A stretch of 64,000 nt of DNA, taken from Kaistia defluvii. Lineage in GTDB: Bacteria > Pseudomonadota > Alphaproteobacteria > Rhizobiales > Kaistiaceae. The number at the start of each line of letters is the position of its first letter. Positions within the stretch are counted from its first letter, which is position 1. Both the position numbers and the translations under genes were made by a program. Location of the stretch: the NCBI RefSeq assembly GCF_026343955.1, contig NZ_JAPKNI010000003.1, positions 186,001-250,000 of the forward strand, read 5' to 3'. Below are positions 1-64,000 of the stretch, piece after piece. Under the pieces are notes generated by a model. That model was not told where the DNA came from, did no database searches, and worked only from the letters and a program-made list of their open reading frames with translations.

Positions 1-1238
1 AGCACGAGATTTTCGTAGAACGTCTCAGCCTTGCCCTGCCGCACCTTGAGCAGGAAGTATTTCTCAAAGCCGATCTTGGCGGCATGGACCCATTTGCCGC
101 GTGACGCCCAGTTCACGTTGCGCGGGGGAATTTGCGGCTGCGCGACGAAGGCAATGCCATCATCGCCAAAATCGGCGAGACAGACCGCGTTCCAGGTCGC
201 GACGGCCCTGGGCTCCTCCCCCTTCAGCAGCGCGGCAATATTTTCGGCCGTCGCTGTCACCATGGATTCGATCATGAAGCCGGTCTTCGGCACGCCGACC
301 GCGAGCGGGCTCTTGCCGACCGGCGGAATGGCAACGCAGACCCCGATGCCGAAGACATTCGGGAAAGCCGGATTGCGCTGGTGCTTGTCTATGAGGACGA
401 AACCGCGCGGATTGGTCAGCCCTTCTATACCAGCGATCGCCGGCACACCGCGGAAGGCCGGCAGCATCATCGAGAAGGCGAAGGGCAGCTCATGAGTTGT
501 CTTGACGGTGCCATCGTCGTGGACCTCTTCGGCGATCAGCTTGCCAGGCTCGACCGTCGTCGTCCGGGCATTGGTGATCCACTTGATGTGACGTTCGCGC
601 AAGGCGCTTTCGAGCAGCCCCTTGGTGTCGCCAACGCCATCAAGCCCGAGATGGCCGATATAGGGCTCGGGCGTGACGAAGGTTATCGGAACCTGATCCC
701 GCACCCGCGCATTGCGCAGCGCCGTGTCGAGGATGAAGGCATACTCGTAGGCCGGACCGTAGCAGGAGGCGCCTTGCACAGCTCCAACGACGATGGGACC
801 GGGCCGTTTCACCAGTGCGTCGAATGCGGTCTTCGCTTGGGTCGCATGGCCGATCTGGCAGATGGATTGGGTATGAGCATCGGGGCCCAGGCCCGGCACC
901 TCATCGAAGGCAAGGGCGGGGCCGGTAGCAATGATCAAGAAGTCATAATCGAGAAGGGAGCCGTCATTGAGTTCGACGCGGTTTTGCGCGGGCTGGACCC
1001 GACGTGCTCCCTCGGGCCTGAGTGCGATTCCATGCTGCTTCAGAACGGGAACGAGATCGACGGTTATGTCCTGCGGCTGCCGCCAGCCAACCGCGACCCA
1101 GGGATTGGAAGGAACGAAGGAATAGCTGGAGCCGAGATTGACGACAGTCAGACGATCGTCACGCCGGAGCTTGCGTTTCATCTCATAGGCCATGATGATT
1201 CCACCGAGGCCTGCGCCGAGAATGACAATATGAGTCAT
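1..1238 (-). CDS. sqr: Sulfide:quinone oxidoreductase-like flavoprotein, C-terminus cut by window edge
   Basis: This is a FAD-dependent oxidoreductase that would oxidise sulfide to polysulfide or persulfide and pass electrons to quinone at the membrane. The protein starts MTHIVILGAGLGGI, a Rossmann dinucleotide-binding motif. Around residue 160 it has GASCYGPAYEYAF, the cysteine-containing motif typical of SQR proteins, and a later cysteine lies in FGIGVCVAIPP near the second FAD motif. About 412 codons are present and the frame stays open to position 1, so the stop lies outside the window. It is divergent from an ArsR regulator with persulfide-sensor cysteines, which supports a sulfide role. 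A flavocytochrome c sulfide dehydrogenase-type subunit is the main alternative. Confidence 0.85.
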   Translation of the reverse strand, partial: MTHIVILGAGLGGIIMAYEMKRKLRRDDRLTVVNLGSSYSFVPSNPWVAVGWRQPQDITVDLVPVLKQHGIALRPEGARRVQPAQNRVELNDGSLLDYDFLIIATGPALAFDEVPGLGPDAHTQSICQIGHATQAKTAFDALVKRPGPIVVGAVQGASCYGPAYEYAFILDTALRNARVRDQVPITFVTPEPYIGHLGLDGVGDTKGLLESALRERHIKWITNARTTTVEPGKLIAEEVHDDGTVKTTHELPFAFSMMLPAFRGVPAIAGIEGLTNPRGFVLIDKHQRNPAFPNVFGIGVCVAIPPVGKSPLAVGVPKTGFMIESMVTATAENIAALLKGEEPRAVATWNAVCLADFGDDGIAFVAQPQIPPRNVNWASRGKWVHAAKIGFEKYFLLKVRQGKAETFYENLV

Positions 1239-1336
1239 GGCTTTCGCTCCGCTGTTTCTATGATCGGTCTGCCCATTTCTGGTTGCCGGAGACCATTCAA
1301 TTCAGACGCTTCCAAGCTTTATGGCTTGCATCTAAC

Positions 1337-1353
1337 ATTCAAAGGTTTTAAAT
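1337..1353. promoter_or_regulatory. Possible ArsR/BigR-type operator between sqr and arsR
   Basis: The 123-bp gap between the divergent sqr and arsR genes contains an AT-rich imperfect palindrome, ATTCAAAGGTTTTAAAT, ending 9 bases before the arsR start codon. BigR and SqrR proteins bind AT-rich palindromes in equivalent positions. Only 12 of 17 positions are symmetric, so the assignment is tentative. Confidence 0.35.
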
Positions 1354-1361
1354 TCAAGGAT

Positions 1362-1742
1362 ATGAATGTAGAAGAAATGATACCGGCCGCCGAAAAGGCC
1401 GCCGAATTGATGCGCAGTCTGTCGCACCCCCAGCGGCTGCTCGTTCTGTGTGCGCTGGTCGATGGTGAACGATCGGTCGCCGAACTGCGGCAAGGACTGG
1501 CAATCGAACAAGTGCCGATGTCGCAACAACTTATGCGGTTGAGAGCGGACGGGCTGGTCGAGGCGCGGCGCGAGGGAACGACTGTCTATTACTCGATTGT
1601 CCGACCGGAGATCCTGACTGTCGTGCAGGCTTTGCACGACGCGTTCTGCCCACCAGGCAGCGGCAAACAGCCGCGAAGCGGTCCGGCGAATGGAGGAAAT
1701 GATGATGGAGCAGCGAAGCAAGCGAACGGCAACCCAGCTTGA
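1362..1742 (+). CDS. ArsR-family regulator of the SqrR/BigR persulfide-sensor type
   Basis: This is a 126-residue winged-helix repressor. The N-terminus MNVEEMIPAAEKAAELMR and the recognition-helix region (VPMSQQLMRLRADGLV, about residues 51-66) resemble BigR/SqrR. Two cysteines are visible, C30 in RLLVLCALV and C96 in LHDAFCPPG. Their spacing of 66 residues equals that of Cys41 and Cys107 in Rhodobacter SqrR, which form a polysulfide crosslink. The internal start at 1362 was chosen because longer upstream reading lies antisense to sqr. The gene is divergent from sqr, so it likely represses sqr until sulfide or persulfide appears. The family is clear; the ligand is inferred. Confidence 0.85.
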   Translation: MNVEEMIPAAEKAAELMRSLSHPQRLLVLCALVDGERSVAELRQGLAIEQVPMSQQLMRLRADGLVEARREGTTVYYSIVRPEILTVVQALHDAFCPPGSGKQPRSGPANGGNDDGAAKQANGNPA

Positions 1743-2097
1743 GCCCGGCAATTCCGGTTTGCCGGATCAACCATCCTTCTTTCCAGAGCTTCAACGCATT
1801 TGCGTTGCGTTGATGAGGAAGGACGAAGCCGCAGCTTTCTTGAAACTACTCGCAAACGACAAGCGCTTGCTCATTCTTCACTACTTGCTGACCGGTGGAG
1901 AGCATTCGGTAGAAGAAATCGGGATAGGTCTCGATATCAGGCAACCATCGCTCTCGCAGCATCTGGCGAAACTTCGTAACGCAGGATTTGTTCGCACGCG
2001 CCGCGATGGACGGCACATCCTTTACAGTATTTCGGACCATCCCTCGATCATGCGCTCGTTGAATGGCATCGATCGATTGCTGCAACAGAAATGCTGA
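1702..2097 (+). CDS. Second ArsR-family winged-helix regulator
   Basis: This small ArsR-type DNA-binding protein overlaps the 3' end of the preceding regulator by about 40 bases, so the two are probably co-transcribed and translationally coupled. In-frame ATGs lie at 1690, 1699, 1702 and 1705; 1702 or 1705 sits best behind the GGAGG at 1692-1696. The helix-turn-helix reads IRQPSLSQHLAKLRNAGFVRTRRDG. It has a histidine (RLLILHYLL) where its neighbour has the sensor cysteine and keeps a cysteine at the extreme C-terminus. It therefore probably senses something else, or acts as a partner of the first regulator. Confidence 0.8.
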   Translation: MMEQRSKRTATQLEPGNSGLPDQPSFFPELQRICVALMRKDEAAAFLKLLANDKRLLILHYLLTGGEHSVEEIGIGLDIRQPSLSQHLAKLRNAGFVRTRRDGRHILYSISDHPSIMRSLNGIDRLLQQKC

Positions 2098-2116
2098 TAA
2101 CGGCTGCTTTTGAATT

Positions 2117-2311
2117 GGCTTCGGCTATGCGCCGCCCGACCCCACACCAGAAATCTTGCGCGAACTCATGGCCCGGGAGCTTTCGCGTTTTGGTGAACTG
2201 ATACGCCGGGCAGGCCTGTCTCGGGTTCCAACCACCAACCTATCGCGCCAGACCGTAGGGATAGGAGGCCGCGCGCTGTACATCAACCTGCCCGGCAAGC
2301 CGGCGGCCTAG
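2117..2311 (+). pseudogene. Fragment of a MogA/MoaB-type molybdopterin adenylyltransferase
   Basis: An open stretch without a start codon translates to a C-terminal piece of the MogA/MoaB family. It reads GFGYAPPDPTPEILREL, then FGELIRRAGLSRVPTTNLSRQ, then IGGRALYINLPGKPAA and a TAG stop. The order of the elements (TPE, aromatic-GE-hydrophobic-R, LSR, LPGKP) matches the family end. The N-terminal half is missing and the two upstream frames belong to arsR. It lies beside other molybdenum-cofactor genes, so it is likely a relic of a former mog/moaB gene in this cluster. Confidence 0.6.
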
Positions 2312-2356
2312 ATTTATACTTTGCCCTGTGTCCTGGTCTTTCCAGCCGTATTTTTA

Positions 2357-2926
2357 TTACCGGGAGCTGATCGGCGCCGAACGCATCGAACTCTCCAACT
2401 GATTGAACTCGTTCTTCGAGCCTATCCCTGTCAGGATGGCGAAGCACCAGTCCACGATCAGTGCCGCATCTGGTGCCAACTCCTGCGCCATTCCCCCGGC
2501 AAATTCTAAGAAGGCTGGCAGGTTCAGACCGTTTACACCTACGAGTACCGGAAGACCGCGTTCGAGAGCGTCCGCGATCGTACCGGTCAAACCCTTGCCC
2601 TCCGCTTCCTGCTTGCCGAATTTGTTGACCACCAGCATCTCGGCATCGTCCAGAGCGTTCGAAACCCACAGCACCGATTGCTCCAACACACCGGCATCCA
2701 GTCGGCAGCCCCGCGCGTGGGCACCGCGGTCAACGCTGATGCGCACCACCGGACCGTCGGGTAGCAACCGCAGATCCATGTCGCACCGAGGGCGATCACT
2801 TCGGTCGATATTGGTCTGTACGGTGCCCGCCAGGGCCACGCCATGCGCTTCAAGCCGGTCGACGACGTCGGCCAGAAGAAGGTCGATCCGACCGCGACCC
2901 CGCATGGTTACATAGCCAAGCTTCAT
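2357..2926 (-). CDS. DUF2478 family protein (molybdenum-cluster associated)
   Basis: This 189-residue soluble protein starts MKLGYVTMRGRGRIDLLLAD. It contains LVVNKFGKQEAEGKG near residue 100, typical of the DUF2478 family, whose members have an NTPase-like core and are often found with molybdate transport or cofactor genes. Here it is the last gene of the nitrate-reductase/moeA operon, 17 bases after moeA. No catalytic role is established; a nucleotide-dependent function in molybdenum handling is an inference from context. Confidence 0.7.
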   Translation of the reverse strand: MKLGYVTMRGRGRIDLLLADVVDRLEAHGVALAGTVQTNIDRSDRPRCDMDLRLLPDGPVVRISVDRGAHARGCRLDAGVLEQSVLWVSNALDDAEMLVVNKFGKQEAEGKGLTGTIADALERGLPVLVGVNGLNLPAFLEFAGGMAQELAPDAALIVDWCFAILTGIGSKNEFNQLESSMRSAPISSR

Positions 2927-2943
2927 CGCGTTCTCCCTCGGGT

Positions 2944-4227
2944 TCAGCCGTCCGAAAACGGCAGAAATTCCAGCATATCGCCACGCTGGATGTGGTGGGT
3001 TTCCGAGGGGATCAGCAGCAGCCCATCGGCTTGTGCCAGAAGCGCCACCCGATGCGATACGGCTGAGGCTGTAATCTCCACGTTTCTGGTTCCGTCTTCG
3101 TCATAGCTGCCGAGACGGGCCGGCAGGAACTCGCAACGGCCCGGGTTCCGGATGCGATCGAAGTCCGCGCGCACGACGCAGCGTGGTGGCCTTGCCTTCC
3201 GGATACCCGCCAGCGCCTCTGCGATACGCGCTCCGATTACATACCAGGCGACGAAAGCTGAAACCGGATTGCCCGGCAAACCAATGTAAAGCGCCGAACC
3301 GAGGAGGCCGATGATGAGCGGCTTACCGGGCTTCATCGCTACTTTCATAACGTGAATCTTGCCGCCTGCGGCGTTGAGCACTGCGGGCATATGGTCCTCA
3401 TCCCCCACGGAGACTCCGCCGGTGGTCACTACCAGATCGGCATCGCGGGAAGCCTGCTCCAGCGCTTCACGCAACCGGTCGGGCTGGTCGGGAACGGCGC
3501 CCATGTCGATTGTCTCTACCCACGGAAGATCAAGGGAACCCTGGAGATGATAGCGGTTGGCGTTCCAGATCTGCCCTGGCGCCAACGGCGTTCCCGGTGC
3601 GCGCAATTCCGAGCCGGTGCTGAAGAAGGCGACCCGGGTACGACGCCTGACGACCACCTCGCTGCAACCGGCCGCTGCGAGCAGTGCAGCCACGCGCGGT
3701 CCTATGCGACAGCCGACTGGCAGAAATTCAGAACCGAGTACCAGGTCCTCACCGGCGCGCCGAATATTTTCGTTCGGTCGGGGACGCCTTTGTATCTCGA
3801 CGGTATCGCCTTCCAGCCGTGCTAACTCCTGGATGACTACCGCATCGCATCCCGGAGGGATGGCCGCACCGGTAAAGATGCGCAACACCGCGCCGACCGG
3901 AAGCGGCCCGCTGTCGGTATCGCCGGCCGCCACTCGCCCTGACACCCGCAGCCGCCACGGCCCCTCGCCAGCAAGGTCGGCAAGCCGGACGGCGTAACCA
4001 TCCATGGCGGAACTGTCGAACAGTGGGAGCGAGACGCCCGACCGCACAGCCTCGCCCAGTACCCTGCCATGCGCCCTTTCCAGCGGCAGCCGTTCCACCT
4101 GCGCGACTGGCTTGACCAGCGCCAAAGCCCGGCGAAGAGCTGCGTCGACGGAAATCAGCGCGCCCATCTCAGGCTTGATTTCGCAGCCGCAAAGGAAGGG
4201 ATCGGACAGGGCGGGGGCGTCGTTCAT
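2944..4227 (-). CDS. moeA: Molybdopterin molybdenumtransferase MoeA
   Basis: MoeA inserts molybdate into adenylylated molybdopterin to make the cofactor used by NarG. The 427-residue protein has the family motifs in order: a domain around MDGYAVRLADL (about residue 72), IFTGAAIPPGCDAVV, TTGGVSVGDEDHMP near residue 245, and GLPGNPVSAFVAWY near residue 310. The start at 4227 (MNDAPALSDPF) was chosen over a longer reading because it forms an ATGA overlap with the stop of the upstream prolyl isomerase gene. Its place in the nar operon couples cofactor maturation to nitrate reductase synthesis. Confidence 0.93.
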   Translation of the reverse strand: MNDAPALSDPFLCGCEIKPEMGALISVDAALRRALALVKPVAQVERLPLERAHGRVLGEAVRSGVSLPLFDSSAMDGYAVRLADLAGEGPWRLRVSGRVAAGDTDSGPLPVGAVLRIFTGAAIPPGCDAVVIQELARLEGDTVEIQRRPRPNENIRRAGEDLVLGSEFLPVGCRIGPRVAALLAAAGCSEVVVRRRTRVAFFSTGSELRAPGTPLAPGQIWNANRYHLQGSLDLPWVETIDMGAVPDQPDRLREALEQASRDADLVVTTGGVSVGDEDHMPAVLNAAGGKIHVMKVAMKPGKPLIIGLLGSALYIGLPGNPVSAFVAWYVIGARIAEALAGIRKARPPRCVVRADFDRIRNPGRCEFLPARLGSYDEDGTRNVEITASAVSHRVALLAQADGLLLIPSETHHIQRGDMLEFLPFSDG

Positions 4228-5060
4228 TTCGAAAATTTCACCTCCCCGGCGGGGTGGCCTGCAAAATCGACGCCCGCCACCTGGTACCGTGCCGCGAGCT
4301 CCTCGACATAGGCGCGGCTCGCCCGCACCCAATCTGCCTTTTCCTGCGCTTGGCGCAGATGTGGCAGAACGGTCGTGAACGGCAAGACCTCGCCACGCAC
4401 ACGCGCGTCAAGCCGGATCAGGTGGAACCCATAGCGGCTTTCTACTGGCGCGTCGGAGATGCTTTGTTCCTCCATGGAACACAGCGCTGCTTCGAATTCC
4501 GGCACCGTATCGCCTGAGGCGAGTTGGCCCAGCATCCCGCCATTGGCGCGGGAAGAGCAGGCGCTGAACTCGCCCGCCAGCTCAGCGAAGCGGCGGGGGT
4601 CGCGCTGCAGGTTCGCCAGCACGGCTTCCGCTTGCTGGCGCGCCGACGCCCTGCCGGCGGCGTCGCCGGGCGCAGCGGCGAAGAGGATATGCGCGGCCTC
4701 GAACAGCGATGGCCCGCGGAACCGGTCGGGCGCCGCATCGTAGAGCGCGCGCAGCGGCGCCTCGTTGACCGGAGCCGGGGCAATCGTGCGCTCGAACAGC
4801 TGGCGGATTAGTGCTTCCTCTTCGGTCTCCCACTTCCCTTCTTCCAGCTCGATCGGCTCGGGCGCGATGTCGTGCGCGCGCGCCTCCTGCAGGAGCGTCT
4901 CGCGTAGCGCCAGCGCCCGCGCCGCCGCCCGCCAGGCAAAGCCGGGCTGACCTTTGGGCGCCGGATGGTTCTGCGCCTCGGCGGCAATGGCTTCGGGGGC
5001 GATGGTCACGCCGTTGACCGTGACCGGCTCCGGCCGGGCGGTGCGATCCAGGATAATCAT
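4224..5060 (-). CDS. Parvulin/NifM-type peptidylprolyl isomerase in nar operon
   Basis: This 278-residue protein has a PpiC rotamase domain from about residue 125 to 230. It includes FEAAHILFAAAPGDA, the FAELAGEFSACSSRANGGMLG stretch and the YGFHLIRLD end strand typical of parvulins. No signal peptide or membrane segment is seen, so it is probably cytoplasmic like NifM and not periplasmic like SurA. It overlaps the narI stop and the moeA start by four bases each. Prolyl isomerases of this type accompany narGHJI in several proteobacteria; a role in folding of the nitrate reductase is an inference. Confidence 0.87.
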   Translation of the reverse strand: MIILDRTARPEPVTVNGVTIAPEAIAAEAQNHPAPKGQPGFAWRAAARALALRETLLQEARAHDIAPEPIELEEGKWETEEEALIRQLFERTIAPAPVNEAPLRALYDAAPDRFRGPSLFEAAHILFAAAPGDAAGRASARQQAEAVLANLQRDPRRFAELAGEFSACSSRANGGMLGQLASGDTVPEFEAALCSMEEQSISDAPVESRYGFHLIRLDARVRGEVLPFTTVLPHLRQAQEKADWVRASRAYVEELAARYQVAGVDFAGHPAGEVKFSK

Positions 5061-5794
5061 TCGCCCGGCTCCATGCGCGGCCCCGGCAGTGGCGTAAGCC
5101 CGGTCGGCGCGGGTTTGGCGCCGCGCCGCGAGCGCACGATCTGGTAGCCCGGCCGCCACAAATAGCGCACCGGCGCCGAGAACATGTGAACGAGCCGGGT
5201 GAAGGGGAACAGCAGGAAGATGGTCAGCCCGAGGGCGATATGCGCCTTGAACAGCGGATTGACGTCGACGATAAAGTTCGCAGCGCCAGCGCGCATATAG
5301 ATGATCGCCTGCGCCCAGTTCATGAACTTCACCATCTCCGTGCCATCGAGATGGCCGAGCGAAACGATGATGGTGGCAAGCCCAAGCAGGAGTTGGGCCA
5401 TCAAAAGCACCATGATGCCGGTATCGGCGAGCGTGGAATTGGCGCGGATGCGCGGATCGAACAGCCTGCGATGTAACAGCAGCGTGCCGCCGACAAGGGT
5501 CATGATTCCAGCGATGCCGCCGGCGGAGATGGCGAGAATCTGCTTGGCCTCGTGGCTGACGCCGAGAAAATCGAACACCTGGATCGGCGTGAGCAGCCCA
5601 ACGAGATGGCCTCCGAAGATCGTCAGGATGCCGACATGGAACAGCACCGAACCGGCGATGAACTGGCGCTTGCGCAGCAGCTGGCTCGACTTGGACTTCC
5701 AGGTGAAGGGGTCGCGCTCATAGCGGGCGATGCTGGCCATCACCATCACCGTGATGGCGATATAGGGATAGATGCCGAAGACGAAATTATGCAT
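5057..5794 (-). CDS. narI: Respiratory nitrate reductase gamma subunit (cytochrome b)
   Basis: NarI anchors the NarGHI complex to the inner membrane, oxidises quinol and passes electrons through two b haems to NarH. The 245-residue sequence starts MHNFVFGIYPYIAITVMVM and has five hydrophobic segments. Conserved histidines occur in FHVGILTIFGGHLVGL, around residue 60, and in KAHIALGLTIF and RLVHMFSAP near residues 190-210, consistent with haem ligands. The start at 5794 follows a GGAGAC ribosome-binding site. It lies 13 bases after narJ. Confidence 0.95.
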   Translation of the reverse strand: MHNFVFGIYPYIAITVMVMASIARYERDPFTWKSKSSQLLRKRQFIAGSVLFHVGILTIFGGHLVGLLTPIQVFDFLGVSHEAKQILAISAGGIAGIMTLVGGTLLLHRRLFDPRIRANSTLADTGIMVLLMAQLLLGLATIIVSLGHLDGTEMVKFMNWAQAIIYMRAGAANFIVDVNPLFKAHIALGLTIFLLFPFTRLVHMFSAPVRYLWRPGYQIVRSRRGAKPAPTGLTPLPGPRMEPGE

Positions 5795-5807
5795 GGCGGT
5801 CTCCTGT

Positions 5808-6494
5808 TCACCGAGCGGCCCGCGCCGGTGCGGGCTCCATGCGGGCAAGAATGTCGCGGCTGACCGGGCAGCCGGCGTTCGGGTCCGGGCCGAAGGTCAC
5901 CTGCGCTTCTTCCCAGACCGCGTCGAGGGCGGCGAGATCCTCCGGGTTGTCGTCCTGTTGCGCCAGCAGGGCCTGTGCCTCCTCGGCCGCTGGATCGGCG
6001 GAGGAAAGCTTGACCAGCCCCTCGAAAACGGCGGCATAGACGCTCTCCCGCCGCGCCAGCCGCTCGGCGAGCGCGATCAGGATATGACCCGCATCGGCCA
6101 AGATTTCGCGCGCCTCGGCCAGCGGCCGCATCGAGAGAAACTCCAGCAACACCGGCAGGTGGTCGGGCAGCTCCGGTCCCGCCAGATCGAAGCCGCCGGC
6201 GCGGTAGGTTTCCAGCAGGTCGACCATCGCCCCGCCCCGGTCGCGGCTTTCGCCATGGATATGCTCGAACAGGTTGAGCGACAGGGTGCGGGAACGGTCG
6301 AACAGCAGTACGTAGCGCTCCTGCAGATCGTAGAGATCGCCGTTTTCCAGTGAAGCGAGCAGCGGCTCCAGGGCGGTGGCAGCGGCTGGCGTCACGACAC
6401 CTTCGGCGAGGATCGCCCGGATCACCGGAATCGCCTCCTGAAGATCGTGACTCGGATAGCTGAGCAGGGCCGACAGCGCCTTGAAGGTCTTCAT
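5808..6494 (-). CDS. narJ: Nitrate reductase molybdenum cofactor assembly chaperone
   Basis: NarJ is a cytoplasmic chaperone that holds apo-NarGH so that the molybdenum cofactor and the FeS clusters are inserted before membrane attachment. The 228-residue protein has the family start MKTFKALSALLSYPSHDL and the SLNLFEHIHGESRDRGGAMV motif around residues 75-95, typical of NarJ/TorD proteins. It overlaps the narH stop by four bases, as expected in narGHJI operons. Confidence 0.95.
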   Translation of the reverse strand: MKTFKALSALLSYPSHDLQEAIPVIRAILAEGVVTPAAATALEPLLASLENGDLYDLQERYVLLFDRSRTLSLNLFEHIHGESRDRGGAMVDLLETYRAGGFDLAGPELPDHLPVLLEFLSMRPLAEAREILADAGHILIALAERLARRESVYAAVFEGLVKLSSADPAAEEAQALLAQQDDNPEDLAALDAVWEEAQVTFGPDPNAGCPVSRDILARMEPAPARAAR

Positions 6495-8011
6495 GCGATG
6501 AACTCCTGCGGGCTGCGAAACTTCTTGGCCCCGAACAGCGACTGACCCGAATGGCCCGCCGAGCAGCCGTTGCCGTCGGTGAAACCGCAGCCGCTCCTGA
6601 GGTCGTAGGCATCCTCGACCAGCTCGCGATGCGTGGTCGGGATGACGAAGCGGTCCTCGTAATTGGCGATCGCCAGCAACTGGTACATCTCGTCAATCTG
6701 CTGCGGCACCATGCCGACCCGCTTGGCGACACCGAGATTGACGACGCCGTCCACGGTCTTGGAGCGCATGTAGGAGCGCATGGCCAGCATTCGCTCCAGT
6801 GCCGAGACGATCGGCGCCTCGTCGCCGGCCGTCAGCATATTGGCGAGGTAGCGCACCGGAATGCGCAAGCTGCGCACATCCGGCATGTCGTCCTGCGCGG
6901 CAATCCGCCCCGCTTCGGCCGCGTTCTGGATCGGCGACAGCGGCGGCACATACCAGACCATCGGCAAGGTGCGGTATTCGGGATGCAGCGGGAAGGCGAT
7001 CTTCCACTCCATCGCCATCTTCCAGATCGGCGAGTTCTGCGCGCCCTTGATCCAGTCTTCGGGAATGCCTGCGGCGCGCGCCTCGGCAACCACTTCCGGA
7101 TCATTGGGATCAAGGAAGACACCGAGCTGGGCGTCATAAAGGTCCTTCTCGTTTTCCGTGGCTGCCGCTTCGGCGATCCTATCGGCGTCGTAGAGCATGA
7201 CGCCCAGGTAGCGGATGCGTCCGACGCAGGTTTCCGAACAGACAGTCGGCTGGCCGCTTTCCAGGCGCGGATAGCACAGCGTGCATTTTTCCGATTTTCC
7301 GGTCGACCAGTTGTAATAGATCTTCTTGTACGGGCAGCCAGAGACGCACATGCGCCAGCCGCGGCATTTTTCCTGATCGATCAGGACGACGCCGTCATCC
7401 TCGCGCTTGTAGATCGCGCCTGAGGGGCAGGCGGCCACGCAGGTCGGGTTGAGACAGTGCTCGCACAGTCTCGGCAGATACATCATGAAGGTGTTTTCGT
7501 ACTGGCCGTAAATCTCCTTCTGGATGCCATCGAAATTATAGTCCTTCGAACGCTTTTCGAACTCGCCGCCGAGGATTTCCTCCCAGTTCGGTCCCCATTC
7601 GATCTTTTCCATGCGCTCGCCCGAAATCTTCGAGCGCGGGCGGGCGGTCGGAAACGCCTTCATCTCCGGCGCGGATTTCAGATGGTCGTAGTCGTAGTCG
7701 AACGGCTCGTAGAAATCGTCGATCTCGGGCAGGTCGGGATTGGCGAAGATATTCGCCAGGATGCGCCATTTGCTGCCCTGCCTGGGTTGCAAAGCACCGC
7801 TTTTGGTTCGTCGCCAGCCGCCATTCCAGCGTTTCTGGTTTTCCCAATCCTTGGGATAGCCAATGCCGGGCTTGGTTTCGACATTGTTGAACCAGGCGTA
7901 TTCGACACCTTCGCGGCTGGTCCAGACATTCTTGCAGGTGACGGAGCAGGTGTGACAGCCGATGCATTTATCGAGATTGAGCACCATTCCGATCTGGGCA
8001 CGTATTTTCAT
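6491..8011 (-). CDS. narH: Respiratory nitrate reductase beta subunit (FeS electron transfer)
   Basis: NarH carries electrons from NarI to NarG through one [3Fe-4S] and three [4Fe-4S] clusters. Four cysteine groups are visible: CIGCHTCSVTCKNVW near the N-terminus, CEHCLNPTCVAACPSG around residue 180, CRGWRMCVSGCPYK with the tryptophan that gives the 3Fe cluster, and CTLCYPRLESGQPTVCSETC. The length of 506 residues is normal for the family. The start at 8011 overlaps the narG stop as ATGA. A longer in-frame reading to 8053 would intrude into narG and was not used. Confidence 0.96.
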   Translation of the reverse strand: MKIRAQIGMVLNLDKCIGCHTCSVTCKNVWTSREGVEYAWFNNVETKPGIGYPKDWENQKRWNGGWRRTKSGALQPRQGSKWRILANIFANPDLPEIDDFYEPFDYDYDHLKSAPEMKAFPTARPRSKISGERMEKIEWGPNWEEILGGEFEKRSKDYNFDGIQKEIYGQYENTFMMYLPRLCEHCLNPTCVAACPSGAIYKREDDGVVLIDQEKCRGWRMCVSGCPYKKIYYNWSTGKSEKCTLCYPRLESGQPTVCSETCVGRIRYLGVMLYDADRIAEAAATENEKDLYDAQLGVFLDPNDPEVVAEARAAGIPEDWIKGAQNSPIWKMAMEWKIAFPLHPEYRTLPMVWYVPPLSPIQNAAEAGRIAAQDDMPDVRSLRIPVRYLANMLTAGDEAPIVSALERMLAMRSYMRSKTVDGVVNLGVAKRVGMVPQQIDEMYQLLAIANYEDRFVIPTTHRELVEDAYDLRSGCGFTDGNGCSAGHSGQSLFGAKKFRSPQEFIA

Positions 8012-11000
8012 TCCGCGGCCTCCGTAGTCTGGGTTGCGGGCTGGTCCATCCAATCGACCTTTGGCAATTTGCGCAGGATCACGAACTCGTCGCGGTTGGA
8101 GCCGACCGTGCCGTAATAGTTGAAACCGTAGGCCAGCTGGGCATAGCCGCCGATCATATGGGTGGGCTTCAGCACGGTGCGAGTGACGGAGTTATGGATG
8201 CCGCCGCGCTTGCCGGTGACCTGGCTGCCCGGCGTGTTCACGATTTTTTCCTGTGCGTGATACATGAACATGGAGCCTTCCTTCATCCGCTGGCTGACCA
8301 CCGCGCGCGCTGTGATGGCGCCGTTGATGTTGAAGACCTCGACCCAGTCATTGTCGACCAGCCCCGCCGTTCTGGCGTCAACTTCAGAAATCCACACCAC
8401 CGGGCCGCCCCGATTGAGGGTCAGCATCAGGAGGTTATCGGTGTAGGTGGAGTGGATACCCCATTTCTGGTGCGGGGTGAGAAAGTTCAGCACCACATGC
8501 GGCTCGCCCGCCGCCAGCGGCCGCTTGGCCGCTTCGCCCACCGTCTTCAGGTCCACCGGCGGACGCCAGGTGACGAAGCCCTCGCCGAAGGCCCGCATCC
8601 ATTCATGATCCTGATAAAGCTGCTGGCGGCCGGTGACGGTACGCCAGGGGATCAATTCATGCACATTGGTCCAGCCGGCATTGTAGCAGACCTCCTCGCT
8701 TTCGATGCCCGACCAGGTCGGGGAGGAGATGATCTTGCGTGGCTGGGCGGCGATGTCGCGGAAGCGGATTTTTTCGTCTTCCTTCACCTCGGCCAGATGG
8801 CGATGACTTCTGCCGGTCGCCTTGCTGAGCGCATCCCACGCCTTCACCGCCACCTCGCCATTGGTTTCGGGCGCCAGCATCAGGATCATCTCGGCGGCGT
8901 CTATTGCCGTGTCGAGCCGGGCCATGCCCTTGGTTGCACCCTCCTCGGTGACGGCGCCGTTCAGCGCCCTGAGGTGATGCACCTCGTCCTTCGTGTCCCA
9001 GGCGATGCCCTTGCCGCCATTGCCGATCTTTTCCATTAGCGGCCCGATGGCGGTGAAATGCTTGTAGAGATTGGGATAGTCGCGTTCGACGGCAATATAG
9101 GCGGGCGCCGTCTGGCCGGGGATCAGTTCGCATTCGCCGCGCTTCCAGTCGCGCACCACGCCTTGCGCCAGTTCGCCGGGGCTGTCGTGCTGCAAGGGCA
9201 GTTGCACAACATCGCTCTCCATTCTGAGGATTTCCGGGGCCACTTCGGAGAATTTCTTGGCGATAGCCTTGAAGATTTCCCAGTCGGTTTTCGATTCATA
9301 GGCCGGGTCCACCGCCGCTTGTAGCGGATGGATAAAGGGATGCATGTCGGACGTGTTCATGTCGTCCTTTTCGTACCAGCTGGCCGTCGGCAGCACGATG
9401 TCGGCATAGACGGCCGTGGTCGACATGCGGAAATCGATGGTGACCAGAAGGTCGAGCTTTCCTTCCGGCGCGCTGTCGTGCCAGATCGCCTCGACCGGCT
9501 TCATGCCGCCCTCGGCGCCCAGATCCTTGCCTTGCACGCCGTGGTCGGTGCCGAGCAGGTGCTTCAGGAAATATTCATGCCCCTTGCCCGACGAGCCGAG
9601 CAGGTTGGAGCGCCAGACGAACAGGTTGCGCGGCCAGTTTTCAGGCGCGTCTGGATCCTCGCACGACATCTGCAATTCGCCCGATTTCAGACGCTCCGCC
9701 ACATAGTCCTTCGCCTCGACGCCGGCTTCCTTGGCCGCGCGGCCGATCTCCAGCGGATTGGTCTTCAGTTGAGGGGCGGAGGGCAGCCAGCCCATGCGCT
9801 CGGCGCGGATGTTGTAGTCAATCAGGCTGAGCTTGTTCCAATCGCCGGCCGGTGCTGTCGGCGACAGGATTTCGGCCGCACTCACCGTTTCGTAGCGCCA
9901 CTGGTCGGTATGGGCGTAAAAGGCACTGGTGGAGTTCATGTGGCGCGGCGGGCGCGCCCAGTCGAGCGCGAAGGCCAGCGGCGTCCAGCCGGTCTGCGGG
10001 CGCAGCTTCTCCTGCCCGACATAATGCGCCCAGCCACCGCCCGACTCGCCGACGCAGCCGCACATCACCAGCATGTTGATGACCGCGCGATAGTTCATGT
10101 CCATGTTGAACCAATGGTTCATGCCGGCGCCGATGATGACCATGGAGCGTCCGTTGGTCTTTTCGGCATTGTCGGCGAATTCGCGCGCGACCTGGACGAT
10201 CTTGTCACGGCGCACACCAGTGATGCGTTCCGCCCAAGCCGGGGTGAACGGCACGTCGGCGTCGTAGTCGGAGGCGACGTGCTCGCCGCCGAGGCCGCGG
10301 TCGAGGCTGTAATTGGCGCACAGGAGATCGAAGACTGTGGCGACCAGCACCTCCTCGCCGCCGGCGAGCTTCAGCCGCTTCACCGGCACCTTGCGGGTCA
10401 GCACCTCGCCGCGGTCGTCGACTTCGAAGCCGTTGGTGGCGGCGCCGCCGAAATAGGGAAAATCGACGCCCGCCACTTCGTCATGATCCTCATCCAGAAT
10501 CAGGCTGAGCTTGAGGCGGATGTCGTCCTTGCCGGCCTTTTCCTCGAGGTTCCACTTGCCGCTCTCGCCCCAGCGGAAGCCGATGGAGCCGTTGGGCACG
10601 ACGACCTTGCCGGAAATCTCGTCGAAGCCGACCGTCTTCCAGTCGGGGTTGTTCTTCTCGCCCAGCGAGCGGGCGAAATCGGCCGCCCGCAACTGCCGGC
10701 CGGGAACCAGCCGCTCGCCTTGCCGATCGAGGCGCACCAGCATCGGCATGTCGGAATATTTGCGGCAGTAGTCCTCGAAATAGGGCACCTGCCGGTCGAG
10801 ATGGAACTCGCGCAGGATGACATGGCCGAAGGCCATGCCCAGCGCCGCATCGGTGCCCTGCTTGGCGTTCAGCCAGATGTCGGCGAACTTGGCGGCCTCG
10901 GAATAGTCCGGGCAGATGACGGCGCTCTTGGTGCCCTTGTAGCGCGCCTCGGTGTAGAAATGGGCGTCGGGCGTGCGCGTCTGCGGCACGTTCGAGCCCC

Positions 11001-11757
11001 ACAGGAGCAGATAGCCCGCATTGTACCAGTCAGCAGATTCGGGCACGTCGGTCTGCTCGCCCCATGTCTGGGGGCTGGCCGGCGGCAGGTCGCAATACCA
11101 GTCGTAGAACGACATGCAGGTGCCGCCGAGCAGGGAGAGGTAGCGGGTGCCGGCGGCATAGGAAACCATCGACATGGCCGGGATCGGCGAGAAGCCGAAT
11201 ACGCGGTCGGGGCCGTATTTCTTCGTCGTATAGGCGTTGGCTGCGGCGACGATCTCGGTCGCCTCGTCCCAGCTCGCCCGCACGAAGCCGCCCTTGCCGC
11301 GGATGCGGGTGTAGCTTTCGCGGGCCGCCGCGTCGTCCTGGATCGCCGTCCACGCCTCGATCGGGCTCATGGTCCTGCGCTTCTCGCGCCACAGCCGCAT
11401 CAGCCGGCCGCGAATGAGCGGCGTCTTCACGCGGTTGGCGCTGTAGAGGTACCAGCTGTAGGAGGCGCCGCGCGCGCAGCCGCGCGGCTCGTGGTTGGGC
11501 AGGTCGGGCCGGGTGCGTGGATAGTCGGTCTGCTGCGTCTCCCAGGTGACGATCCCGGATTTGACATAGATCTTCCACGAGCAGGAGCCGGTGCAGTTCA
11601 CTCCGTGGGTGGAGCGCACGATCTTGTCGTGCTGCCAGCGGCGGCGATAGACGTCTTCCCAGTCGCGGTTCTCGATGGTCGTCTGGCCATGGCCGTTCGC
11701 AAACGTGTCCTTGCGCAACGAGGTCAGGAAGTTCAGTCGATCCATCAGCTGGCTCAT
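8008..11757 (-). CDS. narG: Respiratory nitrate reductase alpha subunit (molybdoenzyme)
   Basis: NarG is the cytoplasm-facing catalytic subunit that reduces nitrate to nitrite at a bis-MGD molybdenum centre. The 1249-residue length is typical. The N-terminus has the FS0 cluster motif HGVNCTGSCSWKIYVKSG, with His, Cys and Cys ligands, and a further Cys in EPRGCARGASYSW. The molybdenum-site region includes WGSNVPQTRTPDAHFY. No Tat signal is needed in this cytoplasmic type, and none of the typical secreted form is seen. It follows narK by 10 bases and starts the ATGA-overlapping run narGHJI. Confidence 0.97.
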   Translation of the reverse strand: MSQLMDRLNFLTSLRKDTFANGHGQTTIENRDWEDVYRRRWQHDKIVRSTHGVNCTGSCSWKIYVKSGIVTWETQQTDYPRTRPDLPNHEPRGCARGASYSWYLYSANRVKTPLIRGRLMRLWREKRRTMSPIEAWTAIQDDAAARESYTRIRGKGGFVRASWDEATEIVAAANAYTTKKYGPDRVFGFSPIPAMSMVSYAAGTRYLSLLGGTCMSFYDWYCDLPPASPQTWGEQTDVPESADWYNAGYLLLWGSNVPQTRTPDAHFYTEARYKGTKSAVICPDYSEAAKFADIWLNAKQGTDAALGMAFGHVILREFHLDRQVPYFEDYCRKYSDMPMLVRLDRQGERLVPGRQLRAADFARSLGEKNNPDWKTVGFDEISGKVVVPNGSIGFRWGESGKWNLEEKAGKDDIRLKLSLILDEDHDEVAGVDFPYFGGAATNGFEVDDRGEVLTRKVPVKRLKLAGGEEVLVATVFDLLCANYSLDRGLGGEHVASDYDADVPFTPAWAERITGVRRDKIVQVAREFADNAEKTNGRSMVIIGAGMNHWFNMDMNYRAVINMLVMCGCVGESGGGWAHYVGQEKLRPQTGWTPLAFALDWARPPRHMNSTSAFYAHTDQWRYETVSAAEILSPTAPAGDWNKLSLIDYNIRAERMGWLPSAPQLKTNPLEIGRAAKEAGVEAKDYVAERLKSGELQMSCEDPDAPENWPRNLFVWRSNLLGSSGKGHEYFLKHLLGTDHGVQGKDLGAEGGMKPVEAIWHDSAPEGKLDLLVTIDFRMSTTAVYADIVLPTASWYEKDDMNTSDMHPFIHPLQAAVDPAYESKTDWEIFKAIAKKFSEVAPEILRMESDVVQLPLQHDSPGELAQGVVRDWKRGECELIPGQTAPAYIAVERDYPNLYKHFTAIGPLMEKIGNGGKGIAWDTKDEVHHLRALNGAVTEEGATKGMARLDTAIDAAEMILMLAPETNGEVAVKAWDALSKATGRSHRHLAEVKEDEKIRFRDIAAQPRKIISSPTWSGIESEEVCYNAGWTNVHELIPWRTVTGRQQLYQDHEWMRAFGEGFVTWRPPVDLKTVGEAAKRPLAAGEPHVVLNFLTPHQKWGIHSTYTDNLLMLTLNRGGPVVWISEVDARTAGLVDNDWVEVFNINGAITARAVVSQRMKEGSMFMYHAQEKIVNTPGSQVTGKRGGIHNSVTRTVLKPTHMIGGYAQLAYGFNYYGTVGSNRDEFVILRKLPKVDWMDQPATQTTEAAE

Positions 11758-11767
11758 GGCTGTCTCC

Positions 11768-14491
11768 TCAAGTTATTTCAGCTGGAAGGGCGGCAGGCAT
11801 GGCCCGACCGCGCTCGATGTCATGCAGCAGGCCGCCGCGACGGGTGTAGACGGCCCAGGTGACGGCCAGACACAGGACGTAGAAGGCAAGGAAGGCCCAC
11901 AGGGCCGCTAGCGGCGCGCCGGTCAGTCCGATGGAGGTGCCGTAGGCTTTCGGGATGAAGAACCCGCCATAGCCGCCGATGGCGCTGGTGAAGGCGATAA
12001 TGGCGGCGGCTTCGCGCTCCGACTGCCGACGCTGCTCGGTCACGTCCCGGTCGGGCGCCAGCCGGGCGACTTCCTTGCGCATGATTACCGGGATCATCTG
12101 GAAGGTGGAAGCATTGCCGACGCCAGTGAAGAAGAACAGCGCCATGAAGAAGGCGAAGAAACCGGCGAAGGAGCCGATCTGCAAAGACCAGATCACCCCC
12201 AGCACGGATGCGATCATGCCGGCGAAGACCCAGAAGGTGACGCGCCCGCCGCCGACCCTGTCGGACAGCCATCCGCTGCCCGCGCGGCTCAGCGCGCCGA
12301 CCAGTGGGCCGAGGAACACGTATTTCAGCGCGTCGACCTCGGGGAAGACGAGCCTGGACAGCAGCGGGAAACCGGCCGAATAGCCGATGAAGGAGCCGAA
12401 GGTGCCGACATAGAGCAGGCACATCACCCAGTTATGGGTGCGGGTAAAGATCACTGCCTGCTCACGGAAGCTTGCCCGTGCATCAGCCAGATCGTTCATG
12501 CCGAGCCATGCGGCCGCCGTCGCGGCGAGGATGAAGGGCACCCAGACGAAGCCGGCATTCTGCATCCAGATACGGCCGCCATCCGACAGTTCCTGCGGCC
12601 CACCGCCAAGGGCGCCAAAGACGCCGGCGGTGATGGCCAGCGGCACCAGGAACTGCATGACCGAGACGCCGAGATTGCCCAGACCGGCGTTCAGCGCCAT
12701 GGCGTTGCCTTTCTCCGCGCGCGGGAAGAAGAAGCTGATATTGGCCATGGAGGAGGCGAAGTTGCCGCCGCCGAGGCCACACAACAGGGCCAGAACCGCG
12801 AAGATCAGATAGGGTGTATCGGGGTTCTGCACCGCATAACCGATGCCCATGGCCGGGATCAGCAACGAGGCGGTCGACAGTGTGGTCCACAGCCTTCCGC
12901 CGAAGATCGGCACCATGAAACTATAGAAGATGCGCAGCGTCGCCCCCGACAGCGCCGGCAGCGCCGCCAGCCAGAAGAGCTGGTCCTGGGTAAAGCCGAA
13001 GCCGATCGCGGGCAGTTGCGCCACCACGACCGACCAGACCATCCACACCGCGAAGGCGAGCAACAGGGCGGGAATCGAGATCCATAGATTGCGCCTTGCG
13101 ATGCGCTTCCCTTTCTCCGCCCAGAATTGCGGATCTTCCGGCCGCCAGTCCTCGATCACATGCGGCATGACCGTGCGTTCGGGATCGTGGACTTCCGCAA
13201 GTTCGGGGAAGCTGGGCAGCCGATCGAGGGCTGCGCCCTGCGCCTGCCGTTCCATGACCCGGATCGACAAATGCATCCAGCCGAGCGAAACCAGGACGAT
13301 TAGCAGGAGCAGCACGAAAGCCGAGGTCCAGATGCCGGTCACATCGAGCAGCGCGCCGAAGACGATGGGCAGGACGAAGCCGCCCAGACCGCCAATCATA
13401 CCGACGAGGCCGCCGACCGAGCCGACATGGTTGGGGTAATAGATCGGGATATGCCGGAAGACCGCCGCCTTGCCGAGGCTCATGAAGAAACCCAGCCCGA
13501 ACAGCGTTGCCACGAACGGCCACAGGTCCATCTCGGTCGAGAAGGCGATCGGTCCCTCCTTGCCGCGGATCACGTACTCTGTCGGCGGGTAGGACAGCAT
13601 GAACAGGAACAGAGCCGAGAAACCCAGCGTCCAGTACATGACGGTGCGGGCACCGAAGCGGTCGGACAGCACTCCGCCATAGGCGCGGAAAACGCTGGCC
13701 GCGAGGCTGAAGACGGCTGCGGCGAGACCGGCCGTGCGCACATCCACGCCATAGACCTGCACGAGGTAATAGGGCAGCCAGAGCGCTAATGCGACGAAGC
13801 CGCCGAAAACGAAGAAATAATAGAGCGAGAAGCGCCAGACCTGCAGCTTCTTCAGCGGCGCGAACTGCTCGGCAAGACTTGGCGCGGCGATGCCCTGAGC
13901 GCGCCGGGCAGCAAACTCGGGATCGTCCTTGGCCAGAAGGTAGAAGACGACGCCCATGGCGGCGATGGCCGCCGCCCATACTTCCGCCACCCCCTGCCAG
14001 CCCCAGGCGATCAGCACGAACGGGGCAAGGAACGTGGTCACCGCCGCGCCGGCGTTGCCCATGCCGAATACGCCGAGTGCGGTGCCTTGCCGCGCCTGCG
14101 GATACCATTTGGTGACATAGGCGACACCGATGATGAAGGAGCCGCCGGCCAGCCCGACGCCCAGCGCCGCGAGCAGGAAGGTGAAATAGCTGTCGGCCCA
14201 GGTCAGCGCGAAGGTGGCAGCACCTGTCAGGATCATCTGCGCCGAAAACACCAGCCGCCCGCCAAAGCGCTCGGTCCAGACACCGAGGATCAATCTTATG
14301 ATTGAACCGGTCAGCACCGGTGTCGCGATCAAAACGCCATACTCGAAATCGGAGAGACCCAGCTCATCCTTGATGGACAGCCCGATGATGGAAAAGATCG
14401 TCCACACCGCAAAGCACAGCGTGAAGGCAATGGTGCTGAGCCAAAGAGCTCTTTGCTGATCGCGACGGCTCGGTGCTGTATGGCCTGCCAT
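11768..14491 (-). CDS. narK: Fused NarK1-NarK2 nitrate/nitrite transporter
   Basis: This 907-residue protein holds two complete MFS modules, about residues 20-430 and 470-890. The first resembles NarK1 nitrate importers and the second NarK2-type nitrate/nitrite antiporters, as in the fused NarK of Paracoccus. Each half has its own glycine-rich nitrate-signature region, GVGLAGGSFIIGVAYVTKWY in the first and CGLGGGNFASSMANISFFFP in the second. The start at 14491 (MAGHTAPS) lies five bases after GGGAGAG and was preferred to an upstream ATG at 14551. It is the first gene of the operon and supplies nitrate to the cytoplasmic NarG site. Confidence 0.93.
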   Translation of the reverse strand: MAGHTAPSRRDQQRALWLSTIAFTLCFAVWTIFSIIGLSIKDELGLSDFEYGVLIATPVLTGSIIRLILGVWTERFGGRLVFSAQMILTGAATFALTWADSYFTFLLAALGVGLAGGSFIIGVAYVTKWYPQARQGTALGVFGMGNAGAAVTTFLAPFVLIAWGWQGVAEVWAAAIAAMGVVFYLLAKDDPEFAARRAQGIAAPSLAEQFAPLKKLQVWRFSLYYFFVFGGFVALALWLPYYLVQVYGVDVRTAGLAAAVFSLAASVFRAYGGVLSDRFGARTVMYWTLGFSALFLFMLSYPPTEYVIRGKEGPIAFSTEMDLWPFVATLFGLGFFMSLGKAAVFRHIPIYYPNHVGSVGGLVGMIGGLGGFVLPIVFGALLDVTGIWTSAFVLLLLIVLVSLGWMHLSIRVMERQAQGAALDRLPSFPELAEVHDPERTVMPHVIEDWRPEDPQFWAEKGKRIARRNLWISIPALLLAFAVWMVWSVVVAQLPAIGFGFTQDQLFWLAALPALSGATLRIFYSFMVPIFGGRLWTTLSTASLLIPAMGIGYAVQNPDTPYLIFAVLALLCGLGGGNFASSMANISFFFPRAEKGNAMALNAGLGNLGVSVMQFLVPLAITAGVFGALGGGPQELSDGGRIWMQNAGFVWVPFILAATAAAWLGMNDLADARASFREQAVIFTRTHNWVMCLLYVGTFGSFIGYSAGFPLLSRLVFPEVDALKYVFLGPLVGALSRAGSGWLSDRVGGGRVTFWVFAGMIASVLGVIWSLQIGSFAGFFAFFMALFFFTGVGNASTFQMIPVIMRKEVARLAPDRDVTEQRRQSEREAAAIIAFTSAIGGYGGFFIPKAYGTSIGLTGAPLAALWAFLAFYVLCLAVTWAVYTRRGGLLHDIERGRAMPAALPAEIT

Positions 14492-14528
14492 GGTCTCTCC
14501 CATCCGGTTCCGGTGGTTGGGTAGCCTA

Positions 14529-14588
14529 ATTATAGTTGCACAGCGGAGCAAACATGCGCGACAGGGTCACGTCTTTGATCCATGTCAA
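14529..14588 (-). promoter_or_regulatory. Putative narK promoter with FNR/NNR-like box
   Basis: On the minus strand a perfect TATAAT lies at 14534-14529. An FNR/NNR-type site, TTGAT-CCAT-GTCAA, lies at 14575-14588 and matches TTGAT-N4-ATCAA at 9 of 10 positions. Its centre would be about 60 bases upstream of a start site placed seven bases after TATAAT, close to the -61.5 position used by class I Crp/Fnr activators. It would drive the narK operon under low oxygen or nitrogen-oxide signals. Confidence 0.55.
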
Positions 14589-14710
14589 CTGGTATGGAGT
14601 CGAATTGTGTATGACGCTTTTGTCGCAGGCAACGCATTGAGCACTAGCAGTAATTTGGCAGTGCAATCGATCAGGTTTCTTGCAGAAATTGACAATCTGA
14701 AGTTATGGGC

Positions 14711-14724
14711 TTGATAAATATCAA
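14711..14724. promoter_or_regulatory. Perfect FNR/NNR box
   Basis: TTGATAAATATCAA is an exact TTGAT-N4-ATCAA palindrome. It lies 27 bases before the start of the interrupted Crp/Fnr gene and 220 bases before narK. It could serve autoregulation of that regulator or a second input to narK. Confidence 0.7.
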
Positions 14725-14751
14725 GCAGTTTGTGTGGAAGGGGCGCGCCCT

Positions 14752-15471
14752 ATGCATGACGATGACAAGTCGCGCCTGCGTCGTCTCCCTCTGTTTCGTG
14801 AGATGACGACGCCAACCTTCGACAGCCTGATGGAGATCGCCCACGCCCAGACCTTTCCAGCGCAATTGTAACTGATCCGTCAGGGCGACTATGCTGACTT
14901 CCTTCACGTCATGATCGAAGGATCCGTCGAGTTGCACGCGGCGTGGAACGGACATGACACCGTCATGGGTGTCGTGCATCCGGTTTCGACGTTTATCCTG
15001 GCGGCTTGCGTATGCGACGAGGCCTATCTGATGTCAGCGCGCACTCTTGAACGATCGCAGATCATCATGATTCCCGTCGCTGACGTCCGGGTAGCGCTGC
15101 GGCGCGATCCGGATTTCGCCATGGCCGGCATGCGGGAATTAGCCAATGGCTATCGCACCTTCGTGCGCCATGCCAAGAACCTGAAATTGCGCAATTCACA
15201 AGAACGGCTCGCTGCCTATATCCTTTACCAATCACATGGCAGCGGCGATCCTGACACGATCGTTCTGCCGGTAGAGAAACGCCATCTCGCCTCCCATCTG
15301 GGCATGACGCCCGAAAATCTCTCCCGGTCTATGAAGGCCCTGAAAGGTCATGGCGTAGCAATCAAGGGCACGCGCGTGACCATCACCGACCGGACGCGCC
15401 TGGCCGCGGTTGCAGCACCTGATCCGCTGATCGACGGACCACAGATCAAGACCACAATTGCCGCGACTTAG
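14752..15471 (+). pseudogene. Crp/Fnr-family regulator (NarR/Dnr-like) interrupted by a stop codon
   Basis: Read in one frame from the ATG at 14752, the sequence encodes a Crp/Fnr protein of about 240 codons, but codon 40 is TAA (14869-14871). It lies in a stretch that reads PAQL-stop-LIRQGDYAD, where relatives have a charged residue. Downstream the frame is intact. It includes the cyclic-nucleotide-like beta-roll (FLHVMIEGSVELHAAW) and a C-terminal winged helix with LASHLGMTPENLSRSMKALK. The N-terminus has no FNR-type cysteine cluster, so it groups with Dnr/NarR regulators. An internal restart at 14911 would lack the first beta strands. One base substitution or a sequencing error is enough to explain the break. 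Confidence 0.75.
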
Positions 15472-15550
15472 CCATTCCCCAAGGGATAAGGCGTCGGTCC
15501 AAGGCAAGTTCGGAGGAGGTCATCAGCCAGAAGCGCGCAGTCGCGAGTGC

Positions 15551-15793
15551 GGAAAGCTGATTTGGAACCGGCTGAAGAAGCTCAAGAACCCCGACACCGG
15601 GCGCGATACCTGCCGTTTGAACCCGTAAAGCGAATGGGTTCACGAAGACGCGCCGGAATTGCGCATCCTGCCGCAAGAGCTATGGGACGCCGCCAAGGTC
15701 CGGCAGGATGAGTTGACCACGCTCTACAATGGGTCGTTTGCCGGACGCGGCGAAATCCTTCGCTCCCATGAACGATTTAGGTTTTCCGGGCAC
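15551..15793 (+). pseudogene. Remnant of a large serine recombinase
   Basis: One frame reads GKLIWNRLKKLKNPDTGRDT, then CRLNP, a stop codon at 15626-15628, then SEWVHEDAPELRILPQELWD and AAKVRQDEL. This matches the recombinase-domain region of large serine recombinases (the W-N-R, P-x-T-G and E-L-R-I-x-x-x-x-L-W pattern). The N-terminal catalytic domain and the C-terminal zinc ribbon are absent. It marks an old integration event between the nar region and the mobile element. Confidence 0.7.
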
Positions 15794-15835
15794 GTTTGGG
15801 CTACCCCACTGACGCGAGGTTGGTCATTTCTCCCT

Positions 15836-16045
15836 CTACCTGAACCCCTCTGAAAGGGCTCGCTCCAACGCGGCGCATGCAAGCAATCTGGTTGTGTCGA
15901 TCAGCGGTATTGCGCAGTTATCGTCGCCCAAGGCCATCGGAAGTTCGGTACATGCCAGTATGATGGCATCGACGCTGCAAGATCATCCCGATCTCCGCAG
16001 CACAAAATCCTCGCACTGCATGGCTCATCAGGATGAAGCCGCGAG
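15836..16045 (-). pseudogene. Frameshifted C-terminal remnant of an Asp/Glu-type racemase
   Basis: On the minus strand one frame gives VDAIILACTELPMALGDD and then CAIPLIDTTRLLACAALERA, followed by a TAG stop. This is the C-terminal part of the aspartate/glutamate racemase family, including the second catalytic cysteine in LACTEL. Immediately upstream the reading continues in another frame (AAEIGMILQR), so a frameshift lies near 15970-15980. The N-terminal two thirds are missing. It is not expected to be functional. Confidence 0.6.
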
Positions 16046-16202
16046 CCATGCGTGGAGGGCGCGATTGTGCAGCTAGTGCGATCGAACCTGGCATCGCGAG
16101 AGATTGAGATCGCCCGATCAACGACGGCGATAGTTGCCGCCGCACGCACGTAAAAACCGAGACGCGGCCTTGAACCCGAGCTCATCTCCGCCGTATCCCC
16201 GG

Positions 16203-16519
16203 CTAGTCCACTTCGGTTTCCTGTGCTGCAGTGCCATTGCTGCCATCGCCGAACCGCTTGACGCTGCCGTCGACCACTTCCAGCGTTGCGGGATCGATCT
16301 TCACCTTGAGGACGTTTCCGCTGGCGTCGGTGACACGTAGCTCGTAGCAGCCGTCGTCGATCTTCATCCTGTCGATGGTCCATCCGAAGTCGCCCGCAAG
16401 CCGCCCCAGGGCCACGAAGGATTGTCTCTGCTGGGTGGGACATTGCATGTCTCACCGGCAAATGCCGCCGTTGCCGGCAATGCCGCGAGCAGCGCTAGCA
16501 TTGCGAATGTCGTTCTCAT
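16203..16519 (-). pseudogene. PepSY-domain secreted protein with one frameshift
   Basis: A signal peptide starts at 16519 (MRTTFAMLALLAALPATAAF, cleavage near AFA-GE) and runs into GETCNVPP. The rest of the protein continues in the next frame as QSFVALGRLAGDFGWTIDRM and KIDDGCYELRVTDASGNVLK, ending at 16203. The second part is a PepSY domain with the usual DDGCYE motif. A single-base shift near 16435-16455, in a CCCACCC run, joins the parts. The whole gene would encode about 105 residues for the periplasm. It may be a real pseudogene or a sequencing error. Confidence 0.65.
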
Positions 16520-16723
16520 GTTTCCAACTCCTGCGTTGCGGTTGTTCACGAAGGAGATCATGCGTCGATGAACTGACGGGCCACTGAAGCACAACACGAA
16601 GTGTCGTCAGCGTTTCGTTAGCGCGACCGGGGCAGCTTCCGTTTCTCTGATACGTGTCGGTATGGGTTGGCATGGGCGCCTCGGGCCGGCTGCTTGGGGT
16701 TTGGCGTGGCGCAACGGATCGCT

Positions 16724-16752
16724 GGGACGGGTTTAAGCCCGTCCAGTCCGAG
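16724..16752. repeat. 29-bp hairpin repeat, copy 1
   Basis: This element contains GACGGG-TTTAAG-CCCGTC, a 6-bp stem and 6-base loop, followed by a short conserved tail. It matches 18059-18087 at 27 of 29 positions in the same orientation. The two copies flank the TetR and cupin genes. About 170 bases of untranslated DNA without other features precede this copy. Confidence 0.6.
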
Positions 16753-16822
16753 CGCGCGCCGGGCACTCTTGATGTTGCATATTTGATGTCACTATCAATG
16801 CCATCAATTGACTCGGGGCGAT

Positions 16823-16849
16823 ATTAGTGTCATTTGAAGTGACATTAAT
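16823..16849. promoter_or_regulatory. Palindromic operator of the downstream TetR gene
   Basis: A 27-bp imperfect palindrome centred at 16836 has TGTCA and TGACA half-sites with ATTA/TAAT outer ends. It ends 15 bases before the tetR start codon, so a bound TetR dimer would block its own transcription. A further TGTCA lies upstream in the same intergenic region. Confidence 0.6.
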
Positions 16850-16864
16850 TCAATGGAGACCGCC

Positions 16865-17470
16865 ATGGCCGAAACGCGCAGCTACAACAGCCCGCTGCGA
16901 GAGGAGAAAGCCCGCGAAACGCGCGAGGCTATCCTTCATGCTCTATATCGGCTGATGAGCACGTCGGCCGTTCCGGACGAGATCAGCATGGATGCCATCG
17001 CCGCAGAGGCTGGCATCCAGAGACGCACCGTCTTCCGTCATTTCCCGACGAAGGACGACTTGCTGACCGCCTTCTGGCCCTGGCTCAACGCGCTGATCGG
17101 CACGTCCATAGCACCCGACAACGCCGGGGATATCGTCGCTGGTCCGCGGGACGCCTTTCCCCGCTTCGATGCGCATGAGGCGGCGATCCGGGCCTCGCTT
17201 CACTCGCCAACAGGGCGTGCCATGCGGGCGGGCATGATCCCGGCCCGGCGCCTGCGCTTTGCAGGGGCGCTTGCCACCCTTCTCGAAAACCTTCCGCCCG
17301 CCGAAGCCCGGAAGGTCGAGGCGCTGGCACACCTTCTCTATTCGGCCTCCGCCTGGGAGGTCCTCAAGGATTACGGCGGTCTCGACGGCGCCCAAGCCGG
17401 TGAGACCGCCTCTTGGGCGCTCGAAACGATCCTGTCCGCGGTCGCCTCGGGCTTGTCACCGCGGACATGA
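16865..17470 (+). CDS. TetR/AcrR-family regulator
   Basis: This 201-residue protein has an N-terminal helix-turn-helix (DAIAAEAGIQRRTVFRHFPT, about residues 40-59) and a helical ligand-binding C-terminal domain. The start at 16865 was chosen because a GGAG lies six bases upstream. It is followed after 25 bases by a cupin gene in the same direction and preceded by a palindromic operator, so the pair probably forms a self-repressed operon. The ligand is unknown. Confidence 0.88.
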   Translation: MAETRSYNSPLREEKARETREAILHALYRLMSTSAVPDEISMDAIAAEAGIQRRTVFRHFPTKDDLLTAFWPWLNALIGTSIAPDNAGDIVAGPRDAFPRFDAHEAAIRASLHSPTGRAMRAGMIPARRLRFAGALATLLENLPPAEARKVEALAHLLYSASAWEVLKDYGGLDGAQAGETASWALETILSAVASGLSPRT

Positions 17471-17495
17471 CATCAAAAGCCAGGAGATATTGGCA

Positions 17496-17948
17496 ATGAG
17501 CATACAGGTAACATCTGCGCAGGATGGCGAGACGCGCTGGGTTGTCGCCGACCGAATCCGCTTTCTCGGCGGACCCGCGGGCGCGAACCTCGAACTGGTC
17601 GAGGTCGAGATTCCGCCGGGTTCCGGAACGCCGCCACACAGTCACGCCTCGCCGGAACTGTTCTACATACTCGACGGCGAGATCACCATTCGGCACTTCG
17701 CCGCCGGCGAGCCACCCGAGGTCGTTGCGGCGAGAGCCGGAACCTCGGTTCGCATCGACGGTCATGCGCCACACAACTATGTCAATGAGAGCGGTCGATC
17801 CGCTCGCATGCTGGTGCTGGTCGAGCCCTCGATGACGGCGTTCTTCCGGGAGATCGGCACGACGGAGCCACAGGCCGCACCGGACTTCGCCCGTATCGGC
17901 GCTGCCATGCAGCGTCACGGTATCGAAGCTTTGCAGATGGCGTCCTGA
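17496..17948 (+). CDS. Cupin-domain protein
   Basis: This 150-residue protein is a single-domain cupin. The first metal-binding motif reads GSGTPPHSHASPELFYILDG (around residues 43-62), with two histidines and a glutamate, and the second is GHAPHNYVNESG near residue 90. Such proteins bind a metal and include small dioxygenases, isomerases and sensors; the substrate cannot be read from sequence. It follows a TetR gene after a CAGGAGA ribosome-binding site and is likely the regulated target. Confidence 0.85.
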   Translation: MSIQVTSAQDGETRWVVADRIRFLGGPAGANLELVEVEIPPGSGTPPHSHASPELFYILDGEITIRHFAAGEPPEVVAARAGTSVRIDGHAPHNYVNESGRSARMLVLVEPSMTAFFREIGTTEPQAAPDFARIGAAMQRHGIEALQMAS

Positions 17949-18058
17949 CCGGTGCCTGACACGAGCGCTCCTTCCATCGAATGGGGCGCTCGTTCAATTG
18001 TGGCGGGCATGGACGACGGAAACGGATGCGTCCGATCCGTAAGAGATAGAGAGGGGCC

Positions 18059-18087
18059 GGGACGGGTTTGAGCCCGTCCGGTCCGAG
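18059..18087. repeat. 29-bp hairpin repeat, copy 2
   Basis: This is the second copy of the hairpin element at 16724 (27 of 29 identical). It contains GACGGG-TTTGAG-CCCGTC and lies 49 bases upstream of the large helicase gene that begins the conjugative-element backbone. Being in that leader, it may be the original copy, with copy 1 produced when the TetR-cupin cargo entered. Confidence 0.6.
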
Positions 18088-18136
18088 AGAGAGCGCCGGC
18101 GGGCTTGCCCGTTTCCGCTCTCCCGAGGATGCCCCG

Positions 18137-21100
18137 ATGAACGCTCAGTTCCCTCTTGCCGATACGCTGTCGGCAGCACCGCTTGCCGCGCCTGTCGATT
18201 CCGCCGCCGCCGTCCGTGCGGCCGCCACGGCGCTTCTGCCTCATCTCGAACGCAGTCAGCGCGTCGATGCCGCCGTCCTGCGCAACGCGATGGAGACCGC
18301 ATTCGGAGCGTCCGACGCCACGGGCCTCTGGGACTGGAAGACAGCCTATGAGGCGTGCGAGGTCGCAACCGTCCTCTTCCTGCGCAAATACGGAAAGGCG
18401 CTCTTCCGCAAAGCCGGTTCTCCGGCCGCCACTCTCCCGTTGCTCGGCAAGATCGCCGGTCTCCTGCCGACCCATACCCGCCGCTCGCAGGAGAGCCAGG
18501 CGCTCCAGCAGTTCTCGACACCAATCCCGCTCGGCCTGGTCGCCGCGACCGCGGCGGCGATCACGCCCGCCGACCGCGTGCTGGAGCCCTCGGCCGGGAC
18601 CGGGCTGCTGGCGATCCTCGCCGAGATCGCCGGCGGCTCGCTGGTGCTGAACGAGCTGGCCGACACGCGCGCCGCGCTCCTGTCCTCTCTCTTCCCGGCC
18701 ATTCCCGTCACCCGCTTCGACGCGGCGCAGATCGACGATCATCTCGAAGCGACCGCCGTGCCCTCTGTCGTGCTTATGAACCCGCCGTTCTCGGCCATGG
18801 TCCATGTCGAGGGCCGCATGGCCGACGCCGCGTTCCGTCATATCGCCTCCGCGCTGGCGCGGCTGGCGCCCGGCGGCCGCCTCGTCACGATCACCGGCGC
18901 GAACTTCGGCCCGGAGGCTCCGGCCTGGGCTTCCGCCTTCGCCCGCTTGCAGGAGCGCGGCCGGGTCGTCTTCTCCGCCGGGATCGACGGCGCCGTCTAT
19001 GCCAGGCATGGCACGACCTTCGCCACCCGGCTCACCGTCATCGACAAGCTGCCCGCCGACGATCCCACGGTTTTCCCTGCCTCGCCGGGGACCGCGCCGG
19101 ACGCCGCGACGCTCATGGACTGGATCGGCGCGTATCTTCCGCCGCGCCTGCCGGTCGATCCGTCCGTCATCGTGCAGGCCGCTCAGCCCGCCGCTGCGCG
19201 CAGCGTGCGCGGCTATCTCAACCGCGCCGCCAGGAGCGCGCCTACAGCGCCGATGGCCGAGCCTGATGGCGTCGCGCTCGACTACGAGATTATCGACGCC
19301 GAGGTCGGGGCTGACGACGATGGCCGCATCTCGGACGCGATCTACGAAGAATACGGATTGCAGGCGATCCGCATTTCCGGGTCTCAGGCCCATCCGACCA
19401 AGCTGGTGCAGTCGGCGGCGATGGCGAGCGTCGCACCGCCGAAGCCGAGCTATCGCCCGAAGCTCCCTGCCAACATCCGCGATCTCCTGTCCGACGCCCA
19501 GCTCGAAACGCTGGTCTATGCCGGCGAAGCCCATTCGGACTATCTGGCCGGTGCATGGACGGTGGACGAGACGTTCGACCTCGTCTCCGCCGCGCGCGAC
19601 GATGCGGAGAAGGCCGTCCGCTTCCGGCGCGGCTTCTTCATCGGCGACGGCACCGGCGTCGGCAAGGGCCGCCAGTCCGCCGCGATCATCCTCGACAACT
19701 GGCTGCAAGGTCGGCGCAAGGCCGTCTGGATCTCCAAATCCGACAAGCTCCTGGAGGACGCCCAACGCGACTGGTCCGCGCTCGGCATGGAGCGGCTGCT
19801 GGTCACGCCGCTGTCGCGCTTCCCGCAAGGACGGCCGATCACGCTCGGCGAAGGCGTCCTATTTACAACCTATGCCACGCTACGCTCCGACGACCGCGGC
19901 GAGAAGCTATCGCGCGTCAAGCAGATCGTCGAATGGTTGGGCTCCGATTTCGATGGAGCGATCATTTTCGACGAGGCGCACGCGATGGCCAATGCGGCAG
20001 GAGGCAAGGGAGAACGCGGCGATGTCGCCGCCTCGCAGCAGGGTCGCGCCGGGCTTCGCCTCCAGCACGCGCTCCCGAACGCCCGCGTCACCTATGTCTC
20101 GGCGACCGGCGCCACCTCCGTCCACAATCTCGCCTATGCCCAGCGGCTCGGCCTCTGGGGCGGTGAGGATTTCCCATTCGCGACCAGGGCCGAGTTTGTC
20201 GAGGCGATCGAAGCCGGCGGCGTTGCGGCGATGGAGGTGCTGGCGCGCGACCTGCGCGCACTCGGCCTCTACACCGCCCGTTCGCTCTCCTTCGACGGCG
20301 TGGAATACGAGCTGGTCGAGCACGCGCTGACGCCGGAGCAGACCCGCATCTACGATGCCTATGCCGGGGCCTTCGCCATCATCCATAACAATCTCGACGC
20401 GGCGATGGAGGCCGCCAACATTACCGGGTCGTCCGGCACGCTGAACAAGCAGGCCAAGTCCGCCGCGCGCTCGGCCTTCGAGAGCGCCAAGCAGCGTTTC
20501 TTCGGCCATCTGCTTACCAGCATGAAAACGCCGACGCTGATCTGGTCGATCACCCGCGATCTCGAAGACGGCCATTCCGCCGTCATCCAGATCGTCTCGA
20601 CCGGCGAGGCGCTGACCGAACGGCGTCTGGCAGACATCCCGACCAAGGAATGGAACGACATTCGGGCGGACATCACGCCGCGCGAATATGTTCTGTCCTA
20701 CCTCGAAACCAGCTTCCCGGTGCAGCTCTATGAGCCGTTCACCGACAGCGACGGCAAGGTCTCCTCCCGTCCGGTCATGCGTGACGGTCAGCCCGTCGAA
20801 AGCCGCGAGGCCGTCGCCCGCCGCACCGCGCTGATCGAGAAGCTGGCGAGCCTGCCGGCCGTCCCCGGCGCGCTCGACCAGATAGTCCAGCATTTTGGGA
20901 CCGACATTGTGGCCGAGGTGACGGGACGCTCGCGCCGGATCGTCCGCAAGGGCCAGCGGCTCATGGTCGAGAACCGCGCCGCGTCCGCTAATCTCGCCGA
21001 GACGCAGGCGTTCATGGATGACGCCAAGCGCGTGCTGATCTTCTCGGACGCCGGCGGCACCGGGCGTAGCTACCATGCCGAACTCTCGGCGCGAAACACG

Positions 21101-22465
21101 CGGCTGCGCGTCCACTATCTGCTCGAACCGGGCTGGAAGGCCGACGCCGCTATTCAGGGCCTCGGCCGCACGCATCGCACCAACCAGGCGCAGCCGCCGC
21201 TGTTTCGCCCGATCGCGACCGACGTGAAGGCCGAGAAGCGCTTCCTCTCGACCATCGCGCGCCGTCTCGACACGCTGGGCGCGATCACGCGCGGCCAGCG
21301 CCAGACCGGCGGTCAGGGCCTGTTCCGCCCCGAGGACAATCTGGAAAGCCCCTATGCGCGCGATGCGCTGCGCCAACTCTACATGCTGCTGGTGCGCGGC
21401 AAGGTCGAGGGCTGCGAGCTCGATCGTTTCGAGTCCGCGACCGGCCTGAAGCTTATGGATTCGACCGGCATCAAGGACGAGCTGCCGCCGATCACGACGT
21501 TCCTCAATCGCCTGCTGGCGCTCACCATCGAGCTTCAGGGCATCCTCTTCACCGCCTTCGAGCAATTGCTGACGGCGCGCATCGAGGGGGCCATCACCAG
21601 TGGCACCTATGACGCCGGGCTGGAGACGCTGACCGCCGAGCGGTTCATCGTCACCGATCGCAAGACCATCTATGTCCATCCGGGCACAGGCGCCGAGACG
21701 CGGTTGCTTACAATTACCCAGCGCGAGCGCAATCGTCCGCTCTCGCTGGACGCCGCGCTCGGCCACCTCGATGACTGGCGCGCGAAACTCCTCGTCAACG
21801 AGCGTTCCGGCCGCGCCGCCGTGCAGGTGCCGACCACCAGCACCATGCTCGACGACGGTGAGATCGAGCGCCGCGTGCGTCTCCTGCGCCCGATGGAGGG
21901 GCACAACATCCCGCTGAAGACGATGGGCGAGACGCACTGGATCGAAGCGGATCAGGATGCGTTCGCCGCCGCCTGGACGGCCGAGATCGCCGAGGTGCCG
22001 GAGTTTGCCGACAGCACGATCCATGTCGTCACCGGTTTGCTGCTGCCGATCTGGAAACGCCTGCCGAACGAGTCGACGCGGGTGTATCGCCTCCAGACCG
22101 ATGACGGCGAGCGCATCATCGGCCGCAAGGTCTCTCCGGCCTGGGCCGCGAATGCGACCACGACCGGCGCGACCGCGCTCACGCCGGATGACGCCTTCAT
22201 GGCGCTGATGGACGGTCGGACCATCCTCGATCTCGCCGAGGGCCTTCAGCTTCGCCGCGCTCGCGTCATGGGTGCGAACCGGATCGAACTCTCAGGCTTC
22301 ACCGACACCATGCGCGAGCGGCTCTCGGCCGATGGCCTGTTCCACGAAATCATCTCGTGGAAGCTCAGGATGTTCGTGCCGGTCGACGCCAACGGGCCGG
22401 TCGTACTCGCAAAGCTGCTCGAACGCTGGCCGGTCGAGCGCATCGGCGAAAAGGAGGCAGCGTAA
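18137..22465 (+). CDS. Strawberry-notch-type helicase with N-terminal methyltransferase-like domain
   Basis: This 1442-residue protein is typical of conjugative elements in Alphaproteobacteria. Residues about 130-300 look like an SAM-dependent methyltransferase fold with the motif LMNPPFSAM near residue 214. The helicase part has a Walker A motif, GDGTGVGKGRQSA, near residue 502, a DEAH-like motif, IFDEAHAMA, near residue 611, and QGLGRTHRTNQAQ near residue 1006, as in strawberry-notch proteins. The start at 18137 (MNAQFPLADT) was preferred to a longer reading from 18068. It may protect or remodel incoming DNA during transfer; that role is inferred. The toprim gene follows with no gap. Confidence 0.88.
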   Translation: MNAQFPLADTLSAAPLAAPVDSAAAVRAAATALLPHLERSQRVDAAVLRNAMETAFGASDATGLWDWKTAYEACEVATVLFLRKYGKALFRKAGSPAATLPLLGKIAGLLPTHTRRSQESQALQQFSTPIPLGLVAATAAAITPADRVLEPSAGTGLLAILAEIAGGSLVLNELADTRAALLSSLFPAIPVTRFDAAQIDDHLEATAVPSVVLMNPPFSAMVHVEGRMADAAFRHIASALARLAPGGRLVTITGANFGPEAPAWASAFARLQERGRVVFSAGIDGAVYARHGTTFATRLTVIDKLPADDPTVFPASPGTAPDAATLMDWIGAYLPPRLPVDPSVIVQAAQPAAARSVRGYLNRAARSAPTAPMAEPDGVALDYEIIDAEVGADDDGRISDAIYEEYGLQAIRISGSQAHPTKLVQSAAMASVAPPKPSYRPKLPANIRDLLSDAQLETLVYAGEAHSDYLAGAWTVDETFDLVSAARDDAEKAVRFRRGFFIGDGTGVGKGRQSAAIILDNWLQGRRKAVWISKSDKLLEDAQRDWSALGMERLLVTPLSRFPQGRPITLGEGVLFTTYATLRSDDRGEKLSRVKQIVEWLGSDFDGAIIFDEAHAMANAAGGKGERGDVAASQQGRAGLRLQHALPNARVTYVSATGATSVHNLAYAQRLGLWGGEDFPFATRAEFVEAIEAGGVAAMEVLARDLRALGLYTARSLSFDGVEYELVEHALTPEQTRIYDAYAGAFAIIHNNLDAAMEAANITGSSGTLNKQAKSAARSAFESAKQRFFGHLLTSMKTPTLIWSITRDLEDGHSAVIQIVSTGEALTERRLADIPTKEWNDIRADITPREYVLSYLETSFPVQLYEPFTDSDGKVSSRPVMRDGQPVESREAVARRTALIEKLASLPAVPGALDQIVQHFGTDIVAEVTGRSRRIVRKGQRLMVENRAASANLAETQAFMDDAKRVLIFSDAGGTGRSYHAELSARNTRLRVHYLLEPGWKADAAIQGLGRTHRTNQAQPPLFRPIATDVKAEKRFLSTIARRLDTLGAITRGQRQTGGQGLFRPEDNLESPYARDALRQLYMLLVRGKVEGCELDRFESATGLKLMDSTGIKDELPPITTFLNRLLALTIELQGILFTAFEQLLTARIEGAITSGTYDAGLETLTAERFIVTDRKTIYVHPGTGAETRLLTITQRERNRPLSLDAALGHLDDWRAKLLVNERSGRAAVQVPTTSTMLDDGEIERRVRLLRPMEGHNIPLKTMGETHWIEADQDAFAAAWTAEIAEVPEFADSTIHVVTGLLLPIWKRLPNESTRVYRLQTDDGERIIGRKVSPAWAANATTTGATALTPDDAFMALMDGRTILDLAEGLQLRRARVMGANRIELSGFTDTMRERLSADGLFHEIISWKLRMFVPVDANGPVVLAKLLERWPVERIGEKEAA

Positions 22466-23527
22466 ATGGCTCGCCTCGATGCCGGCGAGCTCGCAATCCG
22501 TCTCGGCCGGAAGGCCGAGGCGGTTTGCCGTCACTATCTGTCGTCCGGCCATCGCGCCGGGCGATACTGGCAGGTCGGCGACGTGCGCAACACGCCGGGC
22601 CGGTCCATGTTCGTCCGACTGACCGGGCCGGAAACCGGCAAGGGCGCAGCCGGCAAATGGACCGATTCCGCCACCGGCGAGCATGGCGATCTTCTCGACG
22701 TCATCCGCGAGAGCTGCGGGCTGATCGACTTCAAGGACGTTGCCGATGAGGCCCGGTCCTTCCTGGCGCTGCCGCATCCTGAACCCGGACCGGGGAACCG
22801 TGACTGGCGACCGGCATCGGCGCCGACAGGATCGCCCGAAGCCTCTCGGCGGCTCTTTGCCATGGCAAAGCCCATCGGGCGGACGCTCGTGGAAACCTAT
22901 TTGCGGGGTCGCGCCATTACGGCTTTGCACGAAACCGCAAGCCTGCGCTTCCACCCCCGCTGCTATTATCGGGCCGACGAGAACGCACCGACCGAGACAT
23001 GGCCCGCGATGATCGCTGCCGTCACCGACCTCGCCGGCGTCATCACGGGGGCGCACCGCACCTGGCTCGATCCCGACGGCTTCAGCGAGGCGCGTCTTGG
23101 CCGTGCGCCGATCGAGACGCCCCGGCGTGCGATGGGTGATCTCCTGGGAAACGCCGTCAGGTTCGGCATGGGCTGCGACGTGATGACGGCCGGCGAAGGC
23201 ATCGAAACGGTGATGTCCGTCCGTTCGGTTCTGCCCAGGATGCCGGCACAGGCGGCGCTCTCGGCGGCCCATCTCAGCGCCATCCTGTTCCCGACGACGC
23301 TGCGGCGGCTCTACATCGCCCGCGACAACGATCCGGCTGGCGACGGTGCGATGGCGACCCTGACAGAGCGTGCGAGCGCGGTCGGGATCGAGACGGTCGT
23401 GCTCACACCACGCCTCGGCGACTTCAACGAAGATCTCAGGCTGCTCGGCCACGACGCATTGGCGGCACGGCTGCGGGACCAGATTGTCTCGCAGGACATT
23501 GCCCGCTTCATGCTGCTGGCGGCCTGA
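22466..23527 (+). CDS. Toprim-domain protein of the conjugative element
   Basis: This 353-residue protein begins directly after the helicase stop codon. The N-terminal part (GKWTDSATGEHGDLLDVIRE, about residues 65-84) resembles a primase-like or DUF7146 region. The C-terminal half has toprim features: AGEGIETVMSVRS near residue 250 with the conserved glutamate, and LYIARDNDPAGDGA near residue 285 with the D-x-D pair. Toprim proteins of this type are found beside the strawberry-notch helicase in related elements and could act in primer synthesis or DNA processing on the transferred strand. Confidence 0.85.
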   Translation: MARLDAGELAIRLGRKAEAVCRHYLSSGHRAGRYWQVGDVRNTPGRSMFVRLTGPETGKGAAGKWTDSATGEHGDLLDVIRESCGLIDFKDVADEARSFLALPHPEPGPGNRDWRPASAPTGSPEASRRLFAMAKPIGRTLVETYLRGRAITALHETASLRFHPRCYYRADENAPTETWPAMIAAVTDLAGVITGAHRTWLDPDGFSEARLGRAPIETPRRAMGDLLGNAVRFGMGCDVMTAGEGIETVMSVRSVLPRMPAQAALSAAHLSAILFPTTLRRLYIARDNDPAGDGAMATLTERASAVGIETVVLTPRLGDFNEDLRLLGHDALAARLRDQIVSQDIARFMLLAA

Positions 23528-23855
23528 TCTATCACGGTCAGGTGGCGGCGGCAACGCGCGATCGCGGGCCGGTTCAGCTATGGCGATCTACCTCCGGCGC
23601 GGAGAGGCCACACCCACGGCCTTCTGAGAGGGCGATCGGGGCGTCAGCCGTGCCGGACAGGCAATGCCGGTTGCCGACGATTTTCCGCCGCGTCCTGCGG
23701 ACGCTTTGCATCGCGAGGCAAAATCGCCGGCCCCCGTCATCCTCCTCTGCGTTCCGGCCTTCCGCTTCGCGTCAGGTGCAGGTCCGTCCCGCCCGCCGCC
23801 TTTCGTCGCCACGAAGGCCGCGATGGGCGCGGCCACGAGCCGGAGGCAGACCACC
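23528..23855. other. Intergenic leader with a stable hairpin
   Basis: These 328 bases separate the toprim and DUF2493 genes and contain no convincing coding frame. At 23816-23834 a perfect 7-bp stem, GGCCGCG/CGCGGCC, encloses the loop ATGGG and ends 21 bases before the next start codon. The position is similar to hairpins upstream of ssb and of the small gene at 27054. Nothing else is recognised. Confidence 0.5.
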
Positions 23856-24785
23856 ATGACCGAACACCACGACACCGACTACGAGCCGCACCACGCTTCC
23901 TCCCCGACCGATCACGTCCTTCAGGAACTGGCGCTCTACGGCTACCGTCCCTTCGAGGACGAACCCGACCCGCGGCCGCTCCCCGAGGGCAATGTCGTGG
24001 CCGGCAGCATCGCCGACATCTTCGACGCCCTAGTGGTGGCGCTCTCGGACACCCGCCTCGAACCTGACCTCGAAGAACTGCTCTGGGGCACGGTCAACCT
24101 CTTCCAGCGCGCAGGCGACCGGATCGAACGCGAGCTGGACGACAACGAAGTCGCGCAGCGCCGCCTTCAGCGGGAACAGGACGGCTCCGAGGTGAAGTCC
24201 GTCGAGCTGGAGCGCCTGACGGCAGAGGGGCAGACCCTTCTCGAACGGCGCGACGCCTTCGAGTTGATGCGCGACCAGGCCGCCGATCACTTCGAGCGCC
24301 ACACCCACTCGGTCTGGCGGCCGCGCACAGGCTCCATGGTCAACCATCGCAACCTGACCGCCGCGATGATCGACAGCCGCGACTTCCTCTCCGCGAAAAA
24401 GCACGCCGAGAACGAGGTGCTCCTTCCGCCCGGCCCGAAAGTGGCCTTCACCGGCGGTCTCGACTACAACGACCATCGCTTGATCTGGGCCAAGCTCGAT
24501 CAGGTTCACGCCAAGCACCCCGACATGGTGCTGCTGCACGGTGGAAGCCCGAAGGGCGCCGAACTCATCGCCGCGAAATGGGCCAGCAACCGCAAGGTCA
24601 CTCAGGTCGCCTTCAAGCCCGACTGGGCGAAGCACGCCAAGGCCGCGCCCTTCAAGCGCAACGACGCGATGCTCGACACCATGCCGATCGGGGTCATCCA
24701 CTTCCCCGGAACCGGGATTCAGGACAACCTCGCCGATAAGGCCCGCAAGCTTGGCATCCCGGTCATGAAGCACGGCGGCGCGTAA
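23856..24785 (+). CDS. DUF2493 (SLOG-like) protein
   Basis: This 309-residue protein has an N-terminal helical half (residues 1-170, with a charged stretch around LDDNEVAQRRLQREQDG) and a C-terminal DUF2493 domain. That domain shows KVAFTGGLDYNDHRLIW near residue 195 and VLLHGGSPKGAELIAAKWAS near residue 225, the nucleotide-binding pattern of SLOG/YspA-type folds. The start at 23856 (MTEHHDTDYE) follows GGAGGCAG. It is a standard backbone gene beside the helicase and toprim genes; SLOG domains bind nucleotide ligands, but no function is known for this family. Confidence 0.85.
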   Translation: MTEHHDTDYEPHHASSPTDHVLQELALYGYRPFEDEPDPRPLPEGNVVAGSIADIFDALVVALSDTRLEPDLEELLWGTVNLFQRAGDRIERELDDNEVAQRRLQREQDGSEVKSVELERLTAEGQTLLERRDAFELMRDQAADHFERHTHSVWRPRTGSMVNHRNLTAAMIDSRDFLSAKKHAENEVLLPPGPKVAFTGGLDYNDHRLIWAKLDQVHAKHPDMVLLHGGSPKGAELIAAKWASNRKVTQVAFKPDWAKHAKAAPFKRNDAMLDTMPIGVIHFPGTGIQDNLADKARKLGIPVMKHGGA

Positions 24786-24794
24786 AGCGCCGCC
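24774..24794. other. Hairpin over the DUF2493 stop codon
   Basis: GGCGGCGC and GCGCCGCC form an 8-bp perfect stem around a GTAAA loop that contains the TAA stop codon. No T-run follows, so intrinsic termination is doubtful; it may instead stabilise the mRNA 3' end. Confidence 0.45.
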
Positions 24795-24950
24795 GCAAGG
24801 CGGTTGTTTCAACCGCCAATACTTGACGGCACAGCAGACAAATGGCTTTGATGACGCTTCCTTGCAGAACCGGCGAAGCAGCATAGTCGCAGGCGGAGCG
24901 TATCTCCCGGCAGCCTGTCGTGATCCTCAACCGATCATCTGGAGGTTTCC

Positions 24951-25367
24951 ATGACGCTGATCCTTCTCGCCATCTCGCTCACCATCACCTTCTGCGTGAT
25001 CGCTTGGCATCTCGCCATCTATGCGCTGCCGGTGATGACCGGCATCACCGCCTTCCAATACGTCTATGCGACCGGCTCGGGCTTCATGATGTCCGCCCTT
25101 GTTGCCGTCGGTGCGGCCATCGGGTCCATCGTGCTGGTGATCGCCGTGCTCGGCTTTGCCAGGAATCCCGCGCTACGGCTGATCGCGCTCGCCATCTTCG
25201 CCATTCCGGCCGTCATCGCCGGCTTCGCGCTGGTCCATGGCGTGACCAAGCACATGATCGACTCGGCCATCGCCATCAACATCCTCGGCGGGATCGGCGG
25301 CATCGTCATCGGCATCGCGGCGGTGCTGAACCTCAATGCGGTCGGAACGGTTGCGCTTTCACGCTGA
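24951..25367 (+). CDS. Small hydrophobic membrane protein
   Basis: This 138-residue protein is almost wholly hydrophobic with about four membrane segments: LILLAISLTITFCVIAW at the start, a segment near MMSALVAVGAAIGSIVLVI, one near LIALAIFAIPAVIAGFAL and one near ILGGIGGIVIGIAAVL. A GGAGG lies five bases before the ATG. It sits among conserved backbone genes but I do not recognise the family. A role in surface exclusion or maintenance is possible but not shown. Confidence 0.7.
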   Translation: MTLILLAISLTITFCVIAWHLAIYALPVMTGITAFQYVYATGSGFMMSALVAVGAAIGSIVLVIAVLGFARNPALRLIALAIFAIPAVIAGFALVHGVTKHMIDSAIAINILGGIGGIVIGIAAVLNLNAVGTVALSR

Positions 25368-26155
25368 CATCGCTGCTGCGGTGATGTTGGCGGCATGGGC
25401 CTGAAAGGAAGGGTGTCGCCCTTCGGGCCGCGCTTTCGGCTGCGCCGGAACCACGCCTGCGGCGCGTTTCCGCCATTCGGCTTCAATCGCTGACACGGGG
25501 CGGCGGCGATCCATCGCTCCCATGACCATCCCGGCAGCTTTCGCCGCCGGGCCTCCCGCCGTCCGATCAGAACAGAGTGTCATCGCCGTCGTTGAACCGC
25601 CATCGCAGTGTCGGCCGCTCCGTTCGGCCAGGTGCGTCGGGATCGGTCGGGATCTGCGATCGCGGCGGGCGATGCGGTGCCGGTCAGCCCATGGCGTTGC
25701 GCTACGGACTGCACTGCGAAGACCTTCATGCCTTTCCTGCAATGAATTGGCTCGAGCTTCATCCCGCGGCACAATGATCCGGCTATCGGTGCGGGCAATC
25801 CGGCAGGCGTCATTCTGGCGGAAATTCTCGCTTGCCTGCGAAGCCACGGCGCGGGTCGGCAGGCGAAGGAGAACGTGGCCGGTGCGCTATCAGGGCGGTG
25901 CGTCTGGCCCTGTCGTCATCTGCCGCCAGCAAGGATGCTGTTCTGGCTCCGGTCTCCATCGGGCTTACGGAAGCACCAATCCCTCCGACTGACTGATCCC
26001 CTAAGTCCGTTCTGTTTCCTTCCGGCAACCCCCGCGGTTTCCGGCCGTGTTGCCGCGCCGGGCGCGGCTGCCCGCTCCACCCGGACCTTGGGGGTCAAGC
26101 CGCCGCCGAAGGCGGCGATGCAGGAGTCTCCCGACGGCCTTGGTCGGGTCTCGTC
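25368..26155. other. Non-coding stretch with an inverted copy of the ssb 3' end
   Basis: Nearly 800 bases lack a convincing gene on either strand; open frames here have no ribosome-binding site and no recognisable domain. On the minus strand, about 25576 down to 25529 repeats the sequence around the ssb stop and terminator (26588-26635) with 42 of 48 matches. It includes a CCCGGCGGC-GAAA-GCTGCCGGG hairpin at 25530-25551. The frame entering it from upstream ends in an acidic NDGDDTLF tail with a stop at 25567-25569, which may be the relic of another gene. Confidence 0.5.
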
Positions 26156-26173
26156 GGAGGGAATGGTCCCTCC
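26156..26173 (+). promoter_or_regulatory. Leader hairpin upstream of ssb (AATGGT loop)
   Basis: GGAGGG-AATGGT-CCCTCC forms a perfect 6-bp stem with a 6-base loop, ending 20 bases before the ssb start codon. An element with the same loop but a different, compensating stem precedes the gene at 27054. Confidence 0.6.
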
Positions 26174-26193
26174 GGACGCAACGGAGACCTACA

Positions 26194-26598
26194 ATGCAGA
26201 ACATCGTCATCCTCGCCGGCAACATCGGCCAGACCCCGGAAACCCGCACCACCCAGGGCGGCACCAGGATCACCCACTTCACCCTCGCGACCTCGCGCCC
26301 CCGCTACTCGGACGGCAAAGTCGTCCGCGACAGCGAAGGCCGCCGGGTGCAGGACACCGAATGGCACCGGATCACCGCCTTCAACGGCCTCGGCAAGACG
26401 ATCCAGCAATATTGCGATACGGGCATGAAGGTTCTGGTTCGCGGCCGCATCCACTACACCAAATGGACCGATCAGCAGGGCAACGACCGCTACGGCTGCG
26501 AGATCATCGCCGAGACCGTCGATTTCCTCAGCCGGGCGAAGCAGACCGAGAACGGCGGCGACGACCAGGGCGACATGGATGACGACATCCCGTTCTAA
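26194..26598 (+). CDS. ssb: Single-stranded DNA-binding protein
   Basis: This 134-residue OB-fold protein coats single-stranded DNA during transfer and replication of the element. It starts MQNIVILAGNIGQTPETR, has the conserved WHRITAFNGLGKTIQQY segment near residue 60 and the VRGRIHYTKW strand near residue 88. It ends in an acidic tail, GDMDDDIPF, the usual docking site for partner proteins. Longer upstream reading is low-complexity and was not used. A strong hairpin terminator follows. Confidence 0.95.
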   Translation: MQNIVILAGNIGQTPETRTTQGGTRITHFTLATSRPRYSDGKVVRDSEGRRVQDTEWHRITAFNGLGKTIQQYCDTGMKVLVRGRIHYTKWTDQQGNDRYGCEIIAETVDFLSRAKQTENGGDDQGDMDDDIPF

Positions 26599-26613
26599 CC
26601 GGACGGCGGCAGA

Positions 26614-26640
26614 CCCGGCGGCGAAAGCCGCCGGGATTTC
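26614..26640 (+). terminator. Hairpin terminator after ssb
   Basis: CCCGGCGGC-GAAA-GCCGCCGGG makes a 9-bp perfect stem with a stable GAAA tetraloop, followed by ATTTCT. It lies 15 bases after the ssb stop codon. The following 400 bases to 27016 contain no gene that I recognise. Confidence 0.6.
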
Positions 26641-27016
26641 TCATGTTCGCGCCGGAGCGCCGCCCCACTCGCATCGCCCCACAACGCCGGGGCTACGCAC
26701 AGTCTCACGCGCGGGATCGGAACAACCGGGCGTGCGTCAGGCACATATCCGGCGGCGGGCATCACGCAGGTCACGAACGGCGGTGGCCGGATCGCGATCG
26801 TCAGGCGGCGAGCCAGAGCAGCACCGGCAATGGCATTGCAGGGACAACCGGCTCCGGCAGCCGGAAACCACCCCGCTCTTATGGCTTAACCTTGGTTCCG
26901 GCCCCGGCCTTCCAGGGTCAACCCTCATGGGGTCCGCTACGCAAAGCGTGCGGTCGCTTCGTCTTCGCCTGCGCGATGACCCCGGCCGAGCCCAGAACAC
27001 TTCGGGTGCCCGTCGA

Positions 27017-27034
27017 GCGGGGAATGGTCCCCGC
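27017..27034 (+). promoter_or_regulatory. Leader hairpin upstream of the small gene at 27054 (AATGGT loop)
   Basis: GCGGGG-AATGGT-CCCCGC forms a perfect 6-bp stem with the same loop as the hairpin before ssb. It ends 19 bases before the start codon, against 20 for ssb. The stem bases differ but still pair. Confidence 0.6.
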
Positions 27035-27053
27035 CAAAATCGGGAGCCGGACA

Positions 27054-27218
27054 ATGACCCTCGCAACTGCCAACGCCTACGCCGCCAGCCTCGCCTCCAC
27101 CCTGATGGTCGCCATCATCATCTTTCGCGCCGGCGACGGCACCATGAGCGTGATGCCCGCCACCGAATATGACGGCGACGACGACACCATCGTCTCCGAG
27201 ATCGATCCCTTCGCATGA
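27054..27218 (+). CDS. Small 54-residue protein of the mobile element
   Basis: An ATG at 27054 follows CGGGAG and opens a short frame, MTLATANAYAASLASTLMVA, then IIIFRAGDGTMSVMPA and an acidic tail rich in Asp and Glu. The N-terminal half could form one amphipathic or membrane helix. The frame extends upstream without a start that makes sense, and a terminator follows directly. The family is not recognised. The leader shared with ssb suggests it is a real, coordinately controlled gene. Confidence 0.5.
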   Translation: MTLATANAYAASLASTLMVAIIIFRAGDGTMSVMPATEYDGDDDTIVSEIDPFA

Positions 27219-27221
27219 GAC

Positions 27222-27250
27222 GGGGCGGATCATCCGCCCCTCCATCTATT
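27222..27250 (+). terminator. Hairpin terminator
   Basis: GGGGCGG-ATCAT-CCGCCCC gives a perfect 7-bp stem followed by TCCATCTATTT. It starts four bases after the stop codon of the small gene. Confidence 0.55.
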
Positions 27251-27401
27251 TCAGACGCCGCCCGCCCAATGCGGTCGTCGGTGTGGGACGGGGCTGGGGC
27301 CGCCTCATAGGCTTCCCGACGCCACCCGGCCTCGCGAATCGCTGCGCCGGAGCCACGTCATCGCGGGTTCCGCGCAGCGCCTTTGGGCTGGCAAAAAGAA
27401 G

Positions 27402-27474
27402 CCAGAACGACTAAAATAGCCGTAGTTCTGGAGTACGCGTAGGTCTGAATGGGAGGTGATCATGTATGATCACC
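27402..27474. promoter_or_regulatory. Operator-like palindromes at the XRE gene
   Basis: Two inverted repeats precede the XRE-family gene. CCAGAAC (27402-27408) and GTTCTGG (27425-27431) are perfect 7-bp arms with 16 bases between them. GGTGATCAT-GT-ATGATCACC (27455-27474) is a perfect 9-2-9 palindrome that covers the 3' end of the ribosome-binding site and the ATG itself. Either could be an autoregulatory operator; the second could also hide the start codon as an RNA hairpin. Confidence 0.6.
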
Positions 27475-27732
27475 GCCCGACAATCACGGGCCGCACGCGC
27501 GTTGCTGGGTTGGACACAGGAGACGCTCGCTGACAAGGCCCGCATATCGCTGACCGCGCTCAAACGCCTCGAATCCGAAAGCGGACTCGATGTGTACGAG
27601 ACGACGCGCGATCAGGTGCGCAGGGCCTTGGAAGCTGCCGGCATCGTCCTCCTGTCCACCGATAAAGGGCAAGGAGTGTTGCTGGTCGATGAGCGCGGAA
27701 GTAAACCCAATCCATCCAACGGCGCGCGTTGA
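27466..27732 (+). CDS. XRE-family helix-turn-helix regulator
   Basis: This 88-residue DNA-binding protein starts MITARQSRAARALLGWTQET and has a Cro/CI-type helix-turn-helix, TLADKARISLTALKRLESES, at residues 20-39, followed by DQVRRALEAAGIVLLS, as in many short plasmid or element regulators. GGGAGG lies ten bases upstream. It precedes the replication and transfer modules, so it is a likely controller of the element, possibly with autoregulation through the palindromes over its start. Confidence 0.85.
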   Translation: MITARQSRAARALLGWTQETLADKARISLTALKRLESESGLDVYETTRDQVRRALEAAGIVLLSTDKGQGVLLVDERGSKPNPSNGAR

Positions 27733-27792
27733 TCGGCGTGCAAATCCCGTCGACGCTTGCCATCGCTCCATTTTGGATCAAACTTGGTCTAG

Positions 27793-28086
27793 ATGCAGCA
27801 GCCGCTTAGTAATCGAGCCTGCACGATGATCGAGACATTCGAAGATACCGCACCGGCAGGGCAGGAACTGACCGCCTACGACAAGGCGCACGTCAAGCTC
27901 TACGCGCGCTTGCTTGACGCGGATGCCGATGGCGCCGATTGGACAGAGGCGGTGCAGATCCTGTTCGGTCTCGATCCCGCACACGAGCCCGAACGCTGTC
28001 GACGCATCCACGACAGTCATCTCGCGCGCGCCCGCTGGATGACGCACACCGGTTATCGGCACCTTCTGCGCCAGTCCCAGCGCTGA
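27793..28086 (+). CDS. Hypothetical protein of the element regulatory region
   Basis: A 97-codon frame lies between the XRE gene and the DUF2285-type gene. An in-frame ATG at 27826 (MIETFEDTAPAGQE) may be the real start. The core reads LTAYDKAHVKLYARLLDADA, then DWTEAVQILFGLDPAHEPER and HLARARWMTHTGYRHLL. It is soluble and helical. The same arrangement is common upstream of DUF2285 genes in related elements, but I cannot name a function. Confidence 0.65.
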   Translation: MQQPLSNRACTMIETFEDTAPAGQELTAYDKAHVKLYARLLDADADGADWTEAVQILFGLDPAHEPERCRRIHDSHLARARWMTHTGYRHLLRQSQR

Positions 28087-28211
28087 TCGCCGATGCTCGC
28101 GCGATGCTCTTTCGACATCGCGCAATGTCGTCTCCCGACCTTCCGCCACCTAAGATGAAATAGGAAAACTGGCCGTTCGACTTGTGCGCGTAATATGCGA
28201 GGAGTTGAACG

Positions 28212-28974
28212 ATGAGGCCAGATACAAGCGACTGGCGGGACGACAGCCGATATGACTATTTCGATAGCTTGCCGGTCGAAGGTCTCGCTTGGGAATGCCT
28301 TCGCCGATACGTTCCTTATCAGGAACTCTACAGCGGTCTAGCGAATACGGCCGCCGAGGCCGTACCGCTTCCGAAAGATGCAGAACAGCTTTGGGGGCTG
28401 CGATTTCGCTGCCAGGCCGGGCCTGTCCGCGCTGGACCAGAATGTCGTGTGGTCGCCCTCATGCGATGGCGCCGTTCTCATGCTGACGCGCCGACCCGAG
28501 TTTCTGCCGCCTGCCTCCGCTGCATCCGCCGACGCGTTCGCCGTAGGGCGTAATGCTCCCGAAGGCGCCTATGCGTCTGTCTCCGAGCACGACATCCCGG
28601 TGCTTCTCCTTTCCGGCACGGTTCCAGACGACCAGCTCGCGGCTCTGGTTCCGTTCGATGCCGACGTCCTCGACCGGATCGACGCCCTGACGCGAATGGC
28701 GCGCATCTGGCTCGGCCGCCCGCCACCGCGCGACACGCGCATGACCGCCGAGCAGCGGCGGCGCTTTCGCCTGAAGCTGCGCGCCGCCGACGGCCATATG
28801 AACGGCGCCACCTATCGCGAGATCGCCATCGCAATCTACGGCGCGGCGCGCGTCGACACCGAGCCCTGGAAGACTTCGCCGCTACGTGATGCCGTCATTG
28901 CCTTCGTCGAAGGTGGCCTTGCCCTCATCAACGGGGGCTATCTGCAACTCCTTCGCCAGCGCCGCCGCTCCTAG
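28212..28974 (+). pseudogene. DUF6499-DUF2285 regulator with a frameshift
   Basis: The first frame encodes MRPDTSDWRDDSRYDYFDSL and LAWECLRRYVPYQELYSGLA, the N-terminal transcriptional-regulator domain (DUF6499 type), up to WGLRF. The continuation is in another frame: AARPGLSALDQNVVWSPSCD and onwards, then a DUF2285 domain (MNGATYREIAIAIYGAARVD, near the C-terminus) to 28974. One extra base near 28404-28408 explains the shift. Joined, the gene would encode about 250 residues. Genes of this type regulate transfer in trb-type elements, so the break, if real, could affect mobility. Sequencing error remains possible. Confidence 0.7.
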
Positions 28975-29117
28975 TCGCCGCGCCGCCATGGCCTCCGGGG
29001 TGGAGATTTAGGCCACCTCAAGTCCCCCATCCATCCCGCCGACGGTTCTCCGCCACCGTGGTCGTTGTCAGCCGCTGATCGCCAGCGGCCCCCAGCAACC
29101 CCACGGAGGCCCGCCCC

Positions 29118-29399
29118 ATGCGACCCGATACCGCCGCGCTCCCGCCACGCTACCTGCGGACCAAGGAAGCCGCTGAGTTTCTCAGCCTGTCCGCCCGCAC
29201 CCTCGAAAAGCATCGGACCTACGGCACCGGCCCGGCCTACCGCAAACTCGGCGGGCGCGTCGTCTATGCCGTCGACGATCTCGAAACCTGGGCCGAGCGC
29301 GGCGCCGTCACCTCGACCTCCGATCCGCGCGGCTCCGTGCTGCCCGCCAAGCGCCAGACGCTGCCGACCGGCCAGAGCGCCGGCCGATACGCGCGCTGA
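29118..29399 (+). CDS. AlpA/excisionase-like helix-turn-helix protein
   Basis: This 93-residue protein contains the MerR/AlpA-type DNA-binding pattern LRTKEAAEFLSLSARTLEKH at about residues 13-32 and a wing, AYRKLGGRVVYAVDDLETW. Proteins of this class act as recombination directionality factors or as regulators of the adjacent replication genes. It follows an ACGGAGG ribosome-binding site and lies 18 bases before repA. No integrase is visible in the window, so a role in repA-parA control fits better here. Confidence 0.85.
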   Translation: MRPDTAALPPRYLRTKEAAEFLSLSARTLEKHRTYGTGPAYRKLGGRVVYAVDDLETWAERGAVTSTSDPRGSVLPAKRQTLPTGQSAGRYAR

Positions 29400-29417
29400 T
29401 CGTGGCCGGACCCTTTC

Positions 29418-30551
29418 ATGGTGGTGCGGCGTCGTGACTCTTCGGAGCGTGGGCAGCTCGATCTGTTTCGCGCGCTCCCCGGCGACTTCGCGCCACGAGA
29501 TGCGCAGGATCTCATGGCCTATCCCTTCTTCTCCCTCTCCAAATCCCATCGCGTGGCCCCGATCGACTTTTCGGCCGGCGACATCACGATCCGCGTCGAG
29601 GCCGTTCCCGATCATGGCATGGCCACGATCTGGGACGCCGACATCCTGATCTGGGCCGCCAGCCAGATCGTCGAAGCCCGCGACAACGGGCTTCGCACGT
29701 CCAGGCTGATGGCCGCGACGCCCTATGAAATCCTCACCTATGTCGGACGCGGCACCAGCTTGCGCGACTATCAGCGCCTCAAGGCGGCGCTGGACCGGCT
29801 GCAATCGACCACCATCTCGACATCGATCCGCCAGCCGGCCGAAGGCCGCCGCCATCGCTTTTCATGGATCAACGAATGGCAGGAGCGCACCGACCGCCAT
29901 GGGCGGCCGGACGGCATCGAACTGATCGTCCCCGACTGGTTCTACAAAGCCGTCCTCGATGACGCGCTCATCCTCACCATCGACCCGGCCTATTTCCATC
30001 TCACCGGCGGTCTCGACCGCTGGCTCTACCGCATCGTGCGCAAGCACGGCGGCCGCCAGCGCGACGGCTGGCGTTTCGATCTGCGCCATCTCCACGTCAA
30101 ATCCGGCAGCCTGTCGCCGTTCAAACGCTTCGCGTTCGAGATGCGCGACATCGTGCGGCGCCAGCCGCTACCCGGCTACGTCCTGTCGCTGGAGGTGGAG
30201 ATCGGCGGGCGCACGCTGCTCGCTTTCGAGCCGCTCCCGGCCTGTGGAAAACCTGTGGACGGGCTCGTGCTATCGGGAACCCGGACTATCGTGCCATCGG
30301 GAACCCGAGGCTCGTGCTATCAGGAACCCAAACCGGCCTTAACGTCTGGAAATCGCAGGCGGATTCGCGCCCTTAACTTAGAGTCTAACCAAGAATCTAA
30401 CTTTGAAGAGCGCGCGCGCGATGTGGAAAACCTCATCCGCGACGCCGCCAGAAGCCTCAGCGTAGCCGCGAAAAAGCGCCTCCCGACCGCACAGGCCGGC
30501 GATCCCGACGCGCCCCGGCTTCCCCTCGATCCGCCGGGGGGACGCCGATGA
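29418..30551 (+). CDS. repA: Replication initiator protein RepA
   Basis: This 377-residue protein belongs to the plasmid replication initiator A family. It has the core motifs DLMAYPFFSLSKSHRVAPID near residue 32, TSRLMAATPYEILTYVGRGT near residue 94 and DWFYKAVLDDALILTIDPAYF near residue 172, which form winged-helix domains. The C-terminal 100 residues are low-complexity and correspond to DNA with direct repeats that look like an origin. The stop overlaps parA by four bases. A replicon-like module inside an integrative element may allow autonomous copies after excision. Confidence 0.88.
   Translation: MVVRRRDSSERGQLDLFRALPGDFAPRDAQDLMAYPFFSLSKSHRVAPIDFSAGDITIRVEAVPDHGMATIWDADILIWAASQIVEARDNGLRTSRLMAATPYEILTYVGRGTSLRDYQRLKAALDRLQSTTISTSIRQPAEGRRHRFSWINEWQERTDRHGRPDGIELIVPDWFYKAVLDDALILTIDPAYFHLTGGLDRWLYRIVRKHGGRQRDGWRFDLRHLHVKSGSLSPFKRFAFEMRDIVRRQPLPGYVLSLEVEIGGRTLLAFEPLPACGKPVDGLVLSGTRTIVPSGTRGSCYQEPKPALTSGNRRRIRALNLESNQESNFEERARDVENLIRDAARSLSVAAKKRLPTAQAGDPDAPRLPLDPPGGRR
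30243..30430 (+). repeat. Candidate replication origin: iterons inside the 3' end of repA
   Basis: Three copies of an 18-base repeat, TCGTGCTATCGGGAACCC with at most one change each, start at 30265, 30289 and 30312, a spacing of 23-24 bases or about two helical turns. They are followed by an AT-rich stretch (30373-30410) with a repeated TCTAAC. TGTGGAAAA, one base from the complement of the DnaA box TTATCCACA, flanks the array at 30243 and 30422. This arrangement resembles an iteron-type oriV. Confidence 0.55.
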
Positions 30552-31204
30552 TCGTCGCGCTTCTCAATCAGAAAGGCGGCGTCGGGAAGACGACGCTCGC
30601 GCTCCATCTCGCCGGTGAACTCGCCGGGCCTGGCCGCCGTGTCACGCTGATCGACGCGGACCCACAGGGTTCGGCACTCGACTGGTCCGAGCAGCGCAGC
30701 CGGGAGGGCCTGCCGCGCGCATTCGGCGTCGTCGGCCTGGCGCGCGATACGCTCCACCGCGAAGCGCCCGAGCTGGCGCGCGATGTCGATCACATCGTCA
30801 TCGACGGCCCGCCGCGCGTCGCCGGCCTCATGCGGTCGGCATTGCTCGCCGCCGACCTCGTGCTGATCCCGGTGCAGCCTTCGCCGCTCGACGGCTGGGC
30901 TTCAGCCGAAATGCTTTCGCTCCTGTCGGAAGCGCGCATCTACCGGCCGCAGCTCGTCGCCCGCTTCGTTCTCAATCGCTGCGCCGCGCGCACCGTCATC
31001 GCGCGCGAGACCGCCGAGACGCTGGCCGATCACGATCCGCCGGTGCTCGCCGCGACCATCGGTCAGCGCATCGTCTTCGCCGACGCCGCGCAGTCCGGGC
31101 GGCTCGCCTCGGAAATCGACAGCCGTTCGCCCGCCGCCCGCGAGATCGCTGCACTCGCATCTGAGATCGGGCGGCTGCGCATCGGCAACGGAGCCGCGTC
31201 ATGA
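30548..31204 (+). CDS. parA: ParA-family partition ATPase
   Basis: This 218-residue deviant-Walker ATPase would move or stabilise the element. The P-loop MIVALLNQKGGVGKTTLALH holds the signature lysine, a switch region reads HIVIDGPPRVAGLMRSALLA near residue 82, and IPVQPSPLDGWAS follows near residue 106. It overlaps repA upstream and a ribbon-helix-helix gene downstream as ATGA pairs, giving a compact rep-par operon. Confidence 0.92.
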   Translation: MIVALLNQKGGVGKTTLALHLAGELAGPGRRVTLIDADPQGSALDWSEQRSREGLPRAFGVVGLARDTLHREAPELARDVDHIVIDGPPRVAGLMRSALLAADLVLIPVQPSPLDGWASAEMLSLLSEARIYRPQLVARFVLNRCAARTVIARETAETLADHDPPVLAATIGQRIVFADAAQSGRLASEIDSRSPAAREIAALASEIGRLRIGNGAAS

Positions 31205-31452
31205 CGGCCCGCGTCGAGAAGCGCGGCTTCGCCAAGCGCCCCGCCGATCCCGAGCAATGGATCAAGACGGCCGAGAGCTCGCCGCGCGCATCCGAGGCGA
31301 CCGCCTACACGGCGCGGCTCACCATCGACGTGACGCCGGAGCTGCGCGGCCGGATCAAGATCGCGGCTTTCGGGCGCGGCGTCACCGTCGCCGACATGCT
31401 GCGCGAGCTGCTCACGCGCGAATTTCCCCCGAACCCAGGAGACCCCGAATGA
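31201..31452 (+). CDS. Ribbon-helix-helix partition partner of ParA
   Basis: This 83-residue protein has a disordered N-terminus and a C-terminal ribbon-helix-helix domain (TARLTIDVTPELRGRIKIAA, about residues 38-57, then FGRGVTVADMLRELLTREF). Its place directly after parA, with a four-base overlap, suggests that it is the small ParB-like or ParG-like DNA-binding partner. It also overlaps the DUF2840 start. Confidence 0.8.
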   Translation: MTARVEKRGFAKRPADPEQWIKTAESSPRASEATAYTARLTIDVTPELRGRIKIAAFGRGVTVADMLRELLTREFPPNPGDPE

Positions 31453-31970
31453 CCGGCACCGCGGCCCCGCGCGCGCGCGGCGGCCCAATGCCGTCCGCGC
31501 TCTCCCATGATCGCATGACCCGCGTCGAGCTGACGTGGATCGAGAAGAAGATCGAATACTGGATCAGGTTCGGCCAGGCGGCCAACGAACAGATCGTCGA
31601 CCGTCGCCAGCGCATTCTCTCTTTCCGGCCGAACACCGTCTTCGCCTTCGTGCGATGGGCGGCGAACGACTTCGGCACGATCATCTCGCGCATCGACATC
31701 GTGCGGGCGGTCGAGCCGGGCGAAGCGTATCAGACGCTGCCTTTCGTGCGGCCGGGCGGCGAAATCCTGCTCAAGATCGAGGGCTGGCCGAAGGTCGAGG
31801 ACGTGCTGCGCCATGTCGATGCGATCGAGGCGATCGGCATCGATGCGGACGCCGTTTCGCCGGAGCACTGGCGGCACGTCCACAACCGGATGGCCGCCGC
31901 CCATCAGCCGCGCGCCTACACGCTCGAACAGCATCGCGCCTTCCTCCTGCGCAGGAAGGTCCAGCCATGA
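31449..31970 (+). CDS. DUF2840 protein
   Basis: This 173-residue protein is a constant neighbour of traF in trb-type elements. It shows MTRVELTWIEKKIEYWIRFG near residue 22, FRPNTVFAFVRWAANDFGT near residue 58 and a C-terminal helical stretch ending in LLRRKVQP. The start at 31449 overlaps the previous stop. Function is unknown; conserved coupling to TraF suggests a role in pilus protein maturation or its control. Confidence 0.85.
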   Translation: MTGTAAPRARGGPMPSALSHDRMTRVELTWIEKKIEYWIRFGQAANEQIVDRRQRILSFRPNTVFAFVRWAANDFGTIISRIDIVRAVEPGEAYQTLPFVRPGGEILLKIEGWPKVEDVLRHVDAIEAIGIDADAVSPEHWRHVHNRMAAAHQPRAYTLEQHRAFLLRRKVQP

Positions 31971-32512
31971 CGCGCGCCAGCCTCGTCCTCGTCATGGCGC
32001 TCGCCACGATGGGCATCGCCTATCCGGCGCTCACGCCGATGCCGGTCAAGCTGATGTGGAACGCCTCGGCCAGCGCGCCTGTCGGCTTCTACACGATCGA
32101 CTTTGACGGGCCGTTCGACGTCACCGATCTTGTCGCGGTCGATGCCCCCGAACCGCTCGCCGCCTTCATGGCCGAGCGCGGCTATCTGCCCAGGGGCGTG
32201 CCGCTCATCAAGCGCGTTCTCGGCGTTTCCGGCCAGACCGTTTGCCGCACCGGCCGCACGATCACCGTGGACGGGATCGAAATGGGCGCGGCGCTGGAGC
32301 GCGACCGGATCGGACGGGAACTGCCGGTCTGGCACGGCTGCCGCCGCATCCAGACCGGCGAAGTCTTCCTCATGAACTGGCAGGTCCGCGACAGCCTCGA
32401 CGGTCGCTACTTCGGCCTGACTTCCACCGACCAGATCATCGGCCATGCGATCCCGCTGTGGACCGACGAAGACGGCAACGGCCGGTTCGAGTGGCGCGCG
32501 CCGACGCGCTGA
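31967..32512 (+). CDS. traF: TraF, S26-family signal peptidase for pilin maturation
   Basis: TraF processes and cyclises TrbC-type pilin at the inner membrane. The 181-residue protein has an N-terminal membrane anchor (ASLVLVMALATMGIAYPAL), the catalytic serine in SASAPVGFYTI near residue 39 and the catalytic lysine region PLIKRVLGVSGQTVC near residue 80, as in S26 peptidases. GEVFLMNWQVRDSLDGRYFG near the end matches box E. The start was chosen for the ATGA overlap with DUF2840. Confidence 0.9.
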   Translation: MTRASLVLVMALATMGIAYPALTPMPVKLMWNASASAPVGFYTIDFDGPFDVTDLVAVDAPEPLAAFMAERGYLPRGVPLIKRVLGVSGQTVCRTGRTITVDGIEMGAALERDRIGRELPVWHGCRRIQTGEVFLMNWQVRDSLDGRYFGLTSTDQIIGHAIPLWTDEDGNGRFEWRAPTR

Positions 32513-32581
32513 CAGCTTCCCCCATCGGCGGGAGCGGTGCTCGCCGATGGCTTTTTCAACGCCACCGCAAAGGAAGCAATC

Positions 32582-32929
32582 ATGCCTCAGATTGGTGAAT
32601 TCAGACGCGAAGAGACCGGCTTCATCGGCAATCTTCTGACGCTGCTGCTCGTCCAGGACATCATCATCGTTCCGGCCGAGCCGTCCGACACCGAAAACGC
32701 GCCCGATTATCGCGTTCACGTCTTCGATGCCATGAGCAACGAGACCACCGCCGAGATCGGCGCGGGCTGGAAGCGCACCGGCGAGAAGGCAGGCGAATAT
32801 GTCGCGTTGCTGATCGACGATCCGACATTTCCGCAGCCGATCCGCGCCAACCTGTTCCGCGACGACGATGCCGGAAATGACTGGTCACTGCATTGGTCGC
32901 GTCCGCGCGACCGCGCCGAGAAGGACTGA
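32582..32929 (+). CDS. DUF736 protein
   Basis: This 115-residue soluble protein belongs to the DUF736 family, abundant on alphaproteobacterial plasmids and elements. It starts MPQIGEFRREETGFIGNLLT and has WKRTGEKAGEYVALLIDDPT near residue 62 and the terminal WSLHWSRPR. No enzymatic motif is visible. It lies between traF and the lytic transglycosylase, three bases before the latter. Confidence 0.88.
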   Translation: MPQIGEFRREETGFIGNLLTLLLVQDIIIVPAEPSDTENAPDYRVHVFDAMSNETTAEIGAGWKRTGEKAGEYVALLIDDPTFPQPIRANLFRDDDAGNDWSLHWSRPRDRAEKD

Positions 32930-32932
32930 CCG

Positions 32933-33712
32933 ATGCCCGCTCGCCGTCCATCGACGAGCCATCGGAGTGCGCACGGGCGGCATCACGCCGCCCGGCGCAT
33001 GGCTCTCTTTCTCCTTTCCGGCCTGATCCTCGCCACGAGCGCGACCGGCGCTGCTCTTGCACAGTCGGCCCCGGTGTCCCGTCCGGCCGCCGTCGATCCC
33101 TATGCCGCCCACATCACCGAGGCGGCGCAGCGGTTCGGCATCCCCGAACGCTGGATTCGCGCCGTGCTGCGCGCCGAGAGCGCGGGCGACGTGCGCGCGA
33201 TCTCGTCGGCGGGCGCGTTGGGGCTGATGCAGATCATGCCCGACACATGGGCCGCCTTGCGCGTCCGATACCGTCTCGGCCGCGACCCCTATGACCCGCA
33301 CGACAACATCCTGGCGGGCCCGGCCTATCTGCGCGAAATGTGGGACCGCTATGGCGATGTCGGCGCGATGCTCGCGGCCTACAATGCAGGCCCCGGCCGC
33401 TATGACGATCATCGTTCCACCGGCCGCGCGTTGCCTGCCGAAACGCGGGCCTATGTCGCCGCGCTCGTGCCGGTTCTCGGCGGTGCGGCCGCATCAGAAG
33501 CGTCAGTCCGGCGGGGCGATCCGCCGCCCGACTGGCGCGATGCGGCGATCTTCGTCGTGCGTTCCGCCGACGCTCGCCCCGCCGCGTCACGGTCGGCCAG
33601 TGAGCGTTCGGACGATAGCCGATCCTCCGTCACGGCGAGGCCGACCGACCCGGCCGCAACATCGGATTCGCCCCTTGTCGTCGCACGCTCCGCCCAAGGA
33701 GAGCGCCCATGA
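32933..33712 (+). CDS. Conjugation-associated lytic transglycosylase
   Basis: This 259-residue secreted muramidase would open peptidoglycan for the mating channel. A basic leader is followed by a signal segment, MALFLLSGLILATSATGAAL, so the working start may be internal (near 32999). The SLT domain has the catalytic glutamate in VLRAESAGDVRAISSAGALG, then GLMQIMPDTWAAL and MLAAYNAGPGRYDD. The C-terminal tail is rich in Ser, Arg and Asp and probably disordered. It is the VirB1/TrbN equivalent for this trb system. Confidence 0.88.
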   Translation: MPARRPSTSHRSAHGRHHAARRMALFLLSGLILATSATGAALAQSAPVSRPAAVDPYAAHITEAAQRFGIPERWIRAVLRAESAGDVRAISSAGALGLMQIMPDTWAALRVRYRLGRDPYDPHDNILAGPAYLREMWDRYGDVGAMLAAYNAGPGRYDDHRSTGRALPAETRAYVAALVPVLGGAAASEASVRRGDPPPDWRDAAIFVVRSADARPAASRSASERSDDSRSSVTARPTDPAATSDSPLVVARSAQGERP

Positions 33713-33813
33713 GCGTGCGAGCCGCCATTCGCGCGCAATCGTGGTCCGGCGTGCCATGGAGGGCGTCAGGGGCAGAGGCAGGCACAACAACCGGACGATG
33801 GCGAGATAAAAAG

Positions 33814-33944
33814 GCGCACGGTGCGCTTCGGTCGGTCGGTTGTTTTTGCTTGGGTTTTCGGCGCGTTCCGCACCGTGCCGCGCTTTCGCGCACTGTGCGC
33901 CGCGCGCCCATCTTACTGATTTCCCTGTGCCTTTTGCACCGTGC
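33814..33944. repeat. Four GCAC-N-GTGC palindromes upstream of the relaxase (oriT candidate)
   Basis: The 243 bases between the transglycosylase and the relaxase hold no gene that I recognise but contain GCAC-N-GTGC four times: 33816-33824, 33870-33878, 33890-33898 and 33936-33944. The first and third extend to GCGCAC-N-GTGCGC. The last ends 11 bases before the relaxase start. Such clustered sites next to a relaxase could be the transfer origin or sites for a relaxosome or autoregulatory protein. No conserved nic sequence was identified. Confidence 0.5.
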
Positions 33945-33955
33945 GGGGCTGCGTC

Positions 33956-35695
33956 ATGGCCGATGACAGCGATATTCGCGTCCGGCCTGGGCGTATCCGA
34001 TCGACCCGCGCACAGCAGGCGCGGCCTTTCATTGCGCAGGCGCTCGCCGCCGCGCAGAAGGCCGGGGGCCGCGTCTCCCGTTCCGGCAAGATCACGACGG
34101 GCAACCGCTCGCGCTTCGGGCGCGGCCAGCGCGCCAGCATTCAGGCCAATCGGCTGCTCACCGGCCGCTCGCGCATCGTGGTCATCAAGACCCGCGTGGT
34201 GCGCCATGGCGCGCGCGCCGCGCCGCTCGGCGCACACCTGTCATATCTGCGCCGCGACGGCGTGACCCGAGACGGGGAGAAGGCGCGGCTGTTCGGTCCT
34301 GAAAGCGACAACGTGGATGCCCGCGATTTCGCGGCGCGCTGCGAGGACGACCGGCATCACTTCCGCTTCATCGTCTCGCCGGAGGACGCCGTGGATATGG
34401 CCGACCTCAAGGACCACGCCCGCGAGCTGATGGGCCAGGTGGAAAAGGATCTCGGCACGAAGCTCGATTGGGTCGGCGTCGATCACTGGAACACCGACAA
34501 TCCCCATATCCATATCATCCTGCGTGGCCGTACCGACGACGGCCAGGATCTCGTGATCTCCCGCGACTACATCAAGGGGGGAATGCGCGCCCGCGCGCAG
34601 GATCTCGTCACCCAGGAGCTCGGTCAGCGCAGCGATCTGGAGATCAACCGCAATCTGGAGCGGCAGGTCGAGGCCGAACGCTGGACGCAGCTCGACCGGC
34701 AGCTTGTCCGCGACGCCGGCAGGTCGGGCATCATCGACCTCGCGCCGCAGCCCGGCCAGCAGCCGGACGAGTTTCATGCGCTGAAGGTCGGCAGGCTGCG
34801 CACCCTCGAAATCCGTGGGCTCGCCGGACAGGTCGGACACCAGCAATGGTTCATCAAGGCCGAGGCCGAAGCCACGCTTCGCAAACTCGGCGAGCGCGGC
34901 GACATCATCAAGCGGATGCACCGGGCGCTCACCGAACGCGGGATCGAGCGCGGCTCGGCCAGCTATGTCCTCGCCGGCGAGAGCCTCGATGTCCCCGTCA
35001 TCGGCCGCCTGGTCGAGCGCGGCCTTGACGACGAGCTGAAGGGAACGGCCTACGCCGTGGTCGACGGCGTGGACGGCCGCACCCATCACATCCGGCTGCC
35101 GCATCTCGACGCCACAGGCGACAGCCCACCGGGATCGATCGTCGAGCTGCGCGCATACGAGGACGCGAAAGGCGATCGCCGTGTCGCGCTCGCCGTCCGC
35201 TCCGATCTCGATCTCCAGCATCAGGTGAGCGCCACCGGCGCGACCTGGCTCGACCGGCAATCCATCGCCCGAGAACCCGTCGCCATGTCGGACGGCGGCT
35301 TCGGCGCCGAAGTGCGGGACGCGATGCGGCAACGCGCGGAGCATCTCGTCGGTGAAGGATTGGCCGAGCAGCAAGGCCGCCGCATCATCTTCAACCGCAA
35401 CCTGATCGACACGCTCCGCCGCCGTGAAGTCGATGCCGTGGCCGGAAGGCTCGCGAAGGAGACCGGCCAGCCGTTCAAACCGGCCGAGAGCGGGGAATAT
35501 GTCGCCGGCACCTACCGCCAGCGCCTGACGCTCGCCTCCGGCCGCTTCGCCATGATCGACGACGGCCTCGGCTTCCAGCTCGTGCCCTGGTCGCCATCCC
35601 TCGACAAGCAGCTCGGCCGCCATGTCTCGGGCGTCGCCCGCGACGGCGGCGGCGTCGATTGGGATTTCGGCCGCAAGCGCGGGCTCGGCCTCTAG
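33956..35695 (+). CDS. VirD2-like relaxase with DUF3363
   Basis: This relaxase would nick the element at oriT and lead the strand into the recipient. The 579-residue protein has an N-terminal basic region, HLSYLRRDGVTRDGEKARLF near residue 90 and the metal-binding histidine motif DHWNTDNPHIHIILRGRT near residue 178, typical of VirD2/P-type relaxases. The DUF3363 region follows (from about residue 265). The start at 33956 (MADDSDIRV) was used instead of an upstream ATG at 33941. TraG follows after 24 bases. Confidence 0.9.
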   Translation: MADDSDIRVRPGRIRSTRAQQARPFIAQALAAAQKAGGRVSRSGKITTGNRSRFGRGQRASIQANRLLTGRSRIVVIKTRVVRHGARAAPLGAHLSYLRRDGVTRDGEKARLFGPESDNVDARDFAARCEDDRHHFRFIVSPEDAVDMADLKDHARELMGQVEKDLGTKLDWVGVDHWNTDNPHIHIILRGRTDDGQDLVISRDYIKGGMRARAQDLVTQELGQRSDLEINRNLERQVEAERWTQLDRQLVRDAGRSGIIDLAPQPGQQPDEFHALKVGRLRTLEIRGLAGQVGHQQWFIKAEAEATLRKLGERGDIIKRMHRALTERGIERGSASYVLAGESLDVPVIGRLVERGLDDELKGTAYAVVDGVDGRTHHIRLPHLDATGDSPPGSIVELRAYEDAKGDRRVALAVRSDLDLQHQVSATGATWLDRQSIAREPVAMSDGGFGAEVRDAMRQRAEHLVGEGLAEQQGRRIIFNRNLIDTLRRREVDAVAGRLAKETGQPFKPAESGEYVAGTYRQRLTLASGRFAMIDDGLGFQLVPWSPSLDKQLGRHVSGVARDGGGVDWDFGRKRGLGL

Positions 35696-35719
35696 CTCCA
35701 ACAGACAAGGAACATCGCA

Positions 35720-37705
35720 ATGTCCGCGACCAAAATCCTCTGGGGACAGATTCTGATCGTCTTCCTCATCGTTTTCTCCACCACCTGGGGCGCGACCGAG
35801 TATGTCGCCTGGAAGCTCGGGTTTCAGGCGCAGCTCGGGCCGCCATGGTTCGTCCTGTTCGGCTGGCCGTTCTACCATCCGCCCGCCTTCTTCTGGTGGT
35901 GGTTCTCCTACGATGCCTATGCGCCGGAGATATTCACCCAGGGCGCGTTCATCGCCGCGTCCGGCGGTTTCATCGCCATCGCCGTCGCCATCGGCATGTC
36001 GGTCTGGCGGGCGCGCGAAGCCAAGGACGTCGCCACCTATGGGTCGGCGCGCTGGGCCGAGAAGGAAGAGGTGAAGGCCGCCGGGCTGCTCGATCCCGAT
36101 GGTGTCGTTCTTGGCCGCTACGACCGCGACTATCTGCGCCATGACGGACCGGAGCATGTGCTGTGCTTCGCGCCGACGCGATCGGGCAAGGGCGTTGGCC
36201 TTGTCGTGCCATCATTGTTGACCTGGCCGGGCTCGGCCATCGTCCACGACATCAAGGGCGAGAACTGGACGCTGACCGCCGGCTTCCGCGCCCACCACGG
36301 CCGCGTGCTGCTCTTCGATCCGACCAATCCGAAATCCTCGGCCTATAATCCCTTGCTCGAGGTGCGCCGCGGCGAGTGGGAAGTGCGCGACGTGCAGAAC
36401 ATCGCCGACATATTGGTCGACCCCGAAGGGAGCCTGGACAAAAGAAACCACTGGGAGAAGACGAGCCATTCCCTTCTTGTCGGCGCGATCCTGCATGTCC
36501 TCTATGCCGGGAACGACAAGACACTCGCCGGCGTCGCTGCTTTCCTCTCCGATCCGAAGCGCCCGATCGAGTCGACGCTTGCCGCGATGATGACGACCAG
36601 CCATCTCGGTGAAGCGGGACCGCACCCCGTCATCGCCAGCGCCGCGCGCGAGTTGCTCAACAAATCCGACAATGAACGCTCCGGCGTGCTCTCCACCGCC
36701 ATGTCGTTTCTCGGCCTCTATCGCGATCCCGTCGTGGCCGAGGTGACGCGGCGCTGCGACTGGCGGATCGCCGACATAGTGGGCGACAAGCTCCCGACCA
36801 CGCTCTACCTCGTCGTGCCCCCATCCGACATCAATCGCACCAAGCCGCTGATCCGTCTCATCCTCAACCAGATCGGCCGCCGCCTGACCGAAGACCTGCA
36901 GGCGAAGGGCGATCGTCACCGGCTGCTCCTCATGCTCGACGAGTTTCCGGCGCTGGGGCGGCTCGACTTCTTCGAGAGCGCGCTGGCCTTCATGGCGGGC
37001 TACGGCCTCAAAGCCTTCCTGATCGCGCAATCGCTGAACCAGATCGAAAAGGCATACGGCCCGAACAACTCCATCCTCGACAACTGCCATGTCAGGGTCA
37101 GCTTCGCCACGAACGACGAGCGCACCGCCAAGCGCGTGTCCGATGCGCTCGGCACCGCCACCGAAATGAAGGCGATGAAGAACTATGCCGGGCATCGGCT
37201 CTCGCCCTGGCTCGGCCATCTGATGGTCTCGCGCTCGGAAACCGCCCGCCAGTTGCTGACGCCCGGCGAGATCATGCAACTCCCGCCGAGCGACGAAATC
37301 GTCATGGTCGCCGGCACGCCGCCGATCCGCGCGAAGAAGGCGCGCTACTACGAGGATGCCCGTTTCCGCGAGCGCCTGCTGTCGCCGCCTCAACTGAAAC
37401 GCCCCGACAAGCCTCGGCCCGACGACTGGAGCAGCCTGCCGATCCCGGCGAGGCCGGAGGCGCTGGACGCGCGGCCCGCGGACGGATCGGAAGAGGAAGA
37501 CACCACCGATTCCGAACGCCGGCTGCAACCCGAACTCAGCCGCGCGAAGCCGACGGAAAAGAAGGAACCCATCGCCAACGAGTTCGAGATCGAGCTTCCA
37601 GACGAGAGCGACGAAGATGCCATGCGCAATCGGCGGATGATCAGTCAGATGCAGGGTGTCGCGCGCCAGGTGTCGCTCGACCCCGATGACGGCATGGAAC
37701 TGTAA
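35720..37705 (+). CDS. traG: Type IV coupling protein TraG
   Basis: TraG is the inner-membrane ATPase that brings the relaxase-DNA complex to the trb channel. The 661-residue protein has two N-terminal membrane segments (about residues 8-30 and 73-95) and a Walker A motif in LCFAPTRSGKGVGLVVPSLL near residue 150. A Walker B-like LLLMLDEFPALGRLDF lies near residue 400, then FLIAQSLNQIEKAYG. The C-terminus is acidic and may contact the relaxase. It is followed after five bases by a CopG-type gene. Confidence 0.95.
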   Translation: MSATKILWGQILIVFLIVFSTTWGATEYVAWKLGFQAQLGPPWFVLFGWPFYHPPAFFWWWFSYDAYAPEIFTQGAFIAASGGFIAIAVAIGMSVWRAREAKDVATYGSARWAEKEEVKAAGLLDPDGVVLGRYDRDYLRHDGPEHVLCFAPTRSGKGVGLVVPSLLTWPGSAIVHDIKGENWTLTAGFRAHHGRVLLFDPTNPKSSAYNPLLEVRRGEWEVRDVQNIADILVDPEGSLDKRNHWEKTSHSLLVGAILHVLYAGNDKTLAGVAAFLSDPKRPIESTLAAMMTTSHLGEAGPHPVIASAARELLNKSDNERSGVLSTAMSFLGLYRDPVVAEVTRRCDWRIADIVGDKLPTTLYLVVPPSDINRTKPLIRLILNQIGRRLTEDLQAKGDRHRLLLMLDEFPALGRLDFFESALAFMAGYGLKAFLIAQSLNQIEKAYGPNNSILDNCHVRVSFATNDERTAKRVSDALGTATEMKAMKNYAGHRLSPWLGHLMVSRSETARQLLTPGEIMQLPPSDEIVMVAGTPPIRAKKARYYEDARFRERLLSPPQLKRPDKPRPDDWSSLPIPARPEALDARPADGSEEEDTTDSERRLQPELSRAKPTEKKEPIANEFEIELPDESDEDAMRNRRMISQMQGVARQVSLDPDDGMEL

Positions 37706-37710
37706 GCGCC

Positions 37711-38139
37711 ATGGCCAGGTATCGGAAAAAGTCGAAGTTCACGGTCTATCTGGACCCCGACGTGACGCGGGCGCTGGCGGATTTCGCCGCTCGCCGGGAT
37801 CAATCGCAGTCCATGATCGCCGAGGCCGCCATCGCATCCTTCCTGTCGCCGGACGATGCCGAGCGGCGCGAGGCCGTCGTCGCCAAGCGCCTCGACCAGA
37901 TCGATCGCCGCATGAGCCGCCTGGAGCGGGACGTCGGCATCGCCGTCGAGACCCTGGCGGTGTTCATCCGCTTCTGGATCACGACCACGCCGGCCTTGCC
38001 GGAGCCTGCTGCGCAGGCAGCGCGCGCCAAGTCGGCCGAGCGGTATGAGGCGTTCATCACCGCGCTCGGCCGGCGCCTCGTCAAAGGGCCGAAGCTGCGA
38101 CAGGAGATCCCTGAAGACGTCTCCGACACCGAGGCGTGA
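37711..38139 (+). CDS. CopG-family ribbon-helix-helix protein
   Basis: This 142-residue protein begins with a ribbon-helix-helix domain, KFTVYLDPDVTRALADFAAR (residues 9-28), followed by DQSQSMIAEAAIASFLS. The C-terminal half is helical with a hydrophobic stretch, VGIAVETLAVFIRFWITTTP. It regularly lies between traG and trbB in this element family, so it probably regulates the trb operon that starts 187 bases downstream. Confidence 0.88.
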   Translation: MARYRKKSKFTVYLDPDVTRALADFAARRDQSQSMIAEAAIASFLSPDDAERREAVVAKRLDQIDRRMSRLERDVGIAVETLAVFIRFWITTTPALPEPAAQAARAKSAERYEAFITALGRRLVKGPKLRQEIPEDVSDTEA

Positions 38140-38280
38140 CGATCTCGCGCGTCATCTGGTGAGGCCGTAACGACATCAAGATCAGGGCTCCACCGCCGTT
38201 CTCCTGTATTTGCACGCCACGCTACTACTACGACCGATACTTGTTGAACCGGCCCGATTTCAGGCTCTTTTAATCGACCC

Positions 38281-38294
38281 CGATCCGGGGATCG
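38281..38294. promoter_or_regulatory. Palindrome upstream of the trb operon
   Basis: CGATCC-GG-GGATCG is a 6-2-6 palindrome located 32 bases before trbB, in the only sizeable gap before the ten-gene trb run. It is a candidate operator for the upstream CopG protein or another element regulator; promoter hexamers are not clear. Confidence 0.35.
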
Positions 38295-38326
38295 TCTGTC
38301 GCGCCTCGTGAACAAACGGGGCCGAT

Positions 38327-39322
38327 ATGACTGCCAGCCATCAAAAACCGGAAGCCATCGCACGCGGCGCGCGGATGCTGCGCACGGCGCTGGGTCCGGC
38401 GATTTCGCGGTTTCTGGAGGAGCCGTCCGTCGTCGAAGTGATGCTCAACCCGGATGGCCGCATCTGGATTGACCGACTTTCCGAGGGACTGTCCGACACG
38501 GGCGAAATCCTGTCGCCTGCCGATGGCGAGCGCATCGTGCGCCTGGTTGCCCACCATGTCGGCGCGGAGGTTCACGCCCGATCCCCGCGCGTCTCGGCCG
38601 AATTGCCCGAGTCGGGTGAACGGTTCGAGGGTTTGCTACCGCCTGTCGTCGCCGCACCCGCCTTCGCCATCCGGAAGCCGGCCGTGGCGGTGTTCAGCCT
38701 CGATGACTATGTGGCCGCCGGGATCATGAGCGTTGAGCAGGCCGCGACCCTGCGCGAAGCCGTGGCGGCGCGCGCCAACATCCTCGTCGCGGGCGGCACC
38801 AGCACCGGCAAGACCACGCTGACCAATGCGCTGCTGGCCGAGGTGGCGAAGATGCAGGATCGCGTCGTCATCATCGAGGACACCCGCGAGCTGCAATGTG
38901 CGGCGCCCAACCTCGTCTCCATGCGGACAAAGGAGGGTGTCGTCACGCTCTCCGATCTCGTCCGCTCATCCCTGCGCCTGCGTCCCGACCGCATCCCCAT
39001 CGGCGAGGTTCGCGGCGCGGAAGCGCTCGACCTCCTCAAAGCATGGGGCACGGGCCATCCCGGCGGCATCGGCACGATCCACGCCGGAACAAGCATCGGC
39101 GCGCTGCGCCGCCTCGAACAGCTCATTCAGGAAGCCGTCGTCACGGTCCCGCGCGCCCTGATCGCCGAGACCATCGACCTTGTTGCCGTCCTCTCCGGCC
39201 GAGGCTCCGCGCGCCGGCTCGCCGAGCTCGCCCGCGTCGAAGGGCTCGGCCCGGACGGGGACTACCGCGTCACCCAAACCATCCCTTTGGCCATCCCCAC
39301 CAGCACAGGAGACCCCGCATGA
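38327..39322 (+). CDS. trbB: TrbB, conjugation secretion ATPase (VirB11 family)
   Basis: TrbB is the hexameric cytoplasmic ATPase that powers pilus assembly. The 331-residue protein has an N-terminal domain with [20 protein letters not shown] near residue 27, a Walker A motif in [20 protein letters not shown] near residue 148, an Asp box in [16 protein letters not shown], and [20 protein letters not shown] near residue 246. Length and motifs are standard. It starts the trbBCDEJKLFGI operon. Confidence 0.96.
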
Positions 39323-39687
39323 AGCCACCGATCAACTTGTCCAAGCCGTCGAAACCCTCGGTCCTGCGCGGTGCCTATGATCGCCTCGCAGCCTCGACCG
39401 CGCTTGTCACCATCATTGTGATGGCGGCCACGCCGCCCGCCTATGCCTCCGGCTCCTCCATGCCGTGGGAAGAGCCGCTCCAGAAAATCCTCCAGTCGAT
39501 CGAAGGCCCGGTCGCCAAGATCGTCGCGGTCATCATCATCATCGCCACCGGCCTGGCGCTCGCCTTCGGTGACACGTCGGGCGGCTTCCGCCGCCTGATC
39601 CAGATCGTGTTCGGCCTGTCGATCGCCTTCGCGGCGTCGAGCTTCTTCCTGTCGTTCTTCTCGTTCGGCGGCGGGGCGCTGGTCTGA
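39319..39687 (+). CDS. trbC: TrbC, major pilin precursor (VirB2 family)
   Basis: This 122-residue prepilin has a long basic leader, a signal region LVTIIVMAATPPAYASGSS with probable cleavage after AYA, and two membrane segments (IVAVIIIIATGLALAFG near residue 69 and LIQIVFGLSIAFAASSFFLS near residue 93). TraF upstream would process and cyclise it. The start overlaps the trbB stop by four bases. Confidence 0.93.
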   Translation: MKPPINLSKPSKPSVLRGAYDRLAASTALVTIIVMAATPPAYASGSSMPWEEPLQKILQSIEGPVAKIVAVIIIIATGLALAFGDTSGGFRRLIQIVFGLSIAFAASSFFLSFFSFGGGALV

Positions 39688-39965
39688 TGGCGGGCGCGTT
39701 CGAGCAACTGGACGTGCCGGGCTTCACCGTGCCGGTCCACCGGGCGCTGACCGAGCACATCCTGCTCGGCGGCGCACCGCGTTCCATCGCGATCCTCAAC
39801 GGGACGCTGGCCGGGGCCGTGGGCCTCGGCCTGCGTCTCTGGCTGGTCGGCCTACTCATCTGGGCCGTCGGGCATTTCGCGGCGGTCTGGGCCGCCAAGC
39901 GTGATCCGCTCTTCGTCGAGGTCGGGCGCAGGCATCTGCGCATTCCGGCTTTCCTCGCGGTCTGA
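39687..39965 (+). CDS. trbD: TrbD, inner-membrane channel protein (VirB3 family)
   Basis: This 92-residue protein shares one base with the trbC stop. It has the family pattern VPVHRALTEHILLGGAPRSI near residue 15 and one or two hydrophobic segments (AVGLGLRLWLVGLLIWAVGH). It ends in RDPLFVEVGRRHLRIPAFL, the conserved TrbD tail. It anchors TrbE at the inner membrane. Confidence 0.93.
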   Translation: MAGAFEQLDVPGFTVPVHRALTEHILLGGAPRSIAILNGTLAGAVGLGLRLWLVGLLIWAVGHFAAVWAAKRDPLFVEVGRRHLRIPAFLAV

Positions 39966-39978
39966 GGGAGGCGCAACC

Positions 39979-42423
39979 ATGATGAACCTCGCCGAATATC
40001 GCCGCTCGGCTTCGCGCCTTGCCGACTATCTGCCCTGGGTCGCGCTGGTCGCGCCGGGCGTCGTGCTCAACAAGGATGGCTCATTCCAGCGCACCGCATC
40101 GTTTCGTGGTCCCGATCTCGATTCTGCTGTCGCCGCCGAGCTGGTCGCCGTCGCCAGCCGCATCAACAACGCCTTCCGCCGGCTCGGCTCAGGCTGGTCG
40201 ATCTTCGTGGAAGCACAGCGCTCCGAAGCCGCGACCTATCCCGACAACCACTTCCCCGATCCGGCCTCCGGTCTGGTCGATGCCGAGAGGAAAGCGGATT
40301 TCGAGGAAGCCGGCGCGCATTTCGTGTCGGGCTATTATCTGACCTTCCTCTATCTGCCACCGGCCGAGGAAGCCGCCCGCGCCGAGACCTGGCTCTACGA
40401 GGGCCGCGAGCGCAGCGGCGTCGATCCGCATGAGATCCTGCGCGCCTTCACCGATCGCACCGACCGCGTGCTGGCGCTGCTCGACGGCTTCATGCCCGAA
40501 TGCGACTGGCTCGATGACGGCGAGACGCTGACCTATCTGCATTCGACCGTCTCGACCAACCGGCATCGCGTTCGTGTGCCGGAAACGCCGGTCTATCTCG
40601 ATGCGCTGCTCGCCGGCCAGCCGCTGACCGGCGGGCTGGAGCCGCGCCTTGGCGACCAGCATCTGCGCGTCCTCACCATCATCGGCTTTCCGACCGCGAC
40701 GACGCCCGGCCTGCTCGACGATCTCAACCGCTTGGCGTTCCCGTATCGGTGGTCCACCCGCGCGATCCTGCTCGACAAGACCGACGCGACCAAGCTGTTG
40801 ACCAAAATCCGCCGCCAGTGGTTCGCCAAGCGCAAGTCGATCGCCGCCATTTTGAAGGAGGTGATGACCAACGAGGCGTCCGCCCTCGTGGATACGGACG
40901 CGGCCAACAAGGCGGCCGATGCCGATCTTGCCTTGCAGGAACTCGGTCAGGACGTCGCGGGCATGGCCTATGTCACGGCCACGATCGTGGTGTGGGACGC
41001 CGATCCGCGTCTTGCCGACGAGAAGCTGCGCCTCGTCGAGAAGGTCGTTCAGGGCCGCGATTTCACGGCCATGATCGAAACCGTCAATGCCGTCGATGCC
41101 TGGCTCGGCTCGCTCCCCGGACATGCCTACGCCAATGTCCGTCAGCCGCCGGTCTCGACGCTCAATCTCGCCCACATGATCCCCCTCTCTGCCGTGTGGG
41201 CGGGGCCGGAACGGGATGAGCATTTCGGTGCGCCCCCCTTGCTGTATGGCAAGACCGAAGGCTCGACCCCGTTCCGGTTGTCTCTTCATGTCGGCGACGT
41301 CGGCCATACGCTGGTCGTCGGCCCGACCGGCGCGGGCAAATCCGTGCTGCTCGCGCTGATGGCCTTGCAGTTCCAACGCTACGAGCAAGCCCAGGTCTTC
41401 GCCTTCGACTTTGGCGGATCGATCCGGGCCGCCGCGCTCGCCATGGGCGGCGACTGGCACGATCTCGGCGGCGGGTTGACCGAGGGCGACGAGTTCTCCG
41501 TCGCGCTCCAGCCGCTCGCGCGCATTCACGACACCTACGAGCGGGCCTGGGCGGCCGACTGGATCGTGGCGATCCTGATGCGCGAAGGCATCACGATCAC
41601 GCCTGAGGCCAAGGAGCATATCTGGACGGCGCTGACCTCACTCGCTTCCGCGCCGGTCGAAGAGCGGACCATCACCGGCCTCAGTGTCCTTCTCCAGTCC
41701 AACGACTTGAAGCAGGCGCTCCGCCCGTATTGCGTTGGTGGGGCCTATGGCCGGCTGCTCGATGCCGAAGCTGAACAGCTCGGCCGCGCTGCCGTGCAGG
41801 CGTTCGAGATCGAGGGGCTTGTCGGAACGGGCGCGGCTCCGGCCGTCCTGTCCTACCTGTTCCACCGCATCGGCGACAGGTTGGACGGGCGGCCGACGCT
41901 GCTCATCATCGACGAAGGTTGGCTTGCGCTGGACGACGAAGGGTTCGCCGGCCAGCTTCGCGAATGGCTGAAGACGCTGCGCAAGAAAAACGCATCGGTC
42001 ATCTTCGCCACGCAAAGCCTGTCCGACATCGACAATTCGAGCATCGCGCCGGCCATCATCGAAAGCTGCCCGACGCGGCTCCTCCTGCCGAACGAGCGCG
42101 CGATCGAGCCGCAGATCACAGCGATCTATCGCCGCTTCGGCCTCAACGATCGTCAGATCGAGATCCTGGCGCGGGCGACGCCCAAGCGGGATTACTACTG
42201 CCAGTCCCGGCGCGGCAACCGCCTGTTCGAGCTAGGCCTGTCCGAAGTCGGCCTCGCGCTCTGCGCCGCCTCCTCGAAATCCGACCAGACCCTGATCGCC
42301 AACCTCGTCGCCGAGCACGGCCGCGACGGTTTCCTCGCCGCGTGGCTCACCGCCCGCGACGTGACCTGGGCCGTCGATCTCATCCCGAACTTCCCCCAAG
42401 CCGAAAAGGAGTCCCGACCATGA
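39979..42423 (+). CDS. trbE: TrbE, VirB4-type conjugation ATPase
   Basis: TrbE is the large ATPase of the mating channel. The 814-residue protein starts MMNLAEYRRSASRLADYLPW after GGGAGG. It has a Walker A motif in HTLVVGPTGAGKSVLLALMA near residue 455, Walker B in LLIIDEGWLALDDEG near residue 640, and VIFATQSLSDIDNSSIAPAI near residue 675. A longer in-frame reading from 39901 overlaps trbD and was not used. The stop overlaps trbJ. Confidence 0.95.
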   Translation: MMNLAEYRRSASRLADYLPWVALVAPGVVLNKDGSFQRTASFRGPDLDSAVAAELVAVASRINNAFRRLGSGWSIFVEAQRSEAATYPDNHFPDPASGLVDAERKADFEEAGAHFVSGYYLTFLYLPPAEEAARAETWLYEGRERSGVDPHEILRAFTDRTDRVLALLDGFMPECDWLDDGETLTYLHSTVSTNRHRVRVPETPVYLDALLAGQPLTGGLEPRLGDQHLRVLTIIGFPTATTPGLLDDLNRLAFPYRWSTRAILLDKTDATKLLTKIRRQWFAKRKSIAAILKEVMTNEASALVDTDAANKAADADLALQELGQDVAGMAYVTATIVVWDADPRLADEKLRLVEKVVQGRDFTAMIETVNAVDAWLGSLPGHAYANVRQPPVSTLNLAHMIPLSAVWAGPERDEHFGAPPLLYGKTEGSTPFRLSLHVGDVGHTLVVGPTGAGKSVLLALMALQFQRYEQAQVFAFDFGGSIRAAALAMGGDWHDLGGGLTEGDEFSVALQPLARIHDTYERAWAADWIVAILMREGITITPEAKEHIWTALTSLASAPVEERTITGLSVLLQSNDLKQALRPYCVGGAYGRLLDAEAEQLGRAAVQAFEIEGLVGTGAAPAVLSYLFHRIGDRLDGRPTLLIIDEGWLALDDEGFAGQLREWLKTLRKKNASVIFATQSLSDIDNSSIAPAIIESCPTRLLLPNERAIEPQITAIYRRFGLNDRQIEILARATPKRDYYCQSRRGNRLFELGLSEVGLALCAASSKSDQTLIANLVAEHGRDGFLAAWLTARDVTWAVDLIPNFPQAEKESRP

Positions 42424-43187
42424 CCATTCGCCGTTTCCGCTCGCGCGCCGTGGCGCTCGCCGCAACCATGCTTGCCGCCGCGCCGCTCGTGCTCACGCCG
42501 ATCATGACCACGCCCGCCCATGCGTGGAAGATCGTCTATGACCCCTCCAACTATGCGCAAAACGTGCTGACCGCCGCGCGCACGCTGGAGCAGATCAATC
42601 ACCAGATCACCTCGCTTCAGAACGAAGCACAGATGCTCATCAACCAGGCGAAGAACCTCGCCAGCCTGCCGTATTCGGCGCTTCAGACCTTGCAGCAGAA
42701 CGCCCAGAAGACCCAACAGCTTCTCGGCCAAGCACAGAACATCGCCTTCGACGTCCAGCAGATCGATCAGAGCTTCCAGCAGCAATACGGCAATGTCTCG
42801 CTGTCGACGACCGATCAGCAGCTCGTCGCCAATGCCCGCGACCGCTGGCAGAACACGGTCGGAGGCTTGCAGGACGCTATGCGCGTGCAGGCCGGCGTCG
42901 TCGGCAATATCGACGCGAACCGTGGCCAGATGTCGGCGCTAGTCGGCCAGAGCCAGTCCGCGACCGGCGCATTGCAGGCGACGCAGGCCGGCAACCAGCT
43001 TCTCGCTCTGCAATCGCAGCAGCTTTCCGATCTCGTCGCGGTCATCTCGGCCAATGGCCGGGCAAGCGCGCTGACCGATGCGGAACGCGCCGCCGCCGCC
43101 GAACAGGGCCGCGAGCAGCGTCGCCGGTTCCTGACGCCAGGCTCGGGCTACCAGCCCGGCAACGCGCAGATGTTCAACCGCAACTAA
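42420..43187 (+). CDS. trbJ: TrbJ, periplasmic VirB5-like channel component
   Basis: This 255-residue exported protein has a signal peptide (RAVALAATMLAAAPLVLTPI, cleavage near AHA). A long Gln-rich helical body follows, with NVLTAARTLEQINHQITSLQ near residue 43 and LSDLVAVISANGRAS near residue 205. These are typical of TrbJ, a minor pilus or channel subunit also linked with mating-pair contacts. It overlaps trbE by four bases. Confidence 0.93.
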   Translation: MTIRRFRSRAVALAATMLAAAPLVLTPIMTTPAHAWKIVYDPSNYAQNVLTAARTLEQINHQITSLQNEAQMLINQAKNLASLPYSALQTLQQNAQKTQQLLGQAQNIAFDVQQIDQSFQQQYGNVSLSTTDQQLVANARDRWQNTVGGLQDAMRVQAGVVGNIDANRGQMSALVGQSQSATGALQATQAGNQLLALQSQQLSDLVAVISANGRASALTDAERAAAAEQGREQRRRFLTPGSGYQPGNAQMFNRN

Positions 43188-43206
43188 GCTGGAAGGGAGC
43201 ATCGTC

Positions 43207-43485
43207 ATGGACGGCAAGATGCTGGCACGCCTCGGCGCAATCGCCTTCGTCGCCGTCGCCATCACGGCGACGGTGATCGAGCTGAACCGCAAGGAGGATG
43301 CGCCAGCATCTTCGCCGGTGCGGATTCTAAAAACCGACACCGACCCGCTGCGCGAAGGCCAACGCCGCTGCCAACAGCTCGGACAAAAGGCATTGGACGA
43401 CACCGATTGCCTGCGCGTCTGGGCCGAGACACGCGACCGCTTCCTCGGTCGTCAGCCGGCTCCGGCCGCTCCGGAAGGACGGTAA
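43207..43485 (+). CDS. TrbK-alt, entry-exclusion-like small protein
   Basis: This 92-residue protein has one N-terminal membrane segment (MLARLGAIAFVAVAITATVI) and a periplasmic tail with two cysteines, in RRCQQLGQKALDDTDCLRVW. This pattern fits the alternative TrbK family found between trbJ and trbL. It may act in entry exclusion at the inner membrane, by analogy with TrbK of IncP plasmids. Confidence 0.85.
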   Translation: MDGKMLARLGAIAFVAVAITATVIELNRKEDAPASSPVRILKTDTDPLREGQRRCQQLGQKALDDTDCLRVWAETRDRFLGRQPAPAAPEGR

Positions 43486-43488
43486 ACC

Positions 43489-44844
43489 ATGGGCGGCGCG
43501 AGCGTCATCGACTCGTTTCTTGGGGTCTTCACCCGCTACATCGACTCCGGTTTCGGGTTCCTGTCCGGCGAGGTCGCGTTCATCGCCACCACGCTGATCG
43601 TGATCGACGTGACGTTAGCCGCACTCTTCTGGAGCTGGGGCGCGGATGACGACATCATCGCTCGCCTCGTGAAAAAGACGCTGTTCGTAGGCGTCTTCGC
43701 CTATCTCATCGGCAATTGGAACAATCTCGCAAAAATCGTCTTCGAGAGTTTTGCGGGTCTCGGCCTCAAGGGCTCCGGCACAGGCTTTTCGGCCGCAGAC
43801 CTGATGCGCCCCGGCAAAGTCGCACAGACCGGCCTCGATGCCGGACGGCCGCTGCTCGAATCCATTTCCGATCTGATGGGCTGGGTCGCCTTCTTCGAGA
43901 ACTTCATCCAGATCGCGTGCCTGCTCTTCGCCTGGGCGCTGGTGATCCTCGCCTTCTTCATTCTGGCCATCCAGCTCTTCGTCACCCTGATCGAATTCAA
44001 GCTGACGACGCTCGCCGGCTTTGTCCTGATCCCGTTTGGCCTCTTCGGAAAAACCGCCTTCATGGCCGAACGGGTGCTCGGCAATGTGATTTCCAGCGGC
44101 ATCAAGGTTCTGGTGCTTGCCGTCATCATCGGCATCGGCTCGACCCTGTTCAGCCAGTTCACGCAGGGGTTCGGAGGCGCAACCCCGAGCATCGACGACG
44201 CCATGGCCGTCGTGCTCGCTGCCCTGTCTCTCCTTGGCCTCGGCATCTTCGGCCCCGGTATCGCTTCCGGCCTGGTCAGCGGCGGCCCGCAGCTCGGCGC
44301 TGGCGCTGCCGTCGGCACGGGTCTCGCTGCCGCCGGCGCAACCATGGCCGCGGGCGGTGGCGCGATGCTCGCTGCGCGCGGTGGAGCCGCAATGCTGTCG
44401 GGCGGAGCCGCCGCCGTGCGCGGCGGGGCAACGGCCGCTGGCGCGGCATCCGCCGCCTTCAGCCTTGGTTCGCTCGGCCAGTCCGGCGCAGCGGGTGCCG
44501 CTTCCGGCATCGGCGGCATCGCACGCGCGGCAGGCTCCGCCGCCATGTCGCCGCTGCGCCGCGCCTCGGCCAGCGTCAAATCCAGCTTCTCCGATGGCGT
44601 GAAGAGCGGCTTCGGCGCGACCGGCGGGTCTTCGACCATGGGTACGGTCGGCGGTTCCGCCGATGCAGCAGCCGCCGCCGCTTCCGCCACCCACACCGCC
44701 AAGGGCCAGCCCGATTGGGCGAAGCGAATGCAGCGTTCGCAGCGCGTGACCCACGGCGTTCAGGCGACCGCCCACGCCGTCCGCTCCGGCGACAGCCACG
44801 CCTCCGGCTCCTCCGTCAACCTCTCAGAAAGTGACCGCTCATGA
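43489..44844 (+). CDS. trbL: TrbL, polytopic VirB6-like channel protein
   Basis: This 451-residue protein has an N-terminal half with about six membrane segments (for example FIATTLIVIDVTLAALFWSW near residue 27 and LVILAFFILAIQLFVTLIEF near residue 150). The C-terminal half is low-complexity and rich in Ala, Gly and Ser, as usual for TrbL. It would form part of the inner-membrane DNA path. It begins three bases after trbK and overlaps trbF. Confidence 0.94.
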   Translation: MGGASVIDSFLGVFTRYIDSGFGFLSGEVAFIATTLIVIDVTLAALFWSWGADDDIIARLVKKTLFVGVFAYLIGNWNNLAKIVFESFAGLGLKGSGTGFSAADLMRPGKVAQTGLDAGRPLLESISDLMGWVAFFENFIQIACLLFAWALVILAFFILAIQLFVTLIEFKLTTLAGFVLIPFGLFGKTAFMAERVLGNVISSGIKVLVLAVIIGIGSTLFSQFTQGFGGATPSIDDAMAVVLAALSLLGLGIFGPGIASGLVSGGPQLGAGAAVGTGLAAAGATMAAGGGAMLAARGGAAMLSGGAAAVRGGATAAGAASAAFSLGSLGQSGAAGAASGIGGIARAAGSAAMSPLRRASASVKSSFSDGVKSGFGATGGSSTMGTVGGSADAAAAAASATHTAKGQPDWAKRMQRSQRVTHGVQATAHAVRSGDSHASGSSVNLSESDRS

Positions 44845-45530
44845 ACCTCTTCAGACGACCCGCCGCGCATTACGGCAAGACGCCGCAGCCCGGGACGCCC
44901 TATCAGCGCGCCGCGCAGGTCTGGGACGAGCGGATCGGCTCGGCCCGCGTGCAGGCGAAGAACTGGCGCTATATGGCCTTCGGCTCGCTGTTCCTCTCCG
45001 CCGGCTTCGCCGGCGCGCTGGTCATCCAGTCGGCGCGCGGGACCGTGGTGCCCTGGGTGGTGCAGGTCGACAATCTCGGCCACTCGCAGGCGGTGGCTCC
45101 GGCGACAGCCGACTATCGGCCGACCGATCCGCAGATCGCATGGCACCTGGCCCGCTTCATCGAGCAGGTCCGCTCCATTCCAGCCGATCCGGTTATCGTG
45201 CGGCAGAACTGGCTTCGCGCCTACGAGTGGACGACCGATCGCGGCGCTGGCGCGCTCAACGACTATGCCCGCGCCAACGATCCCTTCGCCAAGGTCGGCA
45301 GGCAGCAGATCGCCGTCGAGGTCTCCAGCGTCATCCGTGCCTCGCCGGATTCGTTCCGCGTGGCCTGGACCGAACGGCGCTACGAGGACGGTAAGCTCGC
45401 CACGACCGAGCGCTGGACCGCCATCCTGACCATCGCGCTTCAGCCGCCCCGCGACGCCGAACGCCTCAAGGCCAATCCGCTCGGCATCTATGTCAACGCC
45501 ATCAACTGGTCGCGGGAGATGGGCCAATGA
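44841..45530 (+). CDS. trbF: TrbF, VirB8-like inner-membrane scaffold
   Basis: This 229-residue bitopic protein starts MNLFRRPAAHYGKTPQPGTP. It has one membrane segment (MAFGSLFLSAGFAGALVIQS near residue 48) and a periplasmic NTF2-like domain with QIAWHLARFIEQVRSIPADP near residue 97. VirB8 homologues organise assembly of the channel. Four-base overlaps join it to trbL and trbG. Confidence 0.95.
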   Translation: MNLFRRPAAHYGKTPQPGTPYQRAAQVWDERIGSARVQAKNWRYMAFGSLFLSAGFAGALVIQSARGTVVPWVVQVDNLGHSQAVAPATADYRPTDPQIAWHLARFIEQVRSIPADPVIVRQNWLRAYEWTTDRGAGALNDYARANDPFAKVGRQQIAVEVSSVIRASPDSFRVAWTERRYEDGKLATTERWTAILTIALQPPRDAERLKANPLGIYVNAINWSREMGQ

Positions 45531-46486
45531 GCAGCGCTATCCGCAAGCCCGCAATGGCGGCCGTTCTCCTTTCGGCGACCATGCTCGCCGGGTGCGCTAC
45601 CAACCGCCCGCCGGAAATCAGCTACGACAACAGCGTCCCGCCGCTTCCGGCCATTCCTGCCGCCGTGACGGATGAGCGGCTGAAGCCGATCCATGTCCCG
45701 CCGGCCTGGACTGTTGCGCGCGGCGGCACGGCAGGGGCGACACCGACGGCGCGCGTGGAAAATGCCAATGCGGCAGCCCGCGTGCAGCCGCGTCGCGAGG
45801 GCTATTACAACGCCATCCAGGTCTATCCGTGGTCGGAAGGCGCGCTCTATCAGGTCTATGCCGCGCCCGGCCAGATCACCAACATCGCGCTCGAACCGGG
45901 CGAGAGCCTGACCGGCGCCGGACCGATCGCGGCCGGCGACACCGCCCGCTGGATCATCGGCGACACGGAATCCGGCTCCGGCGTCGCCCGCCGGGTCCAT
46001 GTGCTGGTAAAGCCGACGCGCGCCGACATCACCACCAATCTCGTCATCACCACCGACCGGCGCACCTACATGGTCGAGCTGCGCTCCGGCGAGAAGCCCT
46101 ATATGCCGGTCGTCGCCTGGGCCTATCCGCAGCCGGCAGGCGGCGGCCGTCAGGCCACCCCGGCAACGCCGGTCATCCCGGCCGTCGCCGCGCGTAATTA
46201 TCGCTACAGCCTGACCGGCAGCAGCAATCCGCCATGGAAGCCCGCCGCAGTCTATGACGACGGCCGCCGCGTCTATGTCGAGTTCCCCCGCGGCATCGTG
46301 CAGGGCGAAATGCCGCCGATCTTCGTCATCGGCCCCGAGGGCGAGGCGCAGATCGCTAATACACGCATCTATCAACACATCCTAATCGTCGATCGCCTGT
46401 TCGGCGCGGCCGAGCTACGCCTTGGCAGCGGCGACCGCCAGCAGACCGTCAGGATCGTCCGCACCGACGGGAGACCGCAATCATGA
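45527..46486 (+). CDS. trbG: TrbG, VirB9-like outer-membrane complex protein
   Basis: This 319-residue exported lipoprotein candidate has the lipobox MLAGC at about residue 22. The family core follows, with YNAIQVYPWSEGALYQVYAA near residue 88, TTDRRTYMVELRSGEKPYMP and YRYSLTGSSNPPWKPAAVYD near residue 225. With TrbI it would form the periplasm-spanning core complex. Confidence 0.95.
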   Translation: MSSAIRKPAMAAVLLSATMLAGCATNRPPEISYDNSVPPLPAIPAAVTDERLKPIHVPPAWTVARGGTAGATPTARVENANAAARVQPRREGYYNAIQVYPWSEGALYQVYAAPGQITNIALEPGESLTGAGPIAAGDTARWIIGDTESGSGVARRVHVLVKPTRADITTNLVITTDRRTYMVELRSGEKPYMPVVAWAYPQPAGGGRQATPATPVIPAVAARNYRYSLTGSSNPPWKPAAVYDDGRRVYVEFPRGIVQGEMPPIFVIGPEGEAQIANTRIYQHILIVDRLFGAAELRLGSGDRQQTVRIVRTDGRPQS

Positions 46487-47625
46487 CCGAAGCCGAATCC
46501 AATGCAGCTCCCATGCGCCTGCGCGCCGAAGCCCCCCGCGTCACGCGTCTGTCACGCAAGATGCTCGCCGGAGTCACGGCTGTCGCCCTGGTCGGGATCG
46601 GTGGCGCGCTGATCTATGCGCTCCAAACACGCACCGGCGGCGATGGCGGGGAAGAACTCTATTCCACCGCCAACCGTCAGCCCGCCGATGGTCTTGCCGG
46701 TCTGCCGCGCGACTATACCGGCCCCGTTCTCGGGCCAGCGCTGCCCGGCGATCTCGGCGGCCCGATCCTTAGCGCGCAGAATGCCGGCCAGCCCATAATG
46801 CCGCCCGTTGTTCCGACACCCGGTGTCGACGAGGCCGAGCAGCGCCGTCGCGCCGAGGAAGAGGCCGCCCGCCTCAGCACCGTCTTCTTCCAGTCCCGGC
46901 AGGGGTCGACGACTGCCGCTTCGCCGAGTGCCATGCCCGGCTTTACCGGCTTCGACCCCGCCAGCGCGGCGGGACAGCCGACCGCGCAGGACAAGCAGCT
47001 CGCCTTCCTCAATGCGGCGGCCGACCGGCGCACGGTGACGCCGGATCGCGTCACGCCACCGGCATCGCCCTTCGTGCTTCAGGCCGGCGCGGTCATCTCG
47101 GCCGCGCTCATCACCGGCATCCGTTCCGATCTACCGGGCCAGATCACCGCGCAGGTCACGGAGAACATCTATGACAGCCCGACCGGCAGCATCCTGCTCG
47201 TGCCGCAGGGGACGCGCCTTATCGGTCAGTACGACAACGCCGTGCAGTTCGGCCAGCGCCGCGTTTTGCTCGTCTGGAACCGCCTCATCATGCCGAACGG
47301 CCGCTCGATCGTTCTCGAGCGCCAGCCGGGCGCGGATACGCAGGGCTATGCCGGCCTGGAGGATGGCGTCGATTACCATTGGTGGGATCTCGCCAAGGCG
47401 GCCGCGCTCTCGACCCTGCTCGGCGTCGGAGCGGAACTCGCCACCGATGACAATGACCGCCTGATCCGAGCCATCCGCGACGGCGCGCAGGACACGATCA
47501 ACCAGGCCGGTCAGCAGATCGTCCAGCGTCAGTTGCAGGTCGCGCCGACCCTGACCATCCGGCCCGGTTTCCCGATCCGCGTCATCGTCACCAAGGATTT
47601 GGTGCTCGAACCTTACAGGAGCTGA
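46483..47625 (+). CDS. trbI: TrbI, VirB10-like core channel protein
   Basis: TrbI spans both membranes and senses energy from the ATPases. The 380-residue protein has an N-terminal membrane segment (MLAGVTAVALVGIGGALIYA near residue 27), a Pro-rich periplasmic linker, and a C-terminal beta-barrel domain. That domain includes ENIYDSPTGSILLVPQGTRL near residue 227 and FPIRVIVTKDLVLEPY at the end. It overlaps trbG and is followed two bases later by DUF2274. Confidence 0.95.
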   Translation: MTEAESNAAPMRLRAEAPRVTRLSRKMLAGVTAVALVGIGGALIYALQTRTGGDGGEELYSTANRQPADGLAGLPRDYTGPVLGPALPGDLGGPILSAQNAGQPIMPPVVPTPGVDEAEQRRRAEEEAARLSTVFFQSRQGSTTAASPSAMPGFTGFDPASAAGQPTAQDKQLAFLNAAADRRTVTPDRVTPPASPFVLQAGAVISAALITGIRSDLPGQITAQVTENIYDSPTGSILLVPQGTRLIGQYDNAVQFGQRRVLLVWNRLIMPNGRSIVLERQPGADTQGYAGLEDGVDYHWWDLAKAAALSTLLGVGAELATDDNDRLIRAIRDGAQDTINQAGQQIVQRQLQVAPTLTIRPGFPIRVIVTKDLVLEPYRS

Positions 47626-47627
47626 CC

Positions 47628-47855
47628 ATGACTAAGCTGAAACTCGGCCCCATTGCGGACGATAAACCCGTCAAGGTCGCGCTGGAGCTGCCTGCCGCGC
47701 TCCATCGCGACCTCATGGCCTATGCCGAGATCCTCGGCCGCGAGTCGGGACAGGCATCGGCCGATCCGGTCCGTCTCATTGTTCCTATGCTGGAGCGATT
47801 CATAGCCACGGATCGGGGATTTGTGAAAGCGAGGAAGTCAAAAGCATCGCAGTAA
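47628..47855 (+). CDS. DUF2274 protein
   Basis: This 75-residue protein starts MTKLKLGPIADDKPVKVALE and has a short helix-strand core (LHRDLMAYAEILGRE) like small DNA-binding proteins. It regularly closes the trb operon in this element family. Its last 56 bases overlap the convergent LysR gene, an antisense arrangement. No function is known. Confidence 0.85.
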   Translation: MTKLKLGPIADDKPVKVALELPAALHRDLMAYAEILGRESGQASADPVRLIVPMLERFIATDRGFVKARKSKASQ

Positions 47856-48747
47856 TGATTGTTGCTCTTGTTGATCGGGATAATGTACGCGCGAGACTGA
47901 GCAATCGACGGCAGGCCGGATTATCGTTCCGGGGCGACCACACTGCGCTGAAGGGCAGAACTTCGTTCGCGATCGGTCGATATGTGATTCCTGGGAACTG
48001 TGCGACCGTAGTTGCTTCGCTTGTCAGCGTTAGACCTCGGCCGACCGCTACGAGCGAGAGAAGATTGTCTCGACCGACATATTGTGTGTCAACTTCCGGA
48101 TGCCGTCCAAGATCAGCGAGGCGCTGCACCAAGTAGTCGTGAATCTCCGGCCCCGGCGCCCCGTCGCTTACAATGAACCGCTCGCCGACGAGGTCGCGCC
48201 AGTTGAGTTCCGCCTTGCCGCAGAGCGAGTGGTTAGCGGGAAGGACAACAAATACCCGCTCCCACCAAAGCTGATCGACTTCGCAATCGGGCCACTGCGA
48301 CGTATCGGTGATGAACGCAACATCAAGTCGCAACTGACGAATCGCCGAAACATGATCCGCCGGATCGCCGTCTATCAGCTCGATTCGAACCTGCGCGTGA
48401 CCCTTATCATAAGCACGCAGCAACTCCGACAGGAAGCCCGAGGCGAGCGAGGAGAATATCCCGATCTTGATCCTACCGTCTTCGGAGCGTCCGATCGTCG
48501 CGACGTCCTTTGCACCATACTCGATCTGCCGAAGTGCCTTTCGCGCGTGCCGCACGAAGCGCTGCCCGGCCAGCGTCAGAATGACACCGCCATTGTGCCG
48601 CTGAAAGAGCGAGGCGCCCAAGTCATCCTCAAGATCGCGGATTCGACGGCTGACCGCTGACTCTCGGATGCCAAGCGCCGACGCAGCCTTGCGAAAACTG
48701 CCATGTTCCGCCGCGGCAACGAAATATCGGAGGTGGCGTAGCTCCAC
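47800..48747 (-). CDS. LysR-family regulator at the end of the trb module
   Basis: This 315-residue regulator has the N-terminal winged helix HLRYFVAAAEHGSFRKAASA (residues 4-23) with ALGIRESAVSRRIRDLEDDL, and a periplasmic-binding-like effector domain from about residue 90. It is convergent with DUF2274, whose 3' end it overlaps. LysR genes often mark this end of related elements. Its effector and targets are unknown; no divergent partner gene is present, only the tetR promoter region. Confidence 0.88.
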   Translation of the reverse strand: MELRHLRYFVAAAEHGSFRKAASALGIRESAVSRRIRDLEDDLGASLFQRHNGGVILTLAGQRFVRHARKALRQIEYGAKDVATIGRSEDGRIKIGIFSSLASGFLSELLRAYDKGHAQVRIELIDGDPADHVSAIRQLRLDVAFITDTSQWPDCEVDQLWWERVFVVLPANHSLCGKAELNWRDLVGERFIVSDGAPGPEIHDYLVQRLADLGRHPEVDTQYVGRDNLLSLVAVGRGLTLTSEATTVAQFPGITYRPIANEVLPFSAVWSPRNDNPACRRLLSLARTLSRSTRATIITAMLLTSSLSQIPDPWL

Positions 48748-48921
48748 TTATATCCCGCTGAGTTCATGACGTAACCGGCCCCTCCCACAGGGAGAAAGCA
48801 GGCGCCCTCGTTTCCATTCACATAGGATCGACCAGTACCGGGCGACCGGGATAACGGCCTTGCTGTCGATGACAATTACCCCCTCGCGGTTCCCTCTTGT
48901 GGTATGCACCCATAGCAGATA

Positions 48922-48941
48922 GATAGTAATAAATTACTTTC
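48922..48941. promoter_or_regulatory. TetR-type operator 1 (efflux operon)
   Basis: GATAGTAATAAATTACTTTC contains the perfect 6-2-6 palindrome AGTAAT-AA-ATTACT (48925-48938), ending 20 bases before the tetR start codon. Matching sites occur at 57382, 58203 and 58461. Confidence 0.7.
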
Positions 48942-48958
48942 TTTTACGAGTGCAAGCC

Positions 48959-49567
48959 ATGAGTGGACATCCCAAGCATCTTCCCGCTGACGAGCGACGG
49001 GCGGCAACCGTGGAGGCTGTGGTCGATCTGGCTGCAGAACAGAATCCGAGCGACATCACAACGACGGCCATCGCGCAGCGAATGGGGCTGACCCAGGGGG
49101 CGCTGTTCCGCCACTTCCCGACCAAGGATGCCATCCTGGAGGCAGTCATGTCCTGGGTGGCCGAGCGCTTGCTCGCCCGTGTGGATGAGGCCGCAGAAGG
49201 AGCCACGTCTCCAATCGCAGCCCTTGAGGCGGTCTTCGTGACGCATATCGATTTCGTGTCTGAACACCCGGGGGTGCCAAGAATGCTCTTTGGGGAGTTG
49301 CAACGTCCGGGGGAGACTCTTCCGAAGCGGATGGCCCAGACGTTGATCCGCCACAACGGCGAGCGGCTTCGTGGCTTGCTCGAAGCAGGGAAGACACGGA
49401 GCGAACTGCATGCAGATCTCGATCCAGACGCCGCAGCTACCCTGTTCATCGGCACGGTCCAGGGACTCGTCATGCGATCCATGCTGGCGGGCGATGTCAC
49501 ACGCATCCGTGGCGATGCGCCCGGCGTATTTGCCATTTATCTGCGCGGTATCGGAACGGTGCAATGA
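48959..49567 (+). CDS. TetR-family repressor of the efflux operon
   Basis: This 202-residue regulator starts MSGHPKHLPADERRAATVEA. Its helix-turn-helix, TTAIAQRMGLTQGALFRHFP, lies at about residues 38-57, and its ligand domain is long and helical. It is a close paralogue of the TetR at 57576-58184, sharing most of the helix-turn-helix and the HPGVPRMLFGELQRPGETLP stretch. It overlaps the HlyD gene by four bases and is therefore co-transcribed with the pump it presumably represses. The palindrome just upstream suggests autoregulation. Confidence 0.9.
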   Translation: MSGHPKHLPADERRAATVEAVVDLAAEQNPSDITTTAIAQRMGLTQGALFRHFPTKDAILEAVMSWVAERLLARVDEAAEGATSPIAALEAVFVTHIDFVSEHPGVPRMLFGELQRPGETLPKRMAQTLIRHNGERLRGLLEAGKTRSELHADLDPDAAATLFIGTVQGLVMRSMLAGDVTRIRGDAPGVFAIYLRGIGTVQ

Positions 49568-50595
49568 AGAGTATCCGCCTATCCAGCGTCGCAAAGCGGG
49601 TCATCATTGTTGCCGCCGTCATCACGATAATTGGTGCTGGATGGCTGTGGATGCAGAGCGGCGACCGCGACGACAATGCACTGCGCCTGTATGGCAATGT
49701 CGACATTCGGGAAGTTCAATTGGCCTTCCGTCAGTCGGGCCGTGTAGTGCGGATGCACTTCGATGAAGGAGATCACGTCGAAGCGGGCGCGCGCTTGGCA
49801 AGCCTCGACGCACAGCCATTCGAGGAAGCACTCGCGGCTGCAGACGCGTCTGTGGATGTTTCACAGGCGGAACTCGACAAATTGCGCCGCGGCCTGCGGC
49901 CGCAAGAGATCGCACAGACGCAAGAGGTCCTCAATCAGGCATTGGCCGTCGCCAGGGAGGCGGAGCGCAATTTCGATCGTCAGAGCCAGTTGCTCACGTC
50001 GGGGGCCACGAGTCAAAAAGCGGCCGATACTGCTCGCGCCGCGCGCGATCAGGCCGTGGCCAGTGTCAATGCGGCCCGGGCAGCCCATTCGCAAGCTGCA
50101 GAGGGCTTCCGCAAAGAAGATATCGCAGCGGGGCAAGCCCGCCTGGCCGCCACACAAGCGGCACGAGCACAAGCTGCCACCGCCCTTGCAGACACCGTGC
50201 TGCTTGCGCCAAGCACTGGCACGATAATCGCCCGGGTGCGCGAACCCGGCAGCATGGTTGTCAGCCAGAGCCCGGTCTACAGTGTCAGTCTTGACGCACC
50301 GGTTTATGTGCGCGCTTACATCGGTGAACCGGATCTGGGGCGCATTGCGCCCGGGATGCGAGTGCGCGTTCGCAGCGACTCCTCCGACAAACTCTATCAA
50401 GGTCAGATCGGGTTCATTTCCCCGCGCGCCGAGTTCACGCCAAAAACGGTAGAGACCGCGGATCTGCGCACGGATCTCGTCTATCGCCTGCGGATCGTGG
50501 TGATCAATGCAGATGCAGCGCTGCGCCAGGGCATGCCGGTGACCATTGAGGTCGATGCCGGGAAAGCCTCCAACGCGCGCACCACAGGCCATTAA
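49564..50595 (+). CDS. HlyD/YbhG-type periplasmic adaptor of an ABC efflux pump
   Basis: This 343-residue membrane-fusion protein has one N-terminal membrane anchor (VIIVAAVITIIGAGWLWMQS). A lipoyl half starts near LRLYGNVDIREVQLAFRQSG, a long coiled coil rich in Ala and Gln covers about residues 95-215, and a second lipoyl half contains LLAPSTGTIIARVREPGS. It links the inner-membrane ABC transporter to the outer-membrane protein encoded three genes downstream. Confidence 0.92.
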   Translation: MKSIRLSSVAKRVIIVAAVITIIGAGWLWMQSGDRDDNALRLYGNVDIREVQLAFRQSGRVVRMHFDEGDHVEAGARLASLDAQPFEEALAAADASVDVSQAELDKLRRGLRPQEIAQTQEVLNQALAVAREAERNFDRQSQLLTSGATSQKAADTARAARDQAVASVNAARAAHSQAAEGFRKEDIAAGQARLAATQAARAQAATALADTVLLAPSTGTIIARVREPGSMVVSQSPVYSVSLDAPVYVRAYIGEPDLGRIAPGMRVRVRSDSSDKLYQGQIGFISPRAEFTPKTVETADLRTDLVYRLRIVVINADAALRQGMPVTIEVDAGKASNARTTGH

Positions 50596-52378
50596 CGTGT
50601 CGGGTAGCGTAACATCGGACCCGCCTCGCGACCCTAATAGTGAGGTCGCGGTCGTCATCGACGGGGTGAACAAGCATTTTGGCAGCGTGCATGCATTGCA
50701 GGGCTTGAACGCACATATCCGGTACGGCTGCCTTACCGGGCTGGTTGGACCGGACGGCGCAGGCAAGACCACCTTGATGCGCATCCTGACAGGTCTGCTG
50801 ACACCGGACAGTGGCCACGCCACGGTGGCGGGTTTCGATGTGGTGGGCGACAATGACGCCATCCACGTCGCAACCGGCTACATGCCGCAGCGCTTTGGTC
50901 TCTACGAAGACTTGTCGGTCATGGAGAATATGCGGCTCTATGCGCAGTTGCGCGGCATGGATGCCGACAGGAACGCTGATCTTTTCGCGGAATTGCTCGA
51001 CTTCACGCGCCTTGCCCCCTTTACCGAACGCCTGGCGGGCAAGCTCTCCGGCGGCATGAAGCAAAAGCTGGGTCTCGCCTGCGCCCTGATGGCCCGGCCT
51101 GCCGTACTGTTGCTTGATGAACCCGGCGTCGGCGTCGACCCGGTCAGCCGTCAGGACCTGTGGCGCATGGTGCAGGCGTTGACCGACGAAGGAATGGCTG
51201 TGGTCTGGTCGACCGCCTACCTCGACGAAGCCGAGCGCTGCGACAGCGTATTGCTGCTCAACGAAGGGCAACTCGCTTATGACGGACCGCCCGGAGAGTT
51301 GACGGCGCGCCTTACAGACCGAAGCTTTCGCCTGGAGCAGGTCGGCGATAGCCGCCGGGCCGTGCTTGCCGAAGCACTGAATCTGGAAAGCGTCAGCGAT
51401 GGGGTAATCCAGGGTGCCGGCGTACGCATGGTGTTGCGTGCGCATTCGGGAACCGAACAGATAACCGCGCTTGCCGATCGGGTCGAGGCGCAGCTCAGGG
51501 CGGTGCCCGCCCGCTTCGAAGACGCCTTCATCGACCTTCTTGGCGGCGGCCCCGGCGGCACATCGGCGCTCGCCGAGGGGTTGCCTCCTGTCGAGCTTGC
51601 TTCGGACGTCGCCGTTTCCTGCCGCGATCTGACGAAGCGCTTTGGTGCTTTCACAGCCACCGACACTGTGAGCTTCGAGGTCCGCAAGGGAGAAATCTTT
51701 GGTCTGCTCGGGCCGAACGGCGCTGGCAAATCGACGACGTTCAAAATGCTGTGCGGCCTGCTCAAACCCACCAGCGGAGAGGCGCATGTGGTGGGCCTCG
51801 ATCTGCGCCGGGCGACCGGCGCGGCCAAGGGCCAGCTTGGCTATATGGCGCAGAAGTTCTCGCTCTATGGTTTGCTATCCGTGCGGCAAAATCTGGAGTT
51901 CTCCGCAGGCGTATATGGCCTGGAAGGCGCAGCGCGGCAGGCGCGGATCGCGGAGATGGTCGAAATCTTCGGTCTGCAGACCTGGTTGTCGGCGGCGCCG
52001 GATTCGCTGCCGCTCGGATATAAGCAACGCCTAGCACTGGCCTGCGCGGTGATGCATCGCCCGCCCGTGCTGTTCCTGGATGAGCCGACTTCAGGCGTCG
52101 ATCCCATCACTAGGCGCGAATTCTGGACCCATATCAACGGTCTTGCCCGCAAGGGCGTGACGGTGATGGTCACCACCCATTTCATGGACGAGGCAGAATA
52201 TTGCGATCGGGTTGCGATGCTTTATCGCGCCCGGCTGATCGCGCTCGATACGCCGGACGCTCTCAAGCGCGGCGCTGTCAGTGATCTTCGGCCGGACCCG
52301 ACCATGGAAGACGCGTTCATTCATCTGGTCGAAGCCGAAGATCTCGCTGACGACCCTCGCAGCGGGACGACCGCATGA
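50555..52378 (+). CDS. YbhF-type ABC transporter ATPase with two nucleotide-binding domains
   Basis: This protein of about 607 residues carries two ATPase domains. The first has Walker A GPDGAGKTTLMRIL near residue 65, the signature LSGGMKQKLGLACAL and Walker B LLLDEPGVGVDPV. The second has GPNGAGKSTTFKML near residue 385, a degenerate signature, LPLGYKQRLALACAV, and LFLDEPTSGVDPI. The start is uncertain: ATG 50555 overlaps hlyD, while GTG 50597 lies just after its stop. It energises export through the two permeases that follow. Confidence 0.9.
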   Translation: MPGKPPTRAPQAINVSGSVTSDPPRDPNSEVAVVIDGVNKHFGSVHALQGLNAHIRYGCLTGLVGPDGAGKTTLMRILTGLLTPDSGHATVAGFDVVGDNDAIHVATGYMPQRFGLYEDLSVMENMRLYAQLRGMDADRNADLFAELLDFTRLAPFTERLAGKLSGGMKQKLGLACALMARPAVLLLDEPGVGVDPVSRQDLWRMVQALTDEGMAVVWSTAYLDEAERCDSVLLLNEGQLAYDGPPGELTARLTDRSFRLEQVGDSRRAVLAEALNLESVSDGVIQGAGVRMVLRAHSGTEQITALADRVEAQLRAVPARFEDAFIDLLGGGPGGTSALAEGLPPVELASDVAVSCRDLTKRFGAFTATDTVSFEVRKGEIFGLLGPNGAGKSTTFKMLCGLLKPTSGEAHVVGLDLRRATGAAKGQLGYMAQKFSLYGLLSVRQNLEFSAGVYGLEGAARQARIAEMVEIFGLQTWLSAAPDSLPLGYKQRLALACAVMHRPPVLFLDEPTSGVDPITRREFWTHINGLARKGVTVMVTTHFMDEAEYCDRVAMLYRARLIALDTPDALKRGAVSDLRPDPTMEDAFIHLVEAEDLADDPRSGTTA

Positions 52379-53544
52379 ACGGCGTGAACGAACCGCGCCC
52401 GCATCACCGGGTGCCTCTTGAGGCCATGCGCCGCTTCGACCCAAAGCGTCTTTGGGCGCTGGTGCTCAAGGAAAGCCTGCAGGCGATGCGCGATCCATCC
52501 ACGCTGTTGATCGCCTTCGTCCTTCCGGTCGTACTGTTATTTCTGTTTGCCTATGCCGTGTCGCTGGACGTGCGTGCGGTGCGCATTGGCGTCGTGCAGG
52601 AATCCGAATCCGCGTCAGCTCAATCACTGGCCGCCGCATTCGCCGGCACACGCTATCTGGACGTTACCTTCGCCCATGACCGGCGCGAGGTCGCTGACCG
52701 GGTCGTCTCCGGCAGCCTGCGCGGCTTTGTCGTGATTCCGCAGGATTTCGAGCAACGGCTGGCCAATCGTGGAGCTCAGCCTCTCGTGCAGATCATCACC
52801 GATGGCTCGCAACCCAATACCGCCAACTATGTCACGAACTATGCGCAGGGCGTCGTGCAGACCTGGCGGAACGGCCTTGGTGTCGAGGCATCCCCGGCAG
52901 GCGTAACACTGGAACCCCGCTACTGGTTCAACGCAGAGCTGGAAAGCCGCCGTTCGCTCGTACCCGGCGCCATCGCCATCGTCATGACCATCATTGGCAC
53001 CATGCTGACCGCCCTCGTGGTCGCACGCGAATGGGAACGGGGCACGATGGAAGCGGTGCTTTCAACGCCCGCTTCTGTCGTTGAAATCCTCATTGGAAAG
53101 CTCTTGCCCTATTTTGCGCTTGGTATGTTGTCCACGCTTGGCGCCACGGTGCTGGCGGTCTTCGTGTTCGACGTGCCACTGCGCGGATCGCTGGCTGCTC
53201 TTCTTTTGCTTTCGGCCACGTTCATGGTTCCTGCGCTCGGCCAAGGGTTGCTGATCTCCTCTGTTACGCGCAATCAGTTTCTGGCTGCACAGATTGCACT
53301 GTTCTCCGGCTTTCTTCCGGCATTCATGCTGTCGGGCTTTCTCTATGAGATCGACGCCATGCCAGCGCCGATCCGGGCCATCACCTGGCTGATCCCGGCA
53401 CGTTATTTCGTGTCTTCGCTGAAGACCATCTTTCTGGCCGGAGACATCTGGGCGGTCTTTGTGCCAAACCTCTTGGCGATGGCCGGAATCGGAATCCTGT
53501 TTTTCCTCCTGGCGAAACGCGCCACGCGCAAGAATCTGGAGTGA
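52375..53544 (+). CDS. ABC-2 type permease (YbhS-like)
   Basis: This 389-residue inner-membrane protein has the ABC-2 layout: an N-terminal cytoplasmic start (RLWALVLKESLQAMRDPSTL), a first membrane helix, a large periplasmic loop (about residues 60-200) and five further membrane helices. The region around VAREWERGTMEAVLSTPASV near residue 222 is the family motif. It overlaps the ATPase gene by four bases and pairs with the next permease as a heterodimer. Confidence 0.9.
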   Translation: MNGVNEPRPHHRVPLEAMRRFDPKRLWALVLKESLQAMRDPSTLLIAFVLPVVLLFLFAYAVSLDVRAVRIGVVQESESASAQSLAAAFAGTRYLDVTFAHDRREVADRVVSGSLRGFVVIPQDFEQRLANRGAQPLVQIITDGSQPNTANYVTNYAQGVVQTWRNGLGVEASPAGVTLEPRYWFNAELESRRSLVPGAIAIVMTIIGTMLTALVVAREWERGTMEAVLSTPASVVEILIGKLLPYFALGMLSTLGATVLAVFVFDVPLRGSLAALLLLSATFMVPALGQGLLISSVTRNQFLAAQIALFSGFLPAFMLSGFLYEIDAMPAPIRAITWLIPARYFVSSLKTIFLAGDIWAVFVPNLLAMAGIGILFFLLAKRATRKNLE

Positions 53545-53550
53545 GAGGCC

Positions 53551-54675
53551 GTGGCGCAACACAATAGCTATTTCGCTTTCACCCGACTGCGGGCGCAGTT
53601 CATCAAGGAAGTCCTGAGCATCCTGCGCGACCCGCGCAGCCGGATGGTCGTGTTCGTGCCGCCACTGTTGCAATTGCTGGTGTTTGCTTTCGCCGCCACG
53701 CTTGAAGTGCGCAATGTCGATATCGCCGTGCACAATCAGGATGCGGGCCGCTGGTCGTATGAACTGATCACACGGCTGGACCGGGCCGAGTTCATTGCCA
53801 AAGTCCATCACGTGACCGACAGCCAGGCGTTGCGCCAGCTTATCGACCAGGGCAAGGTGATCGCGGCGCTCGATATCCAGCCAGACTTTTCGCGCTCCAT
53901 TGCTGCCGGCGACAACGGTCGCATCCAGGTGCTGATCGATGGCCGGCGGAGCAATTCAGGGCAGATCACCACCGGTTATCTCTCTGCCATCGCTGCCGAG
54001 GTTGGAGCGGAGGCCAACGCCGACGCCGGTCCCGCAACGCCAGCGGCGGTGCGCAACTGGTTCAATCCCAATCTGACGTACCGCTGGTTCATCGTACCCG
54101 GTCTCTCCGGCATATTGGCCTTCTTCAGCGCGCTGCTTATTACCTCGCTGTCGATCGCCCGCGAACGCGAACTGGGTACGTTCGACCAGTTGCTGGTGTC
54201 ACCGACCTCCACGCCGGAAATCATCGTGTCCAAGTCGCTGCCGGCGCTGGTCATCGGCACCATGCTCGGACTTCTGATGATGGCGGCAGCGGCCGGGCCG
54301 TTCCAGATTCCGTTTAACGGCTCGTTTGGGTTGCTTTTTGTCAGCCTGGTCCTGTTCATCCTGTCGGTGGTGGGCATCGGCTTGATGATTTCCGCGATCA
54401 GCGCGACCCAGCAGCAGGCCATCCTTGGCGCCTTCGCCATCGGCGTGCCCGCCGTTCTGATGTCGGGCTTCGCCACGCCGGTCGAGAACATGCCCACAGT
54501 GCTGCAATGGCTGGCGCAGGCGATTCCACTCACCCATTTCCTGATCATCGTGGAAGGCAGCTTTCTCAAGGCAATGTCGCCCGGCGATATTCTTGCCAGC
54601 CTTTGGCCATTGGCGCTGATCGCCCTGGTGTCGCTGACCATGGCCATCATCTTCGTTCGAGGACGTCTGCAATGA
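53551..54675 (+). CDS. ABC-2 type permease (YbhR-like)
   Basis: This second permease, 374 residues, starts at a GTG after GAGAG. It has the same layout: an N-terminal helix at MVVFVPPLLQLLVFAFAATL, a periplasmic loop to about residue 175, then helices starting at GILAFFSALLITSLSIARER with the motif RERELGTFDQLLVSPTSTPE. The stop overlaps the start of the outer-membrane gene. Together the operon encodes a full tripartite pump. Confidence 0.9.
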   Translation: MAQHNSYFAFTRLRAQFIKEVLSILRDPRSRMVVFVPPLLQLLVFAFAATLEVRNVDIAVHNQDAGRWSYELITRLDRAEFIAKVHHVTDSQALRQLIDQGKVIAALDIQPDFSRSIAAGDNGRIQVLIDGRRSNSGQITTGYLSAIAAEVGAEANADAGPATPAAVRNWFNPNLTYRWFIVPGLSGILAFFSALLITSLSIARERELGTFDQLLVSPTSTPEIIVSKSLPALVIGTMLGLLMMAAAAGPFQIPFNGSFGLLFVSLVLFILSVVGIGLMISAISATQQQAILGAFAIGVPAVLMSGFATPVENMPTVLQWLAQAIPLTHFLIIVEGSFLKAMSPGDILASLWPLALIALVSLTMAIIFVRGRLQ

Positions 54676-56171
54676 GTTTGATCCACTATCGCCAGTCAGA
54701 ATCTTTGGCGGATCCGGGCGGACCTTCCTCTCGATGGCCGAATTTCATAGTATTGATCTTCGGCTGCACCTCGTTGACCGCCTGCGTCGTCGGTCCCGAC
54801 TATCGCGTGCCACCTTCCATTGATACGGGCAGCGGCTGGACCCGGCCCGTTCCGAAGGCGCCTGCGCCAACGGACCTTACGCGCTGGTGGACAACACTTG
54901 GCGATCCTGAATTGGAGCGATTGGTCGACACCGCCCTCGCTGAAAACCTGGATATCCGCCAGGCGGCGGCGCGTATCGACGAAGCGCGCGCGCTGCGGGA
55001 TCGGGCCGCTGGTCAGCAACTGCCCGCTGTTTCCGCGGGCGCTAGCGTGAACCGGCGTCGGCAAAGTGAAAATGGCCCGCTGCCCATTGGCGTCATTCCC
55101 GGCCTCGAAGCGTCGCAGACAATCTACGATGCCGGTTTTGACGCGGCCTGGGAACTCGACCTGTTCGGCGCCAATCGGCGGGCGTTGGAAGGCGCAAGCG
55201 CCCGCTTGCAGGCAACGGAAGCCGAAGCGCTGGGCGTTCGCATGCGGATCGCGGCCGAAGTCGCCCGCACGTGGTTCGAGGCGACCGGCGCCAGAGAGGA
55301 ATTGCGTACGCAGCAGGCGACGGTCGCAACCCTGCAACAGACCCTGGACCTCATGCGCAGCCGTGCCGCTCTCGGCGACGTTTCCGGTGCCGACGTGGAT
55401 GCAGCCTATGAGCGATGGGCCGCGGCCAGTGCCATGCTACCAGGCATCGAGGCTCGACAGCGCGGGGCGGTGCTCGGTCTTGGCGCCCTGCTCGGCTCAC
55501 CGCCGGAACGGGAACTAAAGCTGCTCGATACCGCCGCGTCGACCCTTACACTGCCGGCGCTGCCCGTGGGCGAACGTGCCGACATATTGCGTCGCCGCCC
55601 CGATATTCTGGCAGCCGAACGGCGGCTGGCCGCCAGCACCGCCGATATCGGCGTGACTACCGCGGAGCTGTTCCCCAAGCTGTCCATTGGCGCTGGGGGC
55701 GGATTCCAGGCGCTCAGTCCCGGCGACTGGTTCGACTCATCCAGCAGCCGCTTCTCCATCCTCCCACTCATTTCGTGGCGATTGTTCGATGGAGGCCGTG
55801 TGCGCGCAGAGATCCGTGCCCGGAAGGCTGCTCAGCGGCAGGCCGCGCTGGGCTATGAGCAGGCCGTACTGACAGCGCTGGGCGATGCGGAGCGCACTTT
55901 GGGCGACTATGAAGCGGGACTGGATGCGCTTGCACTTCGTCAAGCGGCGCTGGAGGCGTCACGCCGCAGCTTTCGTCATGCTGAAACGCGCTTTACTGCC
56001 GGCGACATCGCGCGAGTTGAATGGCTTGCGGCCCAGCGTCTCCTGCACGAGGCCGAAATTGCAAATGTGCGTGCGCAGACGACAGCTGCCGTTCAGTTGG
56101 TAGCATTGTACAAAGCGATCGGAGGCGGCTGGAGTGCGGCCGAAGTAACCTCATCCACCCCCATTTCGTAA
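54672..56171 (+). CDS. NodT-type outer-membrane efflux lipoprotein
   Basis: This 499-residue TolC-like channel has a lipobox around TSLTAC (Cys38) and the family start VVGPDYRVPPSIDTGSGWTR. Two outer-membrane efflux repeats follow, with LDIRQAAARIDEARALRDRA near residue 93 and RADILRRRPDILAAERRLAA near residue 305. The start at 54672 forms an ATGA overlap with the upstream permease. It completes the efflux operon that begins at tetR. Confidence 0.93.
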   Translation: MSLIHYRQSESLADPGGPSSRWPNFIVLIFGCTSLTACVVGPDYRVPPSIDTGSGWTRPVPKAPAPTDLTRWWTTLGDPELERLVDTALAENLDIRQAAARIDEARALRDRAAGQQLPAVSAGASVNRRRQSENGPLPIGVIPGLEASQTIYDAGFDAAWELDLFGANRRALEGASARLQATEAEALGVRMRIAAEVARTWFEATGAREELRTQQATVATLQQTLDLMRSRAALGDVSGADVDAAYERWAAASAMLPGIEARQRGAVLGLGALLGSPPERELKLLDTAASTLTLPALPVGERADILRRRPDILAAERRLAASTADIGVTTAELFPKLSIGAGGGFQALSPGDWFDSSSSRFSILPLISWRLFDGGRVRAEIRARKAAQRQAALGYEQAVLTALGDAERTLGDYEAGLDALALRQAALEASRRSFRHAETRFTAGDIARVEWLAAQRLLHEAEIANVRAQTTAAVQLVALYKAIGGGWSAAEVTSSTPIS

Positions 56172-56220
56172 CAGGTTCGGTGGTCGACTTTTGGGCAGCG
56201 ATGTATTGTCGGCTACCATT

Positions 56221-56709
56221 CTACAGTATATTGTCGTTGCCGTGACGCGGCATCTCCTTCCCAGGACAATCGGGATTATTTGATCTCGAACCAGTTTCCG
56301 TAATTGGCGAAGTTGAATAAGCACTGCGCGCGACCAATGCGACAATGCTCACGATACACCAAAATGTGGTCCGCAGGCTCATGGCAACGAGAGTTCGCAT
56401 TTCGTAAGCGCCACCCTGGAAGATCCACACACCAAAGCCAGCAAAGACTATGACAGTAGCAACAGCTACAGAGACCGCGGATGCAGGCGCCCATCTGCTT
56501 CGCAACATCAAACCAATCCCGATGATGATGTATGTAAATCCAGCAAGAAAATTAAAATATAAGACGAATGGTACAATTTTCTCGCTAGATTCGATTATCC
56601 CATGAAGACCGAGAATAGCGTTTCCACCCGAAACGACCGTGGCTATTCCAAATAGAATTGCCGCTACACCGGAGGCTTTTATAGCCACATTTATTCTATG
56701 TTTAGACAT
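56221..56709 (-). CDS. Four-helix membrane protein, family not recognised
   Basis: This 162-residue protein has about four membrane segments (ASGVAAILFGIATVVSGGNA, VLYFNFLAGFTYIIIGIGLM, AVSVAVATVIVFAGFGVWIF and TTFWCIVSIVALVARSA). The region is visibly lower in GC than its neighbours, which hints at separate origin. It is the last gene of a minus-strand trio led by a truncated TetR gene. Function is unknown. Confidence 0.65.
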   Translation of the reverse strand: MSKHRINVAIKASGVAAILFGIATVVSGGNAILGLHGIIESSEKIVPFVLYFNFLAGFTYIIIGIGLMLRSRWAPASAVSVAVATVIVFAGFGVWIFQGGAYEMRTLVAMSLRTTFWCIVSIVALVARSAYSTSPITETGSRSNNPDCPGKEMPRHGNDNIL

Positions 56710-56743
56710 CGACCTCGCCCCATTCGCTCTTGTGAAGCGTAGC

Positions 56744-57133
56744 CTATCGTTCCAACTTGAAGAGCTGCTCGCCAGCCCTCATGCCGATATATCCATTGTT
56801 GGATCGCACCAATTGCACGCACCGCTCGGGAAGCAGGGTGCCGGGTTTGAGGCATAGGCCATCTGGCGTCGCTCTCCATTTCGGAGACAATTCCACAGGC
56901 CCGCCGGTCATCTTGCCTTTGCCGTTTTCAAAAAGGACAAGGGTGGTAACGCGGCCATCGTCCATCGTCATCTTCCACGGACGCCCGTCCGTAATATTGT
57001 GGGCAGGCGACATCTGCTCTGCCATTACAGGGGCAACCGAAATCCCCATCACAAATGTTGTGAACACTGAAATTAGTAGCACGAAGCGATTTACTTGACC
57101 GCTTCGGCGATAATTAATCAGGGCGTCCTTCAT
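56744..57133 (-). CDS. Small secreted protein, family not recognised
   Basis: This 129-residue protein has a signal-like segment (FVLLISVFTTFVMGISVAPV with cleavage near VMA-EQ), so an internal start at MGISV is unlikely. The mature part contains DGRVTTLVLFENGKGKMTGG near residue 59 and two cysteines (GLCLKPG, ERCVQLV) that could form a disulfide. It lies six bases after the truncated tetR gene and before a membrane-protein gene, so the three are probably co-transcribed. Confidence 0.65.
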   Translation of the reverse strand: MKDALINYRRSGQVNRFVLLISVFTTFVMGISVAPVMAEQMSPAHNITDGRPWKMTMDDGRVTTLVLFENGKGKMTGGPVELSPKWRATPDGLCLKPGTLLPERCVQLVRSNNGYIGMRAGEQLFKLER

Positions 57134-57139
57134 TTATAT

Positions 57140-57379
57140 CTACTCCAGAGGTTGCAGAGGCCCATCGTCAGCATGGCGCTCTACACTCACGCCAACCCAC
57201 GATTCCTTGGGCGGTCGATCAAAGCGTCCTTGGATAACTCCCAACCGTTTGGCGACAGCTTCGGTCGTGAGATCCGTAGAATCTTGTTTGCGGGCAAGGT
57301 CAACGACGGTTTGGACCGTCGCTTCACGTCGGTCACCCGGGCGAAGACGAGCTTGCCGACGGACCATATATGCCGTCAT
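57140..57379 (-). pseudogene. Truncated TetR-family gene (helix-turn-helix only)
   Basis: A 79-codon frame starts MTAYMVRRQARLRPGDRREA and contains TVQTVVDLARKQDSTDLTTE and AVAKRLGVIQGRFDR, clearly related to the DNA-binding half of the two complete TetR genes nearby (TVQAVVDLAAEQNPAEITTT in one of them). The recognition helix end is altered (the usual ALFRHFPTK is absent) and the ligand domain is missing. It may be a remnant or a small DNA-binding protein. Its ATG lies inside the palindromic operator. Confidence 0.65.
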
Positions 57380-57409
57380 TAGAAAGTAACTTATTACTAT
57401 CTAATGACG
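57374..57409. promoter_or_regulatory. TetR-type operator 2 within a 36-bp palindrome
   Basis: The core AGTAAC-TT-ATTACT (57385-57398) is enclosed by perfect 9-bp arms CGTCATTAG (57374-57382) and CTAATGACG (57401-57409). On the minus strand the 20-base site reads GATAGTAATAAGTTACTTTC, differing from operator 1 at a single base. The left arm contains the start codon of the truncated tetR gene. Confidence 0.7.
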
Positions 57410-57575
57410 GCGCGATTTGTCAAGTGTGCCCAGTCCGGAGCAGGAAAGCTCTCCTGCCCTAGCCTTCTATGGCAGTAGCGAAGAGAGGATCAGCGGCAGC
57501 CCGAGACCGGACGCAAAGGGCGTTGCCGAGTAAAGGTTGACGCTGGTGCGCCTTAACCCCGGAAGCAGAGAGCTT

Positions 57576-58184
57576 TCATTGCGCAGCTTCAATGCCACGG
57601 CGATAGATGGCATACACGGCTGGGGCGTCACGGCGAATCCGACTAACCTTGCCGGCCAACAATGACTGCATGACCAATCCCTGAATGGTGCCGATGAACA
57701 ACACGGCCGCGGCATCCACATTCAGTTCCGCATTCAGTTCGCCTTGCGCCTTGCCTGCTTCCATCAGGCGACGCAGCCGCTGTTCGTACTGACGGATCAA
57801 GGTCTGGACCATTCGCTTCGGAAGGGTCTCGCCCGGTCGTTGCAACTCCCCGAACAGCATTCTTGGCACACCCGGGTGCCTTGCCACGAAATCGATGTGC
57901 GTCATGAACATGGCTTCGAGGGCCGCCGCTGGGGTCGCCGCGCCTTCGGCCGCCTTGTCCACGCGGGCCAGCAGGCGTTCACTGACCCAGGACATGGTTG
58001 CTTCCAGGATCGCGTCCTTGGTGGGGAAGTGGCGAAACAGCGCGCCCTGCGTCAAGCCCATTCGATCCGCAATTGCGGTGGTCGTAATCTCGGCCGGGTT
58101 TTGCTCGGCCGCCAGATCCACAACGGCCTGTACGGTGGCGGCTCGCCGTTCTTCGGCGCGCAGGTATTGAGGGCGTTCGTTCAC
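57576..58184 (-). CDS. TetR-family repressor divergent from the pha operon
   Basis: This 202-residue protein starts MNERPQYLRAEERRAATVQA and has the helix-turn-helix TTAIADRMGLTQGALFRHFP at about residues 38-57. It is a paralogue of the TetR at 48959, with near-identical DNA-binding helices, so both probably recognise the same operator. It is divergent from phaC, with two operator-like sites in the 311-base gap. It may repress both itself and the pha-pta-ack operon. The ligand is unknown. Confidence 0.9.
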   Translation of the reverse strand: MNERPQYLRAEERRAATVQAVVDLAAEQNPAEITTTAIADRMGLTQGALFRHFPTKDAILEATMSWVSERLLARVDKAAEGAATPAAALEAMFMTHIDFVARHPGVPRMLFGELQRPGETLPKRMVQTLIRQYEQRLRRLMEAGKAQGELNAELNVDAAAVLFIGTIQGLVMQSLLAGKVSRIRRDAPAVYAIYRRGIEAAQ

Positions 58185-58202
58185 TGTTCAGATCTCCACA
58201 TA

Positions 58203-58222
58203 GTGAGTGATGTATTACTTCA
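58203..58222. promoter_or_regulatory. TetR-type operator 3 (upstream of the second full tetR)
   Basis: The core AGTGAT-GT-ATTACT (58206-58219) differs at one position from AGTAAT-N2-ATTACT. It lies 18 bases upstream of the minus-strand tetR start codon, a position suited to autorepression. Confidence 0.55.
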
Positions 58223-58460
58223 ATAATCGTCAAATGTCTTCCCGGAAGAAGGTCAATCTGACGATTCGGGACAGAACGAGCGAGGCTGTGATCATAGGTA
58301 ACGGTGGTCTGGTTCGGCTTGGTTCGATGCGTTGCGACGTCACTTGCGTGGAAAGTCGCTGAGCGCGACTCGGCGGCGTCAGCCAGAAACCCGCGCGTGC
58401 CGATGCCCCAGAAGAACTGTCGTCGGCGACGTGGGTTGCACATTCGCGCAAAGACGATTA

Positions 58461-58480
58461 GATAGTAATATGTCACTTAC
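58461..58480. promoter_or_regulatory. TetR-type operator 4 (upstream of phaC)
   Basis: GATAGTAATATGTCACTTAC begins with the same ten bases as operator 1 and has the core AGTAAT-AT-GTCACT (58464-58477), with two changes from the consensus. It ends 15 bases before the phaC start codon. Confidence 0.6.
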
Positions 58481-58495
58481 TAAACGGGGCTGGTG

Positions 58496-60256
58496 ATGAA
58501 CACTGCTGCCATGATTGACAAGCCCGCGTCGGCATCGCTTGAAAGCGCGCCCCCCGATGCCTTGGATGCGGTTGCTAACGCCTTGCGGGCACGTGGCACT
58601 GGCGGGTTGTCGCCGGCGGCGGGCTTGTTGGCGTGGTATGACTGGGCGCTGCACCTGAGTCTTTCACCGGGCAAGCAGCGCAACCTGCTGGAAAAGGGGC
58701 TGCACAAGCAGCAGCGACTCGCGCGTTATGCAGTGCGCGCGGCAAGTGCGCACGACTGCCCGACTTGCATTGAGCCGCTGGAGCAGGATCGGCGCTTCGC
58801 CGATTCTGCTTGGCAGCAATGGCCCTTCAACGTGATTCACCAGGGCTTCTTGCTGCAGCAGCAGTGGTGGCACAATGCCACCACCGGCGTGCGCGGCGTG
58901 TCCCGCCATCACGAGAGATTGGTCACTTTCGCCGGGCGGCAGTGGCTGGACATGTGGTCGCCTGCGAATTTCATTTGGACCAACCCCGAGGTGCTGCGCG
59001 CCATCGCGGATAGCGGTGGCGCCAACCTGTGGCGCGGTGCGATGAACTTCCTCGATGATGCGCGGCGTCTCGCGCTGAACGATGCGCCAGCAGGGGTCGA
59101 AGGGTTCGAGGTTGGCAAGGACGTGGCGGTCACACCAGGAAAGGTGGTGTACCGCAACCACCTGATCGAACTGATCCAATACACACCCACGACACCTGAT
59201 GTGTATGCCGAGCCGGTCCTGATCGTGCCATCCTGGATCATGAAGTACTACATCCTCGACCTGTCGCCGCACAACTCGATGGTGAAGTATCTGGTCGACC
59301 AGGGGCATACGGTTTTCATTATTTCATGGAAGAACCCGACCGCAGCCGATCGCGACCTCAGCCTGGACGACTACCGGCGTTTGGGGGTCATGGACGCGTT
59401 GGACGCGGTCACGGCCATCGTGCCTGAGCGCAAGGTGCAAGCCGTCGGCTATTGCCTGGGCGGTACCTTGTTGGCGATCGCTGCTGCTGCGATGGCGCGC
59501 GATGGTGACGAACATCTGCAAAGTTTGACGCTGCTAGCGTCTGAGACCGACTTTCGTGAATCTGGCGAGATCGCGCTTTTCATCGACGAGAGCCAACTGG
59601 CGTGGCTCGAGGCCGGCATGTGGGACAAGGGCTATCTTGACGGCAGGCAGATGGCTGGCGCGTTCCAGATGCTCAATTCGCGTGACCTGATCTGGTCACG
59701 ACAGGTTCGCGAATACCTGTTGGGTGAGCGGCAAGTCTTCAACGATCTGATGGCCTGGAATGCCGACGTGACCCGCATGCCGTATCGCATGCACAGCGAG
59801 TACCTGCGGCAACTGTATCTGGGCAACGATCTGGCAGAGGGACGCTATCAGGTCGACGGGAGGCCGGTGGCGCTCGCCGACATCGACGTGTCCATGTTCA
59901 TCGTCGGCACGGTGCGCGATCACGTCGCTCCTTGGCCCTCTGTGTACAAGATGCACCTGCTCAGTGATGCGGAGTTGACCTTCGTGCTCACCAGCGGTGG
60001 GCACAACGCCGGCGTGGTCAGCGAGCCGGGGCATCCCCGGCGCAGCTTCCAGATTGCCACCCGTGCCGCCGGCAAGCGCTACGTCGATCCGCAGATGTGG
60101 CGCGCCGAGACGCCTTTGCACGAGGGTTCCTGGTGGCCGGCCTGGCAGCAGTGGTTGGCGCAGCGCTCGGCCGGGCGCGTAGCGCCACCTGCCATGGGCG
60201 GCAGCACGTACACACCACTTGGCGACGCGCCCGGGACATACGTGGCAATGACGTGA
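58496..60256 (+). CDS. phaC: Class I polyhydroxyalkanoate synthase
   Basis: PhaC polymerises hydroxyacyl-CoA into storage polyester granules. The 586-residue protein has the lipase-box-like motif GYCLGG with the catalytic cysteine at residue 320, close to Cys319 of Cupriavidus PhaC. The aspartate lies in VGTVRDHVAPWPSVY and the histidine in LTSGGHNAGVVSEPGH. The N-terminal PhaC domain has WWHNATTGVRGVSRHHERLV near residue 122. The ATG at 58496 was chosen over an adjacent GTG at 58493. It heads an operon with phasin, phaB and acetyl-phosphate genes. Confidence 0.94.
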   Translation: MNTAAMIDKPASASLESAPPDALDAVANALRARGTGGLSPAAGLLAWYDWALHLSLSPGKQRNLLEKGLHKQQRLARYAVRAASAHDCPTCIEPLEQDRRFADSAWQQWPFNVIHQGFLLQQQWWHNATTGVRGVSRHHERLVTFAGRQWLDMWSPANFIWTNPEVLRAIADSGGANLWRGAMNFLDDARRLALNDAPAGVEGFEVGKDVAVTPGKVVYRNHLIELIQYTPTTPDVYAEPVLIVPSWIMKYYILDLSPHNSMVKYLVDQGHTVFIISWKNPTAADRDLSLDDYRRLGVMDALDAVTAIVPERKVQAVGYCLGGTLLAIAAAAMARDGDEHLQSLTLLASETDFRESGEIALFIDESQLAWLEAGMWDKGYLDGRQMAGAFQMLNSRDLIWSRQVREYLLGERQVFNDLMAWNADVTRMPYRMHSEYLRQLYLGNDLAEGRYQVDGRPVALADIDVSMFIVGTVRDHVAPWPSVYKMHLLSDAELTFVLTSGGHNAGVVSEPGHPRRSFQIATRAAGKRYVDPQMWRAETPLHEGSWWPAWQQWLAQRSAGRVAPPAMGGSTYTPLGDAPGTYVAMT

Positions 60257-60366
60257 CATGGCCATCCGCGGCGGAGACAGAGCCGCCGCGGTTCAATCGG
60301 GTCACCTCGCAAGGAATGGTCCATAGCCGCCCCCAATGGGGCACAACGTGACCGTGGAGCACTGCA

Positions 60367-60810
60367 ATGAACAGCGAACTGCCCATCCAACTCTACAAAG
60401 CCAACGCCGAGCTACAGCTACAGATCACTCGTTTGCTGCAAGAAAGCGGACATCGCTGGCTAGAAGCCATGCAACAGCTCAGCGCTGGCGGCGTAGAGGA
60501 AACCACTGCGCGCATCCAGAGGCTTCAGCAGGCGGCAGACTGGCAGGCGCTCGCGACCTTGCCATCCGAGGCGTTCCGGTGCCTGTATCAGGGCCGCGTT
60601 GGCGATGCCCAAGCAATCGCTCAAACCGCCACCAGGGGCCAGGCCGCCTTTGTCGATGGCCTGCGCCAGGCGCTCGCGACCTGGCAGGCGTCTGTCTCCG
60701 AGACACTTGGTGCTAGTGGTGACGCTGCTTCTTTTGCGCAGCTTTTTCAGCCATGGACACAGCCCTGGTCTGCACCAGCCGCCACGCCCAAGAGCAAGGC
60801 CGAAAAGTGA
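60367..60810 (+). CDS. Phasin-like granule-associated protein
   Basis: This 147-residue helical protein starts MNSELPIQLYKANAELQLQI. A long amphipathic region includes ARIQRLQQAADWQALATLPS near residue 50 and a C-terminal Ala/Pro/Lys tail (SAPAATPKSKAEK) like that of phasins. Position between phaC and phaB supports a coat protein for PHA granules. Sequence conservation in phasins is low, so the name rests partly on context. Confidence 0.75.
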   Translation: MNSELPIQLYKANAELQLQITRLLQESGHRWLEAMQQLSAGGVEETTARIQRLQQAADWQALATLPSEAFRCLYQGRVGDAQAIAQTATRGQAAFVDGLRQALATWQASVSETLGASGDAASFAQLFQPWTQPWSAPAATPKSKAEK

Positions 60811-60820
60811 GGAGGTCGCC

Positions 60821-61567
60821 ATGAGTACCTCTCAGCGAACAGCCCTGGTGACCGGAGGCAACCGGGGATTGGGCGCCGCGATCGCCCGTGCTCTGCACGA
60901 CGTCGGCCACCGCGTAATCGTGACACATACGCCGGGCAACACCACGATTGACCAGTGGCAGCAAGCGCAAGCAACACAGGGTTATACATTCGCCGCCTAC
61001 GGGGTGGATGTGTCCGAATACGAATCGACGCAGCAACTGGCGCGGCGCATCCACGCCGATGGTGATCGGATCGACATTCTGGTGAACAACGCCGGCATCA
61101 CCCGCGATGCCACGCTGCGCAAGCTCGACAAGGCCGGCTGGGATGCCGTGCTGCGCACCAACCTGGACTCCCTGTTCAATGTCACCAAGCCATTCATTGA
61201 TCCGATGGTGGAGCGAGGTTGGGGACGCATCGTAAACATTTCTTCGATCAATGGCAGCAAGGGCCAGTTTGGCCAGACCAATTACTCGGCTGCCAAGGCC
61301 GGCGTGCATGGATTCACCAAGGCGTTGGCGCAAGAGGTGGCGCGCAAGGGCGTGACGGTCAACACCGTCTCGCCTGGCTACCTGGCCACCGAGATGGTGA
61401 TGGCGGTGCGCGAGGACGTACGCCAGAAGATCATCGATGCGATACCAGTCGGCCGCCTTGGTCAGCCGGATGAGATCGCAGCGATGGTAGCATTCATCAC
61501 GAGTGATGCCGCTGCCTTCATGACCGGCAGCAACGTCGCCATGAACGGCGGTCAGCACATGTACTGA
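60821..61567 (+). CDS. phaB: Acetoacetyl-CoA reductase (SDR family)
   Basis: PhaB reduces acetoacetyl-CoA to 3-hydroxybutyryl-CoA with NADPH, feeding PhaC. The 248-residue SDR protein has the cofactor motif TALVTGGNRGLGAAIARALH, NNAG at about residue 90, and the catalytic Ser, Tyr and Lys in ISSINGSKGQFGQTNYSAAK. SPGYLATEMVMAVREDVRQK follows near residue 186. The start follows a strong GTGAGGAGG site. No thiolase gene (phaA) is seen in the window. Confidence 0.92.
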   Translation: MSTSQRTALVTGGNRGLGAAIARALHDVGHRVIVTHTPGNTTIDQWQQAQATQGYTFAAYGVDVSEYESTQQLARRIHADGDRIDILVNNAGITRDATLRKLDKAGWDAVLRTNLDSLFNVTKPFIDPMVERGWGRIVNISSINGSKGQFGQTNYSAAKAGVHGFTKALAQEVARKGVTVNTVSPGYLATEMVMAVREDVRQKIIDAIPVGRLGQPDEIAAMVAFITSDAAAFMTGSNVAMNGGQHMY

Positions 61568-61616
61568 TACGCGGGGAAGCTACGCTTTAACCGCAGAGCT
61601 GGCGCATCGGGAACCT

Positions 61617-63044
61617 GTGTTCATCAACACTGAGGCAGACTTGGATCAATCTCTACTCAGGAATCGCACCTTCGACGACCTCACGATCGGCGAGAGTGCT
61701 TCCCTCGTGCGCGTCGTTGGCCGCGACGACATCGATCTTTTCGCCACCGTGTCCGGCGATGTAAATCCCGCTCATCTCGATCCCGTCTTCGCGTCGACCG
61801 ATATTTTCGGACATATCGTCGCTCATGGGATGTGGACCGGCGCGCTGGTCTCGGCCGTGCTCGGCACGAAGCTGCCGGGCCCGGGCACGATCTATCTCGA
61901 GCAGGATCTACGCTTCCGCAAACCGGTCTCCCCCGGAGATACGATCACTGTCACCGTCATCGTCCGGGAGAAGTGGCCGGAGCAGCGCATCGTCGTACTC
62001 GACACGCGCTGCGCGAACCAGCGCGGCGAGGAGGTATTGAACGGCTCGGCGACCGTGTTAGCTCCGGACCGCACCGTCGAATGGCCGCGCGCGAAGCTCC
62101 CCGACGTTGCACTGGTACGGCGTCACCGATACGAGCATTTCGTCAACGAGGCTCGCGCCCTGCCAGTGCTCAAGGCAGCGATCGTCCATCCTTGCTCGCC
62201 TGATGCCATACTTGCCGCGGTGGAGCTCCGTAACGAGGGTTTGCTCGAGCCGCTTCTCGTCGGGCCCGAGGCCAAAATCAGGGCTGCGGCTGAGGAGGCC
62301 GGCGTCTCGCTTGATGGTATCCCGATCGAAGCCGTCGAGCACAGCCACGCGGCTGCTGCCCGCGCCGTCGAGCTTGCCGCCGGCGGTCGCGTCGCCACGC
62401 TCATGAAGGGTAGTCTGCATACCGACGAACTGCTCGGAGCGGTTATCGCCGAGAATTCCGGACTGCGGACAGATCGTCGCGTCAGCCATGTCTATGCGAT
62501 GAGCGTGCCCGCCTACTCGAAGCCGCTTGTCGTTACCGATGCGGCGATCAACATTCAGCCGACTCTCGATCACAAGCGCGACATCTGCCAGAATGCAGTC
62601 GACCTTCTGCACACGCTCGGCGTCGTCGAACCGCTCGTTGCCGTCCTTACTGCCGTCGAGACCGTCAACTCCCGCATGCCATCGACGCTCGACGCCGCCG
62701 CGCTGACTGTCATGGCGGCTCGCGGCCAGATCACGGGCGCACGCGTCGATGGGCCGCTCGCCTTCGACAACGCCATCAACTCCGACGCAGCGCGCACCAA
62801 GGGTATAATCTCGCCGGTCGCCGGTCAGGCAGATATTCTGCTCGTACCGGATCTCGAGGCCGGAAACATGCTGGCGAAGCAACTGATCTATTTCGGCGGC
62901 GCGGACGCAGCCGGGCTCGTGCTCGGCGCCCGCGTGCCGATCATCCTGACGAGCCGAGCCGATTCCTTGCGCACCCGCATCGCCTCCGCTGCCCTTGCCA
63001 AGCTCGTCGCATTTCGCCGGTCTCAGGAAGTAAAACCCGCATGA
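61617..63044 (+). CDS. Bifunctional MaoC-like hydratase / phosphate acetyltransferase fusion
   Basis: This 475-residue protein joins two domains. Residues 1-150 form a MaoC-type (R)-enoyl-CoA hydratase with FATVSGDVNPAHLDPVFAST and FGHIVAHGMWTGALVSAVLG, the D-x-N-x-x-H active-site pattern. Residues about 170-475 form a phosphate acetyl/butyryltransferase domain (VATLMKGSLHTDELLGAVIA near residue 260). The hydratase could supply hydroxyacyl-CoA from fatty acids for PhaC; the transferase makes acyl phosphate for AckA. The start is a GTG. The stop overlaps ackA as ATGA. Confidence 0.9.
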   Translation: MFINTEADLDQSLLRNRTFDDLTIGESASLVRVVGRDDIDLFATVSGDVNPAHLDPVFASTDIFGHIVAHGMWTGALVSAVLGTKLPGPGTIYLEQDLRFRKPVSPGDTITVTVIVREKWPEQRIVVLDTRCANQRGEEVLNGSATVLAPDRTVEWPRAKLPDVALVRRHRYEHFVNEARALPVLKAAIVHPCSPDAILAAVELRNEGLLEPLLVGPEAKIRAAAEEAGVSLDGIPIEAVEHSHAAAARAVELAAGGRVATLMKGSLHTDELLGAVIAENSGLRTDRRVSHVYAMSVPAYSKPLVVTDAAINIQPTLDHKRDICQNAVDLLHTLGVVEPLVAVLTAVETVNSRMPSTLDAAALTVMAARGQITGARVDGPLAFDNAINSDAARTKGIISPVAGQADILLVPDLEAGNMLAKQLIYFGGADAAGLVLGARVPIILTSRADSLRTRIASAALAKLVAFRRSQEVKPA

Positions 63045-64000
63045 GCCAGCGCATGCTTGTCACGTTCAACGCGGGATCGTCCACGGTGAAGCTCGGCCTG
63101 TTCGCCCTCGAAGGGGATGGGGCGCGGCGCATCGGGAAGGGAATGATCGACTTCCACAAGCCGCCCCTTCAGTTTCGTCTTCTCGAGGGACAGGACAGGT
63201 TCGATGTGGCGCTTGAATCCGACCCTGCCGCCGAACTGCATGAAGTGCTCGGCGAGGCCTTCCGCCGGCTGTCCTGGCACTACGATATGGATCAGATCAC
63301 CGCCGCCGGCCATCGCATCGTTCATGGCGGCGACACCTTCGCCGGACCGATCCGGCTCGACGACACGGCGTTCGAAACCTTACAAGCCCTGACGCCGCTC
63401 GCGCCGCTGCATCAGCCGCAGGGGTTGCGGCTCGTCCGCGCGATCAGCCGCTTGCGACCCGGGCTGCCGCAAGCGGCCTCTTTCGACACAGCTTTCCATC
63501 GCACCCAGACGGACCTCGTTCGTCGCTTCGCGATCCCGCGCGCCCTGCATGACGAAGGTGTGAAACGCTACGGTTTCCATGGACTTTCCTACAAGTTTAT
63601 CGCAAGCGAAATTGCGAAAAGCGAGCCCGAACTCGCCGGCGCGCGCGTCGTGGTCGCCCATCTTGGCAGTGGCGCCAGTTTGTGCGGATTGGCGGGCGGC
63701 CGCAGCTGCGACACCAGTATGGGCTTCTCCGCCCTGGATGGGGTTCCGATGGCGACCCGCTGCGGCGCGCTGGATCCTGGCGCTGTTCTACATTTCATTA
63801 TGCAGAAAGGCATGAGCCCGGCCGATGTCGAGGATCTGCTCTATCGTCGCTCCGGGCTCCTCGGCATCTCCGGGATCAGCGCCGACAGTCGCGAATTGAT
63901 CGAAAGCGCTGCCCCCGAAGCCGCCGAGGCGCTTGAACTCTTCTGCTTTCGCATCGCCGGCGAAATCGCCCGACTCGCGGCCACGCTCGGCGGGCTCGAC
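63041..64000 (+). CDS. ackA: Acetate kinase, C-terminus cut by window edge
   Basis: AckA converts acetyl phosphate and ADP to acetate and ATP. The visible 320 residues start MSQRMLVTFNAGSSTVKLGL and include GHRIVHGGDTFAGPIRLDDT near residue 90, RYGFHGLSYKFIASEIAKSE near residue 178, VVAHLGSGASLCGLAGGRSC and DTSMGFSALDGVPMATRCG near residue 222, all family signatures. The frame remains open to the right edge. With the fused Pta it would give a substrate-level ATP route from acyl-CoA. Confidence 0.93.
   Translation, partial: MSQRMLVTFNAGSSTVKLGLFALEGDGARRIGKGMIDFHKPPLQFRLLEGQDRFDVALESDPAAELHEVLGEAFRRLSWHYDMDQITAAGHRIVHGGDTFAGPIRLDDTAFETLQALTPLAPLHQPQGLRLVRAISRLRPGLPQAASFDTAFHRTQTDLVRRFAIPRALHDEGVKRYGFHGLSYKFIASEIAKSEPELAGARVVVAHLGSGASLCGLAGGRSCDTSMGFSALDGVPMATRCGALDPGAVLHFIMQKGMSPADVEDLLYRRSGLLGISGISADSRELIESAAPEAAEALELFCFRIAGEIARLAATLGGLD

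Follow-up and report, generated by a model that had tools for sequence, protein, structure and literature searches.

A probable palindromic operator of a mobile TetR subfamily, predicted to join efflux and polyester-storage operons in Kaistia defluvii

Introduction

Can one family of repressors tie drug-type efflux to polyester storage in Kaistia defluvii? Pumps under TetR control are common, whereas annotation does not suggest that one repressor would pair a pump with polyester storage and acyl-phosphate metabolism. The question is raised by a 64 kb stretch of DNA, here called the window and analysed at its whole length, in which an earlier note had recognized a palindrome, AGTAAT-N2-ATTACT, shared by three tetR genes, an efflux operon and a phaC operon. 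A limited literature search, mostly outside subscription journals, found no paper describing a tetR-efflux-phaC module, and the accessible portions of papers on Tn4371 in R. pickettii and on PHA in Achromobacter A41 do not describe it.

Gene content of the locus

The efflux operon is headed by tetR1 (48959..49567, forward strand; TetR_N and TetR_C_13) and continues on the same strand with an HlyD-type membrane-fusion protein (49564..50595; NCBIfam NF002939 over cut-off), an ATPase with two ABC_tran stretches (ORF 50546..52378, true start probably inside), ABC-2 permeases 1 and 2 (52375..53544 and 53551..54675; both PF12698) and an outer-membrane efflux protein (ORF 54507..56171, true start probably inside; PF02321, and TIGR01845 over cut-off). 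By annotation, tetR, hlyD, the double ABC gene and the two permease genes form a single row as in the CecR-YbhGFSR type, in which YbhF has two ABC domains. The ATG at 48959 is most likely the start of tetR1 and is preferred over the GTG at 48950, where the ORF opens, because it fits the usual operator spacing of -34.

On the reverse strand follow p7 (56221..56709), a small membrane-type protein, and p8 (56744..57133), a small protein with a signal-like start, neither of which matched a Pfam or NCBIfam family in profile searches. By tblastn, many relatives encode a p7-like protein between their tetR and hlyD genes, and a p8 homologue stands beside p7 in L025, L063 and L064. The adjoining truncated tetR (57140..57379, reverse strand) has 79 codons, an altered recognition-helix region, no ligand domain and 50% identity over query positions 4-51. 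It is a remnant and not a working regulator, with an operator kept before the two-gene unit p8-p7. A 39.3-bit operator is likewise kept before p8 in L063 and L064, and L063 has a corresponding tetR remnant, decayed further.

The second full regulator gene, tetR2 (57576..58184, reverse strand), is divergent from phaC. TetR1 and TetR2 are 76% identical, and both score over cut-off for PF00440 and PF16925. Their recognition helices, described earlier as nearly identical, are alike to the point of identity in the alignment. Three working TetRs inside the window are ruled out by the truncation: two of the three genes credited with a shared operator are full, the third is the remnant, and a third full paralogue, tetR3, lies outside the window at the head of a second, MacAB-like pump operon.

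The phaC operon lies on the forward strand. Its first gene, phaC (58493..60256), has the class I PHA synthase family TIGR01838 as best NCBIfam match, at 539.6 bits and below the cut-off of 622.65, and reaches the Pfam cut-offs for PhaC_N and PHBC_N. Next comes a phasin-like protein (60367..60810) without NCBIfam match, named by its position in the operon and conserved after phaC in relatives, then phaB for acetoacetyl-CoA reductase (60821..61567; TIGR01829 over cut-off), a MaoC-phosphate acetyltransferase fusion (61617..63044; NF006045 over cut-off) and ackA for an acetate/propionate family kinase (63041..64000, continuing past the window end, L008:6042-7244; NF005462 over cut-off). Acyl-phosphate ATP production, also part of the proposed link, is a prediction whose one basis is the MaoC-Pta and AckA annotation. 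When plasmids were searched with phaC DNA, the 108 records matched did so at only 60-80%.

Operator sites in the window and the genome

With up to two mismatches, AGTAAT-N2-ATTACT has exactly four matches in the window, at 48925 (0 mismatches), 57385 (1), 58206 (1) and 58464 (2), the same places and counts as reported before; the chance level was a mean of 0.13 and a maximum of 1 in 100 dinucleotide shuffles. The sites were also scored with a matrix of 26 columns, trained on 52 distinct sites at the tetR promoters of other loci; neither the window nor L022, which is from this species or one very near it, contributed. Predicted operator O1 (48921..48942, core 48925-48938), between the LysR gene and tetR1, is without mismatch in the core and in the fuller 22-bp form and scores 43.1 bits. 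O2 (57381..57402), upstream of the truncated tetR and p8-p7, scores 38.5 bits. O3 (58202..58223) in the tetR2 promoter is weak, with one mismatch in the core, two in the 22-bp form and 15.5 bits, whereas O4 (58460..58481), upstream of phaC, has two mismatches in the core, none in the 22-bp form and 35.7 bits. Apart from these sites and places overlapping them, nothing in the window exceeds 2.7 bits, and 20 mononucleotide shuffles reached at most 7.5. Shuffle counts and matrix scores together rule out chance placement. The matrix makes the phaC site strong and the site of tetR2 weak, which reverses the order by mismatch count, in which the phaC site had seemed the weaker. The weakness of O3 may mean that tetR2 autoregulation has been lost.

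Genome-wide, the 14-mer with 0-1 mismatch occurs at only four places, all on the contig of the window (C15): three of the four window sites and a perfect fifth site (C15:181371), 4.6 kb left of the window and before tetR3. Close matches are in this respect not scattered, and the regulon proposal survives the condition that the earlier note had set for its refutation, a motif frequent at random positions. At up to two mismatches the 14-mer is not enriched: 10 places compare with 19 for a reversed control pattern, and the two-mismatch class comprises the phaC site and five places elsewhere. With the control ahead of the 14-mer and five other places in the class of the phaC site, mismatch counting cannot by itself distinguish the latter. 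Furthermore, the exact 14-mer is present in 33 of 398 genomes of the phylum, and 31 of these 33 lack a match to this TetR at E 1e-40. On both grounds, the 14-mer was dropped as a genome-wide marker. The fuller operator of about 22 bp, whose degenerate letters were picked after the window sites had been seen, occurs without mismatch in the 4.9 Mb genome only at the tetR1, truncated tetR, phaC and tetR3 sites; with up to three mismatches it equals its control (37 versus 37).

Conservation of the operator in related loci

Among 79 relatives, an operator of at least 15 bits is located 26-40 bp before tetR in 78/78 loci with enough upstream DNA (L045 has 5 bp), a count that is partly circular, as 15 bits is the lowest training score and 52 of these sites trained the matrix. 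By plain mismatch count, 77 of the 78 have a site with at most three mismatches, the L035 site having four. A second operator is found 16-20 bp before divergent phaC in all 17 phaC-divergent loci, which include L022 and whose phaC sites took no part in matrix training, compared to 2 of the 61 loci without phaC; several of the elements are near-copies, and the relatives are not independent. Comparison with other genomes, a check proposed in the earlier note, in this way supports the link. In each of the two phaC-less loci with a second site (L037 and L062), a different operon is divergent.

The tetR divergent from phaC is also the first gene of the efflux operon in 15 of the 17 phaC loci, which places a single repressor gene between the two operons. 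All 17 phaC-divergent TetRs group with TetR2 in one TetR clade, and TetR1 groups in one whose members are mostly from Sphingomonadales. Between phaC and tetR, the intergenic DNA of the 17 loci aligns poorly (0.48-0.63) except for the two operators (0.86-0.93) and the flanking promoter DNA, O4 being a conserved island. Advenella faeciporci keeps a 33.7-bit operator at a phaC operon that lies 18 kb away from the L087 tetR. Distant TetRs of other genomes (40-56% identical) have a variant site with at most three mismatches, at varying distance within 130 bp upstream, in 9 of 10 cases, L109 being the sole one without an upstream site. Across 16 whole genomes, selected because they have a tetR of this kind, 40 sites match the 22-bp form with one mismatch or none, versus no matches of the control. 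By their neighbours, 24 of these lie before tetR (G398:C5:449154 assigned by analogy only), eight before phaC, four before traR, two before p8, one in the L062 divergent region, and one is background (G403:C1:2178176).

Proposed regulon and alternative explanations

We consider it probable (about 0.8), on comparative sequence evidence, that a mobile TetR subfamily uses the palindrome as its operator, that a tetR2-type repressor covers both the efflux and the phaC operon, and that the sites form one network in this genome. A TetR dimer or a pair of dimers would bind about 22-24 bp (AAG-N2-AGTAAT-N2-ATTACT-N2-CTT) over the -10/start region and repress the adjacent gene, until a ligand, probably hydrophobic or an organic acid, releases it. 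Each tetR would repress its own gene and the efflux operon headed by it. In the tetR2 clade, the same repressor would also act on the divergent phaC promoter, so that efflux and phaC-phasin-phaB-(MaoC-)Pta-AckA would be induced together. The module appears rearranged in this genome: tetR2 stays with phaC, tetR1 of the Sphingomonadales type leads the efflux operon, the operator before p8-p7 would have been left by a tetR that has since decayed, and tetR3 heads the second pump. Because their recognition helices are alike, TetR1, TetR2 and TetR3 are probably able to recognize all five sites, which would form one network; we infer in particular that TetR1 and TetR2 would read each other's sites.

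The same gene arrangement could reflect two separate local circuits, in which each TetR acts on its neighbour only, the operators resemble each other because paralogous tetR promoters share an ancestor, and efflux and PHA are not co-regulated. TetR1 and TetR2 are indeed paralogues of different clades, the tetR genes have their own sites, and efflux and phaC each adjoin a TetR. However, the phaC site is no copy of a tetR promoter, second sites accompany only phaC or another divergent operon, one TetR would serve both operons in most phaC loci, the recognition helices are identical, and p8 retains its site even where the tetR is dead; we regard separate circuits as rather unlikely. Far less probable still is that the motif is a conserved promoter element (an extended -10 region) of mobile genes and no operator. 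Its left flank, TAAGAT, is -10-like, and a promoter-like pair, TTGACA-N16-GATAGT, overlaps O2 in the promoter scan. Scans of O1, O3 and O4 found no such pair, and promoter placement before tetR1, tetR2 and phaC is therefore taken from the alignment of relatives. Yet the conservation is palindromic and two-sided (G at -3 in 56/60, C at +16 in 59/60), the latter position lies beyond any -10 box, and the motif tracks this TetR family and is missing from 10 of 10 traR regions without a nearby tetR. A regulon tying efflux to polyester storage, as a variant of TetR-controlled efflux, is accordingly the reading that relatives with a single TetR between both operons and a predicted operator at each promoter support.

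Conjugation genes and traR

The cluster adjoins conjugation genes of the Tn4371-family or a related ICE type: the traG coupling protein gene (35720..37705, forward strand; PF02534, 70% identical to L035 TraG) and trb mating-pair genes (38327..47625, forward strand; T2SSE/TrbB-like, TrbE-like, TrbL, VirB8/TrbF, CagX/TrbG and TrbI by Pfam, six ORFs scanned). Downstream of trbI, in reverse orientation, a LysR regulator (47800..48747) occupies the position of traR, 178 bp from O1, with only 27% identity to the traR-type product of L035. Integrase-family matches on C15 are located at 111332, 148347 and 516038. The efflux/phaC module occurs in alpha-, beta- and gammaproteobacteria, often beside conjugation genes.

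Five relatives (L023, L024, L034, L035 and L036) have a further predicted operator, of 26-37 bits, before traR, the gene of the transfer activator. There is an even chance that these sites are no more than scars of the tetR promoter, dating from an insertion of the pha operon that separated traR from tetR. In L028, L069, L084, L087 and L094, which have no pha insert, tetR is divergent from traR with the site between, and the L024 site has three mismatches; against scars speak the scores of all five sites and the nearly perfect long dyad in L035. More tentatively, a cargo-borne TetR regulon on Tn4371-like ICEs may join pumps, the PHA/acyl-phosphate operon and traR; in rearranged hosts, paralogous TetRs would maintain the network by way of operators that outlive their own regulators.

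Comparison with known systems

By sequence, SlmA is the best relative of the window TetRs among solved structures and in NCBIfam, although the scores for its family NF007015 (79.3 and 80.3 bits) lie below the cut-off of 120. SlmA is a nucleoid occlusion factor with a different site and role. PhaD of Pseudomonas, also TetR-like, regulates pha genes; it activates those for mcl-PHA and is not known to act on efflux. BphS, the cargo repressor discussed below, is not known as a TetR.

In the accessible parts of the sources, E. coli CecR (YbiH) is a TetR reported to bind its own operon with an HlyD-type adaptor, an ATPase and two membrane components, and appears there among the single-target regulators (cecR-ybh operon/rhlE; PMC7190983, PMC8249747). 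The efflux operon of the window has the same gene row and adds its own outer-membrane protein, whereas CecR-YbhGFSR has no PHA operon and is not on an ICE. The BjG30 locus of Bradyrhizobium japonicum, as far as the available text describes it, also brings TetR and PHB-related genes together with a pump for efflux, with genistein as their joint inducer (PMC4070704), but the pump is of the RND type, and acetoacetate decarboxylase and hydroxybutyrate dehydrogenase take the place of phaC; a word search of that text found neither an inverted repeat nor a palindrome named. In ICEKKS102Tn4677 of the Tn4371 family, bph cargo lies beside traR, as cargo does in the relatives here, BphS lowers traR transcription, and transfer is increased in its mutant (PMC11448139, in the portion available). 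No BphS site was found there in the 1 kb before traR, in contrast to the TetR-type site before traR in five loci here.

Implications

The defined 22-bp site makes the regulon testable and predicts its members from sequence. If the traR sites work, they would be a second case, besides bph, of ICE cargo induction tied to transfer. If the wider regulon holds, a single inducer would turn on detoxification, the rerouting of carbon and energy, and conjugation.

Operator sites in the window and the genome

The palindromic operator AGTAAT-N2-ATTACT (the 14-mer), which the earlier note had reported at four window positions, was confirmed there: before tetR1, which heads the efflux operon (48925, 0 mismatches), at the truncated tetR (57385, 1 mismatch), in the tetR2 promoter (58206, 1 mismatch) and before the divergent phaC (58464, 2 mismatches), with 0.13 sites expected by shuffling. 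A genome-wide search (4.9 Mb, 21 contigs, up to 2 mismatches) returned ten places: two perfect (C15:181371 and C15:234925, C15 being the contig whose positions 186001-250000 form the window), two with 1 mismatch (C15:243385 and C15:244206) and six with 2 mismatches, including the phaC site. Genome-wide rarity of the motif therefore holds at 0–1 mismatch, found only at these four C15 places, but not at 2 mismatches, where the 10 places fall below the 19 of a reversed control pattern; at that level the count is uninformative and only position is informative.

Alignment of 60 distinct tetR-promoter sites, including that of locus L022, shows that conservation extends past the 14-mer, with G at −3 in 56/60 and C at +16 in 59/60, symmetric about the dyad. 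The resulting 22-bp form, AGNNAGTRAYNNRTYACTNNCT, occurs without mismatch at four genome places (tetR3, tetR1, truncated tetR and phaC), and nowhere in the whole genome with exactly one mismatch. The tetR2 site has two mismatches, the same level as three background places, and at up to 3 mismatches both the 22-bp form and its control give 37 places. As the R and Y letters of this form were chosen with the window sites already known, a matrix free of such post-hoc choice was trained on other loci, using 52 distinct tetR sites and excluding the window and L022. It scores the window sites at 43.1 (48925), 38.5 (57385), 35.7 (58464) and 15.5 bits (58206), and the fifth site, C15:181371, at 46.2 bits; any other non-overlapping window place reaches at most 2.7 bits, and 20 mononucleotide shuffles gave a maximum of 7.5 bits.

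The perfect operator at C15:181371 falls beyond the window, 33 bp upstream of the tetR3 start (L005:4747-5352; C15:180746-181351); tetR3 is a paralogue 63% identical to tetR2. Behind this gene come an adaptor that passes the RND_mfp cut-off, a permease with weak likeness to DevC/ADOP and an ABC ATPase that is under all named cut-offs among the matches listed; we call the operon MacAB-like. An RND pump gene lies directly upstream of tetR3.

Conservation in relatives

Scanning contigs with tetR2 gave 79 loci from the best 80 matches, and neighbouring genes were identified by tblastn. Since its tetR2 is identical, L022 (Kaistia adipata DSM 17808), set beside 78 other loci, belongs to the window's species or a very near one. 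The efflux operons behind tetR are of two kinds, hlyD-ABC-ABC2-ABC2-OEP (outer-membrane efflux protein) as in the window, or the tetR3 kind. The first kind is found without divergent phaC in 42/79 loci and with it in 15/79, the second kind in 14/79, and divergent phaC only in 2/79; six loci, short contigs among them, have none of these within reach.

An operator of at least 15 bits lies 26–40 bp before tetR in 78/78 loci with upstream DNA, a count that is partly circular, most of these sites having served to train the matrix, whose lowest training score is 15 bits; at up to 3 mismatches it is present in 77/78. Relatives support the proposed sharing of the motif between tetR and phaC promoters: all 17 phaC-divergent loci carry a second operator, its near end 16–20 bp from the phaC start, compared with 2/61 loci without phaC, both of which have another divergent operon. 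Across the 17 aligned phaC loci, intergenic conservation is 0.48–0.63 in the middle versus 0.86–0.93 in the two operators, and flanking promoter and coding DNA is also raised. At another locus (L179, G406:C23), the operator lies between a tetR1-like gene (62%) and a divergently oriented universal-stress-protein gene.

For 16 loci chosen from the 79, a search of their 16 whole genomes with the 22-bp form at up to 1 mismatch gives 40 sites, and the control gives 0. By neighbouring genes, 24 belong to tetR (G398:C5:449154 by analogy to C15:181371 only), eight to phaC, four to traR, two to p8, a small-protein gene, one to the divergent region of L062 and one to background, the last without a matrix match in its locus L170. 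In Advenella faeciporci, the L087 tetR and a phaC operon are 18 kb apart, and an operator of 33.7 bits still precedes phaC (L171). L171, which extends 2.4 kb upstream, where the contig ends, and stops 4.6 kb short on the other side, showed no tetR; this is predicted to be a site serving phaC without an adjoining tetR.

The truncated tetR

The truncated tetR (57140-57379) keeps its N-terminal part, has an altered recognition-helix region and lacks the ligand domain. Its operator, among the strongest, lies 31 bp before the ATG at 57367 and overlaps a promoter-like pair, and the small-protein genes p8 and p7 follow downstream. In L063 the tetR remnant is further decayed and contains stops, and in L063 and L064 the operator has 0 mismatches (39.3 bits). 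A kept operator beside a decayed tetR fits putative control in trans by a paralogue. The window site lies within a longer inverted repeat, CCGTCATTAGA...TCTAATGACGG (~38 bp, 57373-57410), also present in L022.

Descent of the TetR proteins

A maximum-likelihood tree of 82 TetR rows, 66 of them different, places tetR2 and every one of the 17 phaC-divergent TetRs together in a 29-row clade (100/92); 11 of its rows have no phaC in reach. tetR1 falls in a clade of nine rows, mostly Sphingomonadales (100/99), without phaC. The label 'phaC plus pump' needs six changes on the tree. Because of these placements, the TetR-phaC pairing looks old in the tetR2 clade, with losses, and the window appears to combine two TetR lineages. 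The stretch MGLTQGALFRHFP is found in 72/82 rows; in four the search string was not located.

Among 398 phylum genomes, TetR matches at E 1e-40 occur in ten besides the own genome (41–56% identical), nine of these ten TetRs having a variant site (up to 3 mismatches) at varying distances. The exact 14-mer occurs in 33/398 genomes, and among these 33 such a TetR is also present only in the own genome and G086. A related TetR is encoded in 215 plasmid records, many from Enterobacterales; on a Citrobacter portucalensis plasmid (L007) it has a 46-bit operator and heads an adaptor-permease-ABC-OEP operon adjoining IS4321/IS5075 copies.

The mobile element and traR

The window encodes traG, trb genes and, downstream of trbI in reverse orientation, a LysR gene whose start is 178 bp from the tetR1 operator. 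Compared with L035, identity is 70% for TraG and only 27% for the LysR product against that of traR. Since another TraG of this type (70%) is encoded at C16:388693-389994, the genome may hold a further related element.

In Tn4371-family ICEs, excision and transfer are activated by traR, a LysR gene that is co-transcribed with cargo and whose expression rises on loss of the cargo repressor BphS (PMC11448139). In five relatives the pha operon is oriented towards traR, and an extra operator-like site of 26–37 bits lies 148 bp upstream of traR, with tetR 7–8 kb off (L023:1548, L024:2184, L034:2873, L035:2868 and L036:2869). This site may act on traR, or it may be an insertion scar. None of ten traR genes, from six genomes, that lack a tetR within ~1.5 kb has such an operator, and L033 and L072-L076 likewise have none at their LysR genes (49–50% identical).

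Proposed mechanism and known systems

The window's efflux operon shares its pump type with CecR-YbhGFSR (PMC7190983; PMC8249747). At BjG30 of B. japonicum, a locus with TetR genes, a pump and PHB-related genes are induced together, which sets a precedent with genes other than those of the window module (PMC4070704). Among the papers listed in the literature searches, which covered subscription literature only in small part, none was recognisable as describing a TetR-pump-phaC module. Downstream of ackA, a gene for a patatin-like lipoprotein (L008:7488-8684; 64488 onward in window numbering) shows weak likeness to anti-phage phospholipases, its score of 25.7 bits being far under cut-off.

TetR most likely represses by occupying the −10/start region of each promoter. 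Induction would then raise efflux together with PhaC, phasin, PhaB, MaoC-Pta and AckA, which, going by their annotation, could absorb acyl-CoA overflow or restore ATP during the export of toxic organic compounds.
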